A stretch of DNA of 64,000 bases from Nymphaea colorata (lineage: Eukaryota; Streptophyta; Magnoliopsida; Nymphaeales; Nymphaeaceae), in contig NC_045149.1 in NCBI RefSeq assembly GCF_008831285.2, forward strand, positions 14,224,629-14,288,628. Reading direction: 5' to 3'. This document shows positions 1 through 64,000 of the stretch, one piece after another (position 1 is the first letter of the stretch; each line of letters starts with the position of its first letter). Below the pieces are notes generated by a model. It ran no database searches and was not told where the DNA came from. It saw only the letters and a program-made list of their open reading frames with translations. The position numbers and the translations under genes are program-made.

Positions 1-900
1 GCTAATTGGACCGAATCTGGATTCAAAACGAGTTTGGAGTCACTCGAAATGATTTCGACCATCCATTTGAAACAAAAAACCAATTTTATACACTTTTTAA
101 ATAAATTAAACAAAAAAGAAAGAAAGTTTTATACTCATTTTATTTTATTTTCTATTTTTATATCATTTTAAAATTATAATAAAAAAAACAAAGGGTTTTG
201 CGCGATCGTGCGGTCATGCGATCGCATGTTGTGTGCGACCGTGCGTCATCGCAACGTGCTATCGCACAACAATGCGTGCGTTGCATAATTGTGGGACCGC
301 GCGTGCCATGCGCTTCTACACGCCCTCAAGCGCATTTTTGGACTGGCGTGTGTTGTCAAGCCTCATTTTCTTCAGAAATCGACCGTTAGAGGGCAATTTT
401 GAGCGTTTTAAGTGGGCATTACCCTGCTTACACCTCAAAAAAGGATTTACAAGCCTAATGGCCAATCATGCTCATTTTAAACCTATTTCTATTTCAAAAT
501 TATATGAAATTCATATGAAAATGTTATGAAATTCAAACAAATTTGAACTTTGAGTTTTGACTCCAAAACTCGCTATAAAAACCCCATTTTCCTCCCTCTT
601 GGGCAATGAGCCTACCATGGGAACCTCCTATGCTTCTTCAATTGAAAATTCCAATTTTTTCTTAGCTCTTTTTTTTCATTTCTCTCTTCTTCTCCAGCCT
701 TGGGAGCAAGCTTCTTCAAGTTCAAATTCTTCAAAGGAGCACAAAGAGATCTCTTGGTGGTTCATCATCTTGGAGCTTCATCTTAGGCGACTCCAAGATC
801 ATTCAAAGAGAGGGCTCATTTATAGTATCATTCATATTCGAGGTATGTAATCTTCCTCTTATTCTCATTTCCTCTTCTCCTCTTGCCACTTCCCGATGGC
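1..900. other. Transposon-like sequence with a possible LTR promoter
   Basis: No gene is visible. The stretch at about 195-320 is dense in CG-containing words such as gcgatcg, unlike the AT-rich flanks. A TATA-type motif (tataaaaa, 574-581) is followed by a C/T-rich leader at 580-760. A compact promoter followed by a pyrimidine-rich leader is common in Ty3/gypsy LTRs, but I see no terminal TG/CA ends, primer-binding site or pol remnant, so this assignment is inference only. Confidence 0.25.
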
Positions 901-1650
901 CGTGCAAGAAAGCTCAAATGATTTCTTATCAGAAATTGAGAGTAATATCTTCAGTGCACCAGGAGTATGAGCAAGGCGGAGTAAATTATATTTCTTCATT
1001 TTATATCCAAAAATATGTTTGCTATATTATCTTACTCATCCCTTATGCTTGAGATGATGTTCATGCATGATATTCTAATTTTTCCTTAATTAATAAGCAA
1101 ATGCATCGTCAGAATGAGTGCTTGGTTGGGACTTATTCGTTCTTGTGTTGATTTTTAAGGTTGGGACTTGTCCAAACCAAGAAAGCCCTTCACAAATTTG
1201 TACATGTTAAAGTGCATCTTCATGTTATTTTCACACTTAGTTTATTTCTTAATCACCCGATTAGGAACCCCAATGAGTGCTTCGTCATTCCCCATTTCGT
1301 GAGTTTTTTATTTTTTTTCATACCCAATGGTGGGAGAAATCAATTTTCTTGTAATAATTGTGGTTTTTATTCACATACAAAAATATTTAGAATCATGTTT
1401 TTCAAAATATTTTTAAAACCAAATACCGTCTCTAATGCGGCCTTGGAGACTTAACTTAGGTTCTTGCATGAGCCCAAATTCCCCTTCGACCTATATCAAA
1501 AATTGGAGTCAGCTATTTTCGAGTCATTTCTTGATTTTAATACTTAACAAAAACTATGCATATATACATGTTATATATGTATACGTGCACATGAATATCT
1601 TTGTCATTCTCTCTTTATGATTTAACAAACTTTCGTATACGTATATATGA

Positions 1651-1692
<42 letters not shown>

Positions 1693-4440
1693 CATCCATT
1701 TTCAAATCTCTCTGTCTCTCTTTCTAAAATGATCTTCTCTTCTCTATTTGATTTAAACCTCATTTTTACAAGCTTTCGTATACGTATATATCTACATACA
1801 TATATATGTATATATATGTATATGAATATGTATCTCTCTTTCTTTTAAATCTTTGATTTTGTGATTTTCAAGGCTTCTTTCTCTCTTTCTTTCTCTATAT
1901 TTCTCTTGTGATCAAATCTTACATATTTTCCATTCTTTTCAACATTTTTCTCTAAAGATCTTTTTCATTTGCCGACTTCATCAAGACCAAAACTCAAGTA
2001 ATGACCAAATATTGGAATCATGCTTGAGGGTCTATAACCCTATTCAAAAACTTTTCTCTTTTCATCAAAAATATTTATTACAAAAATCTTAGATGTATGT
2101 GATGGTAGGAATGCCTTTAGATGAATGTTGTGGTAGAAATCAATCATGTAGTATCAATGCATTCATACATCCACATTCACTTAACATCACAAATGAGCAC
2201 AATCACATCTCTAAAAGAACTTAAGCAAGATGAGATGGAGCTCTAACTAGGTAGTAACCGAATTAAAGCAAAATCGCAGGCCTACTTTAAGTCTTAAGGG
2301 AATACTAAAGTGACTTCAAAATGATTTCCCAAGCTTTCCAAATGATATTTTCCAATTCTAATTTTCTCCAAAATGTTTCATATTCTCAAATAATTCTTCA
2401 AGAATCTTTTAAAAAGTTGAGAGCATCAAACTTTCAACATTTTTCTCAAACACTACACAACATATAGAATGGAAAAGATGTTCAAGTCAAAATGAAATGC
2501 ATCAAGGATAAGCATAGCCCTTGGTTGATTACCCCTGGTAAAGATGCCGGGAACGGTCGATCCTCATACCGACGGACTAGTCCATTTCTCTCATTTTCAA
2601 AACAAAACTTCATTTTTCTGGAGCACTCCAAAAATCAAACCAAAATAAAAAAAAATTTGGAGATGCGAACAATGGGCTTGGATCTTGATGGCTGGGCCGA
2701 TCCCAGGCTTGATTATTGATGCCCAACTAATTTTCTCAATCAAAGTATGGTGTACAAAGTTGACATGTCATTTTAGGTGATATTTGGCAACCTACACGAA
2801 GCCTAATTGGTTAAATCGGTATCATTAATGTCAGCAAAATCATTTTTGAATCAAATTTGAAAGCTTATGATTGTGCGAATTGGTTGAATCCAATTGGAAC
2901 TGAAATTGTTATTGGATCGGATTAATTAAACGATATATTCCCAATATCAAAATCTTTAATGAGAAAATCAATAGGGTATTTAAGAAGCAAATTTTAGATG
3001 ATGATGATGATGGTAATAATTTAAAATATCAGAAATAGTAACCTAATAATGATACCTGAGTAATAATATTTTAATAACAAAATAGAAAAATATTATCAAT
3101 TTTTTATATATTCTTATTTATAGGGAAAGTTTTTTGCCCCATTCATCTCTCTTTTGTTTGAAGACTTTTCATTTTGATGAAAACATAACAGATTAAATAT
3201 GCCATGAAAACATGCACCATTAGAGTGCATACTTAACAAATATGCATGAAAGAAGCCAAATTTTAGTTGTTCCCCTGCTTACATAGGCAACTAGATTGCT
3301 ACCTCCCCTATTTAGTGGAACCAGCATCAATAATAATGCCATAAACACTTTTTGGAAAGATTTAGCTCCTGTGTGGCATTTTACTATAGATTAACCTGAT
3401 TGAACATGAAGAGGCAGATTTATGACCGGCTCGGTAGATTTGATTTAAAAAATCGGTTGAATTTTATGTCTCTTGAATCAGCTCTTGCATTTGAATCAAA
3501 TCAGCTAATTCTGTCCGACTAGATCAACATGAAGCTCTTTAATTTTAGGTTTACAAAATAAGGCAGTAAGGGTTGACGTGTAACAATAAGTGCTGATACA
3601 GTTTACGGCGCCAGTATTGACATACGAGGGCCGACACAGTAACATATAGCTTGGAATGCAACATTGAATTTTTTGCCATATTTGTAATGAAGGCTGAGAA
3701 ACAGATGACCCAGGAGGGCCTGCTTCCTTATAAAAATTCCGATGCCAAAAGCCATATATGGACATCTTGGTGTGATTTCTTAGAACCTTACACTTTGCAA
3801 AAAATATACAATTTCAATGCTTTCATATATCCACCTGAATTAAAAAAAAAAACACACACTATAAAATGCATGAATTATAAATTATTCGACTATAAGCAGT
3901 TTCCATATATTTTTTTCAAACATCTCATATAATTTTGAAGATATGTGGACAGTGCTAGCTAATGCATTTTCTGAAGAGTTAAGAATGTAGGTGCATTTTT
4001 CAGATTGTGGGTATCTGTTTTAAATTTGTGAACATGAATAAATGCATATTAATGGCCTAAATATGAAAAAACAAAACTTTGAAGGTCGCTCAAATAATGA
4101 CCAATCCCAATTTTTAGTATTTGTACCGATTCAAGCCAAAGGACATTGCTTTCTATTTGACCCAAACAGCACCACATTTATCATTTATACATGGTACTTG
4201 CTAGTATTCGCATAATTGATACTTGTATTCAATTACAAAAAAAATAAAATGAAAGAGGTTCATCATTTTGAGTAAGTTAAAACAGCTAGACAAGCAGTTC
4301 AGTTCAACAACACTTCAATTTACCAGACCCAAATCAAACAAGAGGAAGAGAGAAAGAGAGAAAGAAATAAGAGGCAACGAAATGGAAACACACATATTTA
4401 ACTAAAAGAATTAATTACAATTTGCCACCGATTTTCAGTA
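901..4440. other. Intergenic, no gene recognised
   Basis: AT-rich sequence with short open frames only and no recognisable protein motif on either strand. It holds an AT/GT microsatellite and a short duplicated motif containing tttcgtatacgtatata (near 1631 and 1774). The stretch 2490-2720 has a more even base composition and could be a transposon remnant. The last part lies downstream of the minus-strand NLR pseudogene and contains purine-rich runs (4340-4370). Confidence 0.5.
1651..1692. repeat. (AT)n(GT)n microsatellite
   Basis: About 13 AT dinucleotides run directly into about 8 GT dinucleotides. Compound AT/GT tracts like this are typical plant microsatellites. Confidence 0.9.
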
Positions 4441-4447
4441 ATGTTAT

Positions 4448-7400
4448 CTATATGACTAATCTTTTCCCAAGATGATTTCTTAACGGCTGTGGCAGATGGA
4501 GTGCTGGACATGAGAAAATCCACAACCGTTGAAGCTTCGAGAGGCAGGCGATCTGTTGCTGTGCATCGGTGGAAAATGTTGTTTCATTTTGTTGTCGGGG
4601 AGTATTATTATTCACATCCACCAGAGACTTCAGATTGGGGAAGTCTTGAAGCCACAGAAATTTCAGTTTCGGGAGGCATTGCCAGTGGCCTCCCAAGCTG
4701 ATGTCCTCAGAGAAACAGCATAGTTCCAACACCTCCAGTTGAGAGAGACTCCACACCCACTGAGGCACCCATCCCCATTTGACCTCCTCATCAACATTCG
4801 TGTTGTCTCTCAATTCCAGAGCCTTGAAGGAGGGTAGAAATGTTGGTACCTCCGATGGCAATGAAGATGGCAGTAGTACTGCTGATTTTGAATCCAACTT
4901 CAAGCAAATGAGGTTAGGCATTTGCTCAAGCAATTTCCATCCCAATCTTTCACTTCGGCAATTCTTCAGTGACAGCGTTCGGAGCTGAGTCGCTTGACCA
5001 CCATGCCCCGCCAGCTCCAATAGAGCATAAATCAAGCATTCTGTCTGTACCTTTGGACAAGTTTCAAAACTCGCCTTTCTTAAGCATGGCATAAAAGTAA
5101 GTGTTATTTCCCAGTTGGGCAAATTCTTCACATCCAGTTCCTCAAGTGAAGGAAGGTGAGTGGGGAAGTTCCTCAAGTGAAGGAAGGTGAGTGGGGAGCT
5201 GCTTCAAAATCTTAAGGTAAGACAACTTCAGTCTCTTTAAATCTGGCATGTGATCATCAGATACTTGCTGTAGCCTGCCACATCCCTCTACCTCCAATGA
5301 CTCCAATGCAGGCACGTTAGCGAGAGTCTTCAACCTTTCACATCGTACACATGCAACGACTCCAATGCAGGCATGTTAGCAAGAGTCTTCAGCCTTTCGC
5401 ATCTGGACACAGTCAATGACTCTAATGCTGGCAGGTCACCAACCTTGTTGAGCCCATCACACAGCCAAATCTCCAAGGACTTCAACGAAAGCATGCTTGG
5501 CAATTCACACAATGTTGGGCAGTTTTGGACCTTCAATTCTTCCAATGATTTAATTCCTATCACTGTTGCCAACAATGGGCAACGCTGCAGCTGTAGTGTC
5601 TGCATCTCCCCATAATTGGTATCCAAATACCATCCCTATCTCCTTTATAACTATAAATTCCCAACCTCTCTATGCCATATGGAGGTTCCAAAGCCTCCAG
5701 CAAACTCCTCTCTTCGGAAGCATTATCCACTCTGTCATCCTCTTGCTCCTCAAAATAAAATTTCACCCCAATTAACTCATGCTTCTCCTTAAGCTGTGCA
5801 TTTTTTGCATCAATTACTTTCACCCTTCCCCCACCCAAACATTCTATTAACAATTCTCCCTTCAGTTTGTTCAAGTCTTTTAGTTCCCTAATATTGCATC
5901 CTCTTGTATTCTCCTTGTCATCGCTTACAATAAATCTATACAAGATCCGTAAATTAGTAAGCTTCCCCAGGCCTTCGGTTATAAATTTCAATTCCTCTAT
6001 ATCTTTCAGCCCAAGATACCTCAAGTTGCTCAGTTCACCTATTTCCTTGGGCAATTCTTCAATTTTACTAACACTTAAATCCAATATTTGCAAGTTACAG
6101 AGTCTGCCGATTGAACTGCGCAACCGTTTCACATTAGAATAGCTTAGATCGAGATATTTTAGAAGTGAAAGATCTTCAATTGACTTTGGCAACTCATACA
6201 TCCTATATCCCCTCAATGACAACACCCTCGACCACTTGAAATTGGTTAAGTGTGCAATATAAACTGAACGCAAGTCTGACTTGGAATCAGAATTAGGATC
6301 GCACAACAATGTCCGCACCTTATTTGCTGCTCCTGAGGCATTGTACTTGTGCTCTGCATCATCGATTCCAAGTAATGACAGATGGCAGGTGTGCTCAGTA
6401 GCAGAGGCATGGCCATATTCCTTTCCACCAATATATAAGGCAATGTCATGAAAAATGTCATGCAATTTGAGATCCTTATGTTTAGTTTTCTTCAATCATG
6501 CACCGATTTATCAAATCATTAATCCATTAGTTGGCAATCACTTCCACATCAATGCCTTCCTTTTCCTCAACCAATCCATGTGCCATCCATTGCATGACCA
6601 ATCTACCCCTTTGTATGTCATAATACTTTGGATAAATGCAGCAATATACAAAACAACTCTTCAAGTAATCTGGCAAGTCATCGTAGTTCAGTATGACACC
6701 AGGAAGAATGCTACTACGTATTTCTCATATCTCACTCTTGTCAATGTTTTCCCAGTCGTCTTTCGTCACCATTTTTGTACGCATTAAGGATCGTACCGTC
6801 TGGACAACAAGTGGCAACCCACCACACTTTGCCACTATTTTCTCCCCAATACCTTTCAAATTGTGACTCTCCAATTCATGTTCTTGTATCTTTGCCACAC
6901 GCAGAAACAAGCTCCAACTTTCATCCAAAGACATTTCTGTCAACTTATACATTTTATCACCAATTCCTTGAGAATTTTCTACCTTTCTACTCGTGATCAA
7001 AATCTTGCTCTCCTTTGCACCTCCCGTTAGGGTGTCCTCTACCTCTCCCATCCACCAACCTAATTACCATATATCATCTAAAACCAATAAGAACTTGCTC
7101 TTTGACAGCTCACTCTGTAATCATGTGCACAAACCACTCAAGGAAGTGCTACCTTTAAGTTCTCCTTCTGATTCCTTGCATACTTTCTTTAGTATTTTTC
7201 GCAGCAAACCCATACGATTTGGCTTCTCTGAAACACAAACTCACCACCTGCAGTTCCCAAACTGTTCTTTGAATTTATTAAAAACCATTTTTTCAAGAGT
7301 TGTTTTCCCAATTCCACCTTGACCTGCAATGGATACAATAGAAACACCATCTTTTTCCAGCGCACTAGCCATCAAACAAGAGTTCCTTTACTTTCTCTTT

Positions 7401-8015
7401 AACATATGCCCTACCCATGGGTGGTTGTGCAGTAGTACCTATGAGATGGGATGTCTCTCAAGAATTGTCATGTTCACCACCAAAAGGATGCCCACTCTCA
7501 ACTTTTGGTGTTCAGTTGAACAAATCCACCATTTCCATATATTTTTCTATTTCATTAAGCTTTAGGTTTATCCTTTTAATTTCATTACCAAGTTGGGAAG
7601 AAGCAAATACATGTTCCTTAAAGCGAGAGCACAAAGTGATCCAGGGCTTTCTTTCCTTGTTCCATGAAGTTATTGAACCCTTTTCTCTTTTCCTGAGCTC
7701 AATTATGGTTTCATATCCTTCGATGATGTCCTGGGCATCATATAAAACGTCCTTCAGATCTGCTTCTAGATATCTGTTTCACTGGTTTCTGAAAAATGGT
7801 TTTCGCTCTACGACTTTGATGGTCTTCTGCAAGCCTTCTAGCTTTTTCTGGAGCTTCTCAACTTTGGCATTCCGGATGAGGTCCACCTTGTCTTTCAACA
7901 AACTGGTTACAGACCAGAACATATTAGAAATGGCTGCTTCTGCAAATGCATCGATTACAATTGCCATCTTCCCCAGTCTCTCAGTCGGTGGAAGAGGAAG
8001 AGGAGCAATTTTCAA
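4448..8015 (-). pseudogene. CC-NB-LRR (NLR) disease-resistance gene, broken
   Basis: Read on the minus strand, the order is that of a plant intracellular immune receptor. A coiled-coil N-terminus starts at an ATG near 7967 (or 8015) and is followed by a linker with the EDVID-region-like motif DVLYDAQDIIEGY. Walker A is GQGGIGKTT (about 7302-7328) and kinase-2 is LLVLDDIW (about 7067-7090). Then come RNBS-B KILITSR, GLPL as CGGLPLV, an RNBS-D-like segment near 6650, an MHD-like LHDIFHDIA (about 6440) and a long leucine-rich repeat region (about 6300-4448). Such proteins normally form one uninterrupted frame of about 900-1,200 residues. Here an in-frame TGA (7779-7781) ends the coiled coil, TAA (7064-7066) follows kinase-2, and the LRR region is split by frameshifts, one caused by a 31-bp duplication. 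It cannot make a full receptor; truncated products are possible. Confidence 0.9.
5137..5198. repeat. 31-bp tandem duplication inside the NLR LRR region
   Basis: A 31-bp unit beginning gttcctcaagtgaaggaagg occurs at 5137-5167 and again at 5168-5198 with one mismatch. Because 31 is not a multiple of three, it shifts the minus-strand LRR frame. The repeat unit THLPSLEEL appears at the end of one frame and at the start of the next. Confidence 0.9.
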
Positions 8016-8071
8016 GTATGTGTGTGTGTGTGAGACAGAGAGAGAGAGAGAGAGAATAAATACAACAGGTC

Positions 8072-8280
8072 TCCCTCTTTCTTTAATTTCTAGTTGCTGA
8101 TTTTATAAGAAAGAATAATCCCTCTTTCTTTAATTTTTAGATGCAGATTTTATAAGGAAGAATAATACCTCTTTCTTTAATTTCTAGTTGCCGATTTTAT
8201 AAGAAAGAATAATCCCTCTTTCTTTAATTTCTAGATGCGGATTTTATAAGAAAGAATAATACCTCTTTCTTTATTTTCCT
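8072..8280. repeat. 47-bp minisatellite upstream of the NLR pseudogene
   Basis: A 47-bp unit starting tccctctttctttaatttct begins at 8072, 8119, 8166 and 8213, with a partial fifth unit from 8260. Units differ by a few substitutions (gttgctg, atgcag, gttgccg, atgcgg). The array lies just upstream of the NLR start on its minus strand, after a GT/GA microsatellite at about 8015-8056, so it occupies the former promoter or leader. Confidence 0.9.
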
Positions 8281-8728
8281 CCCACCCTCAGCTTTCTTTC
8301 ATTTCCAGTCGCCTATTTTACAAGAAAGAATGAATGCATTCGAGTGGATCGGAAGTTTAACCTGCCGAGTGCTTAATTTGGGGTGTGGTGAGCACATGTG
8401 CTTGAGTGCTTCACATGTGCTAAATAAGTCAGGAAAAGTCCCCCAATCCCAGCACAAGTAGAAGCGTACGCCTCATGGACAGTTTAGTTTTTTTAATTAA
8501 AAAAAATAAAATTAAATAAAAATAGTCAAACTTCACACATATCCCCTAATCAACCACGTTTGTATCCCTAAATCACCTATTTTCAATCCAAATCACCTGT
8601 GAAATTCAACCACCGTTGCTGCACACTGTGGAATTGCTAGAGGCTGGAGGCTGGAACTGCGGCTGGTGGAAGTTTGGAGCCATCGCCCAACGTAGAAATC
8701 CTTTGCAACTGTAAGTTTCTTTGAATCT
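8281..8728. other. Intergenic, no gene recognised
   Basis: No open frame with a recognisable motif. The stretch separates the NLR upstream repeats from the hAT insertion, whose 8-bp target duplication begins at 8729. Confidence 0.5.
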
Positions 8729-8736
8729 CTTTCTCT
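8729..8736. repeat. Left target-site duplication of the hAT element
   Basis: The 8-bp ctttctct here is repeated exactly at 12146-12153, immediately outside the opposite inverted repeat. The word ctttctct also recurs 38 bp beyond the right copy (12184), so the locus was locally repetitive. Confidence 0.9.
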
Positions 8737-9053
8737 CTACGTCACACGGATACGCAGACTGGGTCGAGTACCTGTGTCGACACGCGGACACGGGGATCCC
8801 GACACGGCGATACGGCTGGATACGTTTTGGATCGGGTCTGGGTCAGACCCGATCCAAACCACTTGTATAACCGATTTTTTAACCCGCGTTTTGTTTTACG
8901 CACTGACCTCCGGCGATCGACGCTCGACCTTCGTTTACCCTCGACCGCTTCCGCAGCAGGCTGGCAGCACAGTAAGGCAATGGCGGGCGATGGCGACCTC
9001 CGGCGATCGACGGCGACTTCCGGTGGCGTCCGGCGGCAGCCAGCGACAGACAG

Positions 9054-9657
9054 GTAAGTGTTTTGTCGATTATTTTCGATAATAGAAGTTAGGGTTTCAA
9101 CTTTTATTTGGGGATTTTTTACATTGGGTATTAAAATCTGATTTGGGGATGTTTTGGTTTGAAGATTGGACGGTTTAGAATCATATTCTTCAATGCTATG
9201 TGCGATGTTTTCTTTTTTTTGTTTGATTTTGGGATTTGGGGATTTTGCCGTTTTGGGTGTATAACCGATTTGGGGATTTTGCCTTCGCTGTTGTTCATGA
9301 TGCTAGACAATGATGAATACGTGATATCTAGATGGCATTAACATATAATATACCATTCGTGAATGTTCCTGTTCACTGTTCACTATTCACTTCAGCCTTC
9401 GCTATTGTTCATGTTTCTTTTAGTTTTAGGCTTTAACGAACTGCTTCTGTTCCTGTTCACTATTCAATCTGGCAGTACTATCATTTACCATTCTTGAATG
9501 TTCCTGTTCACTATTCAGCCTTCGTTCTGCTTCTGAATCTTTGAAGTTTTGTGACTGCAGTGCATGTTTATACTTTGTCAGTTTGTTGTATTGTTTTATT
9601 TCATAAATTTTATGTTCATTATACGTTTTTTCCATTTTTTTATTATGTTTAATCTAG
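9054..9657 (+). other. Leader intron of the hAT transposase gene
   Basis: A consensus donor (acag/gtaagt, exon ending at 9053) and an acceptor (tttaatctag, ending at 9657) enclose 604 bp. The acceptor lies one base before the transposase ATG at 9659. The upstream segment 8737-9053 would be a non-coding GC-rich first exon in which gacctccggcgatcgacg occurs twice. The intron contains a degenerate repeat of cctgttcactattcac. Confidence 0.65.
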
Positions 9658-9658
9658 T

Positions 9659-11848
9659 ATGGCGAGCAAAGGAAAAACAGTGTCTCAGTCTCAAGACTCT
9701 CAACCTACAAGTTGTGGTTCTGGATCAGCTACACCTCAGCCACCATTATGGTCATACGTGAATCTAATGGGGAAACCTCCTGGAGGCGGTGGAAATGCTT
9801 TTTTTAGGTGTAATTTTTGTGAGGGACAGTTTAATGGATCATATACAAGAGTGAAAGCACATCTATTAAAAATCAGTCAAAAAGAAATTCAACCATGTAA
9901 GAAAATCACTAACGAGACTTTGGCTCAGTTGAAGAAAGAACAAAAAGCCTTTGAGAATAAGAAAAGCACATCATCTGGATCTGGTTTCATTGACATTGCT
10001 TCAATTTTACATGATGATATTCAGAATCCTACCAAAAAAAGAAAAGTTGTTGATGTTCATCAGAAATCAATTAAGGATTCATTTAGTTTACAAGGACGGC
10101 GAGAATTAGATCTAAAAGTGGCGACATTTTTCTATGCTAATTGCATACCATTTAATGTAGCTAGAAGTCCATATTGGAGAGACTTAGTTACATCTATTGC
10201 AAATTCTAACTTGACTGGGTATGTTCCCCCTAGTTCTGAAAGGCTTCGCACTGTACTACTAGAACAACAGATGACTCGAGTGAACAAATTGTTAGAGTCT
10301 CAAAAGTTCACTTGGGATCAACACGGAGTTTCTATTGTTTCTGATGGCTGGACAGATTTGCAACGACGCCCTCTTATTAATTTCATTGCAACTTCAGCAA
10401 ATGGACCAATTTTCTTGAAAGCAATAGATGCATCTGGTGAATACAAAAGTGCTGAGTATCTGAAAGGATTGTTTATGGAAATAATTGAAGAAGTGGGGAA
10501 AGAAAACGTTGTTCAGCTAATTACAGACAATGCACCTGTATGTAGAGCAGCTGGTATTGCGATAGAAAAGGAGTACCCTCATATCTTTTGGACTTCTTGT
10601 GCAGTTCATAGCGGCTCTAAAGAGTATATGCAATCCACCAAGTAAAGAGCAAGATCCTCATGCTTATGAATTATGTTCGTGGATTGAAGACTTGGAAAAG
10701 GATGTGAGGAACATCAGAAATTTCATAGTAAATCATCAACATGCACTTTCCATTTATAACAAGCATTCTGATCTAAAATTATTAAGAGTTGCAGAGACAC
10801 GTTTTGCATCTCTAATTGTTATGGTCAAAAGGATAAAAAGGGTGAAAAGTGCATTGATCAGTATGGTGACTGATGATGATTGGAGTTTCTACCGTGCTGA
10901 TGATGATGACAAAGCTCAAGCAATCAAAGGAATGATTCTTGAAGACAAGTGGTGGGATCAAATCTTTTATTTTCTTGCATTCACAGAACCGATCTGGGAG
11001 ATGTTGAGAGTTCTTGATTGTGATAATTCAACGTTGCACTGTGTGTATGAGATGTGGGACACTATGATTGAAAAAATCCAAGAGGTTATTTTTAAGCATG
11101 AAAAAAAAAGTATTGCACTTGAAGATTCAGCATTTTTTGATCATGTGCATAGAATATTGATTGCAAGATGGGATAAAAGTAGCAATCCTCTTCAATGCAT
11201 GGCACATACATTAAATCCTAAATATTATGGAAAAAAGTGGCTTACAGGGGGTGTTGGAAGAACCCCACCACATCTGGATCTAGAATTATCAACAAACAGA
11301 GTAGCATGTATTAATAGGATTTTCATTGATGTACATCAAAATCGCCGAGCTAATGATGAGTTTGAAAGGTTTTCTACTGGAATTGGAGAAGATGTAGGTG
11401 CAACTGTAGACAAAGATAATTATCCATCTTTATCTTGGTGGATTAAACATGGAACTGCTTATCCTACTCTTCAATACCTTGCTTTCAGATCATGCTGTGA
11501 GAGAAATTGGAGTACATATTCACAAATCCACACTATAAAACGAAATAATCTCACAAGCAAACGTGCAGAAAATCTGGTTTATGTGCATTCTAACCTTCGG
11601 CTTCTATCACGGAACAAAGAAGAATATAGGTAAATTAAGTATATGATTTATTGATTTAGATGTTTCTCTTCTTATTCGCTAACATCATAATAATTACAAT
11701 TTTTTTGTCTTGTAGGGAAGGAGAAACTAAATATTGGGACGTGAATGTTGAGGACTTTAACTTAGAACAAGAGAATGAACTTGAAGTTGTTAATTCAAGA
11801 TTCGAAGAACCTTGTATTCCCTCAACATCTTCTATTGTGGAAGAATAG
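9659..11848 (+). pseudogene. hAT transposase with one frameshift
   Basis: The first part (9659 to about 10615) opens with a BED-type zinc finger (CNFC, then AHLL and C, about residues 57-82). A basic PTKKRKVVD segment resembles a nuclear signal. A DUF659-type RNase-H-like catalytic region follows, with SDGWTD and ITDNAP carrying the first two acidic residues, and then FWTSCAVHS. The frame then shifts: the continuation (ALKSICNPP, the usual hAT sequence after VHS) is in another frame up to 11629. The C-terminal dimerisation domain is present (LSWWIKHG, SCCERNWSTYS, RAENLVYVHSNLRLLSRN), though a short piece before SCCERNW seems deleted. Donor gtaaat at 11630 and acceptor ttgtag at 11715 join EEYR to EGETKYWD, ending at the TAG at 11846-11848. 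About 730 residues in total, a usual length. The small indel near 10612 is the only clear lesion. Confidence 0.9.
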
Positions 11849-12153
11849 GAGATTGGGGAGAAGGATGATTTGGGCATTGATGATGACTAGAATGATGATG
11901 AACAATGTTTTGTGATGATTGATGAACAATGCTTTGTAACTTTCTTTGAGACTTTCTTGCTTATGTCTTAGCAGTTATCACTTTTGAGATTGGTGATGAA
12001 CAATGTTGTGTTTGAGACTTTCTTTATTATCATTTTTAATTTTTTTGAATATAATATTCACCGTATCCGCGTATCCTAAAATTTTGAAAATGCCGTGTCC
12101 CCGTACCCGTATCCGTGTCCCCGTACCCGTATCCGTGTGACATAGCTTTCTCT

Positions 12154-12519
12154 CCATGGATGATATGTTCCTCTTTGAGTCTCTTTCTCTCCATGGCTGG
12201 CGCTGACCATGGCCACCCTCTCGCTCCCTCAGCTCTCTAGCGGCTAGAGACGTCGTCTGTCAGCATATGTTGCTGAGTGCAAACGGTGAAGAAATTTAAC
12301 AACGAAAAGAAAATCTGTTTTCCGCCAAACAGCCCCTGCCTTATGGCTTTGTTGCAAAATGGTATCTGAATTTGTGTGGTTTGCAAATTAGTACTGATCT
12401 TCATATCTGGGTGTATTTCCTTCTTCTTTAATCGAGCTCTATTTTTCCTGTATGCGTCGCCCCATTTCCTGCACACGTCGCCAAGCATTACCTTTCACCC
12501 TTCGCAATTATTTTCCAGA
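12154..12519. other. Intergenic flank of the hAT element
   Basis: No gene recognised. The word ctttctctccatgg occurs at 12146 and again at 12184. Base composition is mixed until about 12500, where the TpA-rich tract begins. Confidence 0.4.
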
Positions 12520-14283
12520 CTAATTAATATATTATATACATATAATGTATTACATGTATAGTAATACGCATTATAACATGCATAGTGTACATATATACAA
12601 CACATAGTAAGAGAATATTTAAAAAAAACATTATATGACATATGTATTATATAATGTGTACATATAAATGTGCATACATATTTCGACAATAATATATATA
12701 TATGTATATATATATATATATCGTATGCATATATCATGTATATATACAAGATAATGTACATAATATAACATACATATATGTATACATGTACATTTACATG
12801 TTACATATATTATACATGCATAATAAAGGTAACATATTTCAATATATACATACTAATGTAATATACATGTGATACACGTATCTATGTACTACATTATAAT
12901 ATATAAATAGTAGCGATAGACTATAGTACGATAAGGACTTCACCATATAAAGGGTATATGCCTAAGACCTACGCCTGCAAATATATACCGTTATATATAT
13001 TTACTAAACACCTACGATATGGTATGAACAAGCATAAGATTATATGTATATAAAATGTTATTACTATTACCAAAACATATGTACACAAGGTAATATAATA
13101 ATAGTACACTGCATGGTAAGGTAATTACAACCTTAATATATACCCATGTTAGTGCACAATGAGCTACTTCTAGGCATAACATATTATAACATGCATGTTA
13201 TAATCCAGTAACATACGGTCCTCACTTATGAACTACAATGTATGAGTTCACCTTTGTATTATAGTACTAATCTGGTATAAATGGTAAGGATAAGTTGTAC
13301 ATTATAGGATATATATGTGATAACTATGATGTACAACATGTACATTAATTCACATTGCCCTTGTATACTTATAGTATATGTTTGTTATAACATATACTAT
13401 AACTATTAAGGCACTGAGTATGCCCATAATATATAGTACTATATTATAACATAATAAACCTATGATGCTTTGTTATATATACAAATAACACTATGCAATA
13501 CCCATATACAGAGGTACTGGCCATAACAGGGGGGTCTATGTGCCCCTATATTATACATCATACCCCTATATTATACATCATAGTATACTACATATAATCC
13601 TTCTTGGTTTAGGGTAATCACACCTATACATGTATTTGTCAGCTAATATATGGCTGTAAAGGATACCGTTATAGAGGTGATATACCCTTTGTTTGTCACA
13701 TTAACTACACAACCACTTGTAGAGTTAGACCCTATAAGTGGCTAATAACACCACTTACAGTACTGCACATAGCTTACATTATAGTGGGGGTTATATGCTT
13801 GTCCCAATATGTATTATCAACTAGTGTATATGGTTATAGGCAATGACAGTCATATATATAATATATAGCTGGACAATATAGGCTATAAAGAATAATATTA
13901 TGTATATGTGCACAATATGATAGAACATGTATGGGCTAATGGTTACCTCTTACATTGGGCTATTACCACACTAAGCGTATTGATAAGTATGTACATTATA
14001 GTAGAGTAGAATATATGTACTAGTAATCTATTCTACTATAATCTGCCCAACTGTTTACAAGGTTATATGCATCTAACCCAACTGTTTACAAGGTTATATG
14101 CATCTAATAGTATATGTTCCCAGTATATTCGGTCAGACCCGTATACAGGCACTACGTACCATGGTTATGACTGTGTATATATATTACACTATTATGTTGG
14201 TCCCTATACACAAAACCATGTACATAGTTAAAAGAGGCTATCAGGTAGTCACTAGCCCTGCCTTCGGCATCCCCTCCATGCGG
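12520..14283. other. TpA-rich, stop-saturated non-coding tract
   Basis: About 1.76 kb built mostly of TATA, GTATA, TACAT and CATA words. TpA is very frequent: in the 60 bases from 13381 I count about 14, roughly twice the number expected from composition. Runs of four or more A or T are rare after about 12840, unlike neighbouring AT-rich DNA. TAA and TAG are so frequent that no frame of 60 codons exists between about 12762 and 14097. Short tandem duplications are present: a 20-21-bp unit containing cccctatattatacatca (13543-13583) and a 31-bp unit starting cccaactgtttacaagg (14045 and 14076). Origin unknown. Confidence 0.6.
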
Positions 14284-14335
14284 TGAAGGTAACACTTTTG
14301 GCCAGCTCCCAGTGTGAAGGGTGGTGTGTACAAGC

Positions 14336-14625
14336 TATGTCATAGGCCACACCCGTGTCGACATGACGCTGGTACTAGTCGCACCACAACCACATCCTTT
14401 TTTATGCAAGCAAGTTCAAAATACTTTTCACTTTTTTTCTTCTCCCTATCCCTTTCTTTCTTTGTGTATAGTAATAAAAGTAAAAAGAAAGTATGGATTA
14501 AGCTATGAATACATACATCTATATATATATACACCCTCGCCGCACCCTCGCACCCAAATTTTTTGAGATACATCGCACCAGCACTCGCATCCACACCCGC
14601 ATGGTGTACAGGGCCCGGGAATGAA
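14336..14625. mobile_element. Possible non-autonomous hAT remnant
   Basis: It begins ctatgtcataggccacaccc and shares its first eight bases with the inverted repeat of the hAT element at 8737-12145. It then carries catgacgctggtactagtc and aataaaagtaaaaagaaa, both found again in the sequence starting at 16156. The right part (14535-14625) is rich in caccctcgc and ccacacccgc words resembling subterminal repeats. No matching opposite terminus or target duplication was found. Confidence 0.35.
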
Positions 14626-14639
14626 TTCACTGCTCTATG

Positions 14640-16033
14640 GCTGACCAGCGATTATAGCTTCATGCAGGCAAGTCCCCATTCATAATTGGGGCGGGATAAT
14701 GGAAATCATAAAAATAATGTCGGGTCTTGCACATTTACTATAAGTTAACACTCACACAATTAGTCAAGAATTGGTTCCTCCCTTATGTTTCTAAACAAAT
14801 TGCTTCTGAAGGATTCGTTATAATTTGATTTACATAACTAAACGAAAAAGGCTTTTGATTAAATAACAAAACCATCTCCTTATCCGGAGTACATCGCTAG
14901 CCTAAACCTAAACCAAAGGTTGACACACAATGGAAAGATAATATGTATAAGCAAAAGAATAGCTAGATACGGACAAATTAGTGATATAGTCTTCCTCCCG
15001 CAAGGTTTTCACAATCTCATTCCAAAATGAAGCAAACTTGGCTAAAATTGAAACTAGAATGAAAAGAAGAATGAATCACCTGAAAATCACATGCCATCGC
15101 ATAAATAAAAATCCTACTGCATGGAATATGTGCATGTGATGAAACCAACACATATACAGTAAACAACATGCATATTTAGATACATGAATCAAAATTGATG
15201 CAACTGTAAAGCCTGAGGTGGCCATTGTGTACAAAGATACTGCAAAGATACTGTGTCACAGATCACAAGCCTTCCAATTAAAATGATATACAGCCAAACA
15301 CATTAGGTGGAATCCAGGCAGTAGACTATGTGATTTTAGGTGCTACAGAAAACACAAAAGAGAGGTCATGATTCAAATGTTAAAAACTTAAAATCATCAA
15401 GAAACTTTCATTTCTGTCTGGACAGCATAACACATATCAGAATTGTAGACCACATGCACCAAACACCCACAATCCACAATTCTACAACTGAAAGATATAA
15501 ACCCAGAGAATAGTAGATGACAGATAAATCATAAAAAAAGAAGAGGGTAAGGTAAAGTTCCTTGTCTTCAGTTAGGTGAGACTCGATTTTCCTGAAATCA
15601 GATTCATGTACTGAGGTGACAAATAATTCACCAAAAATTCATAGAGAGAAACTCAAACGCATGTGCCCAACACTTACAATACATAAAGACCCATGTTTAA
15701 CACCCGTACAACCTTAATAAGGTAGATATCATATTAGTATTTCATAGATGCAAGCATGGCCTATATTTAATTAAATTTCAAGGTGGGTCCACACATGATA
15801 TCCTGAAAGACATGGACAGTTTAAAATGAAAAAAAGAGAACCTGCACCCTGAATTTATGTAAGTATAATATGTAATCATCTTTTCCATATTTCGCAAATC
15901 CAAGATCCATTCCAGAGCTCACCTATATATTTCCCTACCAACTCATGTTACACATGTGCGGATGGGGCCACCAATCCAGAGCATTGTCAATAGGATTGGG
16001 TGCGGGTACAGGTCAGTGCATATATGTATGTAT

Positions 16034-16074
<41 letters not shown>

Positions 16075-16150
16075 TATACTCCGATTTATATATAGGATTA
16101 TAGTCACAGCTATGTGAGGAAGGAAATTTTATTTTCAAAAGAGAGATTAA
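14640..16150. other. Intergenic, no gene recognised
   Basis: AT-rich sequence without a recognisable coding segment on either strand. A TG-variant (AT)n microsatellite lies at about 16036-16072. Confidence 0.45.
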
Positions 16151-16155
16151 TTAGA

Positions 16156-16235
16156 TGCTATGTCACACGACGCTGGTGCTAGTCCTGGTGCAGCTCCAAT
16201 ACGCTAATAAAAGTAAAAAGAAAAGACAGATTAAA
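16156..16235. mobile_element. Second hAT-end-like sequence
   Basis: Starts ctatgtcacacgacgctgg. The first 12 bases (ctatgtcacacg) match the terminus of the hAT element at 12134-12145. The following segment parallels 14336-14500 (gctggtgctagtc; aataaaagtaaaaagaaa). It is probably one end of a related, partly deleted element. Confidence 0.35.
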
Positions 16236-16436
16236 GGTTTCAAGTACACAGCCAACAAAATTTCAGCCAGCTTAAGGCACAACCCCATCTCCACACTTAA
16301 GCAAAACATAACACATGTGTACAGACTCCAAAATCTGCTACACCACATGACACTGACAAGAAAACCGAAACTTCAATCTGCCCTATGTATACTCCAAAGG
16401 TTGCCGAATTTGTCAACTTCCTTCAAGATGACTTCA

Positions 16437-17640
16437 AGCTGTGATACCAAATTGGTAAGGTTTTGCCTGTGGCCGACCAAAGTCCAAAGCCGACGGCCGT
16501 GCCTACCCCCAAACTCTCTTAGGACAAATCAAATCCTGACTTCAAAATCCCAATAGGTAAGGAAGGTTAACCCAATCCCAAAAGATAATCATATACAAAA
16601 TACTAAGAGATGTGAGGCCAGTACAAGCGTCCACGATACAATGAATAAAACTCTCACAACTCACTCAAGCAAACCATCAAACCAAACCTAATCGAACAAA
16701 CCACACCCACCCGTAAGAGGCTAAGCCAATCGAACAAACCACACCCACCCGTAAGAGGCTAAGCCAATCGAACAAACCACACCCACCCGTAAAAGGCTAA
16801 ATTGTGAAAAAGAGAGTACCGGCCAAGCTTGGCGAAATAATATCCAAGGACCACGAGGTGAGATTCCACACTCGGGTAATGCAACTACACGGTGGAAGAG
16901 GCCCGGCTGCATAAACACAATCCAAGGTATGAAGAGGATGCCGGCGGTTAAAGAAGCCTTCTAGATCACCCGGTTGTAGGGACTTTTCGCCGGAAGACGC
17001 CTAGGAGCACCACGGGTACTTGCCGAATGAAGTGGGGATCCGGTTGGAGTAGTCGCCGGAGGGATGCCGGAAAAGTGGCAGCGGCGGCCAGTGGCAGCCG
17101 GAGATGGCCGGCAGTGACAAGGTCCACCGATTCCAAGACTCACAAGGATGCGGACCCTGCGGTCTTCCTTGAGGGCTAGGGCTGGAACTTCCTTGAGGGC
17201 GGTCTTCCTTGAGGGCAAAGGCTGGAACTTCCTTGAGGGCTAGGGCTGGAACCGACTAATTGTGAACCTTGTAGCTTGGGTTGACTTAGGTGGGATGGGG
17301 CTAGGTAGGGTCAGCTTGGTCAAGGCACGGTCTAGGAAATGGGCTTGGTTAGGTGAAGTGGGTCCTAGGGTTCCAATCTAGGCTCAATCGGGTCAAGGGA
17401 AGTGGGTCAAATATAGGTTCCAAAAATGTAGGATGGGGAGGATTGAGCTCCAAGACTCTCCCACAGAAGTAGAAGAGAGGCTAGGGGCAAATGGTGAGGT
17501 GGAGGGGGCGAGTTGACCATGTGATCCACTTGAGGGATAGTAAGCTGGTTCGGGGTGTGAAAGGGCGAAAGGGCTAAGGGAGAGGACAAGTGGGAGGGTT
17601 CTAGGTCCTAAAGTCACTACCTAGAACTTGGGATTGAATC
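16437..17640 (-). mobile_element. Possible LTR with primer-binding-like site
   Basis: At 16440-16451 gtgataccaaat reads on the minus strand as atttggtatcac, close to the tRNA-Met-type primer site tggtatcagagc used by the two copia elements further along. The following kilobase is markedly more G+C-rich than its surroundings and has no gene motif, which would fit an LTR of a minus-strand element. No second LTR or pol remnant was found. Confidence 0.25.
16690..16803. repeat. 38-bp tandem repeat, three copies
   Basis: The unit aatcgaacaaaccacaccca plus 18 more bases starts at 16690, 16728 and 16766 and is almost unchanged among copies (one g/a difference in the third). Confidence 0.9.
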
Positions 17641-17831
17641 CCAAAAATGTCACAGTTTAAAATCGAGTACAAAATTGACTGGTCCTTTTGAAAAGAGATA
17701 AAAGGTTTTCTAGGCTCAATCCTAAGACTGGGTTATGTTGAAGACACTCGGTTAAGATGGAATAATGGTCCAGCCTTAATAATTTATCCCAAATGATATT
17801 TGAGACAAACAAAATGAAATTCATCACACTC
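17641..17831. repeat. Dispersed direct repeat R1 (partner at 21098-21292)
   Basis: About 190 bp starting ccaaaaatgtcacag and ending near atcacactc. It is matched in the same orientation at 21098-21292 with scattered substitutions and a short insertion (ctatgacaggctc against ctaggctc). Both copies lie next to BSL-exon repeats, so they are probably intron or flank sequence carried by the same duplicated unit. Confidence 0.85.
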
Positions 17832-18134
17832 TACAGGAGTTACTAGGTTTGAGGAGTTTCATCTATCCCATGAATGGATTTGGTAATGGAATGGCCAACA
17901 TCCTCGCACCTTTTGCTAAATAAATCTTCAAGCAGAAAAAATAAAACAGTTTATAAGAACATAAACCGTCCTAAACACGTCCTATTTGAACCCTTACAGA
18001 CTATAAGATATAAAATTTCACTCAAAAAAAAAAAAAACAACAAAGCAAACCTTTCCACCAATGTCGTGTGAGGTTAATGACTAAAGATCCAAAATTCTAT
18101 AAAAAATGAAGACTGGTGAAAATTCTATGGACAA

Positions 18135-18407
18135 CACCTGTTCCATCTGGGTCTTTGCTGTGTCAGGTCAAGAACATGTAGATCCTCCGCAGACAAGCCA
18201 GTTGGAAAAGAAATAAAATAATAAATAAACAAATAGGTAAGGTGAGAAAAAGCGAACACCACAACTAAGAAAGAGGCCAAAACGAGGAGTTCTGCTTTCC
18301 TCATTCAACAATGGGACAAAATGAAAAATCTAATTAACAGAACAAAATGCTATTAACCAAGAATAAGAAAAGATTTGTGCGAAGAAGAGAAGAAGCATGA
18401 CATTTTT
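18135..18407 (-). pseudogene. BSL: BSL Kelch exon, second copy (repeat R2)
   Basis: On the minus strand 18137-18202 reads LSAEDLHVLDLTQQRPRW, the sequence of one Kelch blade of plant BSL-type Ser/Thr phosphatases (the BSU1 family, which dephosphorylates BIN2-type kinases in brassinosteroid signalling), followed by a GT donor. The entire 270-bp block (exon plus the upstream intron-like sequence) recurs in the same orientation at 19972-20255 with few differences. Only this one exon is present, without neighbours of its own gene, so it is a fragment and not a functional gene. Confidence 0.8.
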
Positions 18408-18777
18408 ACCCCCTAAAAGCAATAGAAGAGGCAAACCATATTAAGTGCATAGTTCAAACACTTTTGAAAAGATAATCCAAAACAAAAAAATTGAACATGC
18501 CTCACAGTAACAGAACCTATTCCGATGCCCATAATTTAGAATGATAAAAGAAGGAATGTTGAACATGCCTCACATTAAGAAATTAACAGAACAGATGCCC
18601 ATAATCTAGAATGTAAACAAAGTGGAAAAGAGTACCAAGTTCTTGTTCGCCATAGGTATACAAATCATACAACTGCAAGGCACGTAAAAGTTGAGTGTCT
18701 TGCTTAATTACTTCAGTGAAAATCTGGACACTCTTGCACTAGTGCCTTAACCTGAACAAGCTTTTTGTATTCTATAC

Positions 18778-19426
18778 CTTTTCAGTCAAATCGAGTGCAC
18801 CACTAATAATTGTTGCCTCATCATGTGTTAGTTCCCCACCATTACCAACCTGTGGCATTGCAACAAACAGAGAAGTAATAGATATATTAACTAATGCAAA
18901 TAAAGAAAGAATACCTTTTTGCTATGGCTAGAAACAAGAGCTTTCAGTTGTGCACGCCTGAAAAGTGCAGACTCATTATGTCCAAGCAGAAAGTCCAGGA
19001 TCTACAAAAACAGAGAATCACTATGCAAACTAGAGAATATGTTGTACCATGCAGCTGCAGGCCTCCCGAAGTATTTCTCATCTTGACAAACCCAGATATC
19101 GTTTCCACGTCCTTTTTAAAGTTAAAACTTTCTTCGGAAGCACCGAAGTTCAAAATAATCACAAAACATGTCCATGATTGTTTAAGAATGCTTTTCAAAA
19201 TAACAAATGTAAGGATAGGCTTTCCTTCACCAAGAAAAATAGTGTATGTTCAGGAAATCAAAACTGAATTTATCTTTTACAGAACAAAACGATTTTTCTG
19301 CATGGGGTCACCTTCCCGATTGGATAAGCTATTGGATAGCAAATTATCATGAGAATATGGACAAGCCCTACCAAAATTGGCACCCACAGCAAGTCCATAT
19401 CTTGAACAGATGGCCTCTGGAATGAT
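18778..19426 (-). pseudogene. DUF21/CNNM-like (CBSDUF) gene fragment, three exons
   Basis: Three consecutive exons can be read on the minus strand. Exon 1 (19312-19426, after an AG acceptor) gives PEAICSRYGLAVGANF, then after a one-base insertion ILMIICYPIAYPIG. Exon 2 (18915-19001) gives 29 codons including LDFLLGHNESALFRRAQLKA. Exon 3 (18778-18849) gives GGELTHDEATIISGALDLT, then a GT donor. In plants the parent family (CNNM-like DUF21-CBS proteins) has an N-terminal membrane DUF21 domain, a pair of CBS domains and a proposed role in divalent-cation handling. These exons span only the end of DUF21 and its junction towards CBS. The frameshift and the missing 5' and 3' exons mark a pseudogene fragment. 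It lies directly downstream of BSL exons on the same strand. Confidence 0.85.
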
Positions 19427-19550
19427 CTGCAAAAGTTTAATGTTGAAATCAGAAATTCACTCATCAACAAAGAGTAGCCTCTACTAATAGTAACATAGGA
19501 AGAATCTAACTTAAAACCGATTTTAATAAGAAAGCAACCAATGACTTATA

Positions 19551-20040
19551 TGCATGGAGGTGGGCCTTCTCCTTCTGGCTCTAGTTTCCTCCACTCGTAG
19601 GGCTTGGCAGCTGTATCTAAAGCCCAGACATTAGCCAAAGGACTCTCTCACACTTTCCTAATGAATTTAAAAAAAGAAAATCAGCAAAAGAATTAGCATT
19701 GACTCTGTAAACATTTCCAGCATATTTCAGAAAGCAACACCAAAAATATTTAACATGTACAAAGAAAATTATAAGAAGAGATACCATCATTTCCACCAAT
19801 AGCCAACAGGAACCGCTGTCCAACTAGAGCCATCACATGGCCATATCGAGGACCTGGGCCAGCACCTTGTACAACCACCCTAGAACACAAGTACAACCAT
19901 TTTCATGAGCAAAGGCCTACATCCCAATGAGAATATACGCAGAAAATAAGGAATTACTGAAATTCAACGATCACCTGTGCCATCTAGGTCTTTGCTGTGT
20001 CAGGTCAAGAACATGTAGATCCTCCGCAGACAAGCCAGTT
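19551..20040 (-). pseudogene. BSL: BSL Kelch-domain fragment, three exons
   Basis: Three exons in the correct order for a BSL2/BSL3-type protein lie on the minus strand. Exon 1 (19975-20040) gives LSAEDLHVLDLTQQRPRW. Exon 2 (19785-19879, AG acceptor and GT donor in place) gives VVVQGAGPGPRYGHVMALVG followed by a FLLAIGGNDG blade end. Exon 3 (about 19551-19644) gives VWALDTAAKPYEWRKLEPEG and stops where the family continues with MYATA. An intact gene encodes an N-terminal Kelch propeller and a C-terminal PP1-like phosphatase, about 1,000 residues in all. Only about 90 residues of the Kelch part are present here and no phosphatase exon was found. The next coding sequence downstream on the same strand is DUF21, so the arrangement is chimeric. 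Confidence 0.87.
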
Positions 20041-20255
20041 GGAAAAGAAATAAAATAATAAATAAATAAATAGGTAAGGTGAGAAACAGCGAACACCACA
20101 AATAAGAAAGAGGCCAAAACGAGGAGTTCTGCTTTCCTCATTCAACAATGGGACAAAATGAAAAATCTAACGAAAGAGAATTAACAGAACAAAATGCTAT
20201 TAACCAAGAATAAGAAAAGATTTGTGCGAAGAAGAGAAGAAGCATGACATTTTTA
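19972..20255. repeat. Repeat R2, partner of 18135-18407
   Basis: It contains BSL exon 1 and about 215 bp of intron-like sequence (aggtaaggtgagaaa, gaggccaaaacgaggagttc). Homology to the other copy ends on the right at gcatgacattttta. A 10-base insertion (cgaaagagaa) distinguishes this copy. Confidence 0.9.
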
Positions 20256-23095
20256 AAAGGCACGATTCTTACAATTCCAAGTAACTAAATAGCATGTACA
20301 ACAGTTCTCTGGTCATAAAAAGGACAATCCTTACACTCACAAGAACAAAACTTTTCTAGCACTCCAGAGACAAACTGTGGCATATTTTTAAAATGTAGGC
20401 TTCCATGTTACCAAACACTAACCGAGTTGGATAATGAACAAAATAGCTTTGCACATTTTTAGAATGTAGGCTTCCATGTCAGCAAACACATGATTGTATC
20501 ATAACCAAGTTAGATGTGAGATGCGAAGTTCTTGTCAAAGATATTCAGTCAACCAACCTACAAACTTAAGCAATGTACGATATGCAATTCAAAGACTCTA
20601 TCAGAATGTGACACACGAACAAATGAACTTGATGAGATTATATTTACCAAAAGAATCAAGTTCTCTCGGGCTGACATTTTCAGGCCTATTTCGCCCGCAT
20701 GACGCCGAGAGATAGTCGGTCTGCGACACAAGTGAATGCATTGAAAAATGAAAACCAAGCAACTAAGACAACAAAACTCCTAAACAACCCAGCTGGAAAC
20801 CACTAAAGCAGAAAATAAGCAAGATTGAACTACTATAAAATCAAACCAGCAATTGCCCAATTCAACAAACTAAACAATCAAACTAAATCAAAATAAGATC
20901 CTCCTGAAAACAAATCAAGGCAATGACCTTAACCTATCCTGGACATGTGCAATAGCTAACTAAAGGATCTATTCAACTAACCTGACACTAACGTGACACA
21001 AGAAGAAAGAATCCGACTACTAACCTGGGTTTAAAACCATGAAGGACCCGAGGACATAAAACCCAAAACTCATGCAACTTCAACGAATAGAACCTTTCAA
21101 AAATGTCACAGTTCAAAATCAAGTACAAAATTGACTGGTCCTTTTAAAAAGAGATAAGAGGTTTTCTATGACAGGCTCAATCCTAAGACTGGGTTATGTT
21201 GAAGACACTCGGTTAAGATGGAATAATGCGCCAACCTTAATAATTTATCCCAAATGATATTTGAGACAAAGAAAATGAAATTCGTCACACTCAAAGCCAA
21301 AGGAGATAGGCAATGAAATGACTTTCAAGACCAAAGGAGATTGGTTAGTTCCTCCAATGACAAGAGATGTCAAGTTTTTACTTTGAAATAATTCAAAAAC
21401 GATCAATTTAACTAATAAGCATGAGTGCTCGTGTTGTGCAAATAATATGACCTTCATTTACACATAGTACCGTACAAGCATTATGATTCATTTCGCGTCA
21501 ATGCCGTCAAATCTCTAGAAGGGATGCCTTCCAATTTCCAAAATATGAACATAAAGGAATCATCATTAGCATGTTAGGTAATCAAAAATAGAAGAAGATA
21601 TTGACCCTAGAATCGCACATCTACCAAAGATTGTCACATTCAATTCCTGCAAGTTCAGCCTTCATGCCTTTAATCTCTTGCCAGACACCTTTTGCTTTTT
21701 TTTCCTCTTATTTTCTTTTCTTTCTTTCTCTTGCATTCAGCTTTTGTCTTTCGATCTTCTTTTTCTTTGATTTTTTTTTTTTTTAGGCCGACCTTCACCT
21801 TTGAGGGAATACCTCACCACCCCAAAGGCTACTATGAAGCTCCACCCCTTTGGTGGTTGTGTGTAGCTTTGTCGCATATCCAACCCGCTTCACCTTGCGG
21901 GTTTTCAACGAGCCAAAGGTTCATAAGTCGTTATCTTCGCGGTATAGACATAAATCACCTATATGTCTACCCGGTACTCTTGATTACTGACCCAGAGGAA
22001 CGACTACACAAGCCCCGAGCCCATCTCTCAACTCTCATTTTGCTATCTTTCAAGATCTTACAAAGCATTTTGGCTTCTCTCTCAGGATATTTTCCTGCTA
22101 AATCCTTGCAAATGTTTGATTATCAGAGTCAATAGCATTTCCTAGTTTTGACATTCTCAACTTTACAGGAAGTTTCCTTACTGCTCATATCCAGGATCTT
22201 TTCAATTTTCCTCTTCCATTGTTTGGCGACAAAAACTTGAAATTTTATTCTTCTACTCAAGGAGGTACTAAGAATAAAACAAAGCCACATCATGGTGTGA
22301 GAAGATACTTTTAAAATGTTTTCAAGCAAAACTAAAAATTATCACTTTCACAAAAAAATCTTGACATCAAATAATATATCATCAAGAGGAAGGAATTCTA
22401 CTCTAAAGAAGAGGGTGAATGCAAAACAACATAGGTTGGTTCAGTAGAAAATTGAACTTCACCAACTCTCCTAGGGACTTCTATACAAAAGGTTGGTTGT
22501 CGATATAGATTAGTAAACTCATTTAATCTGAAAATTATTGGATGACAAAAAAAAAAGAAATTAACAATCAATTACACAATTAAATTTAAAAGTCAAATGC
22601 AAACAATCTATCTACTCTATCCCCAACTATCTAATTGATCCTTCCTTGCATTTTAAGCTCAATAATTCAATAATAGCAAAAAAATGGCCATTTAATACAA
22701 GGAGAATAGAAACACACCCATAAAATGGAGTGAACCTTTAATTACTCAGTTGAATCCTATTTTTTACTAACTTCAAGACATAAAATCACACCTAAAAAAA
22801 AATCAAAACAATTGAGCAAGCAAAATTACAAACCTTTACGCCAGTGCCGTGTGAGGTTAATGAGAAAGATTCAAAAATCCAAAAAAAGTTTATGAATGCT
22901 AAATAATGTGGCAATTCCAACCCAAGTGGCTCAACTGAAAACTGGTTTCCATTTAATACATATCAAAGAACACATTCTTTAACAATAGATTTCCAAAATT
23001 GCATAGTAGTTCTAAAGATATGATTGAGACAATGACAATAACATGATTTTTGAGATGCTTACATTGCATTACTTTGTTCCTTGAAATCATCATCT
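20256..23095. other. No gene recognised; transposon-like and intron-like sequence
   Basis: Contains repeat R1' (21098-21292). The stretch 20640-20720 has an open minus-strand reading (SRRHAGEIGLKMSARE) that I do not recognise. The stretch 21785-22040 is more G+C-rich and open on the plus strand, but I cannot place it. A second occurrence of ccgtgtgaggttaatga (about 22848) parallels 18064, which suggests a further piece of the same duplicated unit. Confidence 0.35.
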
Positions 23096-23099
23096 GAGG

Positions 23100-23389
23100 T
23101 TTCCCACACTAGCCGACCCAACTACTCCCCTCCGTTCCATATCCAAAACTGCTTCAACAGCATCGTCTATCTTACCTTCTCTCCAACAGGCAGTCATAAG
23201 AACTGAGAAGTTAAAGGAAGAACACATACTTTAGCCTTAAGTAATATCTATGAAATGCATTTCCAAAAAGTAAAGATGACATCACCTTTATATGTGTGAG
23301 AATTTGGAGCAAGTCCTCTTTTTCTCATTTTTCCAAAAAACTTGTGAACAAGCTCATATTTTCCTGCTTTTAACATCACCTTCCAAAGG
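23100..23389 (-). pseudogene. DG1: DG1-type PPR gene fragment
   Basis: Two minus-strand exon pieces are readable. 23284-23389 gives VMLKAGKYELVHKFFGKM and RKRGLAPNSHTYK before a GT donor. 23100-23205 gives WREGKIDDAVEAVLDME and RRGVVGSASV. These are adjacent segments of the pentatricopeptide-repeat protein DG1 (DELAYED GREENING 1, chloroplast gene expression) as I remember the family. After SASV the reading loses the expected continuation and meets stops. No start, targeting peptide or other PPR units were found nearby. The piece shares strand with the BSL, DUF21 and CPI1 fragments. The PPR assignment is sound; the DG1 assignment is from memory and less certain. Confidence 0.7.
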
Positions 23390-23399
23390 AGGAATTTTA

Positions 23400-23998
23400 T
23401 AAATAGCATGTAAAGTGAATCTCAGGGCAGAAGCAAATCACTAATAAGAAGCACGAAGCAAAAATACATCTCATGAAGTACATATGCATCACAACCATAT
23501 TGCTCTCATCTTCATGAAACCAGCAAAGTGATGTCCGCATGTTTTCTAGCTGTATTGCAATTTGCAACATCTCATGTTCAAGAAATTTCCACAAACAATC
23601 AATATGGTCAAAATGCCATCATGCTCAACTTCATGAAGCTTTGGCAACATCCTCACCAAAATGAATTCTTATCATATCCTCCTCATTTTCACATGAAATC
23701 TCTCAATATCATGAAACTTGTTGGTACACTATTTTATAAAAGATATTCTCACGTGTCAGTTCTACTTTCCATTTACAAACACAATCAATTTTACAACAGT
23801 ACGAGCAAAAGCAGTTAAAAAAATACACAATGCATATACACAGAAGCAAGAACATTTTGCTCATAAATAAGTTCATTAGCCCATTTGATTGCAACATTTT
23901 CCTTTTTCATAAATAGCTTTAGCTAGAATTTGCTGGCAATTAGGCATCATTATCCATTGGGATAGTTCAATAACCATTAAACTACATGCAAGACCATC
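23400..23998. other. No gene recognised
   Basis: AT-rich with short open frames on both strands and no identifiable motif. It may be intron or flank of the DG1-like fragment. Confidence 0.35.
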
Positions 23999-24346
23999 TA
24001 CATGTTATTAATCAAATTCAGGAGCAAGAAAATAACTTTGAAGACCAAAAAGTAGTCCAAGATAGGGTAATTGCAAAATAATGGTGAGCAGGGTTTGCTT
24101 CCTAAACAGCTTTTCATACTTTTTATGTATTCTTCATTCTAAAGATGAAGCAAATCCCAAATGACGTGATAAATGTGTGTGTGCATCTGTTGCATATGTG
24201 CTATTTTGTAAGATATGCATTTTAAACTGAAATTTAGAAGCATATGTTGTCTTGCAAAAGAAAAGAACAAAACTCTATTTGTAAAAGAAATTATAAATGA
24301 TGTAGAATCTCAAAGCTTCACAATATTTTTTCTGTCAGTATCTTAC

Positions 24347-24444
24347 CTTATGAACATGGGGAAGCTAACTATAAAGTAAATTGCATAGAACAATGATCCC
24401 ACTCTGTACATTGCTGAGCGATCTACAAACTCATGGTACGGAAA
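24347..24444 (-). pseudogene. CPI1: CPI1 (cycloeucalenol cycloisomerase) single exon, copy A
   Basis: A 98-bp minus-strand exon bounded by a CTGCAG acceptor and a GTAAGA donor reads FPYHEFVDRSAMYRVG then SLFYAIYFIVSFPMFIR. This is the conserved transmembrane part near the C-terminus of cyclopropylsterol isomerase CPI1, an ER membrane enzyme that opens the cyclopropane ring in plant sterol synthesis. No other CPI1 exon was found on either side, so this is an isolated exon and not a gene. The exon itself has no stop or frameshift and its splice sites are intact. Confidence 0.85.
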
Positions 24445-25742
24445 CTGCAGATCATTCAACATAAATGTGAGAATGGCACATAAAACTTTCTCTGGAAAAG
24501 GATTGAGGATAAAACACAGTAAGCAAGTTCATTGCCTCAACCTAATTTCAGATCAAAAACAGGCAGAAGAGAAAAATTTTAGTGCAGAATCCACTTTTAC
24601 ATTGGGTACCCGTGATTTATCAAGATGTTTCTGAACTTCCAAGTATAAAACATGTCTTATACTAGTGGCTAAACAGACACAAATAAGGAACCAAAAATGA
24701 CATAGGAACATGTGTTCAGCATAACCTTGGAGTTAGGTTGCTATCATTTAACTTTGATTAGATGGATGTACAATAAGAAAGCAACCAGTCACAAACTGAA
24801 AAATTAACAGCAGCAGCGGCAAAATAGTACTAGTAGTAGTAAAAGTCAACGAGTCATATATAGTAATGCTTGCAAAAGCACTAGCAGCAGCCGCAGAAAA
24901 ACAAGAAAAAAACCTTGAGAGATCTTCAATGTACATTGGTCACTTTGAATTTTGAAACATAGATCAGAATAAGATTTTGATACTTTTCTACCTAATTCCT
25001 ACTTGATGAGGTAAGTGGAGCAATGTTAGACTCATTGGTCACCTGTGCCAGCTGCCCGCCTCACTGTAATAAGTACGGTTTAGTAAAGTTTTTCCTAAAA
25101 AATTTGGTGTACGTTGAAAATTTACCAATATCAGGCAGTGAAATGCCACCATTTACATTCTTCATAAGTGGAGGCACCAACCTACTGCTACAGGCCATCC
25201 TTGTTACCAGAAGCACATACTTTGTTTGTGGAGATTTTCATGGCCAGGCTTATCCTACGTTAACTTAACTGTGGCAGATGTTAATGTTATTTTTTCCTTG
25301 CCTCTGCTACTTTTTCCCCATCACTTTGACACATATTGCTTCATGTCCATCTCCAGTTAAACCTGAAAGGAACAATATAACGCACAAACAGTGCTGGTGG
25401 CCTGCTGATGACACATGTTTACTCTTAATCCACTGCTTTACCTAGAAACAGAAAATTAGTTTCTGTACTTTTTTATTATTCAAAAAATAATCAATCAATG
25501 TAATGGAAAATTTTCCAAAGTAAATTTGTAAAGCTCTAGTAGGCCAACATAGTATGGATATTCTGAAACAAGAATTTGGCTTAAATGGAAACGTTGAATA
25601 GGTGGTTACAGATTATCTTGATAAGAAAATGTTGAAAATTAAGGGAGTTATTTGATTAAGCTCAGGGTTTTCTAATATTTTCAAGAGTTTTTGAAGAAGA
25701 AAACAACTAGTATTCGGAGTTCAAGGCCAGATATGACTTCTC
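24445..25742. other. Duplicated non-coding sequence, no gene recognised
   Basis: It matches 34774-36071. There is an open plus-strand stretch of about 80 codons (25023-25268) kept in both copies, but it has no recognised motif and lies between intron-like sequences. A short AGC/AGT-rich stretch sits at 24806-24900. Confidence 0.4.
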
Positions 25743-25747
25743 AATGG

Positions 25748-25799
25748 TGATAGAAATGTAGCACCAATATCTGTAACCCGAAAACAGCACTCAAGCAGG

Positions 25800-25840
<41 letters not shown>

Positions 25841-26203
25841 TGAAAACAAGAAGAAACTGAGGAGAAGAAGCCGTAGCCAAAATGGTTTGCACGGCCTCTA
25901 TTTATAATCTCATTTTCAGAATTCTAAGAGTCTCCAATCGTAGAATCCTAGGAGATTTCACAAGCTCCAAGGACATTAATTACATCATAGAAACCTAAGA
26001 GACTTCACATATTACAAGGATATTAACTACAACATAGAATCCTAGGAGACTTCCCATATAACAAGGATATTAACTATAACATAGAATCCTAGGAGACTCT
26101 TCACATGTTACAAGGACATTAAATATTTTAACACATTCTACAAGGAGGTGGAATCCTAAGAGACTCCTCTTCAACGTGCTGGTGAAGGATTTATATTTTA
26201 ACA
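25748..26203 (-). repeat. 3' LTR of copia element 1
   Basis: 456 bp, tgatagaaat to ttttaaca in plus orientation. It contains a (GA)n run and five related units of about 46 bp built around the word cctaggagac. The polypurine tract lies just inside (about 26204-26214, gagggaggg on the minus strand). The gag-pol stop codon TAA falls in the first six bases of this LTR. Confidence 0.95.
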
Positions 26204-29200
26204 CCCTCCCTCAAGTTGTGCATGGTTTTGCACCATGTACAACTTGCCTTTTAGAAACCAGAATCGTTCCTTTGTTAATCCTTTTGTAAATAAGTCTGCA
26301 ACTTGTTCATCTGTACGAACATAAATAGGCTGAATTTCCTTGTCTTCCACCTTTTGTCTAACAAAGTGTTGATCAATCTCAATGTGCTTTGTTCGACCAT
26401 GTTGTACGGGATTAAAGGCAATGTTAATAGCGCTTTGATTATCGCACATTAACATTGATGTTTTAATCTTTTCTCCAATGTCTTCTAGCAAATGTCTAAC
26501 CCATGTAACTTCAGCAGTACCTGCAGCCATGCATCTGTATTCAGCTTCAGTGCTGGATCTTGCTACTGCCTTTTGCTTTCGACAACTCCAAGACACAAGA
26601 TTACGTCCAATGAAAATACAAAAACCAGAAATGGACTTTCTTTGATCGGGATCTCCAGCCCAATCTGCATCTGTGAATGTCATAAGTTGATGTCCAGTAG
26701 TTATATTTTCACTCTTACCATAAACTAAGCCATCTCCTGCTGTCCCTTTAAGATATCTTAATATTCTTTTGACAGCATCCATGTGAGTATCTCTAGGTGC
26801 ATGCATAAATTGGGATACTTGATTCACAGCATATATAATATCTGGTCTAGTAAATATAAGATATTGAAGTGCCCCAACAATACTTCGATATTGCGTAGGA
26901 TCTTCATATAACTCCCCATCTTGAGCACTTAGTCTTTGATTTAGAACACTAGGAGTTCCAACAGGCTTACAATCAGACATACCTGACTTTTTCAACAAAT
27001 CCAACGTGTATTTCTGTTGTGTCAATGTGAGGCGATTATTGTGCCTATCAATCTCCACTCCAAGAAAGAATCGTAAATCACCAAGCTCTTTCATTTTGAA
27101 GTTTTGCATCATCAAAACTTTAGCTTCTTCTATGTGTTTTTCTGAATTGCCTGTGATAACAATATCATCAACATATATAAGAAGTAAAGTAAATATGTTT
27201 TCCTTTCGATAAATGAAAAGAGAGTGATCTAGAGGACATCTCCGAAAACCACATTCTTGAATCTTGCAAGAGAAACTGTCAAACCACGAACGTGAGGCCT
27301 GTTTAAGTCCATAAATAGATTTTCTTAGTTTGCAAACCCATGCATGAGAGTCTCCTTTCGTGTATCCTGGAGGTTGTTCCATATATACTTCCTCCCTTAA
27401 ATCACCATGAAGAAAAGCATTCTTCACGTCCATTTGATGTAGTCTCCATCCATATTCAACTGCCAATGATATAATCACGCGAATTGTTCCCATTTTGATC
27501 ACAGGGCTGAATGTCTCATCATAATCTTCTCCATATTGTTGTGTAAACCCTTTTGCTACTAACCTTGCTTTGTGTCTTTCTATGCTGCCGTCAGGTTTGT
27601 ATTTAATTTTGTATACCCATTTGGAGCCCACTACGTTCTTTTCGTGTGGCCTCGGAACGATCTCCCATGTTCCACATTCATGCAAGGCATCCATTTCTTC
27701 TTTCATAGCCTTTCTCCAATGATGTGATTTTGATGCTTCATCAAATGAAGTAGGTTCTTCCTCCTTGCCAACTTTTGCCATGAATAACTGAAAATCAAGT
27801 GATAAAGAATCATAGCTAACCCACCTGTGAATGGGATGACGAATGCGTTGGGATCTTCTAAGGTGGGGCATGTTGTCTTCTTCACTGTGAGCATCTCTGT
27901 CCCTTAGTCGTCGACTGTAGATAAGACCCGAATACCGATGTGCATCGTTGCTCTGTTCATTATTGTTTTCGTGATGACTTAATGACTGTGTTGGATCTTC
28001 TTGATTTTCACTTTGAGCCATATCCGACGGTTGTATTGCTCTCTCTGAATCTTCACTTTGAGGCACATCATTTTCTATAACAGGATCTGCATTGAATAAC
28101 TGTGTACTGGTCCAGGGATCATAAGATTCAATGGTCATAGGCATTTCATTTGTATTATCAAAACTATGTTCATCAAAAATGACATTTCTTGAAGTTTTGA
28201 TACGTTTAGTTGTTGGATCATAGCATCGAAAACCTTTATATTCATCAGAATATCCAACGAATCTACATTGAATAGCTTTGTCTTGAAACTTGTTCCTCAA
28301 GGCAGCATCAACGTGAACATAGCATACACAACCAAAAACCTTCAAGTTCTTGTAATCAGGTTGTTTGCCTAAGAGTGTAAAATATGGCGATTTAGACATC
28401 AAGAGTGTCATAGGCAAACAATTTATTATGTATACAGCAGTATGGAAGGCTTCAGTCCACAAGGAAATGGGCACATTAGTATCATGCATCATGCTCATGG
28501 CGCTTTCAACTATATGTCGATGTTTCCGCTCAACTACACCATTTTGTTGTGGTGTGTAAGGGCAGGAAATTTGTCTAGTTATCCCTTTTTCACGTAGAAA
28601 TTCAATAAAATCAAGCGAGGAATATTCTCCCCCTCCATCACATTGAAAATGCACCACATTGGATGAAAATTTAGTTTGAATCATGGCATAGAAGTTTCGA
28701 AATATGTGAGGTACTTCTGATTTGTGTTTCATGAAGTAAATCCAGGTGAAACGTGAGTAAGAGTCAATGAATAAGACATAATATCTTGACCCAGACATGG
28801 AATCAATAGGGGCTGGCCCCCATACATCAGAAAAAATAGTTTCAAAAGGTTTGGAAGCCCTTTGATTTATATTATGGAAAGGTAAAACATGACTCTTACA
28901 AAGTCCACAACTTGAACATTTTTTGACACTTGAAGTAAGAGGTAAACTTGATCTTGGAATGAGACTATCTGTGACAAGTTTTTCAATGAAATGTCGACCA
29001 CAGTGTCCTAGCCGACTATGCCACAAATCAGACTCCAAAAATTGGTTAGGGCCCCTTACTTTTGATTGAAAATGGCAAGAACTTGGCACTGATGACGCAT
29101 TATGAGAAAGAGAAAATGTCTTCAATCCTATATCAAAAGTGGATGAATCCTTGGGTAGACATTCCTTGAGGACGTACATATTCCCTTGACGCTCCCCTCT

Positions 29201-30514
29201 AGCGAACATTTTCTTCGTTTGGAGGTCCTTGACATAGACAGAAGAAGGTGTGAATTCAACAGAAGAGCTTGTATCATCAATGAGTTTAGAAATGGATATG
29301 ATGTTCTTTTTGATATTGGGAGCAAGAACAACATTAGACAGTGATAGAGACGAGGATGACAATGGAATATGTGCATTTCCAATATGTGTAATAGGATGAG
29401 ATTTTCCATCACCTGTTATAATGCAACTTCTACCGTAATGAGGGGATAAGTTAGTCAATTTACCTGCATTTCCTGTCACATGGGTAGCTGCACCTGAATC
29501 CAAGAACCATTCTCCCTGCTCATTTTGCTTTATAGTCATCTTTGAGAATGCGGCCATCAATAGCTGTTGCATATCTTCAGCGGTGGATTTAGAACTTTGT
29601 CCTCCTTGTTTATAATCATGTCTTACTCCTTTGTTTTTATTTTGAGGATTAAACCAACATTGTGCCTTCATGTGTCCTTTCTTGTTGCACTGAAAACAAA
29701 TTGGTATTTTTCTTGAAGTATCCAAAGGAGACATACCTTGGTTATGTGGTGTTGGTAGAATGCCACGACCACCATGGTTGGAGTTCCCATGGCTCTTACC
29801 AAACTTTACATTCATAGCCAACACATTTTGGGAGTTCCCTTGATCAGTCCTTTCAATGACTCTTTTCATATTCATTTCATGTTGGAGAAGTTTACCTTGT
29901 AGTTCGTTGAAGGAAGGCAGAACAGGAAGGACCTCAAGAGCTGTAATAAAAGCATGATAATCATGCCCAAGTCCATTCAAGGTTTGCTGCACCTTTTCCT
30001 TATCAGAAATGTTATTCCCTGAGGCAGCAAGTTGGTCTGCGACGGCCTTAATACGCCCCAAATAATCCATGATAGACGTTGAACCTTTGCTCAAATTCTG
30101 AAATTCTTTCTTTAAGTACATAATTCGAGCTTCTGATATTTGGGAAAAGGTATCAGCAAGGGTTTCCCATAATTCTTCTGCAGTACAATCATCAGAAACT
30201 GAAAGTAACACTTGTTGAGATAAAGTGGACAAAATATACGCAACCAGACTTTGATCACGTCTCATCCACATAGCATGTTCAGGATTGTTGTCTTCATGAA
30301 CAGCAATAACTTCTCCTGCCTCATTTTTTATTTCCTGTAAGACGGATATTGGTGGAGCCTTTGTTGAACCATCGAGATGTCCAAAGAGGCCTTGACTTCT
30401 TATGAAAGGCATGATTTGCCTTTTCCAGATCAGATAATTCTCATGGTTGAGTTTTTCGGTAATAAGGTGAGGAAGAAAACTTGAGGACATGCCAGAATGC
30501 GAAAGGTTTTCCAT
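26198..30514 (-). CDS. Copia gag-pol polyprotein, intact
   Basis: 1,438 codons from the ATG at 30514 (MENLSHSGM). The frame stays open upstream to 30613, but the added residues look like leader. Order along the protein: gag (residues 1 to about 270), zinc knuckle CFQCNKKGHMKAQC (about 275), aspartic protease WFLDSGAATHVTGN (about 340), integrase zinc motif starting HSRLGH (about 498) and catalytic core beginning FSDVWGPAP (about 565), reverse transcriptase with YVDDIVITGN (about 1110), and RNase H with SSTEAEYRCMA (about 1325). Integrase before reverse transcriptase defines the Ty1/copia type. No stop or frameshift interrupts it. The last codons are specified by the polypurine tract and the stop by the LTR edge, so the coding region uses the whole interior. 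Confidence 0.95.
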   Translation of the reverse strand: MENLSHSGMSSSFLPHLITEKLNHENYLIWKRQIMPFIRSQGLFGHLDGSTKAPPISVLQEIKNEAGEVIAVHEDNNPEHAMWMRRDQSLVAYILSTLSQQVLLSVSDDCTAEELWETLADTFSQISEARIMYLKKEFQNLSKGSTSIMDYLGRIKAVADQLAASGNNISDKEKVQQTLNGLGHDYHAFITALEVLPVLPSFNELQGKLLQHEMNMKRVIERTDQGNSQNVLAMNVKFGKSHGNSNHGGRGILPTPHNQGMSPLDTSRKIPICFQCNKKGHMKAQCWFNPQNKNKGVRHDYKQGGQSSKSTAEDMQQLLMAAFSKMTIKQNEQGEWFLDSGAATHVTGNAGKLTNLSPHYGRSCIITGDGKSHPITHIGNAHIPLSSSSLSLSNVVLAPNIKKNIISISKLIDDTSSSVEFTPSSVYVKDLQTKKMFARGERQGNMYVLKECLPKDSSTFDIGLKTFSLSHNASSVPSSCHFQSKVRGPNQFLESDLWHSRLGHCGRHFIEKLVTDSLIPRSSLPLTSSVKKCSSCGLCKSHVLPFHNINQRASKPFETIFSDVWGPAPIDSMSGSRYYVLFIDSYSRFTWIYFMKHKSEVPHIFRNFYAMIQTKFSSNVVHFQCDGGGEYSSLDFIEFLREKGITRQISCPYTPQQNGVVERKHRHIVESAMSMMHDTNVPISLWTEAFHTAVYIINCLPMTLLMSKSPYFTLLGKQPDYKNLKVFGCVCYVHVDAALRNKFQDKAIQCRFVGYSDEYKGFRCYDPTTKRIKTSRNVIFDEHSFDNTNEMPMTIESYDPWTSTQLFNADPVIENDVPQSEDSERAIQPSDMAQSENQEDPTQSLSHHENNNEQSNDAHRYSGLIYSRRLRDRDAHSEEDNMPHLRRSQRIRHPIHRWVSYDSLSLDFQLFMAKVGKEEEPTSFDEASKSHHWRKAMKEEMDALHECGTWEIVPRPHEKNVVGSKWVYKIKYKPDGSIERHKARLVAKGFTQQYGEDYDETFSPVIKMGTIRVIISLAVEYGWRLHQMDVKNAFLHGDLREEVYMEQPPGYTKGDSHAWVCKLRKSIYGLKQASRSWFDSFSCKIQECGFRRCPLDHSLFIYRKENIFTLLLIYVDDIVITGNSEKHIEEAKVLMMQNFKMKELGDLRFFLGVEIDRHNNRLTLTQQKYTLDLLKKSGMSDCKPVGTPSVLNQRLSAQDGELYEDPTQYRSIVGALQYLIFTRPDIIYAVNQVSQFMHAPRDTHMDAVKRILRYLKGTAGDGLVYGKSENITTGHQLMTFTDADWAGDPDQRKSISGFCIFIGRNLVSWSCRKQKAVARSSTEAEYRCMAAGTAEVTWVRHLLEDIGEKIKTSMLMCDNQSAINIAFNPVQHGRTKHIEIDQHFVRQKVEDKEIQPIYVRTDEQVADLFTKGLTKERFWFLKGKLYMVQNHAQLEGGC

Positions 30515-30723
30515 GACAGCAGAAAAGAATGGTATATAGGTAGAAGATGAGAGGGAAAGAAGACACGATATAACAAGATGTGTCCTTGGTAAGCAAGAAG
30601 AAAAAAGGAACAAGAATTGCGCAAGAGAAAAGTAAATTCAGGATAGAGACAAGATGAGAAAAGAGTTCTAACCAGATCAGACCTGTTTGGGCATTTCGTT
30701 TGGTAGAGATAACGTAACCTGGC

Positions 30724-30735
30724 GCTCTGATACCA
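30724..30735 (-). promoter_or_regulatory. Primer-binding site of copia element 1
   Basis: On the minus strand the 12 bases next to the 5' LTR read tggtatcagagc, complementary to the 3' end of initiator tRNA-Met, the usual primer for plant copia reverse transcription. Confidence 0.93.
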
Positions 30736-30787
30736 TGATAGAAATGTAGCACCAATATCTGTAACCCGAAAACAGCACTCAAGCAGG

Positions 30788-30828
<41 letters not shown>

Positions 30829-31191
30829 TGAAAACAAGAAGAAACTGAGGAGAAGAAGCCGTAGCCAAAATGGTTTGCACGGCCTCTATTTATAATCTCA
30901 TTTTCAGAATTCTAAGAGTCTCCAATCGTAGAATCCTAGGAGATTTCACAAGCTCCAAGGACATTAATTACATCATAGAAACCTAAGAGACTTCACATAT
31001 TACAAGGATATTAACTACAACATAGAATCCTAGGAGACTTCCCATATAACAAGGATATTAACTATAACATAGAATCCTAGGAGACTCTTCACATGTTACA
31101 AGGACATTAAATATTTTAACACATTCTACAAGGAGGTGGAATCCTAAGAGACTCCTCTTCAACGTGCTGGTGAAGGATTTATATTTTAACA
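30736..31191 (-). repeat. 5' LTR of copia element 1
   Basis: 456 bp, same length and sequence as the other LTR by eye, including the GA microsatellite. In element orientation, U3 carries the repeated 46-bp units, then a TATA box, then R/U5 with the (CT)n run. Confidence 0.95.
30886..30894 (-). promoter_or_regulatory. TATA box in the copia 5' LTR
   Basis: The minus-strand sequence is tataaatag, a strong plant TATA box. It lies downstream of the repeated U3 units and about 150 bp before the end of the LTR. It is the likely promoter for the element RNA. Confidence 0.7.
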
Positions 31192-31196
31192 AATGG

Positions 31197-33087
31197 GACC
31201 ATGCAGTCTGCAGGAGTTGGAGTGCTTTCTGTGTTGAAAGATCCTCTAGCACTGGTAGGAACCGCATGCTTTCCTTCATATACTATGAGGGTGGTGGGAA
31301 TGTTAAGTCTCCCTTCCAGTGGAATAACTATTTGTGCAAAGAACTTTCACTGAATGCAAGTGAAACCTGCCTTGTAGATGCATGTTTGTAAGTGGTAGGA
31401 AAGGCTTACAATCACCTATCAAAAGGGAAAGCTAGTACTTATATGCCATTGTTCTGCTTCATTTAGTTATTTCTTCTGGTAGTATTCTATAAAACCTAAT
31501 CCTTGGAAGCTTATTTACTATTTAGTGTGTAGAAGATGCGTCACTAAGGTTGTAAGCATGCAGTATCAACTGCTGACAGTATAGTTGCTTACATGTTCTT
31601 TTTTTCCTTCTATCCATCAGAAAGTTGCATTTGCATACACTCTATCAACTGTGTTTGTTGATATTTTTTCATTATGATCTTGGCAGTATTAAGAATTAAT
31701 TGAATTAAAATGCACCTAAAGTAGGCTTGTTGGACTTCAGATGATTGTATATATGTCTTTTCTTGTTACGTGACTAATGTGGGTTCCAAAAAGAACCAGT
31801 TCTTCTGCTATCTGATTTTGGAATTTTATGCAAAAACAGAATGCTGAAAAATCTTCTGAGGACTCAGCAAAGGCTGATAGGAAAAATGACTTTCTTGTAA
31901 AAGAAGTGCAGGCAGAGCCTGACCTGAATCTGTCTATGAAGGTAAATGGAACAAGTAATTCAAATGAAGCTTTTACTCCAGATCATAGAAAATCATCTAA
32001 AATGACATTGGAAGAAGTATCTTTAGGTAGTGACTGCCCAGAAATTAATGGACAGTCTGAATCTGCACATTTGTAACAGAACACAATTTCAGACATATCA
32101 TTAGCTATACGCACAGGTGCTTTATTATCAGATACTGATAATGTAGATGGTGAAGCTAGACTAGCTAATAGTGCGAATGTTGTCAATGCAAGGGTGCTGA
32201 GTGAAGGGACTCCAGGGCAAAGTAATGAGGTTGCCTCATGCACACCAGTAGTACCAAAAGATTTTGATAAAGACGTTGAAAAAGGAAATGCTGCCTCCAA
32301 GATGGCAGAAAACCAAATGACTGCAAAGAGTGACAGCAGAATAGATCATGAACACAAAAATTGCGGAGAAGAGCCTTGTAGCACAGGTTTGGAGATGGGA
32401 GACAACAGGACTATTGGAAATGGTGTCAACACAAAAGTAGTAGTGCTGAAGGCTCCAGGTGACAATGATAAGACTGTAATGCACACTGAAGTGGTACAAG
32501 AAGTTCATGATTACAAAGAACATGGAAAAGGACCTGCAGACACTGGTTTGGATAATGCACATAACCACATAAATGCAGACAGTCTCATTTCAAAGGGGAT
32601 GATGCAGAATGCACCAGGGGATAATAGCAAGATCATGTCTGGGAACTCACCAAGACCTAAATGTTATGATTACAAAGAGGGTGGAGAATGTCCGAGTATG
32701 GTTTCACTTCAGAGATGTCAGACAATCAAATAACTGCAAACAATCCTGCCACAAAAATGATGGTGCTGGAAGCTGCAGGGGATAACAGTGACATTGCATC
32801 AGGCAACTCAGTAGGACAAAAAACTTATGACTGCAAAGAAGGTGGAAGAATTCTGGCTGGTTCAGACACAGTCAGCAATGGTGTTATAATAGATATAGGA
32901 GATTTAAAAGTTGAAGAAGAGGCTGAAGAAAAAGAAGAAAGAAACACTGTAGAAGGAGGTGAAAATAACAAAGGAGTGCAGACGGATAGCCTGGTGCTTG
33001 CATAAATCATTAGTTTTAGTAATGGAGATGGAGAAAATGCTGATGAACGCAACAAAAGTGCAGCAGAGGATGGAGATACTGTCCATG
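31197..33087 (+). pseudogene. gar2-like nucleolar protein gene, 5' part, copy A
   Basis: This corresponds to the first exons of the copy at 36076-39939. A first coding block ends at the donor near 31389 (gtaagtgg). A large exon starts at 31840 after acceptor aaaacag and carries a repetitive acidic sequence. Lesions: TAA at 32074-32076, a frameshift near 32690 and TAA at 33003-33005. All occur at the equivalent positions in copy B. The downstream exons that would carry the conserved C-terminal region are missing because homology stops at about 33087. The copia element lies immediately upstream of this piece. Confidence 0.75.
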
Positions 33088-33141
33088 CCGATATAAGATT
33101 GCTTTCCTTTACAGGTTATAAGCCTGTTGTCATTGGCTACC

Positions 33142-34325
33142 AGCAAAATCAAAATACACGAAACTAAGTTTAAAATTGAAGACGAACATATCCAAACCAG
33201 GCCCAAGAACAAGCATCCGTCATGAACCCAATCCCAACAACAGAATCAGCAAAAGCAAGAATAATCAGAAAAGCCTAAACATCACCAAAGCGTCACACCC
33301 AACAACAGAATTCGCACAAGAAAGGAAACAGACAGTGAATCGAAGACAATAAAATGCAGTCGACGGTAATTATGAGAACACCCAAAACGGAATACATGAA
33401 AACCCAACAAAAATTCTGTGCCCTGCAATGGGCATAGAAGTTACCGGGAGGAAGAGAAGGGGAAACAGACATAGTAAGGAGCCCTAATGTTGGTAAACAG
33501 CACGGCAGCCATCGTAAACAGCAATGGGCCGATGGGCGATGGCTGCCGGTGGAACAGAGGAACAGAAAAGGGAGCTCAAGACGGCGAGAAGCGATTCGCT
33601 GTTCGGCTACCACCTACCCACAGCAGAGAAAAAGAGAGAGAGGGAGAGAGAGAGAGAGAGAGAGACATGAGTAACCTGACGAATGAGGTTGTTCCACGAA
33701 AAACTACTCCAAACAGCATCCACGAACAAGTTCATACCCACGATCACAGATCAATTTTGCTCCACATCATCCACTTGAGGACGCCAGACGGGAGATCGAC
33801 CGTCGGAGAGTTGGAGGACGCGGCGGCCGGCCAGGGAGAGCGGTAGTCGGGAGTGAAGAACTCGACGAGCGTCGAAGAAGATGCAAGGCAAGGCGACGGA
33901 GGACTTGACGACCACCGAGGATGAGTGGAGGAGCGAAAGAAAGAAGGCCGCCCGATCGTTCGTGTCACATTTGGAAAGCGGTTTAGTGCGAATCGTTTCT
34001 TGCAACAACTCGAACCAGGTATCTTTTGGACCGAGTCACGCTTTAACTAACCGAGTTCATTGAACAACTCCATTCCGCTTACATAAACCAGTCGAGTCAT
34101 GAACTCGTACATGGTTAAGACTGAGCTCCAGCCAAGCTTTAATGAGCTTAGCTTCTAGTTCAGGCCTACTTCCACAACCACATACATGGCCCTTTGCAGA
34201 TAAAGAGCGAGTGGTGGGAAACATATACGTCTAAAAGTTTTCCTGTCTTATTATGGACTCCAACTCTAAGCATTGATATTATTGGAACTCTATCCAGAAA
34301 ATTTGATCTGGTCTCGTGTACATTT
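33142..34325. other. Spacer between duplication copies, with GC-rich stretch
   Basis: 33142-33480 is plain intergenic. 33480-34010 is rich in CG and resembles the 5' end of a plant gene read on the minus strand. It has a (GA)n run at 33635-33664, which would be a CT-rich leader. An ATG at about 33739 starts MNLFVDAVWSSFSWNNLIRQ, which ends at a possible GT donor. I do not recognise the protein and no second exon is evident. 34010-34325 shows nothing. Confidence 0.35.
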
Positions 34326-34675
34326 TACATGTCATTAATCAAATTCAGGAGCAAGAAAATAACTTTGAAGACCAAAAAGTAGTCCAAGATAGGGTAATTG
34401 CAAAATAATGGTGAGCAGGGTTTGCTTCCTAAACAGCTTTTCATACTTTTTATGTATTCTTCATTCTAAAGATGAAGCAAATCCCAAATGACGTGATAAA
34501 TGTGTGTGTGTGCATCTGTTGCATATGTGCTATTTTGTAAGATATGCATTTTAAACTGAAATTTAGAAGCATATGTTGTCTTGCAAAAGAAAACAACAAA
34601 ACTCTATTTGTAAAAGAAATTATAAATGATGTAGAATCTCAAAGCTTCACAATATTTTTTCTGTCAGTATCTTAC

Positions 34676-34773
34676 CTTATGAACATGGGGAAGCTAACTA
34701 TAAAGTAAATTGCATAGAACAATGATCCCACTCTGTACATTGCTGAGCGATCTACAAACTCATGGTACGGGAA
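34676..34773 (-). pseudogene. CPI1: CPI1 single exon, copy B
   Basis: The same 98-bp exon as in copy A, with the reading frame and both splice sites intact (one synonymous difference at the start, ttcccg for tttccg). It again lies without any other CPI1 exon, so the exon was already isolated before the duplication. Confidence 0.85.
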
Positions 34774-36071
34774 CTGCAGATCATTCAACGTAAATGTGAG
34801 AATGGCACATAAAACTTTCTCTGGAAAAGGATTGAGGATAAAACACAGTAAGCAAGTTCATTGCCTCAACCTAATTTCAGATCAAAAACAGGCAGAAGAG
34901 AAAAATTTTAGTGCAGAATCCACTTTTACATTGGGTACCCGTGATTTATGAAGATGTTTCTGAACTTCCAAGTATAAAACATATGTTATACTAGTGGCTA
35001 AACAGACACAAATAAGGAACCAAAAATGACATAGGAACATGTGTTCAGCATAACCTTGGAGTTAGGTTGCTATCATTTAACTTTGATTAGATGGATGTAC
35101 AATAAGAAAGCAACCAGTCACAAACTGAAAAATTAACAGCAGCAGCGGCAAAACAGTACTAGTAGTAGTAATAGTCAACAAGTCATATATAGTAATGCTT
35201 GCAAAAGCACTAGCAGCAGCCGCAGAAAAACAAGAAAAAAACCTTGAGAGATCTTCAATGTACATTGGTCACTTTGAATTTTAAAACATAGATCAGAATA
35301 AGATTTTGATACTTTTCTACCTAATTCCTACTTGATGAGGTAAGTGGAGCAATGTTAGACTCATTGGTCACCTGTGCCAGCTGCCCGCCTCACTGTAATA
35401 AGTACGGTTTAGTAAAGTTTTTCCTAAAAAATTTGGTGTACGTTGAAAATTTACCAATATCAGGCAGTGAAATGCCACCACTTACATTCTTCATAAGTGG
35501 AGGCACCAACCTACTGCTACAGGCCATCCTTGTTACCAGAAGCACATACTTCGTTTGTGGAGATTTTCATGGCCAGGCTTATCCTACGTTAACTTAACTG
35601 TGGCAGATGTTAATGTTATTTTTTCCTTGCCTCTGCTACTTTTTCCCCATCACTTTGACACATATTGCTTCATGTCCATCTCCAGTTAAACCTGAAAGGA
35701 ACAATATAACGCACAAACAGTGCTGGTGGCCTGCTGATGACACATGTTTACTCTTAATCCACTGCTTTACCTAGAAACAGAAAATTAGTTTCTGTACTTT
35801 TTTATTATTCAAAAAATAATCAGTCAATGTAATGGAAAATTTTCCAAAGTAAATTTGTAAAGCTCTAGTAGGCCAACATAGTATGGATATTCTGAAACAA
35901 GAATTTGGCTTAAATGGAAACGTTGAATAGGTGGTTACAGATTATCTTGATAAGAAAATGTTGAAAATTAAGGGAGTTATTTGATTAAGCTCAGGGTTTT
36001 CTAATATTTTCAAGAGTTTTTGAAGAAGAAAACAACTAGTATTCGGAGTTCAAGGCCAGATATGACTTCTC
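34774..36071. other. Duplicated non-coding sequence, no gene recognised
   Basis: Counterpart of 24445-25742, with the same features and about the same open stretches. Nothing recognised. Confidence 0.4.
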
Positions 36072-36075
36072 AATG

Positions 36076-39000
36076 GGACCATGCAGTCTGCAGGAGTTGG
36101 AGTGCTTTCTGTGTTGAAAGATCCTCTAGCACTGGTAGGAACCGCATGCTTTCCTTCATATACTATGAGGGTGGTGGGAATGTTAAGTCTCCCTTCCAGT
36201 GGAATAACTATTTGTGCAAAGAACTTTCACTGAATGCAAGTGAAACCTGCCTTGTAGATGCATGTTTGTAAGTGGTAGGAAAGGCTTACAATCACCTATC
36301 AAAAGGGAAAGCTAGTACTTATATGCCATTGTTCTGCTTCATTTAGTTATTTCTTCTGGTAGTATTCTATAAAACCTAATCCTTGGAAGCTTATTTACTA
36401 TTTAGTGTGTAGAAGATGCGTCACTAAGGTTGTAAGCATGCAGTATCAACTGCTGACAGTATAGTTGCTTACATGTTCTTTTTTTCCTTCTATCCATCAG
36501 AAAGTTGCATTTGCATACACTCTATCAACTGTGTTTGTTGATATTTTTTCATTATGATCTTGGCAGTATTAAGAATTAATTGAATTAAAATGCACCTAAA
36601 GTAGGCTTGTTGGACTTCAGATGATTGTATATATGTCTTTTCTTGTTACGTGACTAATGTGGGTTCCAAAAAGAACCAGTTCTTCTGCTATCTGATTTTG
36701 GAATTTTATGCAAAAACAGAATGCTGAAAAATCTTCTGAGGACTCAGCAAAGGCTGATAGGAAAAATGACTTTCTTGTAAAAGAAGTGCAGGCAGAGCCT
36801 GACCTGAATCTGTCTATGAAGGTAAATGGAACAAGTAATTCAAATGAAGCTTTTACTCCAGATCATAGAAAATCATCTAAAATGACATTGGAAGAAGTAT
36901 CTTTAGGTAGTGACTGCCCAGAAATTAATGGACAGTCTGAATCTGCACATTTGTAACAGAACACAATTTCAGACATATCATTAGCTATACGCACAGGTGC
37001 TTTATTATCAGATACTGATAATGTAGATGGTGAAGCTAGACTAGCTAATAGTGCGAATGTTGTCAATGCAAGGGTGCTGAGTGAAGGGACTCCAGGGCAA
37101 AGTAATGAGGTTGCCTCAGGCACACCAGTAGTACCAAAAGATTTTGATAAAGACGTTGAAAAAGGAAATGCTGCCTCCAAGATGGCAGAAAACCAAATGA
37201 CTGCAAAGAGTGACAGCAGAATAGATCATGAACACAAAAATTGCGGAGAAGAGCCTTGTAGCACAGGTTTGGAGATGGGAGACAACAGGACTATTGGAAA
37301 TGGTGTCAACACAAAAGTAGTAGTGCTGAAGGCTCCAGGTGACAATGATAAGACTGTAATGCTCACTGAAGTGGTACAAGAAGTTCATGATTACAAAGAA
37401 TATGGAAAAGGACCTGCAGACACTGGTTTGGATAATGCACATAACCACATAAATGAAGACAGTCTCATTTCAAAGGGGATGATGCAGAATGCACCAGGGG
37501 ATAATAGCAAGATCATGTCTGGGAACTCACCAAGACCTAAATGTTATGATTACAAAGAGGGTGGAGAATGTCCGAGTATGGTTTCACTTCAGAGATGTCA
37601 GACAATCAAATAACTTCAAACAATCCTGCCACAAAAATGATGGTGCTGGAAGCTGCAGGGGATAACAGTGACATTGCATCAGGCAACTCAGTAGGACAAA
37701 AAACTTATGACTGCAAAGAAGGTGGAAGAATTCTGGCTGGTTCAGACACAGTCAGCAATGGTGTTATAATAGATATAGGTGATTTAAAAGTTGAAGAAGA
37801 GGCTGAAGAAAAAGAAGAAAGAAACACTGTAGAAGGAGGTGAAAATAACAAAGGAGTGCAGACGGATAGCCTGGTGCTTGCATAAATCATTAGTTTTAGT
37901 AATGGAGATGGAGAAAATGCTGATGAACGCAACAAATGTGCAGCAGAGGATGGAGATACTGTCCATGCAGATGAGACTAGTGATGATGAAAAAGCAATAC
38001 ATCATTCTTCGGAGACTTTGAAAGGGCTTGAACTGAATGGAGAACTGCGTGATGGAACATATTCAAATTCTTCTGTAAAGTCTATGGAGGGGGAGACATA
38101 TGATGATCAGCTGTTTAAAGTTTCAGAAGGCACTCATAGAAATCAAGTGAGTTCTTGTGCGAAGGAGGTTCCTGATGGTGGTGTTTTAGGGTCAAAGGTC
38201 CACAATTCCTTTGATAGTGGGATAAAGCATGGGAATAAGTCTGTCCGAACAGTCCATGACAATTCAACAAGCATGACATTGGGAAATACTGACCTATTTG
38301 TGCAGAAAAGGGCAGGACGTAGTAGTAAAAGGAACTCCAACAGAACCAGAAGATCTGAGAAAATGCATAGCAGATCAGGTGCAGCTGAAGTGGATGGTTC
38401 AAGAGAGGCTTGTGAAGCTGTTTGTAGCAGCAAACTCCAAGGACTGGCGCACAGAATTGAAGAACTTGAATCGGAGTTGAGAGAAGCAGCTGAGCTTGAG
38501 GTTGCACTTTATTCAATAGTTGCAGAACATGGAAGTTCAATACACAAGGTTCACACTCCAGCTCGCCGTCTTTCAAGGATGTATATTCATGCTTACAGGA
38601 ACTGGTCTAAAGAAAAGAGGGCCAGTGCTGCAAGAAGTATGGTTTCAGGACTAGTATTGGTTGCCAAAGCATGTGGAAATGATGTTGCAAGGTAAGAAAA
38701 GCCTGTTCAACTTTACCCTTTGTAAGTTAAAAGTTTATTTTTTGTAACCTCCAGCTTTAATTACCATGCCACAATGATTGTAACCTCTAGCTTTAATTAC
38801 CATGCCACGATGACCTTCCTTTATCTTCATCAGGTCTTCTATTTGAGACATCCATATAAATTAACAAGAATGTCCTGCCCGTAGGTTAGACTTCTAGGAG
38901 TACTTGTATCTGAGAATCAGAAACTTTTCTATGTCTACTTTTAGACCTTTTTACTGGTTTTGTTGTGATGGATGAAAATATCCTTATTCATCTTTGAGCG

Positions 39001-39939
39001 AGCTGAGATGAAGGGAACCTTGATATCTTTTCAAAAGCTGACCTGGATTTATTTTGTATTTTTCTCATAATCATTCCTTCAATGATACTTGTCAGTGGAG
39101 GACAATTAAGATTATGATGCTTTCCGTTAGAGTCTAGACAGACCGTAAATGCAAAGTTTCTGTGATTCTAATGTGCAAAGAAATTTCCTTTTGGCCCTTC
39201 ACAGACCTTGACATTATATATGCAATATCCTGTTGATGAGAAAAATGTTCAACTGAGAAAATTTGTTGGAAAGATGTCAAATTCAGCAGCTGATCTGGGA
39301 GGAAGCTTCTCAATTAGCCTGTGGAAGAAGGCATTCCAAGGTGCCTTTGAAAGGCTTTGTTCTGTTAGAGCAGCAGGCCATGAATGTGGGTGCTTGCCAC
39401 TTCTGGCAAAATTGGTGAGCTTGTCATTTTCAACATGTGAATAAGATTGCATTCCTTTACAGGTGATAATCCTGTTGTCGCTGGCTTCTGAAGAAGCACG
39501 TTCTCCAGAAAGATTAAAGGGTGCATTCTTCAGTTTGACCATTCTAATAGCTGGTTTTGATCAAAATGTGTATGTTGTCCTTTTTATGTTTTTGTGTGAT
39601 GCAAGTACGAAGGAGTTTAGGGGTGAATTTTAATTAAAATATTCAAAGTTTATTTGCCATTAATTTGGCATAAGAATTGTTACTTGACAGGATAAATTGA
39701 CATCTCCAAATCAAAAGAACTTATTCAATTGTTTGTTGATCTTTTCCTTGAACTTATATTGTCAGGTCATGGAACAATGTGTGGTTTGGCTGGATATAGC
39801 TATGTTCAATACCATTCTGCGTGAATCACCTGATGGCATTCCAACTGATCCTATCTCTGATCCAATTATTGGTTTCAAGGTTCTTCCAATTTCACCTGGG
39901 AGTCTGAGCTTTGGTGTGGGTGTGCAGTTGAAAAATTCT
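36076..39939 (+). pseudogene. gar2-like nucleolar protein gene, copy B, broken
   Basis: Exon-like blocks on the plus strand: about 36080-36268 (donor gtaagt), 36720-38691 (acceptor aaaacag, donor ggtaag), 39205-39414 (donor gtgagc) and 39766-39939 (acceptor gtcag, donor gtacgt). The second block ends with LESELREAAELEVALYSIV, the motif HGSSIHKVHTPARRLS and SGLVLVAKACGNDV. The third has ISLWKKAFQGAFERLC and AAGHECGCLPLLAKL. The fourth has VMEQCVVWLDIAMFNTILRE and SDPI. These match, from memory, plant proteins annotated as gar2-like nucleolar proteins (Arabidopsis At2g42320 type), function unclear. Lesions: TAA at 36954-36956, a frameshift near 37570, TAA at 37883-37885, loss of the exon expected between the second and third blocks (the phases no longer match), and no final exon. 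Not a functional gene. Confidence 0.8.
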
Positions 39940-42180
39940 GTACGTAATGTTTTTATGTTTGGTTCTGTATTCAATTGCTGACGGACATTTTTCCTGTTTG
40001 TATTCAATTGCTGACGGACATCTGATTCCATGTAAGCTTCCTTTTGGGATAAATAGTGGAAAAGTGAAAAGAAACAAATGATTAAATTGTGAAATAATTG
40101 ACACTTAATTGTAAGAACTTCTACCTGTCAGGGTATATATCTGAAATAGAAGTCAAGGCTAAAGGAAGCTTTAGAATTTCAGGCTTTGAATGTGTTTCCT
40201 CAGGGATTGATAACTGTAGTTGCTAATTAACGATGCAATCAAGCAGATATAGTCAAATCTAACCTTTTTTCTGTTCTAAATCTTTGGTGTCTTGAAGAAT
40301 ATCTTAGACTCATTTGGGAAATCACCCGACTTTCTTTGAAAATGTAGTATTCAGAGCAATTGAGAACATGCATATTCACCCAAAGAAGTTCTAGGTGGGT
40401 ACTGACTCTTCACAAAATGAGAGGTGTGGGCCATTGTTGACTACTTGATTGCTTTCTAGTGGGAACAACCAAAAGTAGTATCTACACCTTTCAGCAAAAA
40501 CTATTAGTTATTAGATTCGAGTACTTCTTGAAGTTCTGCACTTTGAGCTTGAGCTTTTTAAGTAGTTATTCGTGGCTCCAAAAAATTGACTTCAGGATGC
40601 TTCTTTCAGGAAGATGGTGGCAAACATTTTAAAGACCGTTACTGGGTAAAGGTCAGTGTCTTATCCTGCTAAACTCTTAGAACCTGATGATGTAACAATC
40701 TGTACGTAGATGATGCCTTGTAGGAATTTGAAACTGTTTTTATCCTATCAATGATAGTCATTTAGTTTATGAGATTGACAGAAATTCTTGGACAAATTGA
40801 CACTTCAAACATTTAACGAGTGATGAAGATTCACTTTTTGGCAATGCCTCTATGCTTGACATAACATGAAAACACAAGAGACAATGAAGATAGCCACAGC
40901 ATGATCTGTTTTGCATATAGGATTGTCGTAGGTAATGATATTAAGAAAAGACCTTTCTCAGTTGCTCTGTCCATTTTGTGAAGGTTCTTTTCTTGATTAA
41001 ATGAATGAGGCAGAAAACCCAAGGCTATTGAAAGTTGAAACAAATTCTTCATTATTTACAATGTATGATTTTGGCTTATTTCTAACATGAATACTTAGTT
41101 TCTTGAAAATATTATTCCAAAAGTTGTCCTTGTTCTGGGTGATGGATACTGACTAAATAATATCATGCATATGTGAATGCTGCTAATCATATGTCTATAT
41201 ATTTGTTCTAAGTCCAATTCAGCTATAATTAACTTTTTAAAATTGAAGGCAATGTGAACTATGATGAATTCCTGATATGTCATTTAGAGTGGCCAATCAG
41301 TTGATCTCCTTTATGATGCTCATTGCAAGTTTGATGCTCCTTGTTCTTTTGGTATGCAGAATGCTGCTGAAGCCAACATATTGATTTGGTCCACCACAAT
41401 TTGAGCACCCAGATTTTTGTAATTGTCACTCTGTCTTAACCACCTAATTTTTGTACTATAACTCTGTGGCAGGCCAGTGTGTGGATTTCAATATTTAGTT
41501 ATGTTGGCAATTATTTCTGGACTCACTATTTCTTCACCGTTCTTGGAGCATCCTCAGGGAAATTTGAGTACTCTGCCCTCAAGACTGAACATACCTTTAA
41601 GGACAGGATCTGAGAACCGTGTCCATCACATGTTTTTTTAGACATCTTGTATTCTTGATCTCATAATCTGAGATTTTCTCCTAACTGGGATGTCAATTAT
41701 TTCAAGGATCACATGATAAATCCAGCCTCAACCCAGTGTCTGGGCATAAGAAATTTAGCATTCCCATGACGATTGGAATTTGATAGTGAATGTAATTGAT
41801 TATCTAGTAAGCTTATGATTGGCTCCTTAAGAACACAAATTGGCTCCATCTTGAGCTTCTGTTCCTTGTGTCTTTGTGCTTATGCTTGTTGAGGTGCCGT
41901 GTTCTGCTCAAGTAGTTACGAGTATCATCTTTATTAAAGTACTTTTAGTTACCTATATTGGCTCATTCAAGACTATTACTTTCAAAGCCATCTAAAGTTC
42001 TAAACTAGGTACAGTTTACTCCTAGGACTGCGTTCAAGTCAATTTCAACTTTCATGAAGTAATCCAATGAATTATGGATGTTTTGTTTTCTTTTTGTAAT
42101 TTTATTTGCATCATCTCTGCTAGTTACTCAAATTTTAGGTTTTGCAACATTAGGATCTTCGAATTGTCATCCAGTGGTCG
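39940..42180. other. Intergenic or intron-like, no gene recognised
   Basis: The missing last exon of the gar2-like family would be expected here, but no matching reading was found on the plus strand. A short 25-bp direct repeat (ctgtattcaattgctgacggacat) lies at 39965 and 39999. The satellite begins at about 42181. Confidence 0.4.
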
Positions 42181-42281
42181 TTCATTACACATGTAATAAC
42201 AAGTGAAACACATTAGATTAAATCTAGGGGAGCAAATTAACAACTTGAATCTTATTCATTCTCATACAAACTTGTGATTTC

Positions 42282-42504
42282 TGTAGAAACACGATGTAAT
42301 GTGGAAAAACCCTCAACAAGAGGGAAAAAACCACGGATGAGGAGGAACTGGTGCCCACTAGCAACCAGACTCTCTCTCTCTTAAGATTTCATTAACACAC
42401 TTAAAATTAGGGTTACAATCTTTAAGTAAGGCCCAACAAGGGCTATACAATGGATCGGTATGGACCCAGACCCGGTCCCGAGACCTATCTAACATGCTTC
42501 AACA
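42282..42504 (-). repeat. 3' LTR of copia element 2
   Basis: 223 bp, tgtagaaaca to cttcaaca. It is followed on the inner side by the polypurine tract, which in minus orientation reads ttgagggggag. Confidence 0.93.
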
Positions 42505-45500
42505 CTCCCCCTCAAGTTGGGCATACATATCAAACATGCCCAACTTGGATACATTTCTCTCGAACGAAGTTGAAGATAGAGCTTTCGTCAGAACATCAGC
42601 GGTTTGGTCTTCAGACTTCATGTATGGTAAGATTAACTCTTTAGCATCAATCCTCTCACAAATGAAGTGACGATCAATCTCAACATGCTTTGTTCTGTCG
42701 TGAAGTACAGGGTTGTTAGCTAAGTTGATTGCAGACTTATTGTCATAGTACATCTTCATAGGACCTTCAAACTCTATTCCGATATCAATCAGCAATATTT
42801 TCAGCCATAGTAACTCTGACACTCCCATAGCAATGACTCTATACTCTGCCTCAGCACTACATCAAGAACACACATCTTGTCTCTTGCTCCTCCAGACGAC
42901 AAGGTTCCCCCCCAAGTAGACACAATACCCTGTGGTAGACCGTCTATTATAAGCACAACCTGCCCAGTCTGCATCAGAATACCCCTCGATCTCTACAGTC
43001 TCTTGTTTCACATACAAGAGTCCCTTGCCCGGATTTCTCTTCAAATAGCACAATATTCTGTCTGCAGCCTTCAGGTGTGCATCAGTAGGTGCATGCATGA
43101 ATTGACTGAGTACATTCACCGCAAAAGTAATATCTGGTCTCGTGAGGGTAAGATAAATCAACTTTCCAACCAGACATTGATATCTTCCCTTAGCTTCTTC
43201 ACAGAGCAGCTCTCCATCTCTAAGGCTCAACTTATGTCCAGTATGAAGTGGGTAGAAGCGGGTCTACACCCCAGTTTACCAGTCTCCTCCAACAGATCTA
43301 ATGTGTATTTCCTTTGGTTTAGCGCAAGGCCAGTACTAGATCTAGCAATCTCAATACCAAGAAAATACCTCAGTTTGCCAAGATCCTTGAGATCAAATTC
43401 AGCAGCTAGTAACACTTTTAACTTGATGATCTCCTCCTCATCATCTCCTGTGACAATCATGTCATCCACATAGACAAGTAAAAGAGTGACCCTGCCCTCC
43501 TTTTTCTTTACAAATAGAGTGTGGTCTCCATTCCCTTGATTGTACCCATGATGTTGCATCACTCGCCTGAGACGTTCGAACCATGCTCTGGGTGACTGCT
43601 TGAGGCCATATAAGGCCCTTTTTAGCTTACAGCATTTTTCTGGTTCTTCATATCCTGGGGGCATATGCATATACACTTCTTCTTCAAGTTCACCGTTAAG
43701 GAAAGCATTCTTAACATCGAGTTGGTACATCCTCCACCCCTTCATCACAGCTATGGACATCACAACTCTAATTGTCTTCATTTTCGCAATTGGAGCAAAA
43801 GTCTCTAAGTAATCAATCCCACATTTTTTTACTAAACCCCTTGGCCACAAGACGAGCTTTATATCTTTCAACACTTCCATCTGGTTTGTACTTAATGGTA
43901 TACACCCACTTGGACCCAACCAAATGAGCTGCGTTAGGAATCTTCACAACTTCCCATGTCATGTTTCTTCTAAAAGCTTCCATTTCTTCTTTCATAGCAT
44001 CAGCCCACTTGGAATTACTTTGAGCTTCGACAACGGTCCTTGGAATCACAGCCAAAGATAGAGAAGATATAAAACACTTGTAATCCTTGCTCAGTCTAGA
44101 ATAAGATACAAAATTACCAATCGGGTGTTGAGTACATGACCTGACAACCTTTCTTAGGGCAATGGGAAGTTCCTCATTTTCTTTTTCAACCCCATCTTGA
44201 GACTTCAAGGTAGGACTTGGTTCATCTAGGGGAGGAATAGCATTGGAATTGGAAGTAGACCTCACACCACAAGTCACCTCCTTTGTCCGAGTACCCCGTC
44301 TAGAGTAGACCTGTCCAAACAAGTGATGACCTTCCTTCTCAGTTTTGGTGGAACACCCTTCCTCCTTCTCAGGCACATCAACAACAGTGATAGGTGCTTC
44401 TCTCTTGTAATCCAAAAAATCTGTAAATTGAATAGGTGCTTCTCTCTTGACTCTGAGAATACTCTTCCCTAACCACAGACTTCTACCCCTGAAGAGGATT
44501 CTCACAAAAGTAAGAGGCATGTTCCAAGAAGGTAACATCCCTCGTAACATAAACTCGACCCGTGGTAGGATCAAGACACTTATACCCTTTCTGAGTAGAA
44601 GAATACCCAACAAACACACCCTTGATAGATCGGGGATCAAGTTTCTTAACATTGGGACTGTGGTCATGAATAAAACACACACTTCTAAAAACATGAGGGG
44701 GGAGGAGAAAAGGTTAACGACTTCCCGGAAGTAAAGAATGGGGAGTCCGACCACTCAGTACACGACTGGGCATGCGGTTGATGAGATATGCACTAGTAAG
44801 AACTGCATCACCCCAATAGTGTTTGGGAAGATTTCTCTGAAACAAGAGGGCCCTGGTGACATTAAGGAGTTGGTGATTCTTCCTCTCAGCCACCCCGTTT
44901 TGTGGGGGAGTATAACTACATGACATCTCATGAACAATCCCCTTTTTCGAAGGAAATCCTCAACTGAGTGACACACGTACTCACGGGCATTATCTGCCCA
45001 GAAGGTTTTAACATTTCCACCATATTGATTTTGTACAAGTAGAATGAAAGTTTCTATGATATGAGGTACCTCACTGCGATCTTTTAATAAGTACACAAAG
45101 GTGGTTCTAGAGAAGTCATCAATGAAAGTGATAAAGTATTGAAAACCCTGACGGGTATAAATTTCCGAAGGCCTCCACACATCCGAGTGCACCAAGGAAA
45201 AAGCTTCATTAACACAACTAGTAGAAATAGGGTACGAAGCCCTCACATGTTTGGCAAACTGACATACATCACATGAAATCAAAGACAAATTCAGATTGGA
45301 ACACAAATCGGGAAACAACTGTTTCAAAATCCCAAAAGGTAAATGCCCAAGGCGTTCATGCCAATACAAGAAGGACTGAAGACAATCTTCTCTTCTCTTT
45401 TCTATCGTGCTGATCGCTGTCATAAGAGCTGTGGCCACGTGTACGGGAAGCCGATATAGGCCATCAGACGCCAAACCAATTCCAATCTTCTTCCCTATCA

Positions 45501-46916
45501 CCAAGTCCTGCAAGACACAACGATTCACAGAAAAGATAAGTTCACAATTCAATTATTTAGTAAGTTTACTAACTGACAAGAGATTTAAGGGAAGCTGAGG
45601 GACATGTAATGCTCCTCACACATGAAATTTGTCTAACAAGGACAGACTCCCTTCTCCAGCCACAGAGGTAGAGGAACCATCGGCAAAATATACTCGTTCC
45701 CTTCCAGAAGCCAACTTATACTCATGAAACAATTTAGGGTTACCTGTCATGTGGTGAGTAGCACCACTGTCAACAATCCATTCTCCCAAGCAGGAATTAC
45801 CTTTATCCCCTACAATGGCAAGAGCATGATTAGCATTCATCTCATCTGATGTCTGGGCATGATTGACGTCGATCCGACCCAAATAAGCCCGCAGTTCACG
45901 AAGCTGTTCAGCAGAAATGGAGAACTTGCCTCCACTAGATTTGGTATCCTTCGACACAGGTGTCTATTCACTAGAAGATCTCGCCCGGTTACCCCTTTTT
46001 TCTGGGTGAAGATCCCAACAGAAATCCACAGTATGGCCAGTCTTCTTACAGTGAGTGCATCTACGAAGAGGTTTGGGAGCACTTCCAGAACCACGTCTAA
46101 CAAGTGCAGATCTCTCATTATAGGATATGTGATCCCTCTTTCCCCCAGGGGTAACAAGCCTTCTCTATTCTTTAGCCTCAACACGGGAGTAAACATCTTC
46201 AATACTGCAGGATTCTTCAGAGTTAAGAATCTGACTCCTGATATTTTCAAATTCATCATTTAGTCCTGCTAAGAACAGGAATATCCTATTCTCGCACTCT
46301 TTGGCAACATACTGCATCTGGTCGTCAGGACAGTGCCAAGTAGCCTCAGAATGGTAGTCAAGATCCTCCCATTTGGATTTTAGAGCTCTATAGAAATCTG
46401 CAACTGAGAGATCCCCTTGCCTGAGAGCATACACATCCTTCATCAGTTGATACACACGAACCTTCCTCTTCTTCTGGCCATACATCTGTTCCAAAATAAT
46501 CCACATATCTCTCGCAGTACGAAGAATGAGAGATTGAATATCAGACGACACTGAATTAACAATCCAAGTTTTCACTTGGTTGTCCTCAAGAAACCAAGTA
46601 TCCCAACCATACTGTTTGCAGCAGGTTCAACTTTACTCCCATTCACATATGCAATACGGCCTCAACCAGCTATGCCCATGGTGATGGCGGTAGACCACTT
46701 AAGATAATTGTCCTTGGTAAGACGAATGGTAGTGACTTGAACAGGAATGCTCTCGGTTCTATAAGCCCCGATTTCAGTTTGGTCATTGTTGATGGTTGAA
46801 GAGGAAGACGCGGCCATGACCACGGACCCAACCCTGCAACGATAACCGGAACAGCACCAGCCAGCAACCAAAAAGGGCACTAACGACAACAACCAAAAGG
46901 GCACTGGCGGATGCAA
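42499..46916 (-). pseudogene. Copia element 2 gag-pol, broken
   Basis: Domain order on the minus strand: gag (46916 to about 46165, including LTKDNYLKWSTAI), protease WIVDSGATHHMTGN (about 45770), integrase zinc motif HERLGHLPFG (about 45360) and core (about 45200-44720), reverse transcriptase YVDDMIVTGDDEEE (about 43440-43480), and RNase H ending in YDNKSAINLANNPVLHDRTK (about 42730). The frame is broken into at least eight pieces by stops and frameshifts at about 46600, 45960, 45560, 44930, 44750, 43830, 43235 and 42860. A zinc knuckle is recognisable only in disturbed form near 46040. It cannot produce its proteins, though its RNA could be mobilised by a related element. Confidence 0.92.
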
Positions 46917-47039
46917 GTGGCACGGGAGAAAAAAAAAGGTTCACCGGCGGCAGCAAGGGGCACGACAGACCTGGAAGGCGATGCCTGGCACCGGTGGTAG
47001 GTCGGACGGAGCAGACAGGCGGAGTAGACAGGAATGAGT

Positions 47040-47345
47040 AGCGTCGGGTGGAGCAGACAGGTCGGGCGGAGCAGGGAGTGGCGTCAGGCGGAGCAGACAG
47101 GAATAGCGTCGGCCTGGACAACAACAGAGGGCACGAGAACGTCGGGCGGAGCAGAGGCAGGCGACGGCAATGTCGGGCGGAGCAGAGCCAGGCGACGTTG
47201 GGCGGAGCAAAGGCAGGCGACGTCGGACAGAGCAGAGGTAGGCGATGGCAATGTCAGGCAGAGCAGAGGCAGGCGACAGCAATGTCGGGCGGAGCAGAGG
47301 CAGGCGACGTCGGCTGGAGCAAAGGCAGGCGACGTCGGATGAAGC
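47040..47345. repeat. 25/31-bp minisatellite in the leader of copia element 2
   Basis: Between the primer site and gag, a GC-rich unit gtcgggcggagcagaggcag plus gcgac (25 bp), sometimes extended by ggcaat (31 bp), repeats about eight times from about 47140, with looser copies from 47040. Long open frames on both strands here are a product of the repeat and not genes. Confidence 0.85.
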
Positions 47346-47645
47346 AGAACACCAACAACAGAGAGTTGAGCGGAGCTGGTAGACAGCGTCGGAACTCCAC
47401 GGCAGAGGCGGAAGCTCAGGCGATGGGTGACGACAAAGTTTCACAGAGTGGCACCAGAACGGACTCCGTCGGGGGCATAAACCACAAACGACGACGGTGA
47501 ATCTGGCAGACCTTGCCGGAACTCACGACAGAGGAAATACAATGTCAGGCAAGGGTGGAGAGCGATGCAGCCAGGTGGTGGTGGCGGCGGCAGCAGCGAG
47601 TTATGACTGGAACTCCAAGACCGCCAAAAAACTTTCCCACTCGTT

Positions 47646-47658
47646 GGCTCTGATACCA
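47646..47658 (-). promoter_or_regulatory. Primer-binding site of copia element 2
   Basis: The minus strand reads tggtatcagagcc directly beside the 5' LTR, a 13-base match to the initiator tRNA-Met 3' end. Confidence 0.93.
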
Positions 47659-47882
47659 TGTAGAAACACGATGTAACGTGGAAAAACCCTCAACAAGAGG
47701 GAAAAAACCACGGATGAGGAGGAACTGGTGCCCACTAGCAACCATACTCTCTCTCTCTTAAGATTTCATTAATACACTTAAAATTAGGGTTACAATCTTT
47801 AAGTAAGGCCCAACAAGGGCTATACAATGGATCGGGTATGGACAAAAACCCGGTCCCGAAACCCATCTAACATGCTTCAACA
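47659..47882 (-). repeat. 5' LTR of copia element 2
   Basis: 224 bp, same ends as the other LTR. Differences include taacg for taatg, catact for cagact and ggacaaaaac for ggacccagac. Confidence 0.93.
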
Positions 47883-50800
47883 ATTTTGATCCAATAAATC
47901 ATTCAAACTGGATGTATTAACAAGTTAAACACATTCAATTAAATATGTATGATCAAATGAATCACTTAAATCCCACTCGTGTTTATACGAACAACTGGTT
48001 TCAATCGTTTAGTAATGCCGAGTTGAATTCTTTCGATTATATGAACTTATGATTTCAGTCATTTAAATTGTTTTTTTATAGAAGTAATAAACGGTAAGGC
48101 ACATTAGGTTAACTATAAGGGATCAATTGAATGACTTGAATCACAATCGTTTTCATAAATACTTGTATTCAATTAAATATGCATGATTAAATGAATTACT
48201 TAAATCTCACTCGTGCTAATACGAACTTGTGATTTCAATATCGTTCACTATAAATATAACAACAAGTTCAACTCATTGGATTAACTACAAGAGATCTAAC
48301 TACAACATATATCCCATTTGTAACCATACGAACTTGCGATTTCAATCATTTAAGCACGCATATTTCATTGAATGTGATTGGGATACTTGGAGCAAATTAA
48401 CGATTTGAATCTTATTCATTCTCATACAAACTTGTGATTTCGATCAAATAAATCATTTGAAATGGATGTATTAACAAGTTAAAAACATTCAATTAAATAT
48501 GTGTGATCAAATGAAACATTTAAATCGCACTCGTGTTTATACGAACAACAGATTTCAATCGCTTATATCGCGTACTATATATGTAACAACAAGTTGAATT
48601 GTTTCGATTAACTACTAGGGATGATACTAATGCATAGATCCCATTTCTAACTATATGAACTTGTTATTTAAATCATTTAAATCGTTCTTTATAGAAGTAA
48701 TAAATGGTGAAACACATTAGGTTAACTATAAGGGATCAATTGAATGACTTTAATCACAAACTAATACGTAAATAGGATTAAACGTGCATGTTGAATGATT
48801 TAGTGGAATGAAATCATAAGCTCCTACGAACATAAATGACATTTAAGTGATTTACTTGTTGTATTTTAGTTAATATAATGTGTTTCCCTTGTTATTACAA
48901 TTATAATAAAAGATTTAAATGGTTCAAACTAAAAGTTTGTATGAAAAAAAATGAGATTCAAGTCAATTGTTTGATCGCTTATCATTACCCTAATGTGTTT
49001 CACTTGTTATTACATGTACAATGATTGATTTTGTTAATTGAAGTGACAAGTTCAAGTGGATGGAAATGGGATCTATGCATTAGTTTCATCTCTTGTAGTT
49101 AATCCAAAGAGTTGAACTTGTAGTTACATTAATAGTAAGGTTCTAATGAATTGAAATCACATGTTTGATGCTTGTAGTTTGTCCAATAAGTAGAACTTTT
49201 TGTTCGTATCAAAATGAGTGAGATTTTTGTAATTCATTTCATCACGTCTACTTAATTGAATGTATTTACCTTGTTGTCACATTCATATTGAATGATTTAG
49301 TTGATTGAAATCGCAAGTTTGCATGGAAATAAAAAACAATCGGGTCATTTGTTTGATCCTTTGGAGTCAATTTAAAGTGTTTCACTTGTTATTACATCAA
49401 TAAAGAAGAACGACTTAAATGATTGAAACCACAAGTTTATATAGATACAAATGAGATCTACGAGTTAGTTTGATCCAATGAGCTCAACTCATTGTTACAT
49501 CTATTGTGAATGGTCCAAGGGATTGAAATCACAAGTAAAAATCAACAGAAGTGGGATTTAAGTGATTCATTCGATATTAGTGGGTTTTATGTAATTCACT
49601 TCATCACGTCTACTTAATTAAATGTATTTACCTTGTTGTCACATCCATATTGAATGATTCAGTTGATTGAAATCGCAAGTTTGCATGGAAATAAATAAGA
49701 ATCCGGTCATTTGTTTGATCCCTTGGAGTTAATTTAAAGTGTTTCACTTGTAAAAACAAGTGAAACACATTAGATTAAATATAAGGGAGCAAATTAACGA
49801 CTTGAATCTTATTGATTCCCACTCCTTTTTATACAAACAACTGATTTCAATCGCTTATATAGCGTACTATAGATGCAACGACAAGTTGAATTATTTCGAT
49901 TAAGTACTAGGGATGAAACAATGCATACATCCCATTTTTAACTATATGAATTTGCGATTTCAATCATTTAAATCGTTCTTTATAAAAGTAATAAACGGTG
50001 AAACACATTAGAGATCAATTGAATGACTTGAATCACAAACTAATGCATAAATTTGTTTAAACATGCACGTTGAATGATTTAATAAAATGAAATCACAAGC
50101 TTCCACGAACGTAAACGACATTTAAGTGATTTACTTGCTGTATTTTAGTTAATATAATGTGTTTCACTTGTTATTACATCTATAATAAATGATTTAAATG
50201 GTTCAAACACAAACTTTGTCTGAAAAAAAAAAGAGATTTAAGTCATTCGTTTGATCGCTTATCGTTACCCTAATGTGTTTCACCTGTTATTACATGTACA
50301 ATGATTGATTTTGTTGATTGAAATCACAAGTTCAAATGGATGCAAATGGGATCTCACTTCTGTTGATTTGTATTTGTGATTTCAATCCCTTAAAACGTTC
50401 ACTATAAATGTAACAACAATAGCAAGGATTTATGGGATTGAAATCACAAGTTTGTATGAATACGGGAGAAACTACAAGGGATCAAACTATAGCATAGACC
50501 CCAGTTGTGTCTATATGAACTTGTGATTTAAATTATTTAAGTTAATCATTATGAATCTAATGAATTGAAATCACAAGTTTGTATCAATACGAGTGGGATT
50601 TAAGCGATTCATTTTGGCACGCACATTTCATTGAATGTGATTAACTTGTTACAACATCCACGTTGAATGATTTAGTGGATTTAAATAAAAAGTTTGCATG
50701 AAAAAGAATGAAATTCAAGTGGTTCATTTCCTCTTTTATAGTTAATTTAATGTAATTTACTTGTTATTACATGTATAAGGAATGATTTAAATGATACAAA

Positions 50801-53491
50801 TCACCAATTCATACGGACACAAATCTGATGTATACATTAGTTTGATGCTTGTAGTTAGTCCAATAAGTAGAACTTTTTGTTCGTATCAATACGAGTGAGA
50901 TTTTTGTAATTCATTTCATCACGTCTACTTAATTAAGTGTATTTACCTTGTTGCCACATTTATATTGAATGATTTAGTTGATTGAAATCGCAGGTTTGCA
51001 TAAATATAACAACAAGTTAAACTCATTGAATTAAGCAAAAAGGATCAAACAAAGGCATAGATCCATATTGTATCCATATGAACTTGTGATTTCAATAATT
51101 TAAAACGTTCATTACACATGTAATAACAAGTGAAACACATTAGATTAAATATAGGGGAGCAAATTAACGACTCACATCTTATTCATTCTCATACAAACTT
51201 GTGATTTCAATCAAATAAATCATTCACAATCGATGTATTAACAAGTTAAAAACATTCAATTAAGTATGTGTGATCAAATGAATCACTTAAATCCCACTCC
51301 AGTTTATATGAACAACTGATTTCCATCGCTTATATCACGTACTATAGATGTAACGACAAGTTGAATTCTTTCGATTAAGTACTAGGGATGAAAGTAATGC
51401 ATAGATCCCATTTTCAACTATATGAACTTGTGATTTCAATCATTTAAATCGTTCTTTATAGAAGTAATAAACGGTGAAACATATTATGTTAACTATAAGG
51501 GATCAATTGAATGACTTCAATCACAAACTAATGCATAAATGTGCTTAAACATGCATGTTGAATGATTTAGTGGAATGAAATCACAAGGTTGTAAGAACAT
51601 AAATGACATTTAAGTGATTTACTTGCTGTATTTTAGTTAATATAATGTGTTTTGCTTGTTATTGCATCTATAATGAATGATTTAAATGGTTCAAACTAAA
51701 AGTTCTAATGTGTTTCACTTGTTATTACATGTATAAGTAATGATTTAAATGATTGAAATCACCAATTCATATGGACACAAATCTGATGTATACATTAGTT
51801 TGATGCTTGTAGTTAGTCCAATAAGTAGAACTTTTTGTTTCATTGAATTAAGTAAAAAGGGTCAAATAAAAGCACAGATCCCACTTGTATCCATATGAAC
51901 TTGTGATTTCAATCATTTAAATTGTTCGTTACACATGTTATAACAAGTGAAACACATTAGATTAAATATAGGGGAGCAAATTAACGACTTGAATCTTATT
52001 CATTCTCATACAAACTTGTGATTTCGATCAAATAAATCATTCAAAATGGATGTATTAACAAGTTAAAAACATTCAATTAAATATGTGTGACCAAATGAAT
52101 CGCTTAAATCCCACTCGTGTTTATACGAACAACTGATTTCAATCGCTTATATCACGTAATATAGATGTAACGACAAGTTTATTTCTTTCGATTAAGTAGT
52201 AGAGATAAAACTAATGCATAGATTCCATTTTTAACTATATGAACCGGTGATTTCAATCATTTAAATTGTTCTTTATAGATGTAATAAACAGTGAAACAGA
52301 TTAGGTTAACTATAAGGGATCAATTGAATGACTTGAATCACAAACAAATGCGTGAATGTGCTTAAACATGCATGTTGAATGATTTAGTGAAATGAAATTA
52401 CAAGCTTGTATGAACATAAATGACATTTAAGTTATTTACTTGCTGTATTTCAGTTAATATAACGTGTTTTGCTTGTTATTACATCTATAACGAATGATTC
52501 AAATGGTTCAAACTAAAAGTTTGTACGAAAAAATGAGATTCACGTCATTCGTTTGATCATTTATCATTAGCATAATGCGTTTCACTTGTTATTACATGTA
52601 CAATGATTGATTTTGTTGATTGAAATCACAAGTTCAAATGGATGCAAATGGGATATTCGCATTAGTATGATCTCTTGTAGTCAATCCAATGAGTTGAACT
52701 TGTAGTTACAACAATAGTAAGGATCTAATGAATTGAAATCACAAGTTTGTATCAATGCGAGTGGGATTTAAGCGATTCATCTGAGCACGCATATTTCATT
52801 GAATGTGATTAACTTGTTGCTACATCCACGTTAACTGATTTAGTGGATTTAAATCACAAGTTTGCATGAAAATGAACGAAATTCAAGTGGTTCATTTGCT
52901 CTTTTATAGTTAATCTAATGTGTTTCACTTGTTATTACATGTATAAGTAATGATTTAAATGATTGAAATCACCAATTCATATGGACACAAATCTGATGTC
53001 TACATTAGTTTGATGCTTTTAGTTAGTCCAATAAGTAGAACATTTTGTTTCCTTGAATTAAGTAAAAGAGGTCAAACAAAAGCATAGATCCCACTTGTAT
53101 CCATATGAACTTGTGATTTCAATCATTTAAATCGTTCATTACACATGTAATAACAAGTGAAACACTTTAGATTAAATATAGGGGAGCAAATTAACGACTT
53201 GAATCTTATTCATTCTCATACAAACTTGTGATTTTGATCAAATAACTCATTCAAAATGGATGTATTAACAAGTTAAAAACATTCAATTAAAGGCAGCTCA
53301 AGCCATTATAGTTCCAAGAAAATGATTAAATAAGATTATTTTGAGTGCTAAACAAAATCAAGTTAGAAAGCATGGAGAATTAAAATGAAAAATAACCTGT
53401 TAAAGTCCAACAAAGAGGACTTTAGAATTTGTCATTGAATGGACAGGTCAGTCATAGCTGAAAGGTCATATGGAGCCAATTCCTCTCAAAT

Positions 53492-53903
53492 TAGGGTTGT
53501 CAACGTATCTGATTTTCATTAGATATCCAACCAAACCAGTTCGAAAAATATCGGATATGGAAAAAAAAATAACATCCAATTAAGAAATTGGATCAGATTC
53601 GGGATTAAGACATCTGACTGGATCCTGATTCGGATTTGGATGTACATATATATCCAACTGGGTTCGGATTCAGATTCAGATACGGATTGGATTTAATTTA
53701 TAATAAAAATGTTATCTTCAAATGCTCTTACATTTTGAAAATCAACTAGAATTGATTCAAAATTCGAATTCAGATTGTGATATTGGATTTTGGATCCATT
53801 GTTTGTATTCAAATCAGAATTTGAATATGGATATGTGAATATCCATAAAAACATATATAGTTCAACATATATCCTATTTGAATTTGATACATTAACATCC
53901 CTA
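53492..53903. mobile_element. MITE-like element with 18-bp inverted termini
   Basis: The left end is tagggttgtcaacgtatc and the reverse complement of the right end is tagggatgttaatgtatc, agreeing at 15 of 18 positions. The 412-bp interior is a degenerate array of ggattcagattcgga-type words. The termini fit small non-autonomous hAT elements of plants. No exact 8-bp target duplication is visible (ctctcaaa against ctccccac, weak). Confidence 0.6.
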
Positions 53904-54097
53904 CTCCCCACTCCAATCCCAGGACTCCAGAAAGACAACAAATAACAAAAGATACAAACCCCTCAAATTATTCCCTTCTGGCCTGCAAGTGTCATACAAT
54001 AGAGATAGCTAATAAGAAACTTTGGTACATAATCAAAATAAAAAAGTCTATCATATATGTATGTGTGTATGTATGTGTGTGTGCATGCGTGTGTGTG

Positions 54098-54185
<88 letters not shown>

Positions 54186-55200
54186 GAGGGCAGATTTTGT
54201 ATTTAAAAAATAGCATATTATAAATTTTCGATGAACTCCTGGCAAAGGCTGTTGATAGTAGAAACGCTAGTTCTTTTTGATAAATCTTGTTTCACTTCTT
54301 ATTTGGCTTAGTACCGATCAACCTTGGTCAAAGCATGTAAATTTAAATAGTCAAACAAAGGAACAAAAATTTGATAGAGTCTGGACGATGCAAAATATAC
54401 ATGACCTTGAAATTTGACGATTGAAAGCTCCAATCTGATCACATTTTATTTCACTACGGAAAAAATACTTCACTGCTACAAGTAATATAAGGACTTTCGA
54501 AAGTGATAAGAAGAGCTAAGACTATGGTTGGGCATCAGGCAGGCTCGGCTCAGTAAAACCTGGTCCAAGTTGGCCCAACGGGCCCAGGCCTGGCCTGATA
54601 GCCGAAACCCAGGTCCGGGCTCGACCCTGCCCAGACCGTTTGATAATAAAAAAATATTTTTTAAATTTTAAAATATTTTTTATAATATAAAATATATTTT
54701 TAATAATAAAATACATATTATTAAATTCTAAAATAATTAAAAAATATTTTTTTAAGTATTAACGGGCCAAATCGGGCTGGATTGGGGTGCCCACACCAGC
54801 TACAACATCACTTTGCCACTGGATTGGAGTCCATCTGGAAGTCTTTTCTTTAATTTGGTAGTCTATTATAGCTTTCATGGATGAAGGGTCCCAAAATGCA
54901 CCATTGACACACTTTTGTCCACATCTGTGACACTCAACTCTTATCTTTTCCCGTTTTATTCAATGTTTGACATACCAATATGGATCGGACAAAAGTTCTT
55001 ACGTACACTAATACCTCATCCTAGATATAGACACCCAATCCGACCCAAACAAATAATAGATGGAATGGATGAAGTTCAGAAAAAACAATTACATCTCCTC
55101 AAACAAACAGGCGACCAAGTCTAAATTTTGTTTTTCGAACATCCGGTGTAAACAAACACTCCAAGAACCGACTTGCTTTACAGCTCTATCCACTTGACAC
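53904..55200. other. Intergenic with microsatellite and a GGGCC-rich stretch
   Basis: No gene. 54102-54181 is a microsatellite. At 54520-54640 and 54760-54790 cgggcccaggcctgg-type words flank an extremely AT-rich centre (54640-54755), an arrangement seen in some plant MITEs, but no clean terminal repeats were found. Confidence 0.4.
54102..54181. repeat. Long (AT)n microsatellite
   Basis: About 40 uninterrupted AT dinucleotides, preceded by (GT)n-type sequence at 54056-54100. The YIYIYI open frames over it are an artefact of the repeat. Confidence 0.95.
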
Positions 55201-55850
55201 ACACAAATGGATTTGTCCCCAGCCAGATTCAGTTCAAAATATGGATTCAGATTTAAATTCATATATGAATATAAAAATAGGATTCGGGATGGATTTTGAT
55301 TGTGACATCTGATTTCAGATTCAGATTAGGATGAAAAAGATGGATTTAGATCAGATTCAAATTATCAAATCCGACTTTGGTTTCAGTTTTGGATGAGGAA
55401 AAAAATCAGATTCAGATTGTGGAATCTGATTTCAGATTCAAATTTGGATATAACTTGTTTTAATTCGTATCCAAACTTGAATCTGAGCGTAACGGTCAAC
55501 AATATATTTTATTTGAATCGGATCCGTTGGCATCCATCTTTGCTGATTTTCTCACTTTTCTAATATTTTACATTTTTATTTTTTGTATTTAGGTCCGTCG
55601 ATTTTCAAGAAAACCATGGTCAGTGGTTGTCTGGAGTCCTCCCAAGTTCCAACTCCTCCAGGAGTATCGGTGATGACTGTTCATGATGTTCTTAATGAGA
55701 AGGTTGCAGAATATTACTTCAGCTTCTCCAAGAGTACACCCAAAATTGCGTAACGTAGCAGCATGCTGGGGCTTGTGGACATTGAGAAATGGTTCCATAT
55801 TTGGGTGGTGGCCTTTTGGTTTTGCTATAAGAGTTCTTCTTAGCAGATTC
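55200..55850. repeat. Local duplication, left copy (partner 58880-60345)
   Basis: It begins with GATTCAG-type degenerate repeats (about 55220-55470) and continues into tttttgtatttaggtcc (about 55581) and the segment ending gtggtggccttttgg (about 55820). The same order and words occur at 58880-59345 and 60290-60345, where a 0.9-kb hAT element interrupts it. No gene is recognised in it. Confidence 0.8.
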
Positions 55851-57090
55851 AAAAGCAGCACAACGATGCCCAAGAGATGGGATGGCGTCATTGGTCTCCG
55901 GGGTTTATTCTGTTATGAAACAAAGAAAGTTTTTCTGAGAAGACATTGGGAAAAGAAATGAGCCGGGAGCAAAAGTATTTAAACAAACCTACTTATTTTA
56001 GAAAAATTAAAAAGAATTTGTTTATTTTTGTCATTATTCAAAAGTGGAAGCCTTCTGTGACGGCAGATGGCTGGCAACGCTATCCTTTTCTTTTTTTCTT
56101 TTTTTATTACATTAAAAAAGTTCTTCAAAAAGGTCATTTTATTCATTTTTGCTATTATTTTAATAAATTTGTTGAGAATGTGGTTGTTTGAGATTTGTTT
56201 ACCTCCAAAAGTGTTTAAAAAGTTGGGCAGCCGTTTGATGCAGGCACATTCTTTGGGTGCCTGTTTCTTTCTTTCTTTTTTTTTTGTTAATTCTAGAATT
56301 GTTAGGCATGAAAACATACGCAAGCATAAATGTGCTTTTAGTGGGTAATAATTTTATATGTCATTTAGTTTATCATAGAAGAACTGTGTGCATTTTTGTG
56401 AGATGTGAGATGCTTCCTGGTGGTACTAGGAATTATCCATTCTAGAGACCAGACTCGATCCAGTTGGATTTTGACCCAAATCCCTTTGTTGAACTTACCC
56501 ACGTCATGAGCTCTTAGTCTCAGGTTCTTTGCATGTGTTTGGTTTTGCAAAACCACTTTGATTAGGCATGTCAATGTATTGACTAAGCGCACCTGCCACA
56601 TGATCACCTGATTTTGGATCCAGAAATTTGGAGCAGACAGATTTCGATTGGTCATGCGATTTCATAACTGAATAAGAATGCGGGTCCAATATTCAAGTGG
56701 GATAGAAAAAGGATCCCAATTGATACATATACATATGAATGTCGGATCTGAAATTGTTTTCAAATTAGAATAGGAGATATAGACCCAACCGGTTCGTTTT
56801 CGTAACAGCTAGTGGAAGAACATTTGCTGTTTTACTTGCAAATTGCCTGAGAAGAGCTGGAGTTCAAATTTGTTGTGGGAAAGTTTCGTAAGACGAGAGC
56901 TCCCCATCAAAATGTTCCGAACAATTTGAGGTGCTAGTTTTCAAAGAGAGCTAGAAATTGTTCCAATCACATGGTAATCTGGGGCTTGTGGCTTTGAGAA
57001 ATGGAATAATTACTTGTTTTAATCACTTAAACAGGATGTTGACAGGCTCAGCTCCAAGCTGTGAGACTTGTCCGAATCATAGACATAAAC
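55851..57090. other. Intergenic, no gene recognised
   Basis: AT-rich with T-runs at 56086-56105 and 56270-56290. No coding motif. It lies downstream of the minus-strand receptor-kinase pseudogene. Confidence 0.4.
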
Positions 57091-57093
57091 ATT

Positions 57094-57690
57094 GTGTTGG
57101 GAAACGCAATAAGTCAGAAGCAAAAGTAGACCCCTTGTTTTCCAAATAAATGTAAAGGATTGGTTTATGTTTGTCATTCTTCCAAAGGGGAAGCCTTCCG
57201 TCGTATCGTTTTAAGCCTAGTGACCACCTCCTTCATGTCCATTCTCTCAGTTGGTGCTTTCCTTGGACATGACAACCCCGTCTCCATGATCATGACAAGC
57301 AGCTCATTTAGAATGGTTTCGCTGATATTTTGCTTCAGAAGATGATCCTCGATGACATCAAAAATTGCAAGCGAAAACGCTTCAGCCACCCACTGCCTCA
57401 AAGTAAACTCCCCATTAAAACGTTCATCGGTAGGCTTTGGTCGACACCTTTCCAACGGCCCCGAATTCTAATTCATCCACTCAACAAGGTCAGAGGGTAA
57501 TGCACATGGTCATTAATGAGATGGTTTCAAAAATAAAGAAAGCAGTGCAAAAAAATTAGGGCTAATTATTTTATTTTGATTTATGCTGTACATGAAACTC
57601 TATTTTTTTGTTTCCATGCATTTATAAGGAGGAAGTGAAATTTTACTAAAGAAAGAAACATACTCAAAAGGGAAACTTGCTGGCATTAGT
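57094..57690. repeat. Local duplication of receptor-kinase 3' end (partner 63300-64000)
   Basis: gttgggaaacgcaataagtc through ttactaaagaaagaaacata here matches 63300-64000 in the same orientation with scattered changes. It includes the end of a kinase gene and about 200 bp of its intron. This copy lacks about 51 bp that are present at about 63700-63755. Confidence 0.88.
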
Positions 57691-58809
57691 GTATGTGTGA
57701 ATTAGGTTTAATGTTCACCATCTTATTTGGATTCAGACTCATATTCAAATGCAAAATTGCATAGTCATCATCCCCATTAATTTCACTTATTAATCTGATT
57801 TCTCTTTTTCATAATAAAATCCAAGTAATCAGTTGCCAACGGGTTGGTAATCTAAAATTAAAGCTTGATATTTGGAAATTATGGATGTTGATAGAACTTC
57901 CTCTCCATGGTAAGCAGGACCAAGTTGTCCAAGAAGCAGTTCAAGCATAGAAATTATGATAGGACAAAGAGTTGGTACCTGCCGCAATGTATCCGGTGGT
58001 TCCAAGGGTGCATGTAAGAGTTAAAGATTTGTAACCAACCAGCATCTTTGCAATGCCAAAGCCACCAACATGTGCTGTCATGTTCTCATCTAGAAGCACA
58101 TTACTTGGCTTTAGATCACAATGAACTATAGTCTCCCAGCAACCATGGTGAGGATATTCTAGAGCACAAGCAACATCAATCATGATATCCAATCTTTGGA
58201 AGAGCTTCAAGTGATGGCCACGTGAATGTAGACAGACTTCTAGGCTCCCAAGGAGCATGTATTGGAGAACTAAAGCCTTGAAATCTGCACTGGAACAAGA
58301 TGTGATGACTCTAAAAAGGTTTCAATGTCTAATTTGGCACATCATATTGCATTCAATGTCAAAACTTTTTGATGCGCCATCAAATAATAAGTTTAGGACC
58401 TTAACAGCCACCGTTGTTCCATGTATTAAAATTCCTTCATACACTGAACCAAAGCCTTCACTTCCTTGTTTGTCACCTGAGATAACATTCTGTATGTGAT
58501 CACTGGGAGGGTTATTCCATGAAATCTTTCAACCTCCTCCTGATAATGTTTCTCCAACCCCCTCTTTCTATATTTTGCGACAACAATGAGTACCCAAACA
58601 ATGAGTACAAGTGCAAAACCCTCACTTGCTAAAAAAAAATCAACTCTAAACATGTTGACATTATTGTGCTTCTTCGCTCCATCTGAACATACTAGGACAT
58701 GGAATTTGGGAGCTCCACATAGTGCATAGTTCCCTAGGAACGATTTGGCAGAAAGGTTTGCAAACTTTCCACCACATGGAACCTCTCCTTCGAAATGATT
58801 GAAGGACAA
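57174..58809 (-). pseudogene. LRR receptor kinase (subfamily XII type), broken
   Basis: Minus-strand pieces in order. The extracellular end (FNHFEGEVPCGGKFANLSAK, SFLGNYALCGAPKF) is followed by a hydrophobic helix (FALVLIVWVLIVVAKYRK) and a juxtamembrane part. Next come a glycine-loop remnant SEGFGSVYEGIL and VAVK (about 58400-58450), then the catalytic loop IVHCDLKPSNVLLDE (about 58090-58135; cysteine replaces the usual arginine, as in non-RD immune kinases such as FLS2, EFR and Xa21). GGFGIAK stands where DFG is required. An intron follows, then the C-terminal lobe (57174-57455, ending KTIRRKASPLEE). Defects: frameshift at the glycine loop with about 12 residues lost, DFG to GFG, truncation in GYIAPE as GYIAAG, and an internal deletion joining VSTK to PTDE. 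Most of the LRR domain is absent. Not a functional kinase. Confidence 0.87.
57691..57940. other. Intron or spacer within the kinase pseudogene
   Basis: AT-rich sequence between the two kinase-lobe pieces. Subfamily XII kinases have an intron at about this position, so it is read as that intron. Confidence 0.5.
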
Positions 58810-58879
58810 GTCAATGACCTGGGATCAGATTCAGAAACACAAAAATATCCGATCAGACCCAGATCAGACTTAGTTTTAA

Positions 58880-60345
58880 ATAATATCCTATATTCAATGC
58901 TCTTATATGTTCTAAATCAGTCAGATTCAGTTCAAAAATTTGGATTCAGATTCAAATATAAAAATAGGGTTCCGATCGGATTCTGATTGTGACATCTGTT
59001 TTCAGATTCAGATTAGGATGAGTAAAAAATGGATTTAGATCAGATTCAAATTATGAAATCTGATTTTGGATGAGGAGAAAAATTAAATTCGGATCAGATT
59101 CAGATTGTGGAATCTAATTTCGGATTCAAATTTGGATACGGCCTTTTTCCATTTGTTTCGGAGCTCGAAGCCAACAGACGGTTAATAATATATTTTATTT
59201 CAAATATTTTTTCATTTTTATTTTTTGTATTTAGGTCCATCGATTTTCAAGAAAAACAAGGTCAGTCGTTCTCTTGAGTCCTCCCAACTCCTCCAAGAGT
59301 ATCGGTGACGACTGTTCACGATGTTCTTAATGAGCAGGCTGCCGAATAACCTCAACTTTTGAAGGCGGCCTGGAAATAACGTACCAGCAGGGGCGGGGGG
59401 GGGGGGTGCCTAGGCCATGGCAACGAAAAAAAATATATATTTGAAAAATCAAAATTTTTTAACTTGGCCCGACCCGTCACTCATCTTGGCCCAACCCATC
59501 GCTCGCCGGCCCCGCCCTCTCTCTAGCAGTAGCCCTACCCTAATTTGCCCCTCTCTCGCTTGCTCCCTCCATCTCTCGCCCTTCCCTATTTCACCCCTCT
59601 CTCTCGCTCCCCTACCTCTCAGGCTCTCTTTCACTTGCTCCTTCTCCTCCTGCCCTGGCCCACAACTACAGTCAAATGTTTACTATTGCTACTTGAATAC
59701 TGTCAATTGAGGGACTAAGTTACAATACGATATATTGGTTTTGCTTTTCAGGCTATTTGAACTTAACTTTGAGCTTGATCTGCATGTACAATTTGGGTAC
59801 TGTCTGTAGCTGGCTTAATTAGCAAGACTGTATGCTCTGAAGAAAGCTCATCAAGTCAGGCATTTGTTTTGTAAGTTCTTCTTTATTGGTGCCTTCTTGA
59901 AAGCTTCTGCAAGCTGCCAATTCGGAATATGAATATCATGCTATGCTTTAAAATTTGACAAGTAGCCTAGCTTATGTGCACCTTATGTTCACTGCTGACA
60001 CTTACGTCACTGTAATAGAAATAGAGAACCTTATCTGCCGAGGACAGATCATGCTTTGTGCTAAAGACACAAACAATTATTAAATGTGCCGTAGGACAGG
60101 TCGCGCTTCACGTTAATGACATGGGCAATTATATAGGACATCAGTTCACTTATACTATACTATGATTTACAAATATTATCTAAAGTGTGTGAGTACATAT
60201 ATATATATATATATAATATAATATATTATAGTTCGTTGGATCGTTTGGCCCACCCCTGAAAAATTCCTGGCTCTACCCCTGTGCACCAGCATGCTGGAGC
60301 TTGTGGACACTGAGAAATGGTTCCATATTTGGGTGGTGGCCTTTT
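58880..60345. repeat. Local duplication, right copy
   Basis: It repeats 55200-55850 (GATTCAG-type array at 58880-59120, then tttttgtatttaggtcc from about 59219 to 59345). It resumes at 60290 (agcatgctggagcttgtgga) after the hAT insertion. Another GATTCAG-type stretch follows at 60370-60440. Confidence 0.8.
59388..60281. mobile_element. Non-autonomous hAT element, 894 bp
   Basis: Ends caggggcgg on the left and, read inward from the right, caggggtagagccagg, the widespread CAGGGGCGGAGCC terminus of plant hAT elements. It is flanked by cgtaccag (59380-59387) and tgcaccag (60282-60289), an 8-bp duplication with two changes. The related copy at about 55759-55770 (cgtagcagcatgctgg) shows the unoccupied site. 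The interior has no transposase; the open frame at 59417-59710 is low-complexity C/T-rich sequence. Confidence 0.85.
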
Positions 60346-61462
60346 GGATATGAGTAATTACTTAAAACTAAATCTGAACTGAATCCGTATCTGATCCAAT
60401 ACTTATATATATCAGAATCTGAATCCGAATCTAGTCAGATGTTATTTTTTAAATCCAAAGACGATCTATTTCTTAATCACAGATTAATTTTTTTCCCATA
60501 TCTGTTTCTTTTTTTTTTTTGGAATGGTTCAATTGGACATGCGATGAAGATGGAAAATGACATTTAAAGTCTATCCATCTTACCAAGTGAATAACGAGGC
60601 AGTTCCAATTCTTTTGCTTACGTTACATGGAAAGGCATGATATCTAGATGAAAGGTAGAAAGAGAGAGAGAACATATAATTAAGTGACAAATTGTCAATG
60701 ACTTTGCAAAAATTGTCAAAAACAATAAAGGAATACAGAAAACGTATAAGAGAAAGGGAGGAAGGGGGTGGTAGGACTCAAAAGAGGAGTTCGAGTTGTG
60801 TGCGCCCGCCAGTGCATGAAACAATCATATGCCAAAAGAAAAAGAAAAATAGGGCATCTTTGAAATTACAGAAAAAGAACTGCCTTTTTGAGCCTTTTCA
60901 CTTTTTTCAATTGTTTTTTAATCTGTAAAAAAAAATTCTTTTTTTCTTTTAAACAGGAGCATATGTCATAAACGCGAATATCTCTTGTGAAATCCTTCAA
61001 AAGAGGAGTTCGAGCCACAAAGACGGGTAGCCTCCACTAGTTGCAGGCCACATCAGCATTGGGATTGATAACCATGTCCACCATCGCCACGAATTCCTCC
61101 GACTGAGGCATTATCTTCTTTTCCTCTTCGCTTGGAACCACTTCCTGAGGTGTGCTTAATCCTTGAGCGCTCACCCTAGGCCTGCTGACCGGCCCAAATG
61201 CAGAAGACACTAATCAATTCCTTGAAAACGTCACCGGTTTCATAATTTGTCGCGAAGTTTGAATGGTTATCATGCTTCAGCAGGCCTTAAGCGAGAGCTC
61301 AGGCTTGTTCCTCTGAGCCGCCGGCCACAGCTCCTGCTTCCCATGTGCAAATTGCAACCGCATAGGCATGAGAATGAACTATTAGAACCACATATCACAT
61401 ATGCTAGTGCAGATATAACTAAACAAATGCGTGCACACTCTACCAGCCTCCTATGGAAGACG
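60346..61462. other. Intergenic with one unexplained open minus-strand stretch
   Basis: Mostly without motifs. At about 61027-61200 the minus strand is open for about 57 codons (PRVSAQGLSTPQEVVP, then SEEEKKIMPQSEEFVAMV) and ends at a TAG. Composition looks coding, but I do not recognise it. It may be the last exon of a lost gene. Confidence 0.35.
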
Positions 61463-62254
61463 TGTTAAAACGTGGAAAAAAAAAAGAACTGAAGCATGTA
61501 CGTGGTTGTGGTTCGAACTTTTGATGCCTTTATCCATGGGAAAGGGAGGTTCCTCTTTATTCATTCAATGATGTTCTTGAGAAAAGATGGACTCTCAATA
61601 TATAGGGTACAGGCCACACCATTTTAGATAAGATAATCACGCAGTACGTGAATCCGTGATAAACAAAGTGTCAAGAAAGAAGGGATCACATCTCTTATCA
61701 AGATCTGTTATTGTCATGCAGACTACATTTTCGGTGGTTAATGGATTGGGATAGAAATGATAAGAGTAAATCAGCAAAACGTGATTTTAGGGATATTCAA
61801 AATAAGAATGTGCTGAAAATCAAGGAAATTGCTGAAGAAGTTGAAGATCTTGATATCAATGGAAAGACGAGAATTAAAGAAGAGGTTGAGAATCTTGATA
61901 TCAATAGAAAGACGGAAATTAAGGAAGAAGTTGGGGAGATTGATAAAAGCAAAATTGCTGAAATTACTTAAAAGGGAGGCACGGCAGATTTGTTCCATTA
62001 TAACCTTCCATTTTGTAATTCTTCATCCACTCAAAAAATTGTGGATCTTGTAAATATAACGTGAAATATGTTTTAGTGCTCTCAATTTTTCAAGAAATTG
62101 TGTAGTATCACGATTTTGTATACCAAAAATCTTGTAAGCGATAACCTTTATTTGTACTATATATATATGTTGCTTAAAGGAATAAATAATAACAAGTTCT
62201 CTCCAGCTTTATCTTTCACTCTTCCTCTGCTAAGTTTTCTCATGGTATCAGAGC
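61463..62254 (+). mobile_element. LTR remnant with primer-binding site
   Basis: tggtatcagagc at 62243-62254 directly follows ttttctca, the right structure for the end of a plus-strand copia 5' LTR and its tRNA-Met primer site. Upstream are a TATA-like run (62158-62168) and AATAAA-type signals (62181-62190), in the order expected for an LTR. The left end is uncertain; tgttaaaacg at 61463 is a candidate, giving about 780 bp. No second LTR lies in the window. Gag is not recognisable after the primer site. Confidence 0.55.
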
Positions 62255-63299
62255 AACATGAGAGAGGGAAATCGACTGCTCCCTTCCATCAACTCCAAAA
62301 AATCCAAGCTTTTGTAGAGAGGTTCTTCAGACACCTGGAATTGGAATAATCTTTTGCTTGACAGCAAGAATCGCCTGAAGAATCAGCACCGGCCTTCCTC
62401 TCTGCTGCCTGATACACCTTCGTCGCCAGCAAATTATTCCAGATAATGGCGGCAAAGGAAGTCAGGGAAGGGCACCTTTCTTGCCGGATTCTTCTTGTGC
62501 TCCGGCAGCAGCCCCTATCTCCAGAATTTCTAAGGGTCAACTGAATTTCTCTGCTTCGGATGTCAGTGACGAACCCATTGCAAATCCTCACGAATCATCT
62601 CTAGAAATCTCCTCTCGGCAGCTCTTGTTCTCAGCCTACAGGTTCAGCTCAACAGCAGGTTCTCTCAACCCTTCACTGAGTCACAAACTCAGGCAGTCAT
62701 ATTTGCTTCTGTTCAAAGGCTCTGGCTTCTTCCCTGATTTAAGACGGCAAAAGAGCTTCTCCAGCGGAGGAAAGAGGGAGGAAACAGAATTTGGGGCTGT
62801 TGGACTGTAATGAGGTGGTTTTCTTTTCTTTTTTTTTTTGGGCGCGCTTTGAACTATTTCTCTGTTTTCTCTGAGGAGAGCTTGACGGTGATATTCTGAG
62901 ATTCCTAGTTTTTCTGCCTCTTGAATGTGAGCATCAAAGCAGAAATTCGTGAAGCCTGCTCTGTTTGCGTCGAACGAACACCACCAAGTCGGGATTTTCT
63001 GCATTTATGATAATTTAGTCACTCATCTACTAGATATCTAAAGCTCGCAAGCTACAAAATCTACGTATGCATATGCATCAACTTTCCTTTTCCTAGCTTG
63101 CAGTTCCCGTCCTTTTTTCTTGTTCTATCAATGCATATAAATGTCCGTCTACATGTTCATGTTCATGTGTGCAACCCACTGAATGAGGCTTTTGGTTGTA
63201 CAAATTGTATCTTACATTTTTGGTGGATTTATGCTGTTTTTTTAACACTTAAATGGAAAAAGTGATTGTCTTTGCTAAAAGAAAGTTTTTCTATGTGGG
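62255..63299. other. Retroelement-flank-like sequence, no gene recognised
   Basis: This would be leader and gag if the LTR at 61463 belonged to a complete element, but the plus strand meets stops and shows no gag, zinc knuckle or protease. Minus-strand open stretches (62289-62591, 62681-63004) match nothing I know. Confidence 0.35.
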
Positions 63300-63399
63300 T
63301 GTTGGGAAACACAATAATAAGTCAGAAGGAAAAGCAGGTCCCTTGTTTTCCAAATAAATGTAAAGGATTGATTTATTTTTGTCATTCTTCCAAAGGGGA

Positions 63400-63794
63400 G
63401 GCCTTCCATCGTATCGTTTAAAGCCTGGCGACCACCTCCTTCATGTCCATTCTCTCAGTCGGTGATTTCCTTGAACACAACAACCCTGTCTCCATGATCA
63501 AGACAAGAAGCTCATTTGGAACAGTTTCGCTGTTATTTGCTTCAGAAGATGGCCTTTGGCGACATGATCTGAAATCGTTTCACAGTTATTTTGCTTCAGA
63601 AGATGACCATCGATGACATCTGAATTTGCAAGCAGAAATGGTTCAGCCACCCACTGCTTCAAAGTAAAGTCCCCAATAAAATGTTCATCGGTAGGCTTTC
63701 TTCTGGTAAACACCTCAAGCAGAAGAATCCCATAGCTGTAGATGTCTGCTTTGGTTGACACCTTTCCAGCCATCCTGAATTCTAATTCATCCAA
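63400..63794 (-). pseudogene. Second LRR receptor-kinase fragment (C-terminal lobe)
   Basis: The minus strand reads GKVSTKADIYSYGILLLEVF then TRRKPTDEHFIGDFTLKQWV, the C-lobe of a subfamily XII receptor kinase after the activation segment (DVYSFGILLLE-type motif). After HLLKQNNCETIS the sequence repeats a short HLLKQ segment and shifts frame, a small internal duplication near 63540-63600. Only the last exon lies here. The window ends at 64000, still in intron-like sequence homologous to 57490-57690, so upstream exons could lie beyond the edge. The kinase end is damaged relative to its relative at 57174. Confidence 0.8.
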
Positions 63795-64000
63795 TCAACA
63801 AGGTCAGACATGATCCTGGCAATATTAGCAAACAATGAACATTGTCGTTAATGAGATGGCTTCAAAAATAAAGAAAGTAGTGCAAAAAATTAGGACTAAT
63901 TATTTTGTTTTGATTTATGGTGCACATGAAACTCTATTTTTTGTTTCCATGCATTTATAAGGAGGAAGTGAAATTTTACTAAGGAAAGAAACATATTCAA

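Follow-up and report, generated by a model that had tools for sequence, protein, structure and literature searches.

The gene-piece block at about 18 to 24.4 kb of the window, by which we mean the whole stretch of 64,000 nucleotides analysed here (C12:14224629-14288628 of Nymphaea colorata), is best explained as part of a pseudogene-fragment duplicon, that is, a mosaic of end-joined pieces amplified by duplication, and we put the probability of this reading at roughly 80%. In what follows C1 to C15 are sequences of the same genome, and positions without a chromosome name, or marked w, are those of the window. An earlier note had read the block as a transposon capture, preferably by a Helitron or a Pack-MULE, and had named repeated segmental duplication as the alternative. 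It is the alternative that has gained: the block belongs to a multi-copy, partly tandem mosaic whose fullest copy is about 20 kb, and the 6.3 kb first delimited is an arbitrary slice of it. The capture reading has lost ground, because scans recovered no element ends and the outer boundaries differ among copies. The inventory itself holds good; all the listed pieces lie at the coordinates reported, on the minus strand of 18-24.4 kb, and several unrelated genes are represented by incomplete pieces. Their identities were examined with peptides spliced by hand and bridged, using window residues, across a frameshift and an 8-bp insertion described below. In Pfam the BSL peptide matched a Kelch family (PF24681, 1.2e-13), the CNNM/DUF21 peptide PF01595 (9e-9) and the PPR peptide PPR_2 (4.2e-14), and the CPI1 exon peptide matched no family; BSU1 phosphatase headed the 24 PDB matches of the BSL peptide (2.2e-21).

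A search of the window's own genome, of the kind the earlier note had proposed, yielded sources for BSL, CNNM and CPI1, three of the four genes represented, and dispersed copies of the block on several chromosomes. The BSL Kelch fragment (19537-20043, minus strand) retains three exons with introns and belongs to the lineage of a gene at C1:8.38 Mb; this candidate source (C1:8.374-8.384 Mb) has several exons, which together account for residues 2-190 of a 190-residue query, and 19526-20043 matches it, introns included, at 93.3%. The adjoining CNNM/DUF21 fragment (18400-19536, minus strand), likewise three exons with introns, derives from C11:10.79 Mb, where the candidate source at C11:10.793-10.799 Mb has all nine exon segments of its C9 paralogue. 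Three stretches of 18400-19535 match this gene at 92.8-95.6% with introns included; they are separated by gaps of about 0.9 kb and 60 bp, where source sequence is missing from the window. Introns were thus copied along with exons in both pieces, which bears out DNA rather than RNA as the source. The claim of intact splice sites stands for the other donors and acceptors inspected, but the donor of the third BSL exon is lost (GT to AT). A further BSL exon at 18137-18202, which had been counted as a piece in its own right, is a partial second copy (18136-18207, minus strand) lying within an internal repeat: 18135-18408 aligns with 19972-20255 over 284 columns at 94.7%, which rules out a separate capture.

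The segment 22499-23549 (minus strand) carries the PPR piece (23100-23389), for which no source gene was found among the 40 of 77 candidates scored in the genome. At 23999-25520 on the minus strand lies a fragment of the CPI1 gene that includes one exon (24347-24444) and is 98% identical to C9:2.3287-2.3302 Mb. Its candidate source, a multi-exon gene at C9:2.325-2.335 Mb, was located with a CPI1 protein of 278 residues, which it matched six times over residues 5-74 and 84-276, and this supports the identification as CPI1. The CPI1 exon is present as first described, but it belongs to another duplicated segment, in which 23999-33092, after removal of a copia insert, equals 34326-37972 at 99%. 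The tandem copy contains a second CPI1 fragment, longer on the left (34176-35849, minus strand). Beyond it, the right part of the mosaic (38000-42170) consists of four pieces, three of them collinear and drawn from C9:2.353-2.358 Mb, plus a CPI1 piece from C9:2.3260-2.3274 in the orientation opposite to the other three; this further CPI1 fragment (40186-41554, plus strand, exon 41467-41559) sits inside the piece of the neighbouring C9 gene. One-strandedness, which had been taken as a mark of capture, accordingly holds inside the block, where four pieces share the minus strand (chance 1/8), but fails beyond it, where the plus-strand CPI1 exon and open reading frames of the neighbouring gene occur.

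The gene pieces are interleaved with repeated DNA. Segment X (20044-20343, plus strand) has a second copy at 18208-18408 (plus strand) by virtue of the internal repeat, and X followed by R occurs without BSL at two places on C9 (L028, L039), where the boundary is at w20040. Next to X lies the inner part of a high-copy repeat, R (20344-22498, plus strand), for which first-look searches returned 862 and 326 candidates, 40 being scored each time, and five copies were compared (L029-L033). Another piece of R, recognized by sequence comparison (17642-17902, plus strand), resembles 21098-21292 plus about 77 bp, and it is followed by the diverged, R-related segment Y (17903-18135, plus strand), part of which is 72.8% identical to 22764-22887 and which adjoins R-like sequence in locus L021.

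Copies of the block show that its inner joins recur exactly. With 18700-20100 as genome query there were at least 57 matches (40 of 41 candidates scored), and the comparison drew on 20 stretches read around copies, supplemented by smaller ones. Joins were counted in loci L009-L048 and the window, allowing at most two mismatches and leaving out L001-L008, which in part duplicate these loci. Counted in this way, the CNNM/BSL join occurs 14 times including the window, and the 13 outside it (four on C12, seven on C3 and two on C14) show 0 or 1 mismatch each; the BSL/X, X/CNNM and Y/BSL joins occur 20, 7 and 5 times, and a join of 23549 to a 130-bp segment is found in five loci, the window not being one of them. 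The more rightward joins fall outside most of the loci that were read; that at 25520 occurs twice in the window and also in L020, that at 40190 in the window only, and that at 41554 recurs in three loci elsewhere.

The copies also share lesions. For exon 4 of CNNM and exon 3 of BSL, alignments kept matches that spanned 80% or more of the query stretch and left out partial copies, such as the first L014 copy for CNNM exon 4. One extra G, a +1 frameshift, is present in CNNM exon 4 in all 15 aligned dispersed copies, window included, and is found neither in the source gene on C11 nor in its C9 paralogue. Likewise an 8-bp insertion in BSL exon 3 is carried by 13 of 13 aligned copies, among them the window and a copy at C12:0.24 Mb, and is lacking in the C1 gene. 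The donor of this exon is lost in the window and four others of the 13 copies and kept in eight. A single CNNM/BSL join together with the frameshift and the insertion common to the copies indicates one joining event followed by duplication; independent capture of the CNNM and BSL pieces is ruled out by these common lesions and the identical join.

The order of events can be traced in part. At two places, C14:9.50 and C12:0.20 Mb (L018, L021), the frameshifted CNNM piece includes more of the gene than is left in the joined form, and no BSL was present in the 10 kb read at each, which implies that CNNM was already damaged when it was joined to BSL. The nearest relative of the window's BSL exon 3 is the copy at C12:0.24 Mb, about 42 kb from C12:0.20 Mb, which is longer, is piecewise collinear with much of the C1 locus and shares with the window single-base changes relative to C1. 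Since the first and second of the fragment's three BSL exons had no match there, this copy is a sister of the fragment and not its exact donor. We take CNNM to have been damaged first and joined to BSL afterwards, the two having probably met through copies like those at C12:0.20 and 0.24 Mb; the composite would then have multiplied locally by tandem duplication and also reached several chromosomes.

The same locus at C12:0.20 Mb bears on the proposal that the pieces hitch-hiked in a large LTR retrotransposon by way of R, which may belong to a Ty3/gypsy element. The mosaic is partly composed of R, the CNNM piece at C12:0.20 Mb is flanked by R-like stretches, and on C15 an open reading frame for an integrase end (PF24626) adjoins R. 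However, the mosaic has merely a 2.2-kb inner part of R, the R-like flanks at C12:0.20 Mb overlap by about 0.6 kb and do not form a 5-bp duplication, the introns are retained, and within the window no pair of LTRs encloses the block, so that we regard such hitch-hiking as quite unlikely.

The junctions themselves point to end joining. Six joins compared with their sources by eye display 0-7 bp of microhomology or short filler. The CNNM/BSL join is nearly blunt (0-2 bp, by eye), BSL/X has 0-1 bp and X/CNNM up to 7 bp possibly in common (both by eye), and the join at 40190 has 2 bp of microhomology. After 41554 about 4 nt of filler lie within the 10-mer TCCTCAGGGA, which is found again at 40197, not far from where the CPI1 piece at 40186-41554 begins; a match of this length was reached in 20 of 2000 first-order Markov resamples (about 1%, uncorrected for the several joins examined). 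After 25520 there are about 13 nt of filler without an explained origin. Filler in plant end joining is frequently copied from nearby DNA, according to the available part of one study (PMC2686159), and microhomology together with templated insertions is described for polymerase theta in a portion of another (PMC10923293). According to excerpts of PMC3445842, genes can move either by transposon capture or through the repair of breaks. We favor the view that pieces of unrelated genes and of the high-copy repeat were joined during end-joining repair of DNA breaks, possibly with the involvement of polymerase theta. The term filler suits the small inserts at the joins and not the gene pieces, whose lengths of 0.5-1.7 kb greatly exceed the 1-131 bp of the fillers quoted in the accessible part of PMC2686159.

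On a larger scale, the fullest copy, C12:13.849-13.869 Mb, follows w14000-w42170 over about 20.5 kb, with a 2.3-kb gap at w15987-18292 and, judged by spacing, without the copia insert. That insert is a recent retrotransposon (25748-31191, minus strand) with identical LTRs of 456 bp, an open frame of 1479 aa, a 5-bp target duplication and an empty site at 36072 in the tandem copy, and it is not among the joined gene pieces; its absence at C12:13.86 Mb suggests that this duplication is older than the insertion. The order R, PPR, CPI1 is kept to about w41.5 kb at C12:14.35, C12:14.50, C3:29.06 and C9:9.19 Mb, in copies that contain gaps, inserts and local repeats, and the same pieces stand in a rearranged order at C9:7.57-7.61. 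The C12 copies at 13.86, 14.35 and 14.50 are 98-100% identical to the window in long matches. At C12:10.498 and 10.501 Mb tandem copies are spaced by 3586 bp; such tandem arrays may include assembly errors. DNA of low to moderate copy number, longer than 1 kb and more than 90% alike, is thus present at several places, as in segmental duplications, and the separate source loci and breakpoints common to copies are those of a mosaic segmental duplication. The outer boundary of the block varies, lying at w18857 on the left of the C12:10.50 array, at about w18798 at C14:9.50, at w19045 at C3:29.06 and at w20040 in the two C9 places. On the right, the C3 and C9 copies are still alike past w42178, and the outer ends of the mosaic lie beyond the stretches read. 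The mosaic could also move as a unit, either as circular or otherwise mobile DNA that is amplified in tandem and re-enters the genome, or as a very large undescribed element with its ends outside the stretches read. Five inner joins recurring as blocks in several loci are a pattern that such a mobile unit would give as well, and we consider movement as a unit unlikely.

In the case of a Helitron, pieces of several genes would have been picked up by a rolling-circle transposon that then multiplied, partly as tandem copies, which agrees with the intron-bearing pieces of several genes, their single strand in the block and the tandem and dispersed copies on several chromosomes. The check for Helitron ends suggested in the earlier note found no 3' hairpin plus CTRR on either strand of 12-26 kb by a strict rule, a weak negative with 0.27 per strand expected by chance from mononucleotide shuffles and no positive control. 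The copies read have no pair of outer ends in common and their boundaries vary among loci, the pieces also occur apart and were joined stepwise, and plus-strand pieces adjoin the block. We judge a Helitron distinctly unlikely. Capture of gene fragments is a known habit of Pack-MULE-type elements. It is stated for such elements in the accessible part of PMC3445842, and it would speak for a Pack-MULE or another transposon with inverted repeats. In the corresponding check, however, no pair of inverted ends that both lie within 16.1-26 kb was flanked by an exact target duplication of 8 or 9 bp. Over 12.2-26 kb the two rules used gave 30 and 20 candidates for 8 bp and 1 and 1 for 9 bp, all with target words of A/T only. 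The 12-34.5 kb stretch has 149 inverted pairs, and the longest 25 are AT-rich, of low complexity or weak. The 8-bp scan recovered, as its positive control, a hAT element at 8737-12145 with the target word CTTTCTCT; the 9-bp scan had no such control. Detection of the hAT and copia ends implies that real transposon ends in the window are visible when present, and a Pack-MULE-like origin appears highly improbable.

The coding state of the pieces is in keeping with a pseudogene-fragment duplicon, and they look like non-functional pseudogene debris. With exon limits set by eye, mismatches to the sources number 10/524 in exons and 44/950 in noncoding DNA, or 1.2, 2.5 and 2.8% in exons and 2.9, 5.1 and 5.4% in noncoding DNA, as would be expected if the source genes were constrained and the pieces were not. 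A reading of BSL by eye that starts at exon 2 and uses the splice sites of the source runs into a stop inside exon 3 as a result of the 8-bp insertion, and CNNM exon 4 is out of frame in the window. Judged from the letters, a Kelch-DUF21 fusion protein read with the source splice sites looks broken here.

The case matters in that one genome holds the source genes, likely intermediates, exact joins and later copies, so that the order of joining can be read. It further means that same-strand, intron-bearing gene pieces are by themselves no evidence of Helitron or Pack-MULE capture, and the mosaic yields no new gene. A literature search, itself a weak test, returned no title on this mosaic. Among known systems, mosaic segmental duplications, or duplicons, have been described in animal genomes, and the present mosaic resembles them in its several donors, common breakpoints and tandem as well as interchromosomal copies; it differs in being from a plant, in containing much high-copy repeat and in having no demonstrated selected core gene. 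Helitron and Pack-MULE captures likewise bring several intron-bearing pieces together, on one strand in the block, whereas here the scans gave no element ends or target duplication and the copies read have no common outer boundaries. To judge from the accessible parts of the two reports (PMC2686159, PMC3445842), chimeric genes produced by end joining in plants, such as maize p2/p1, are similar in that intron-bearing gene parts are joined at breaks with small filler, partly of nearby origin, but the present mosaic draws on several chromosomes, its pieces exceed the quoted fillers in length, and it exists in many copies.

A CNNM piece and a long pseudogene copy of BSL lie about 42 kb apart on chromosome 12, at C12:0.195-0.248 Mb (stretches L021 and L022), and each bears a lesion common to the dispersed copies of the mosaic, the duplicon of joined pseudogene fragments. 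The region is possibly a staging place of the mosaic. Repeat R, the high-copy repeat whose inner part sits within the mosaic, was read in the comparison stretches L029-L033 and L035-L038. Two parts of it used as queries returned 862 and 326 first-look candidates, respectively, and the C15 and C12 copies run collinearly, interrupted by gaps, for about 18 kb. R contains few ORFs; a Ty3/gypsy-type integrase end adjoins it.

The window also carries several mobile elements of its own. The Copia retrotransposon at 25748-31191 is a very recent insertion, because its LTRs are identical, a single open frame of 1479 amino acids is retained, and the empty site is kept at 36072 in the tandem copy of the CPI1-bearing segment. 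An older copia-type element (42282-47882) has broken ORFs, end repeats of 224 bp that are 96% alike, and target words agreeing, as judged by eye, at four of five bases. Relatives of this element (74-82%) flank a mosaic piece on both sides at C3:29.06 Mb. The older element in the window adjoins a field of diverged tandem repeats at 48000-53300 (48-53.3 kb), with a period of about 115 bp and both orientations present.

The hAT transposon at 8737-12145 has inverted ends matching at 13 of 14 bases, an 8-bp target duplication (CTTTCTCT), and ORFs for DUF659 and hAT dimerisation domains. Part of it used as a query gave at least 17 other near-full matches at 95-99% among the 40 of 894 candidates scored, which argues that it belongs to a young family. 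Leucine-rich-repeat ORFs of R13L1 type at 4448-6495 perhaps represent a broken resistance gene.
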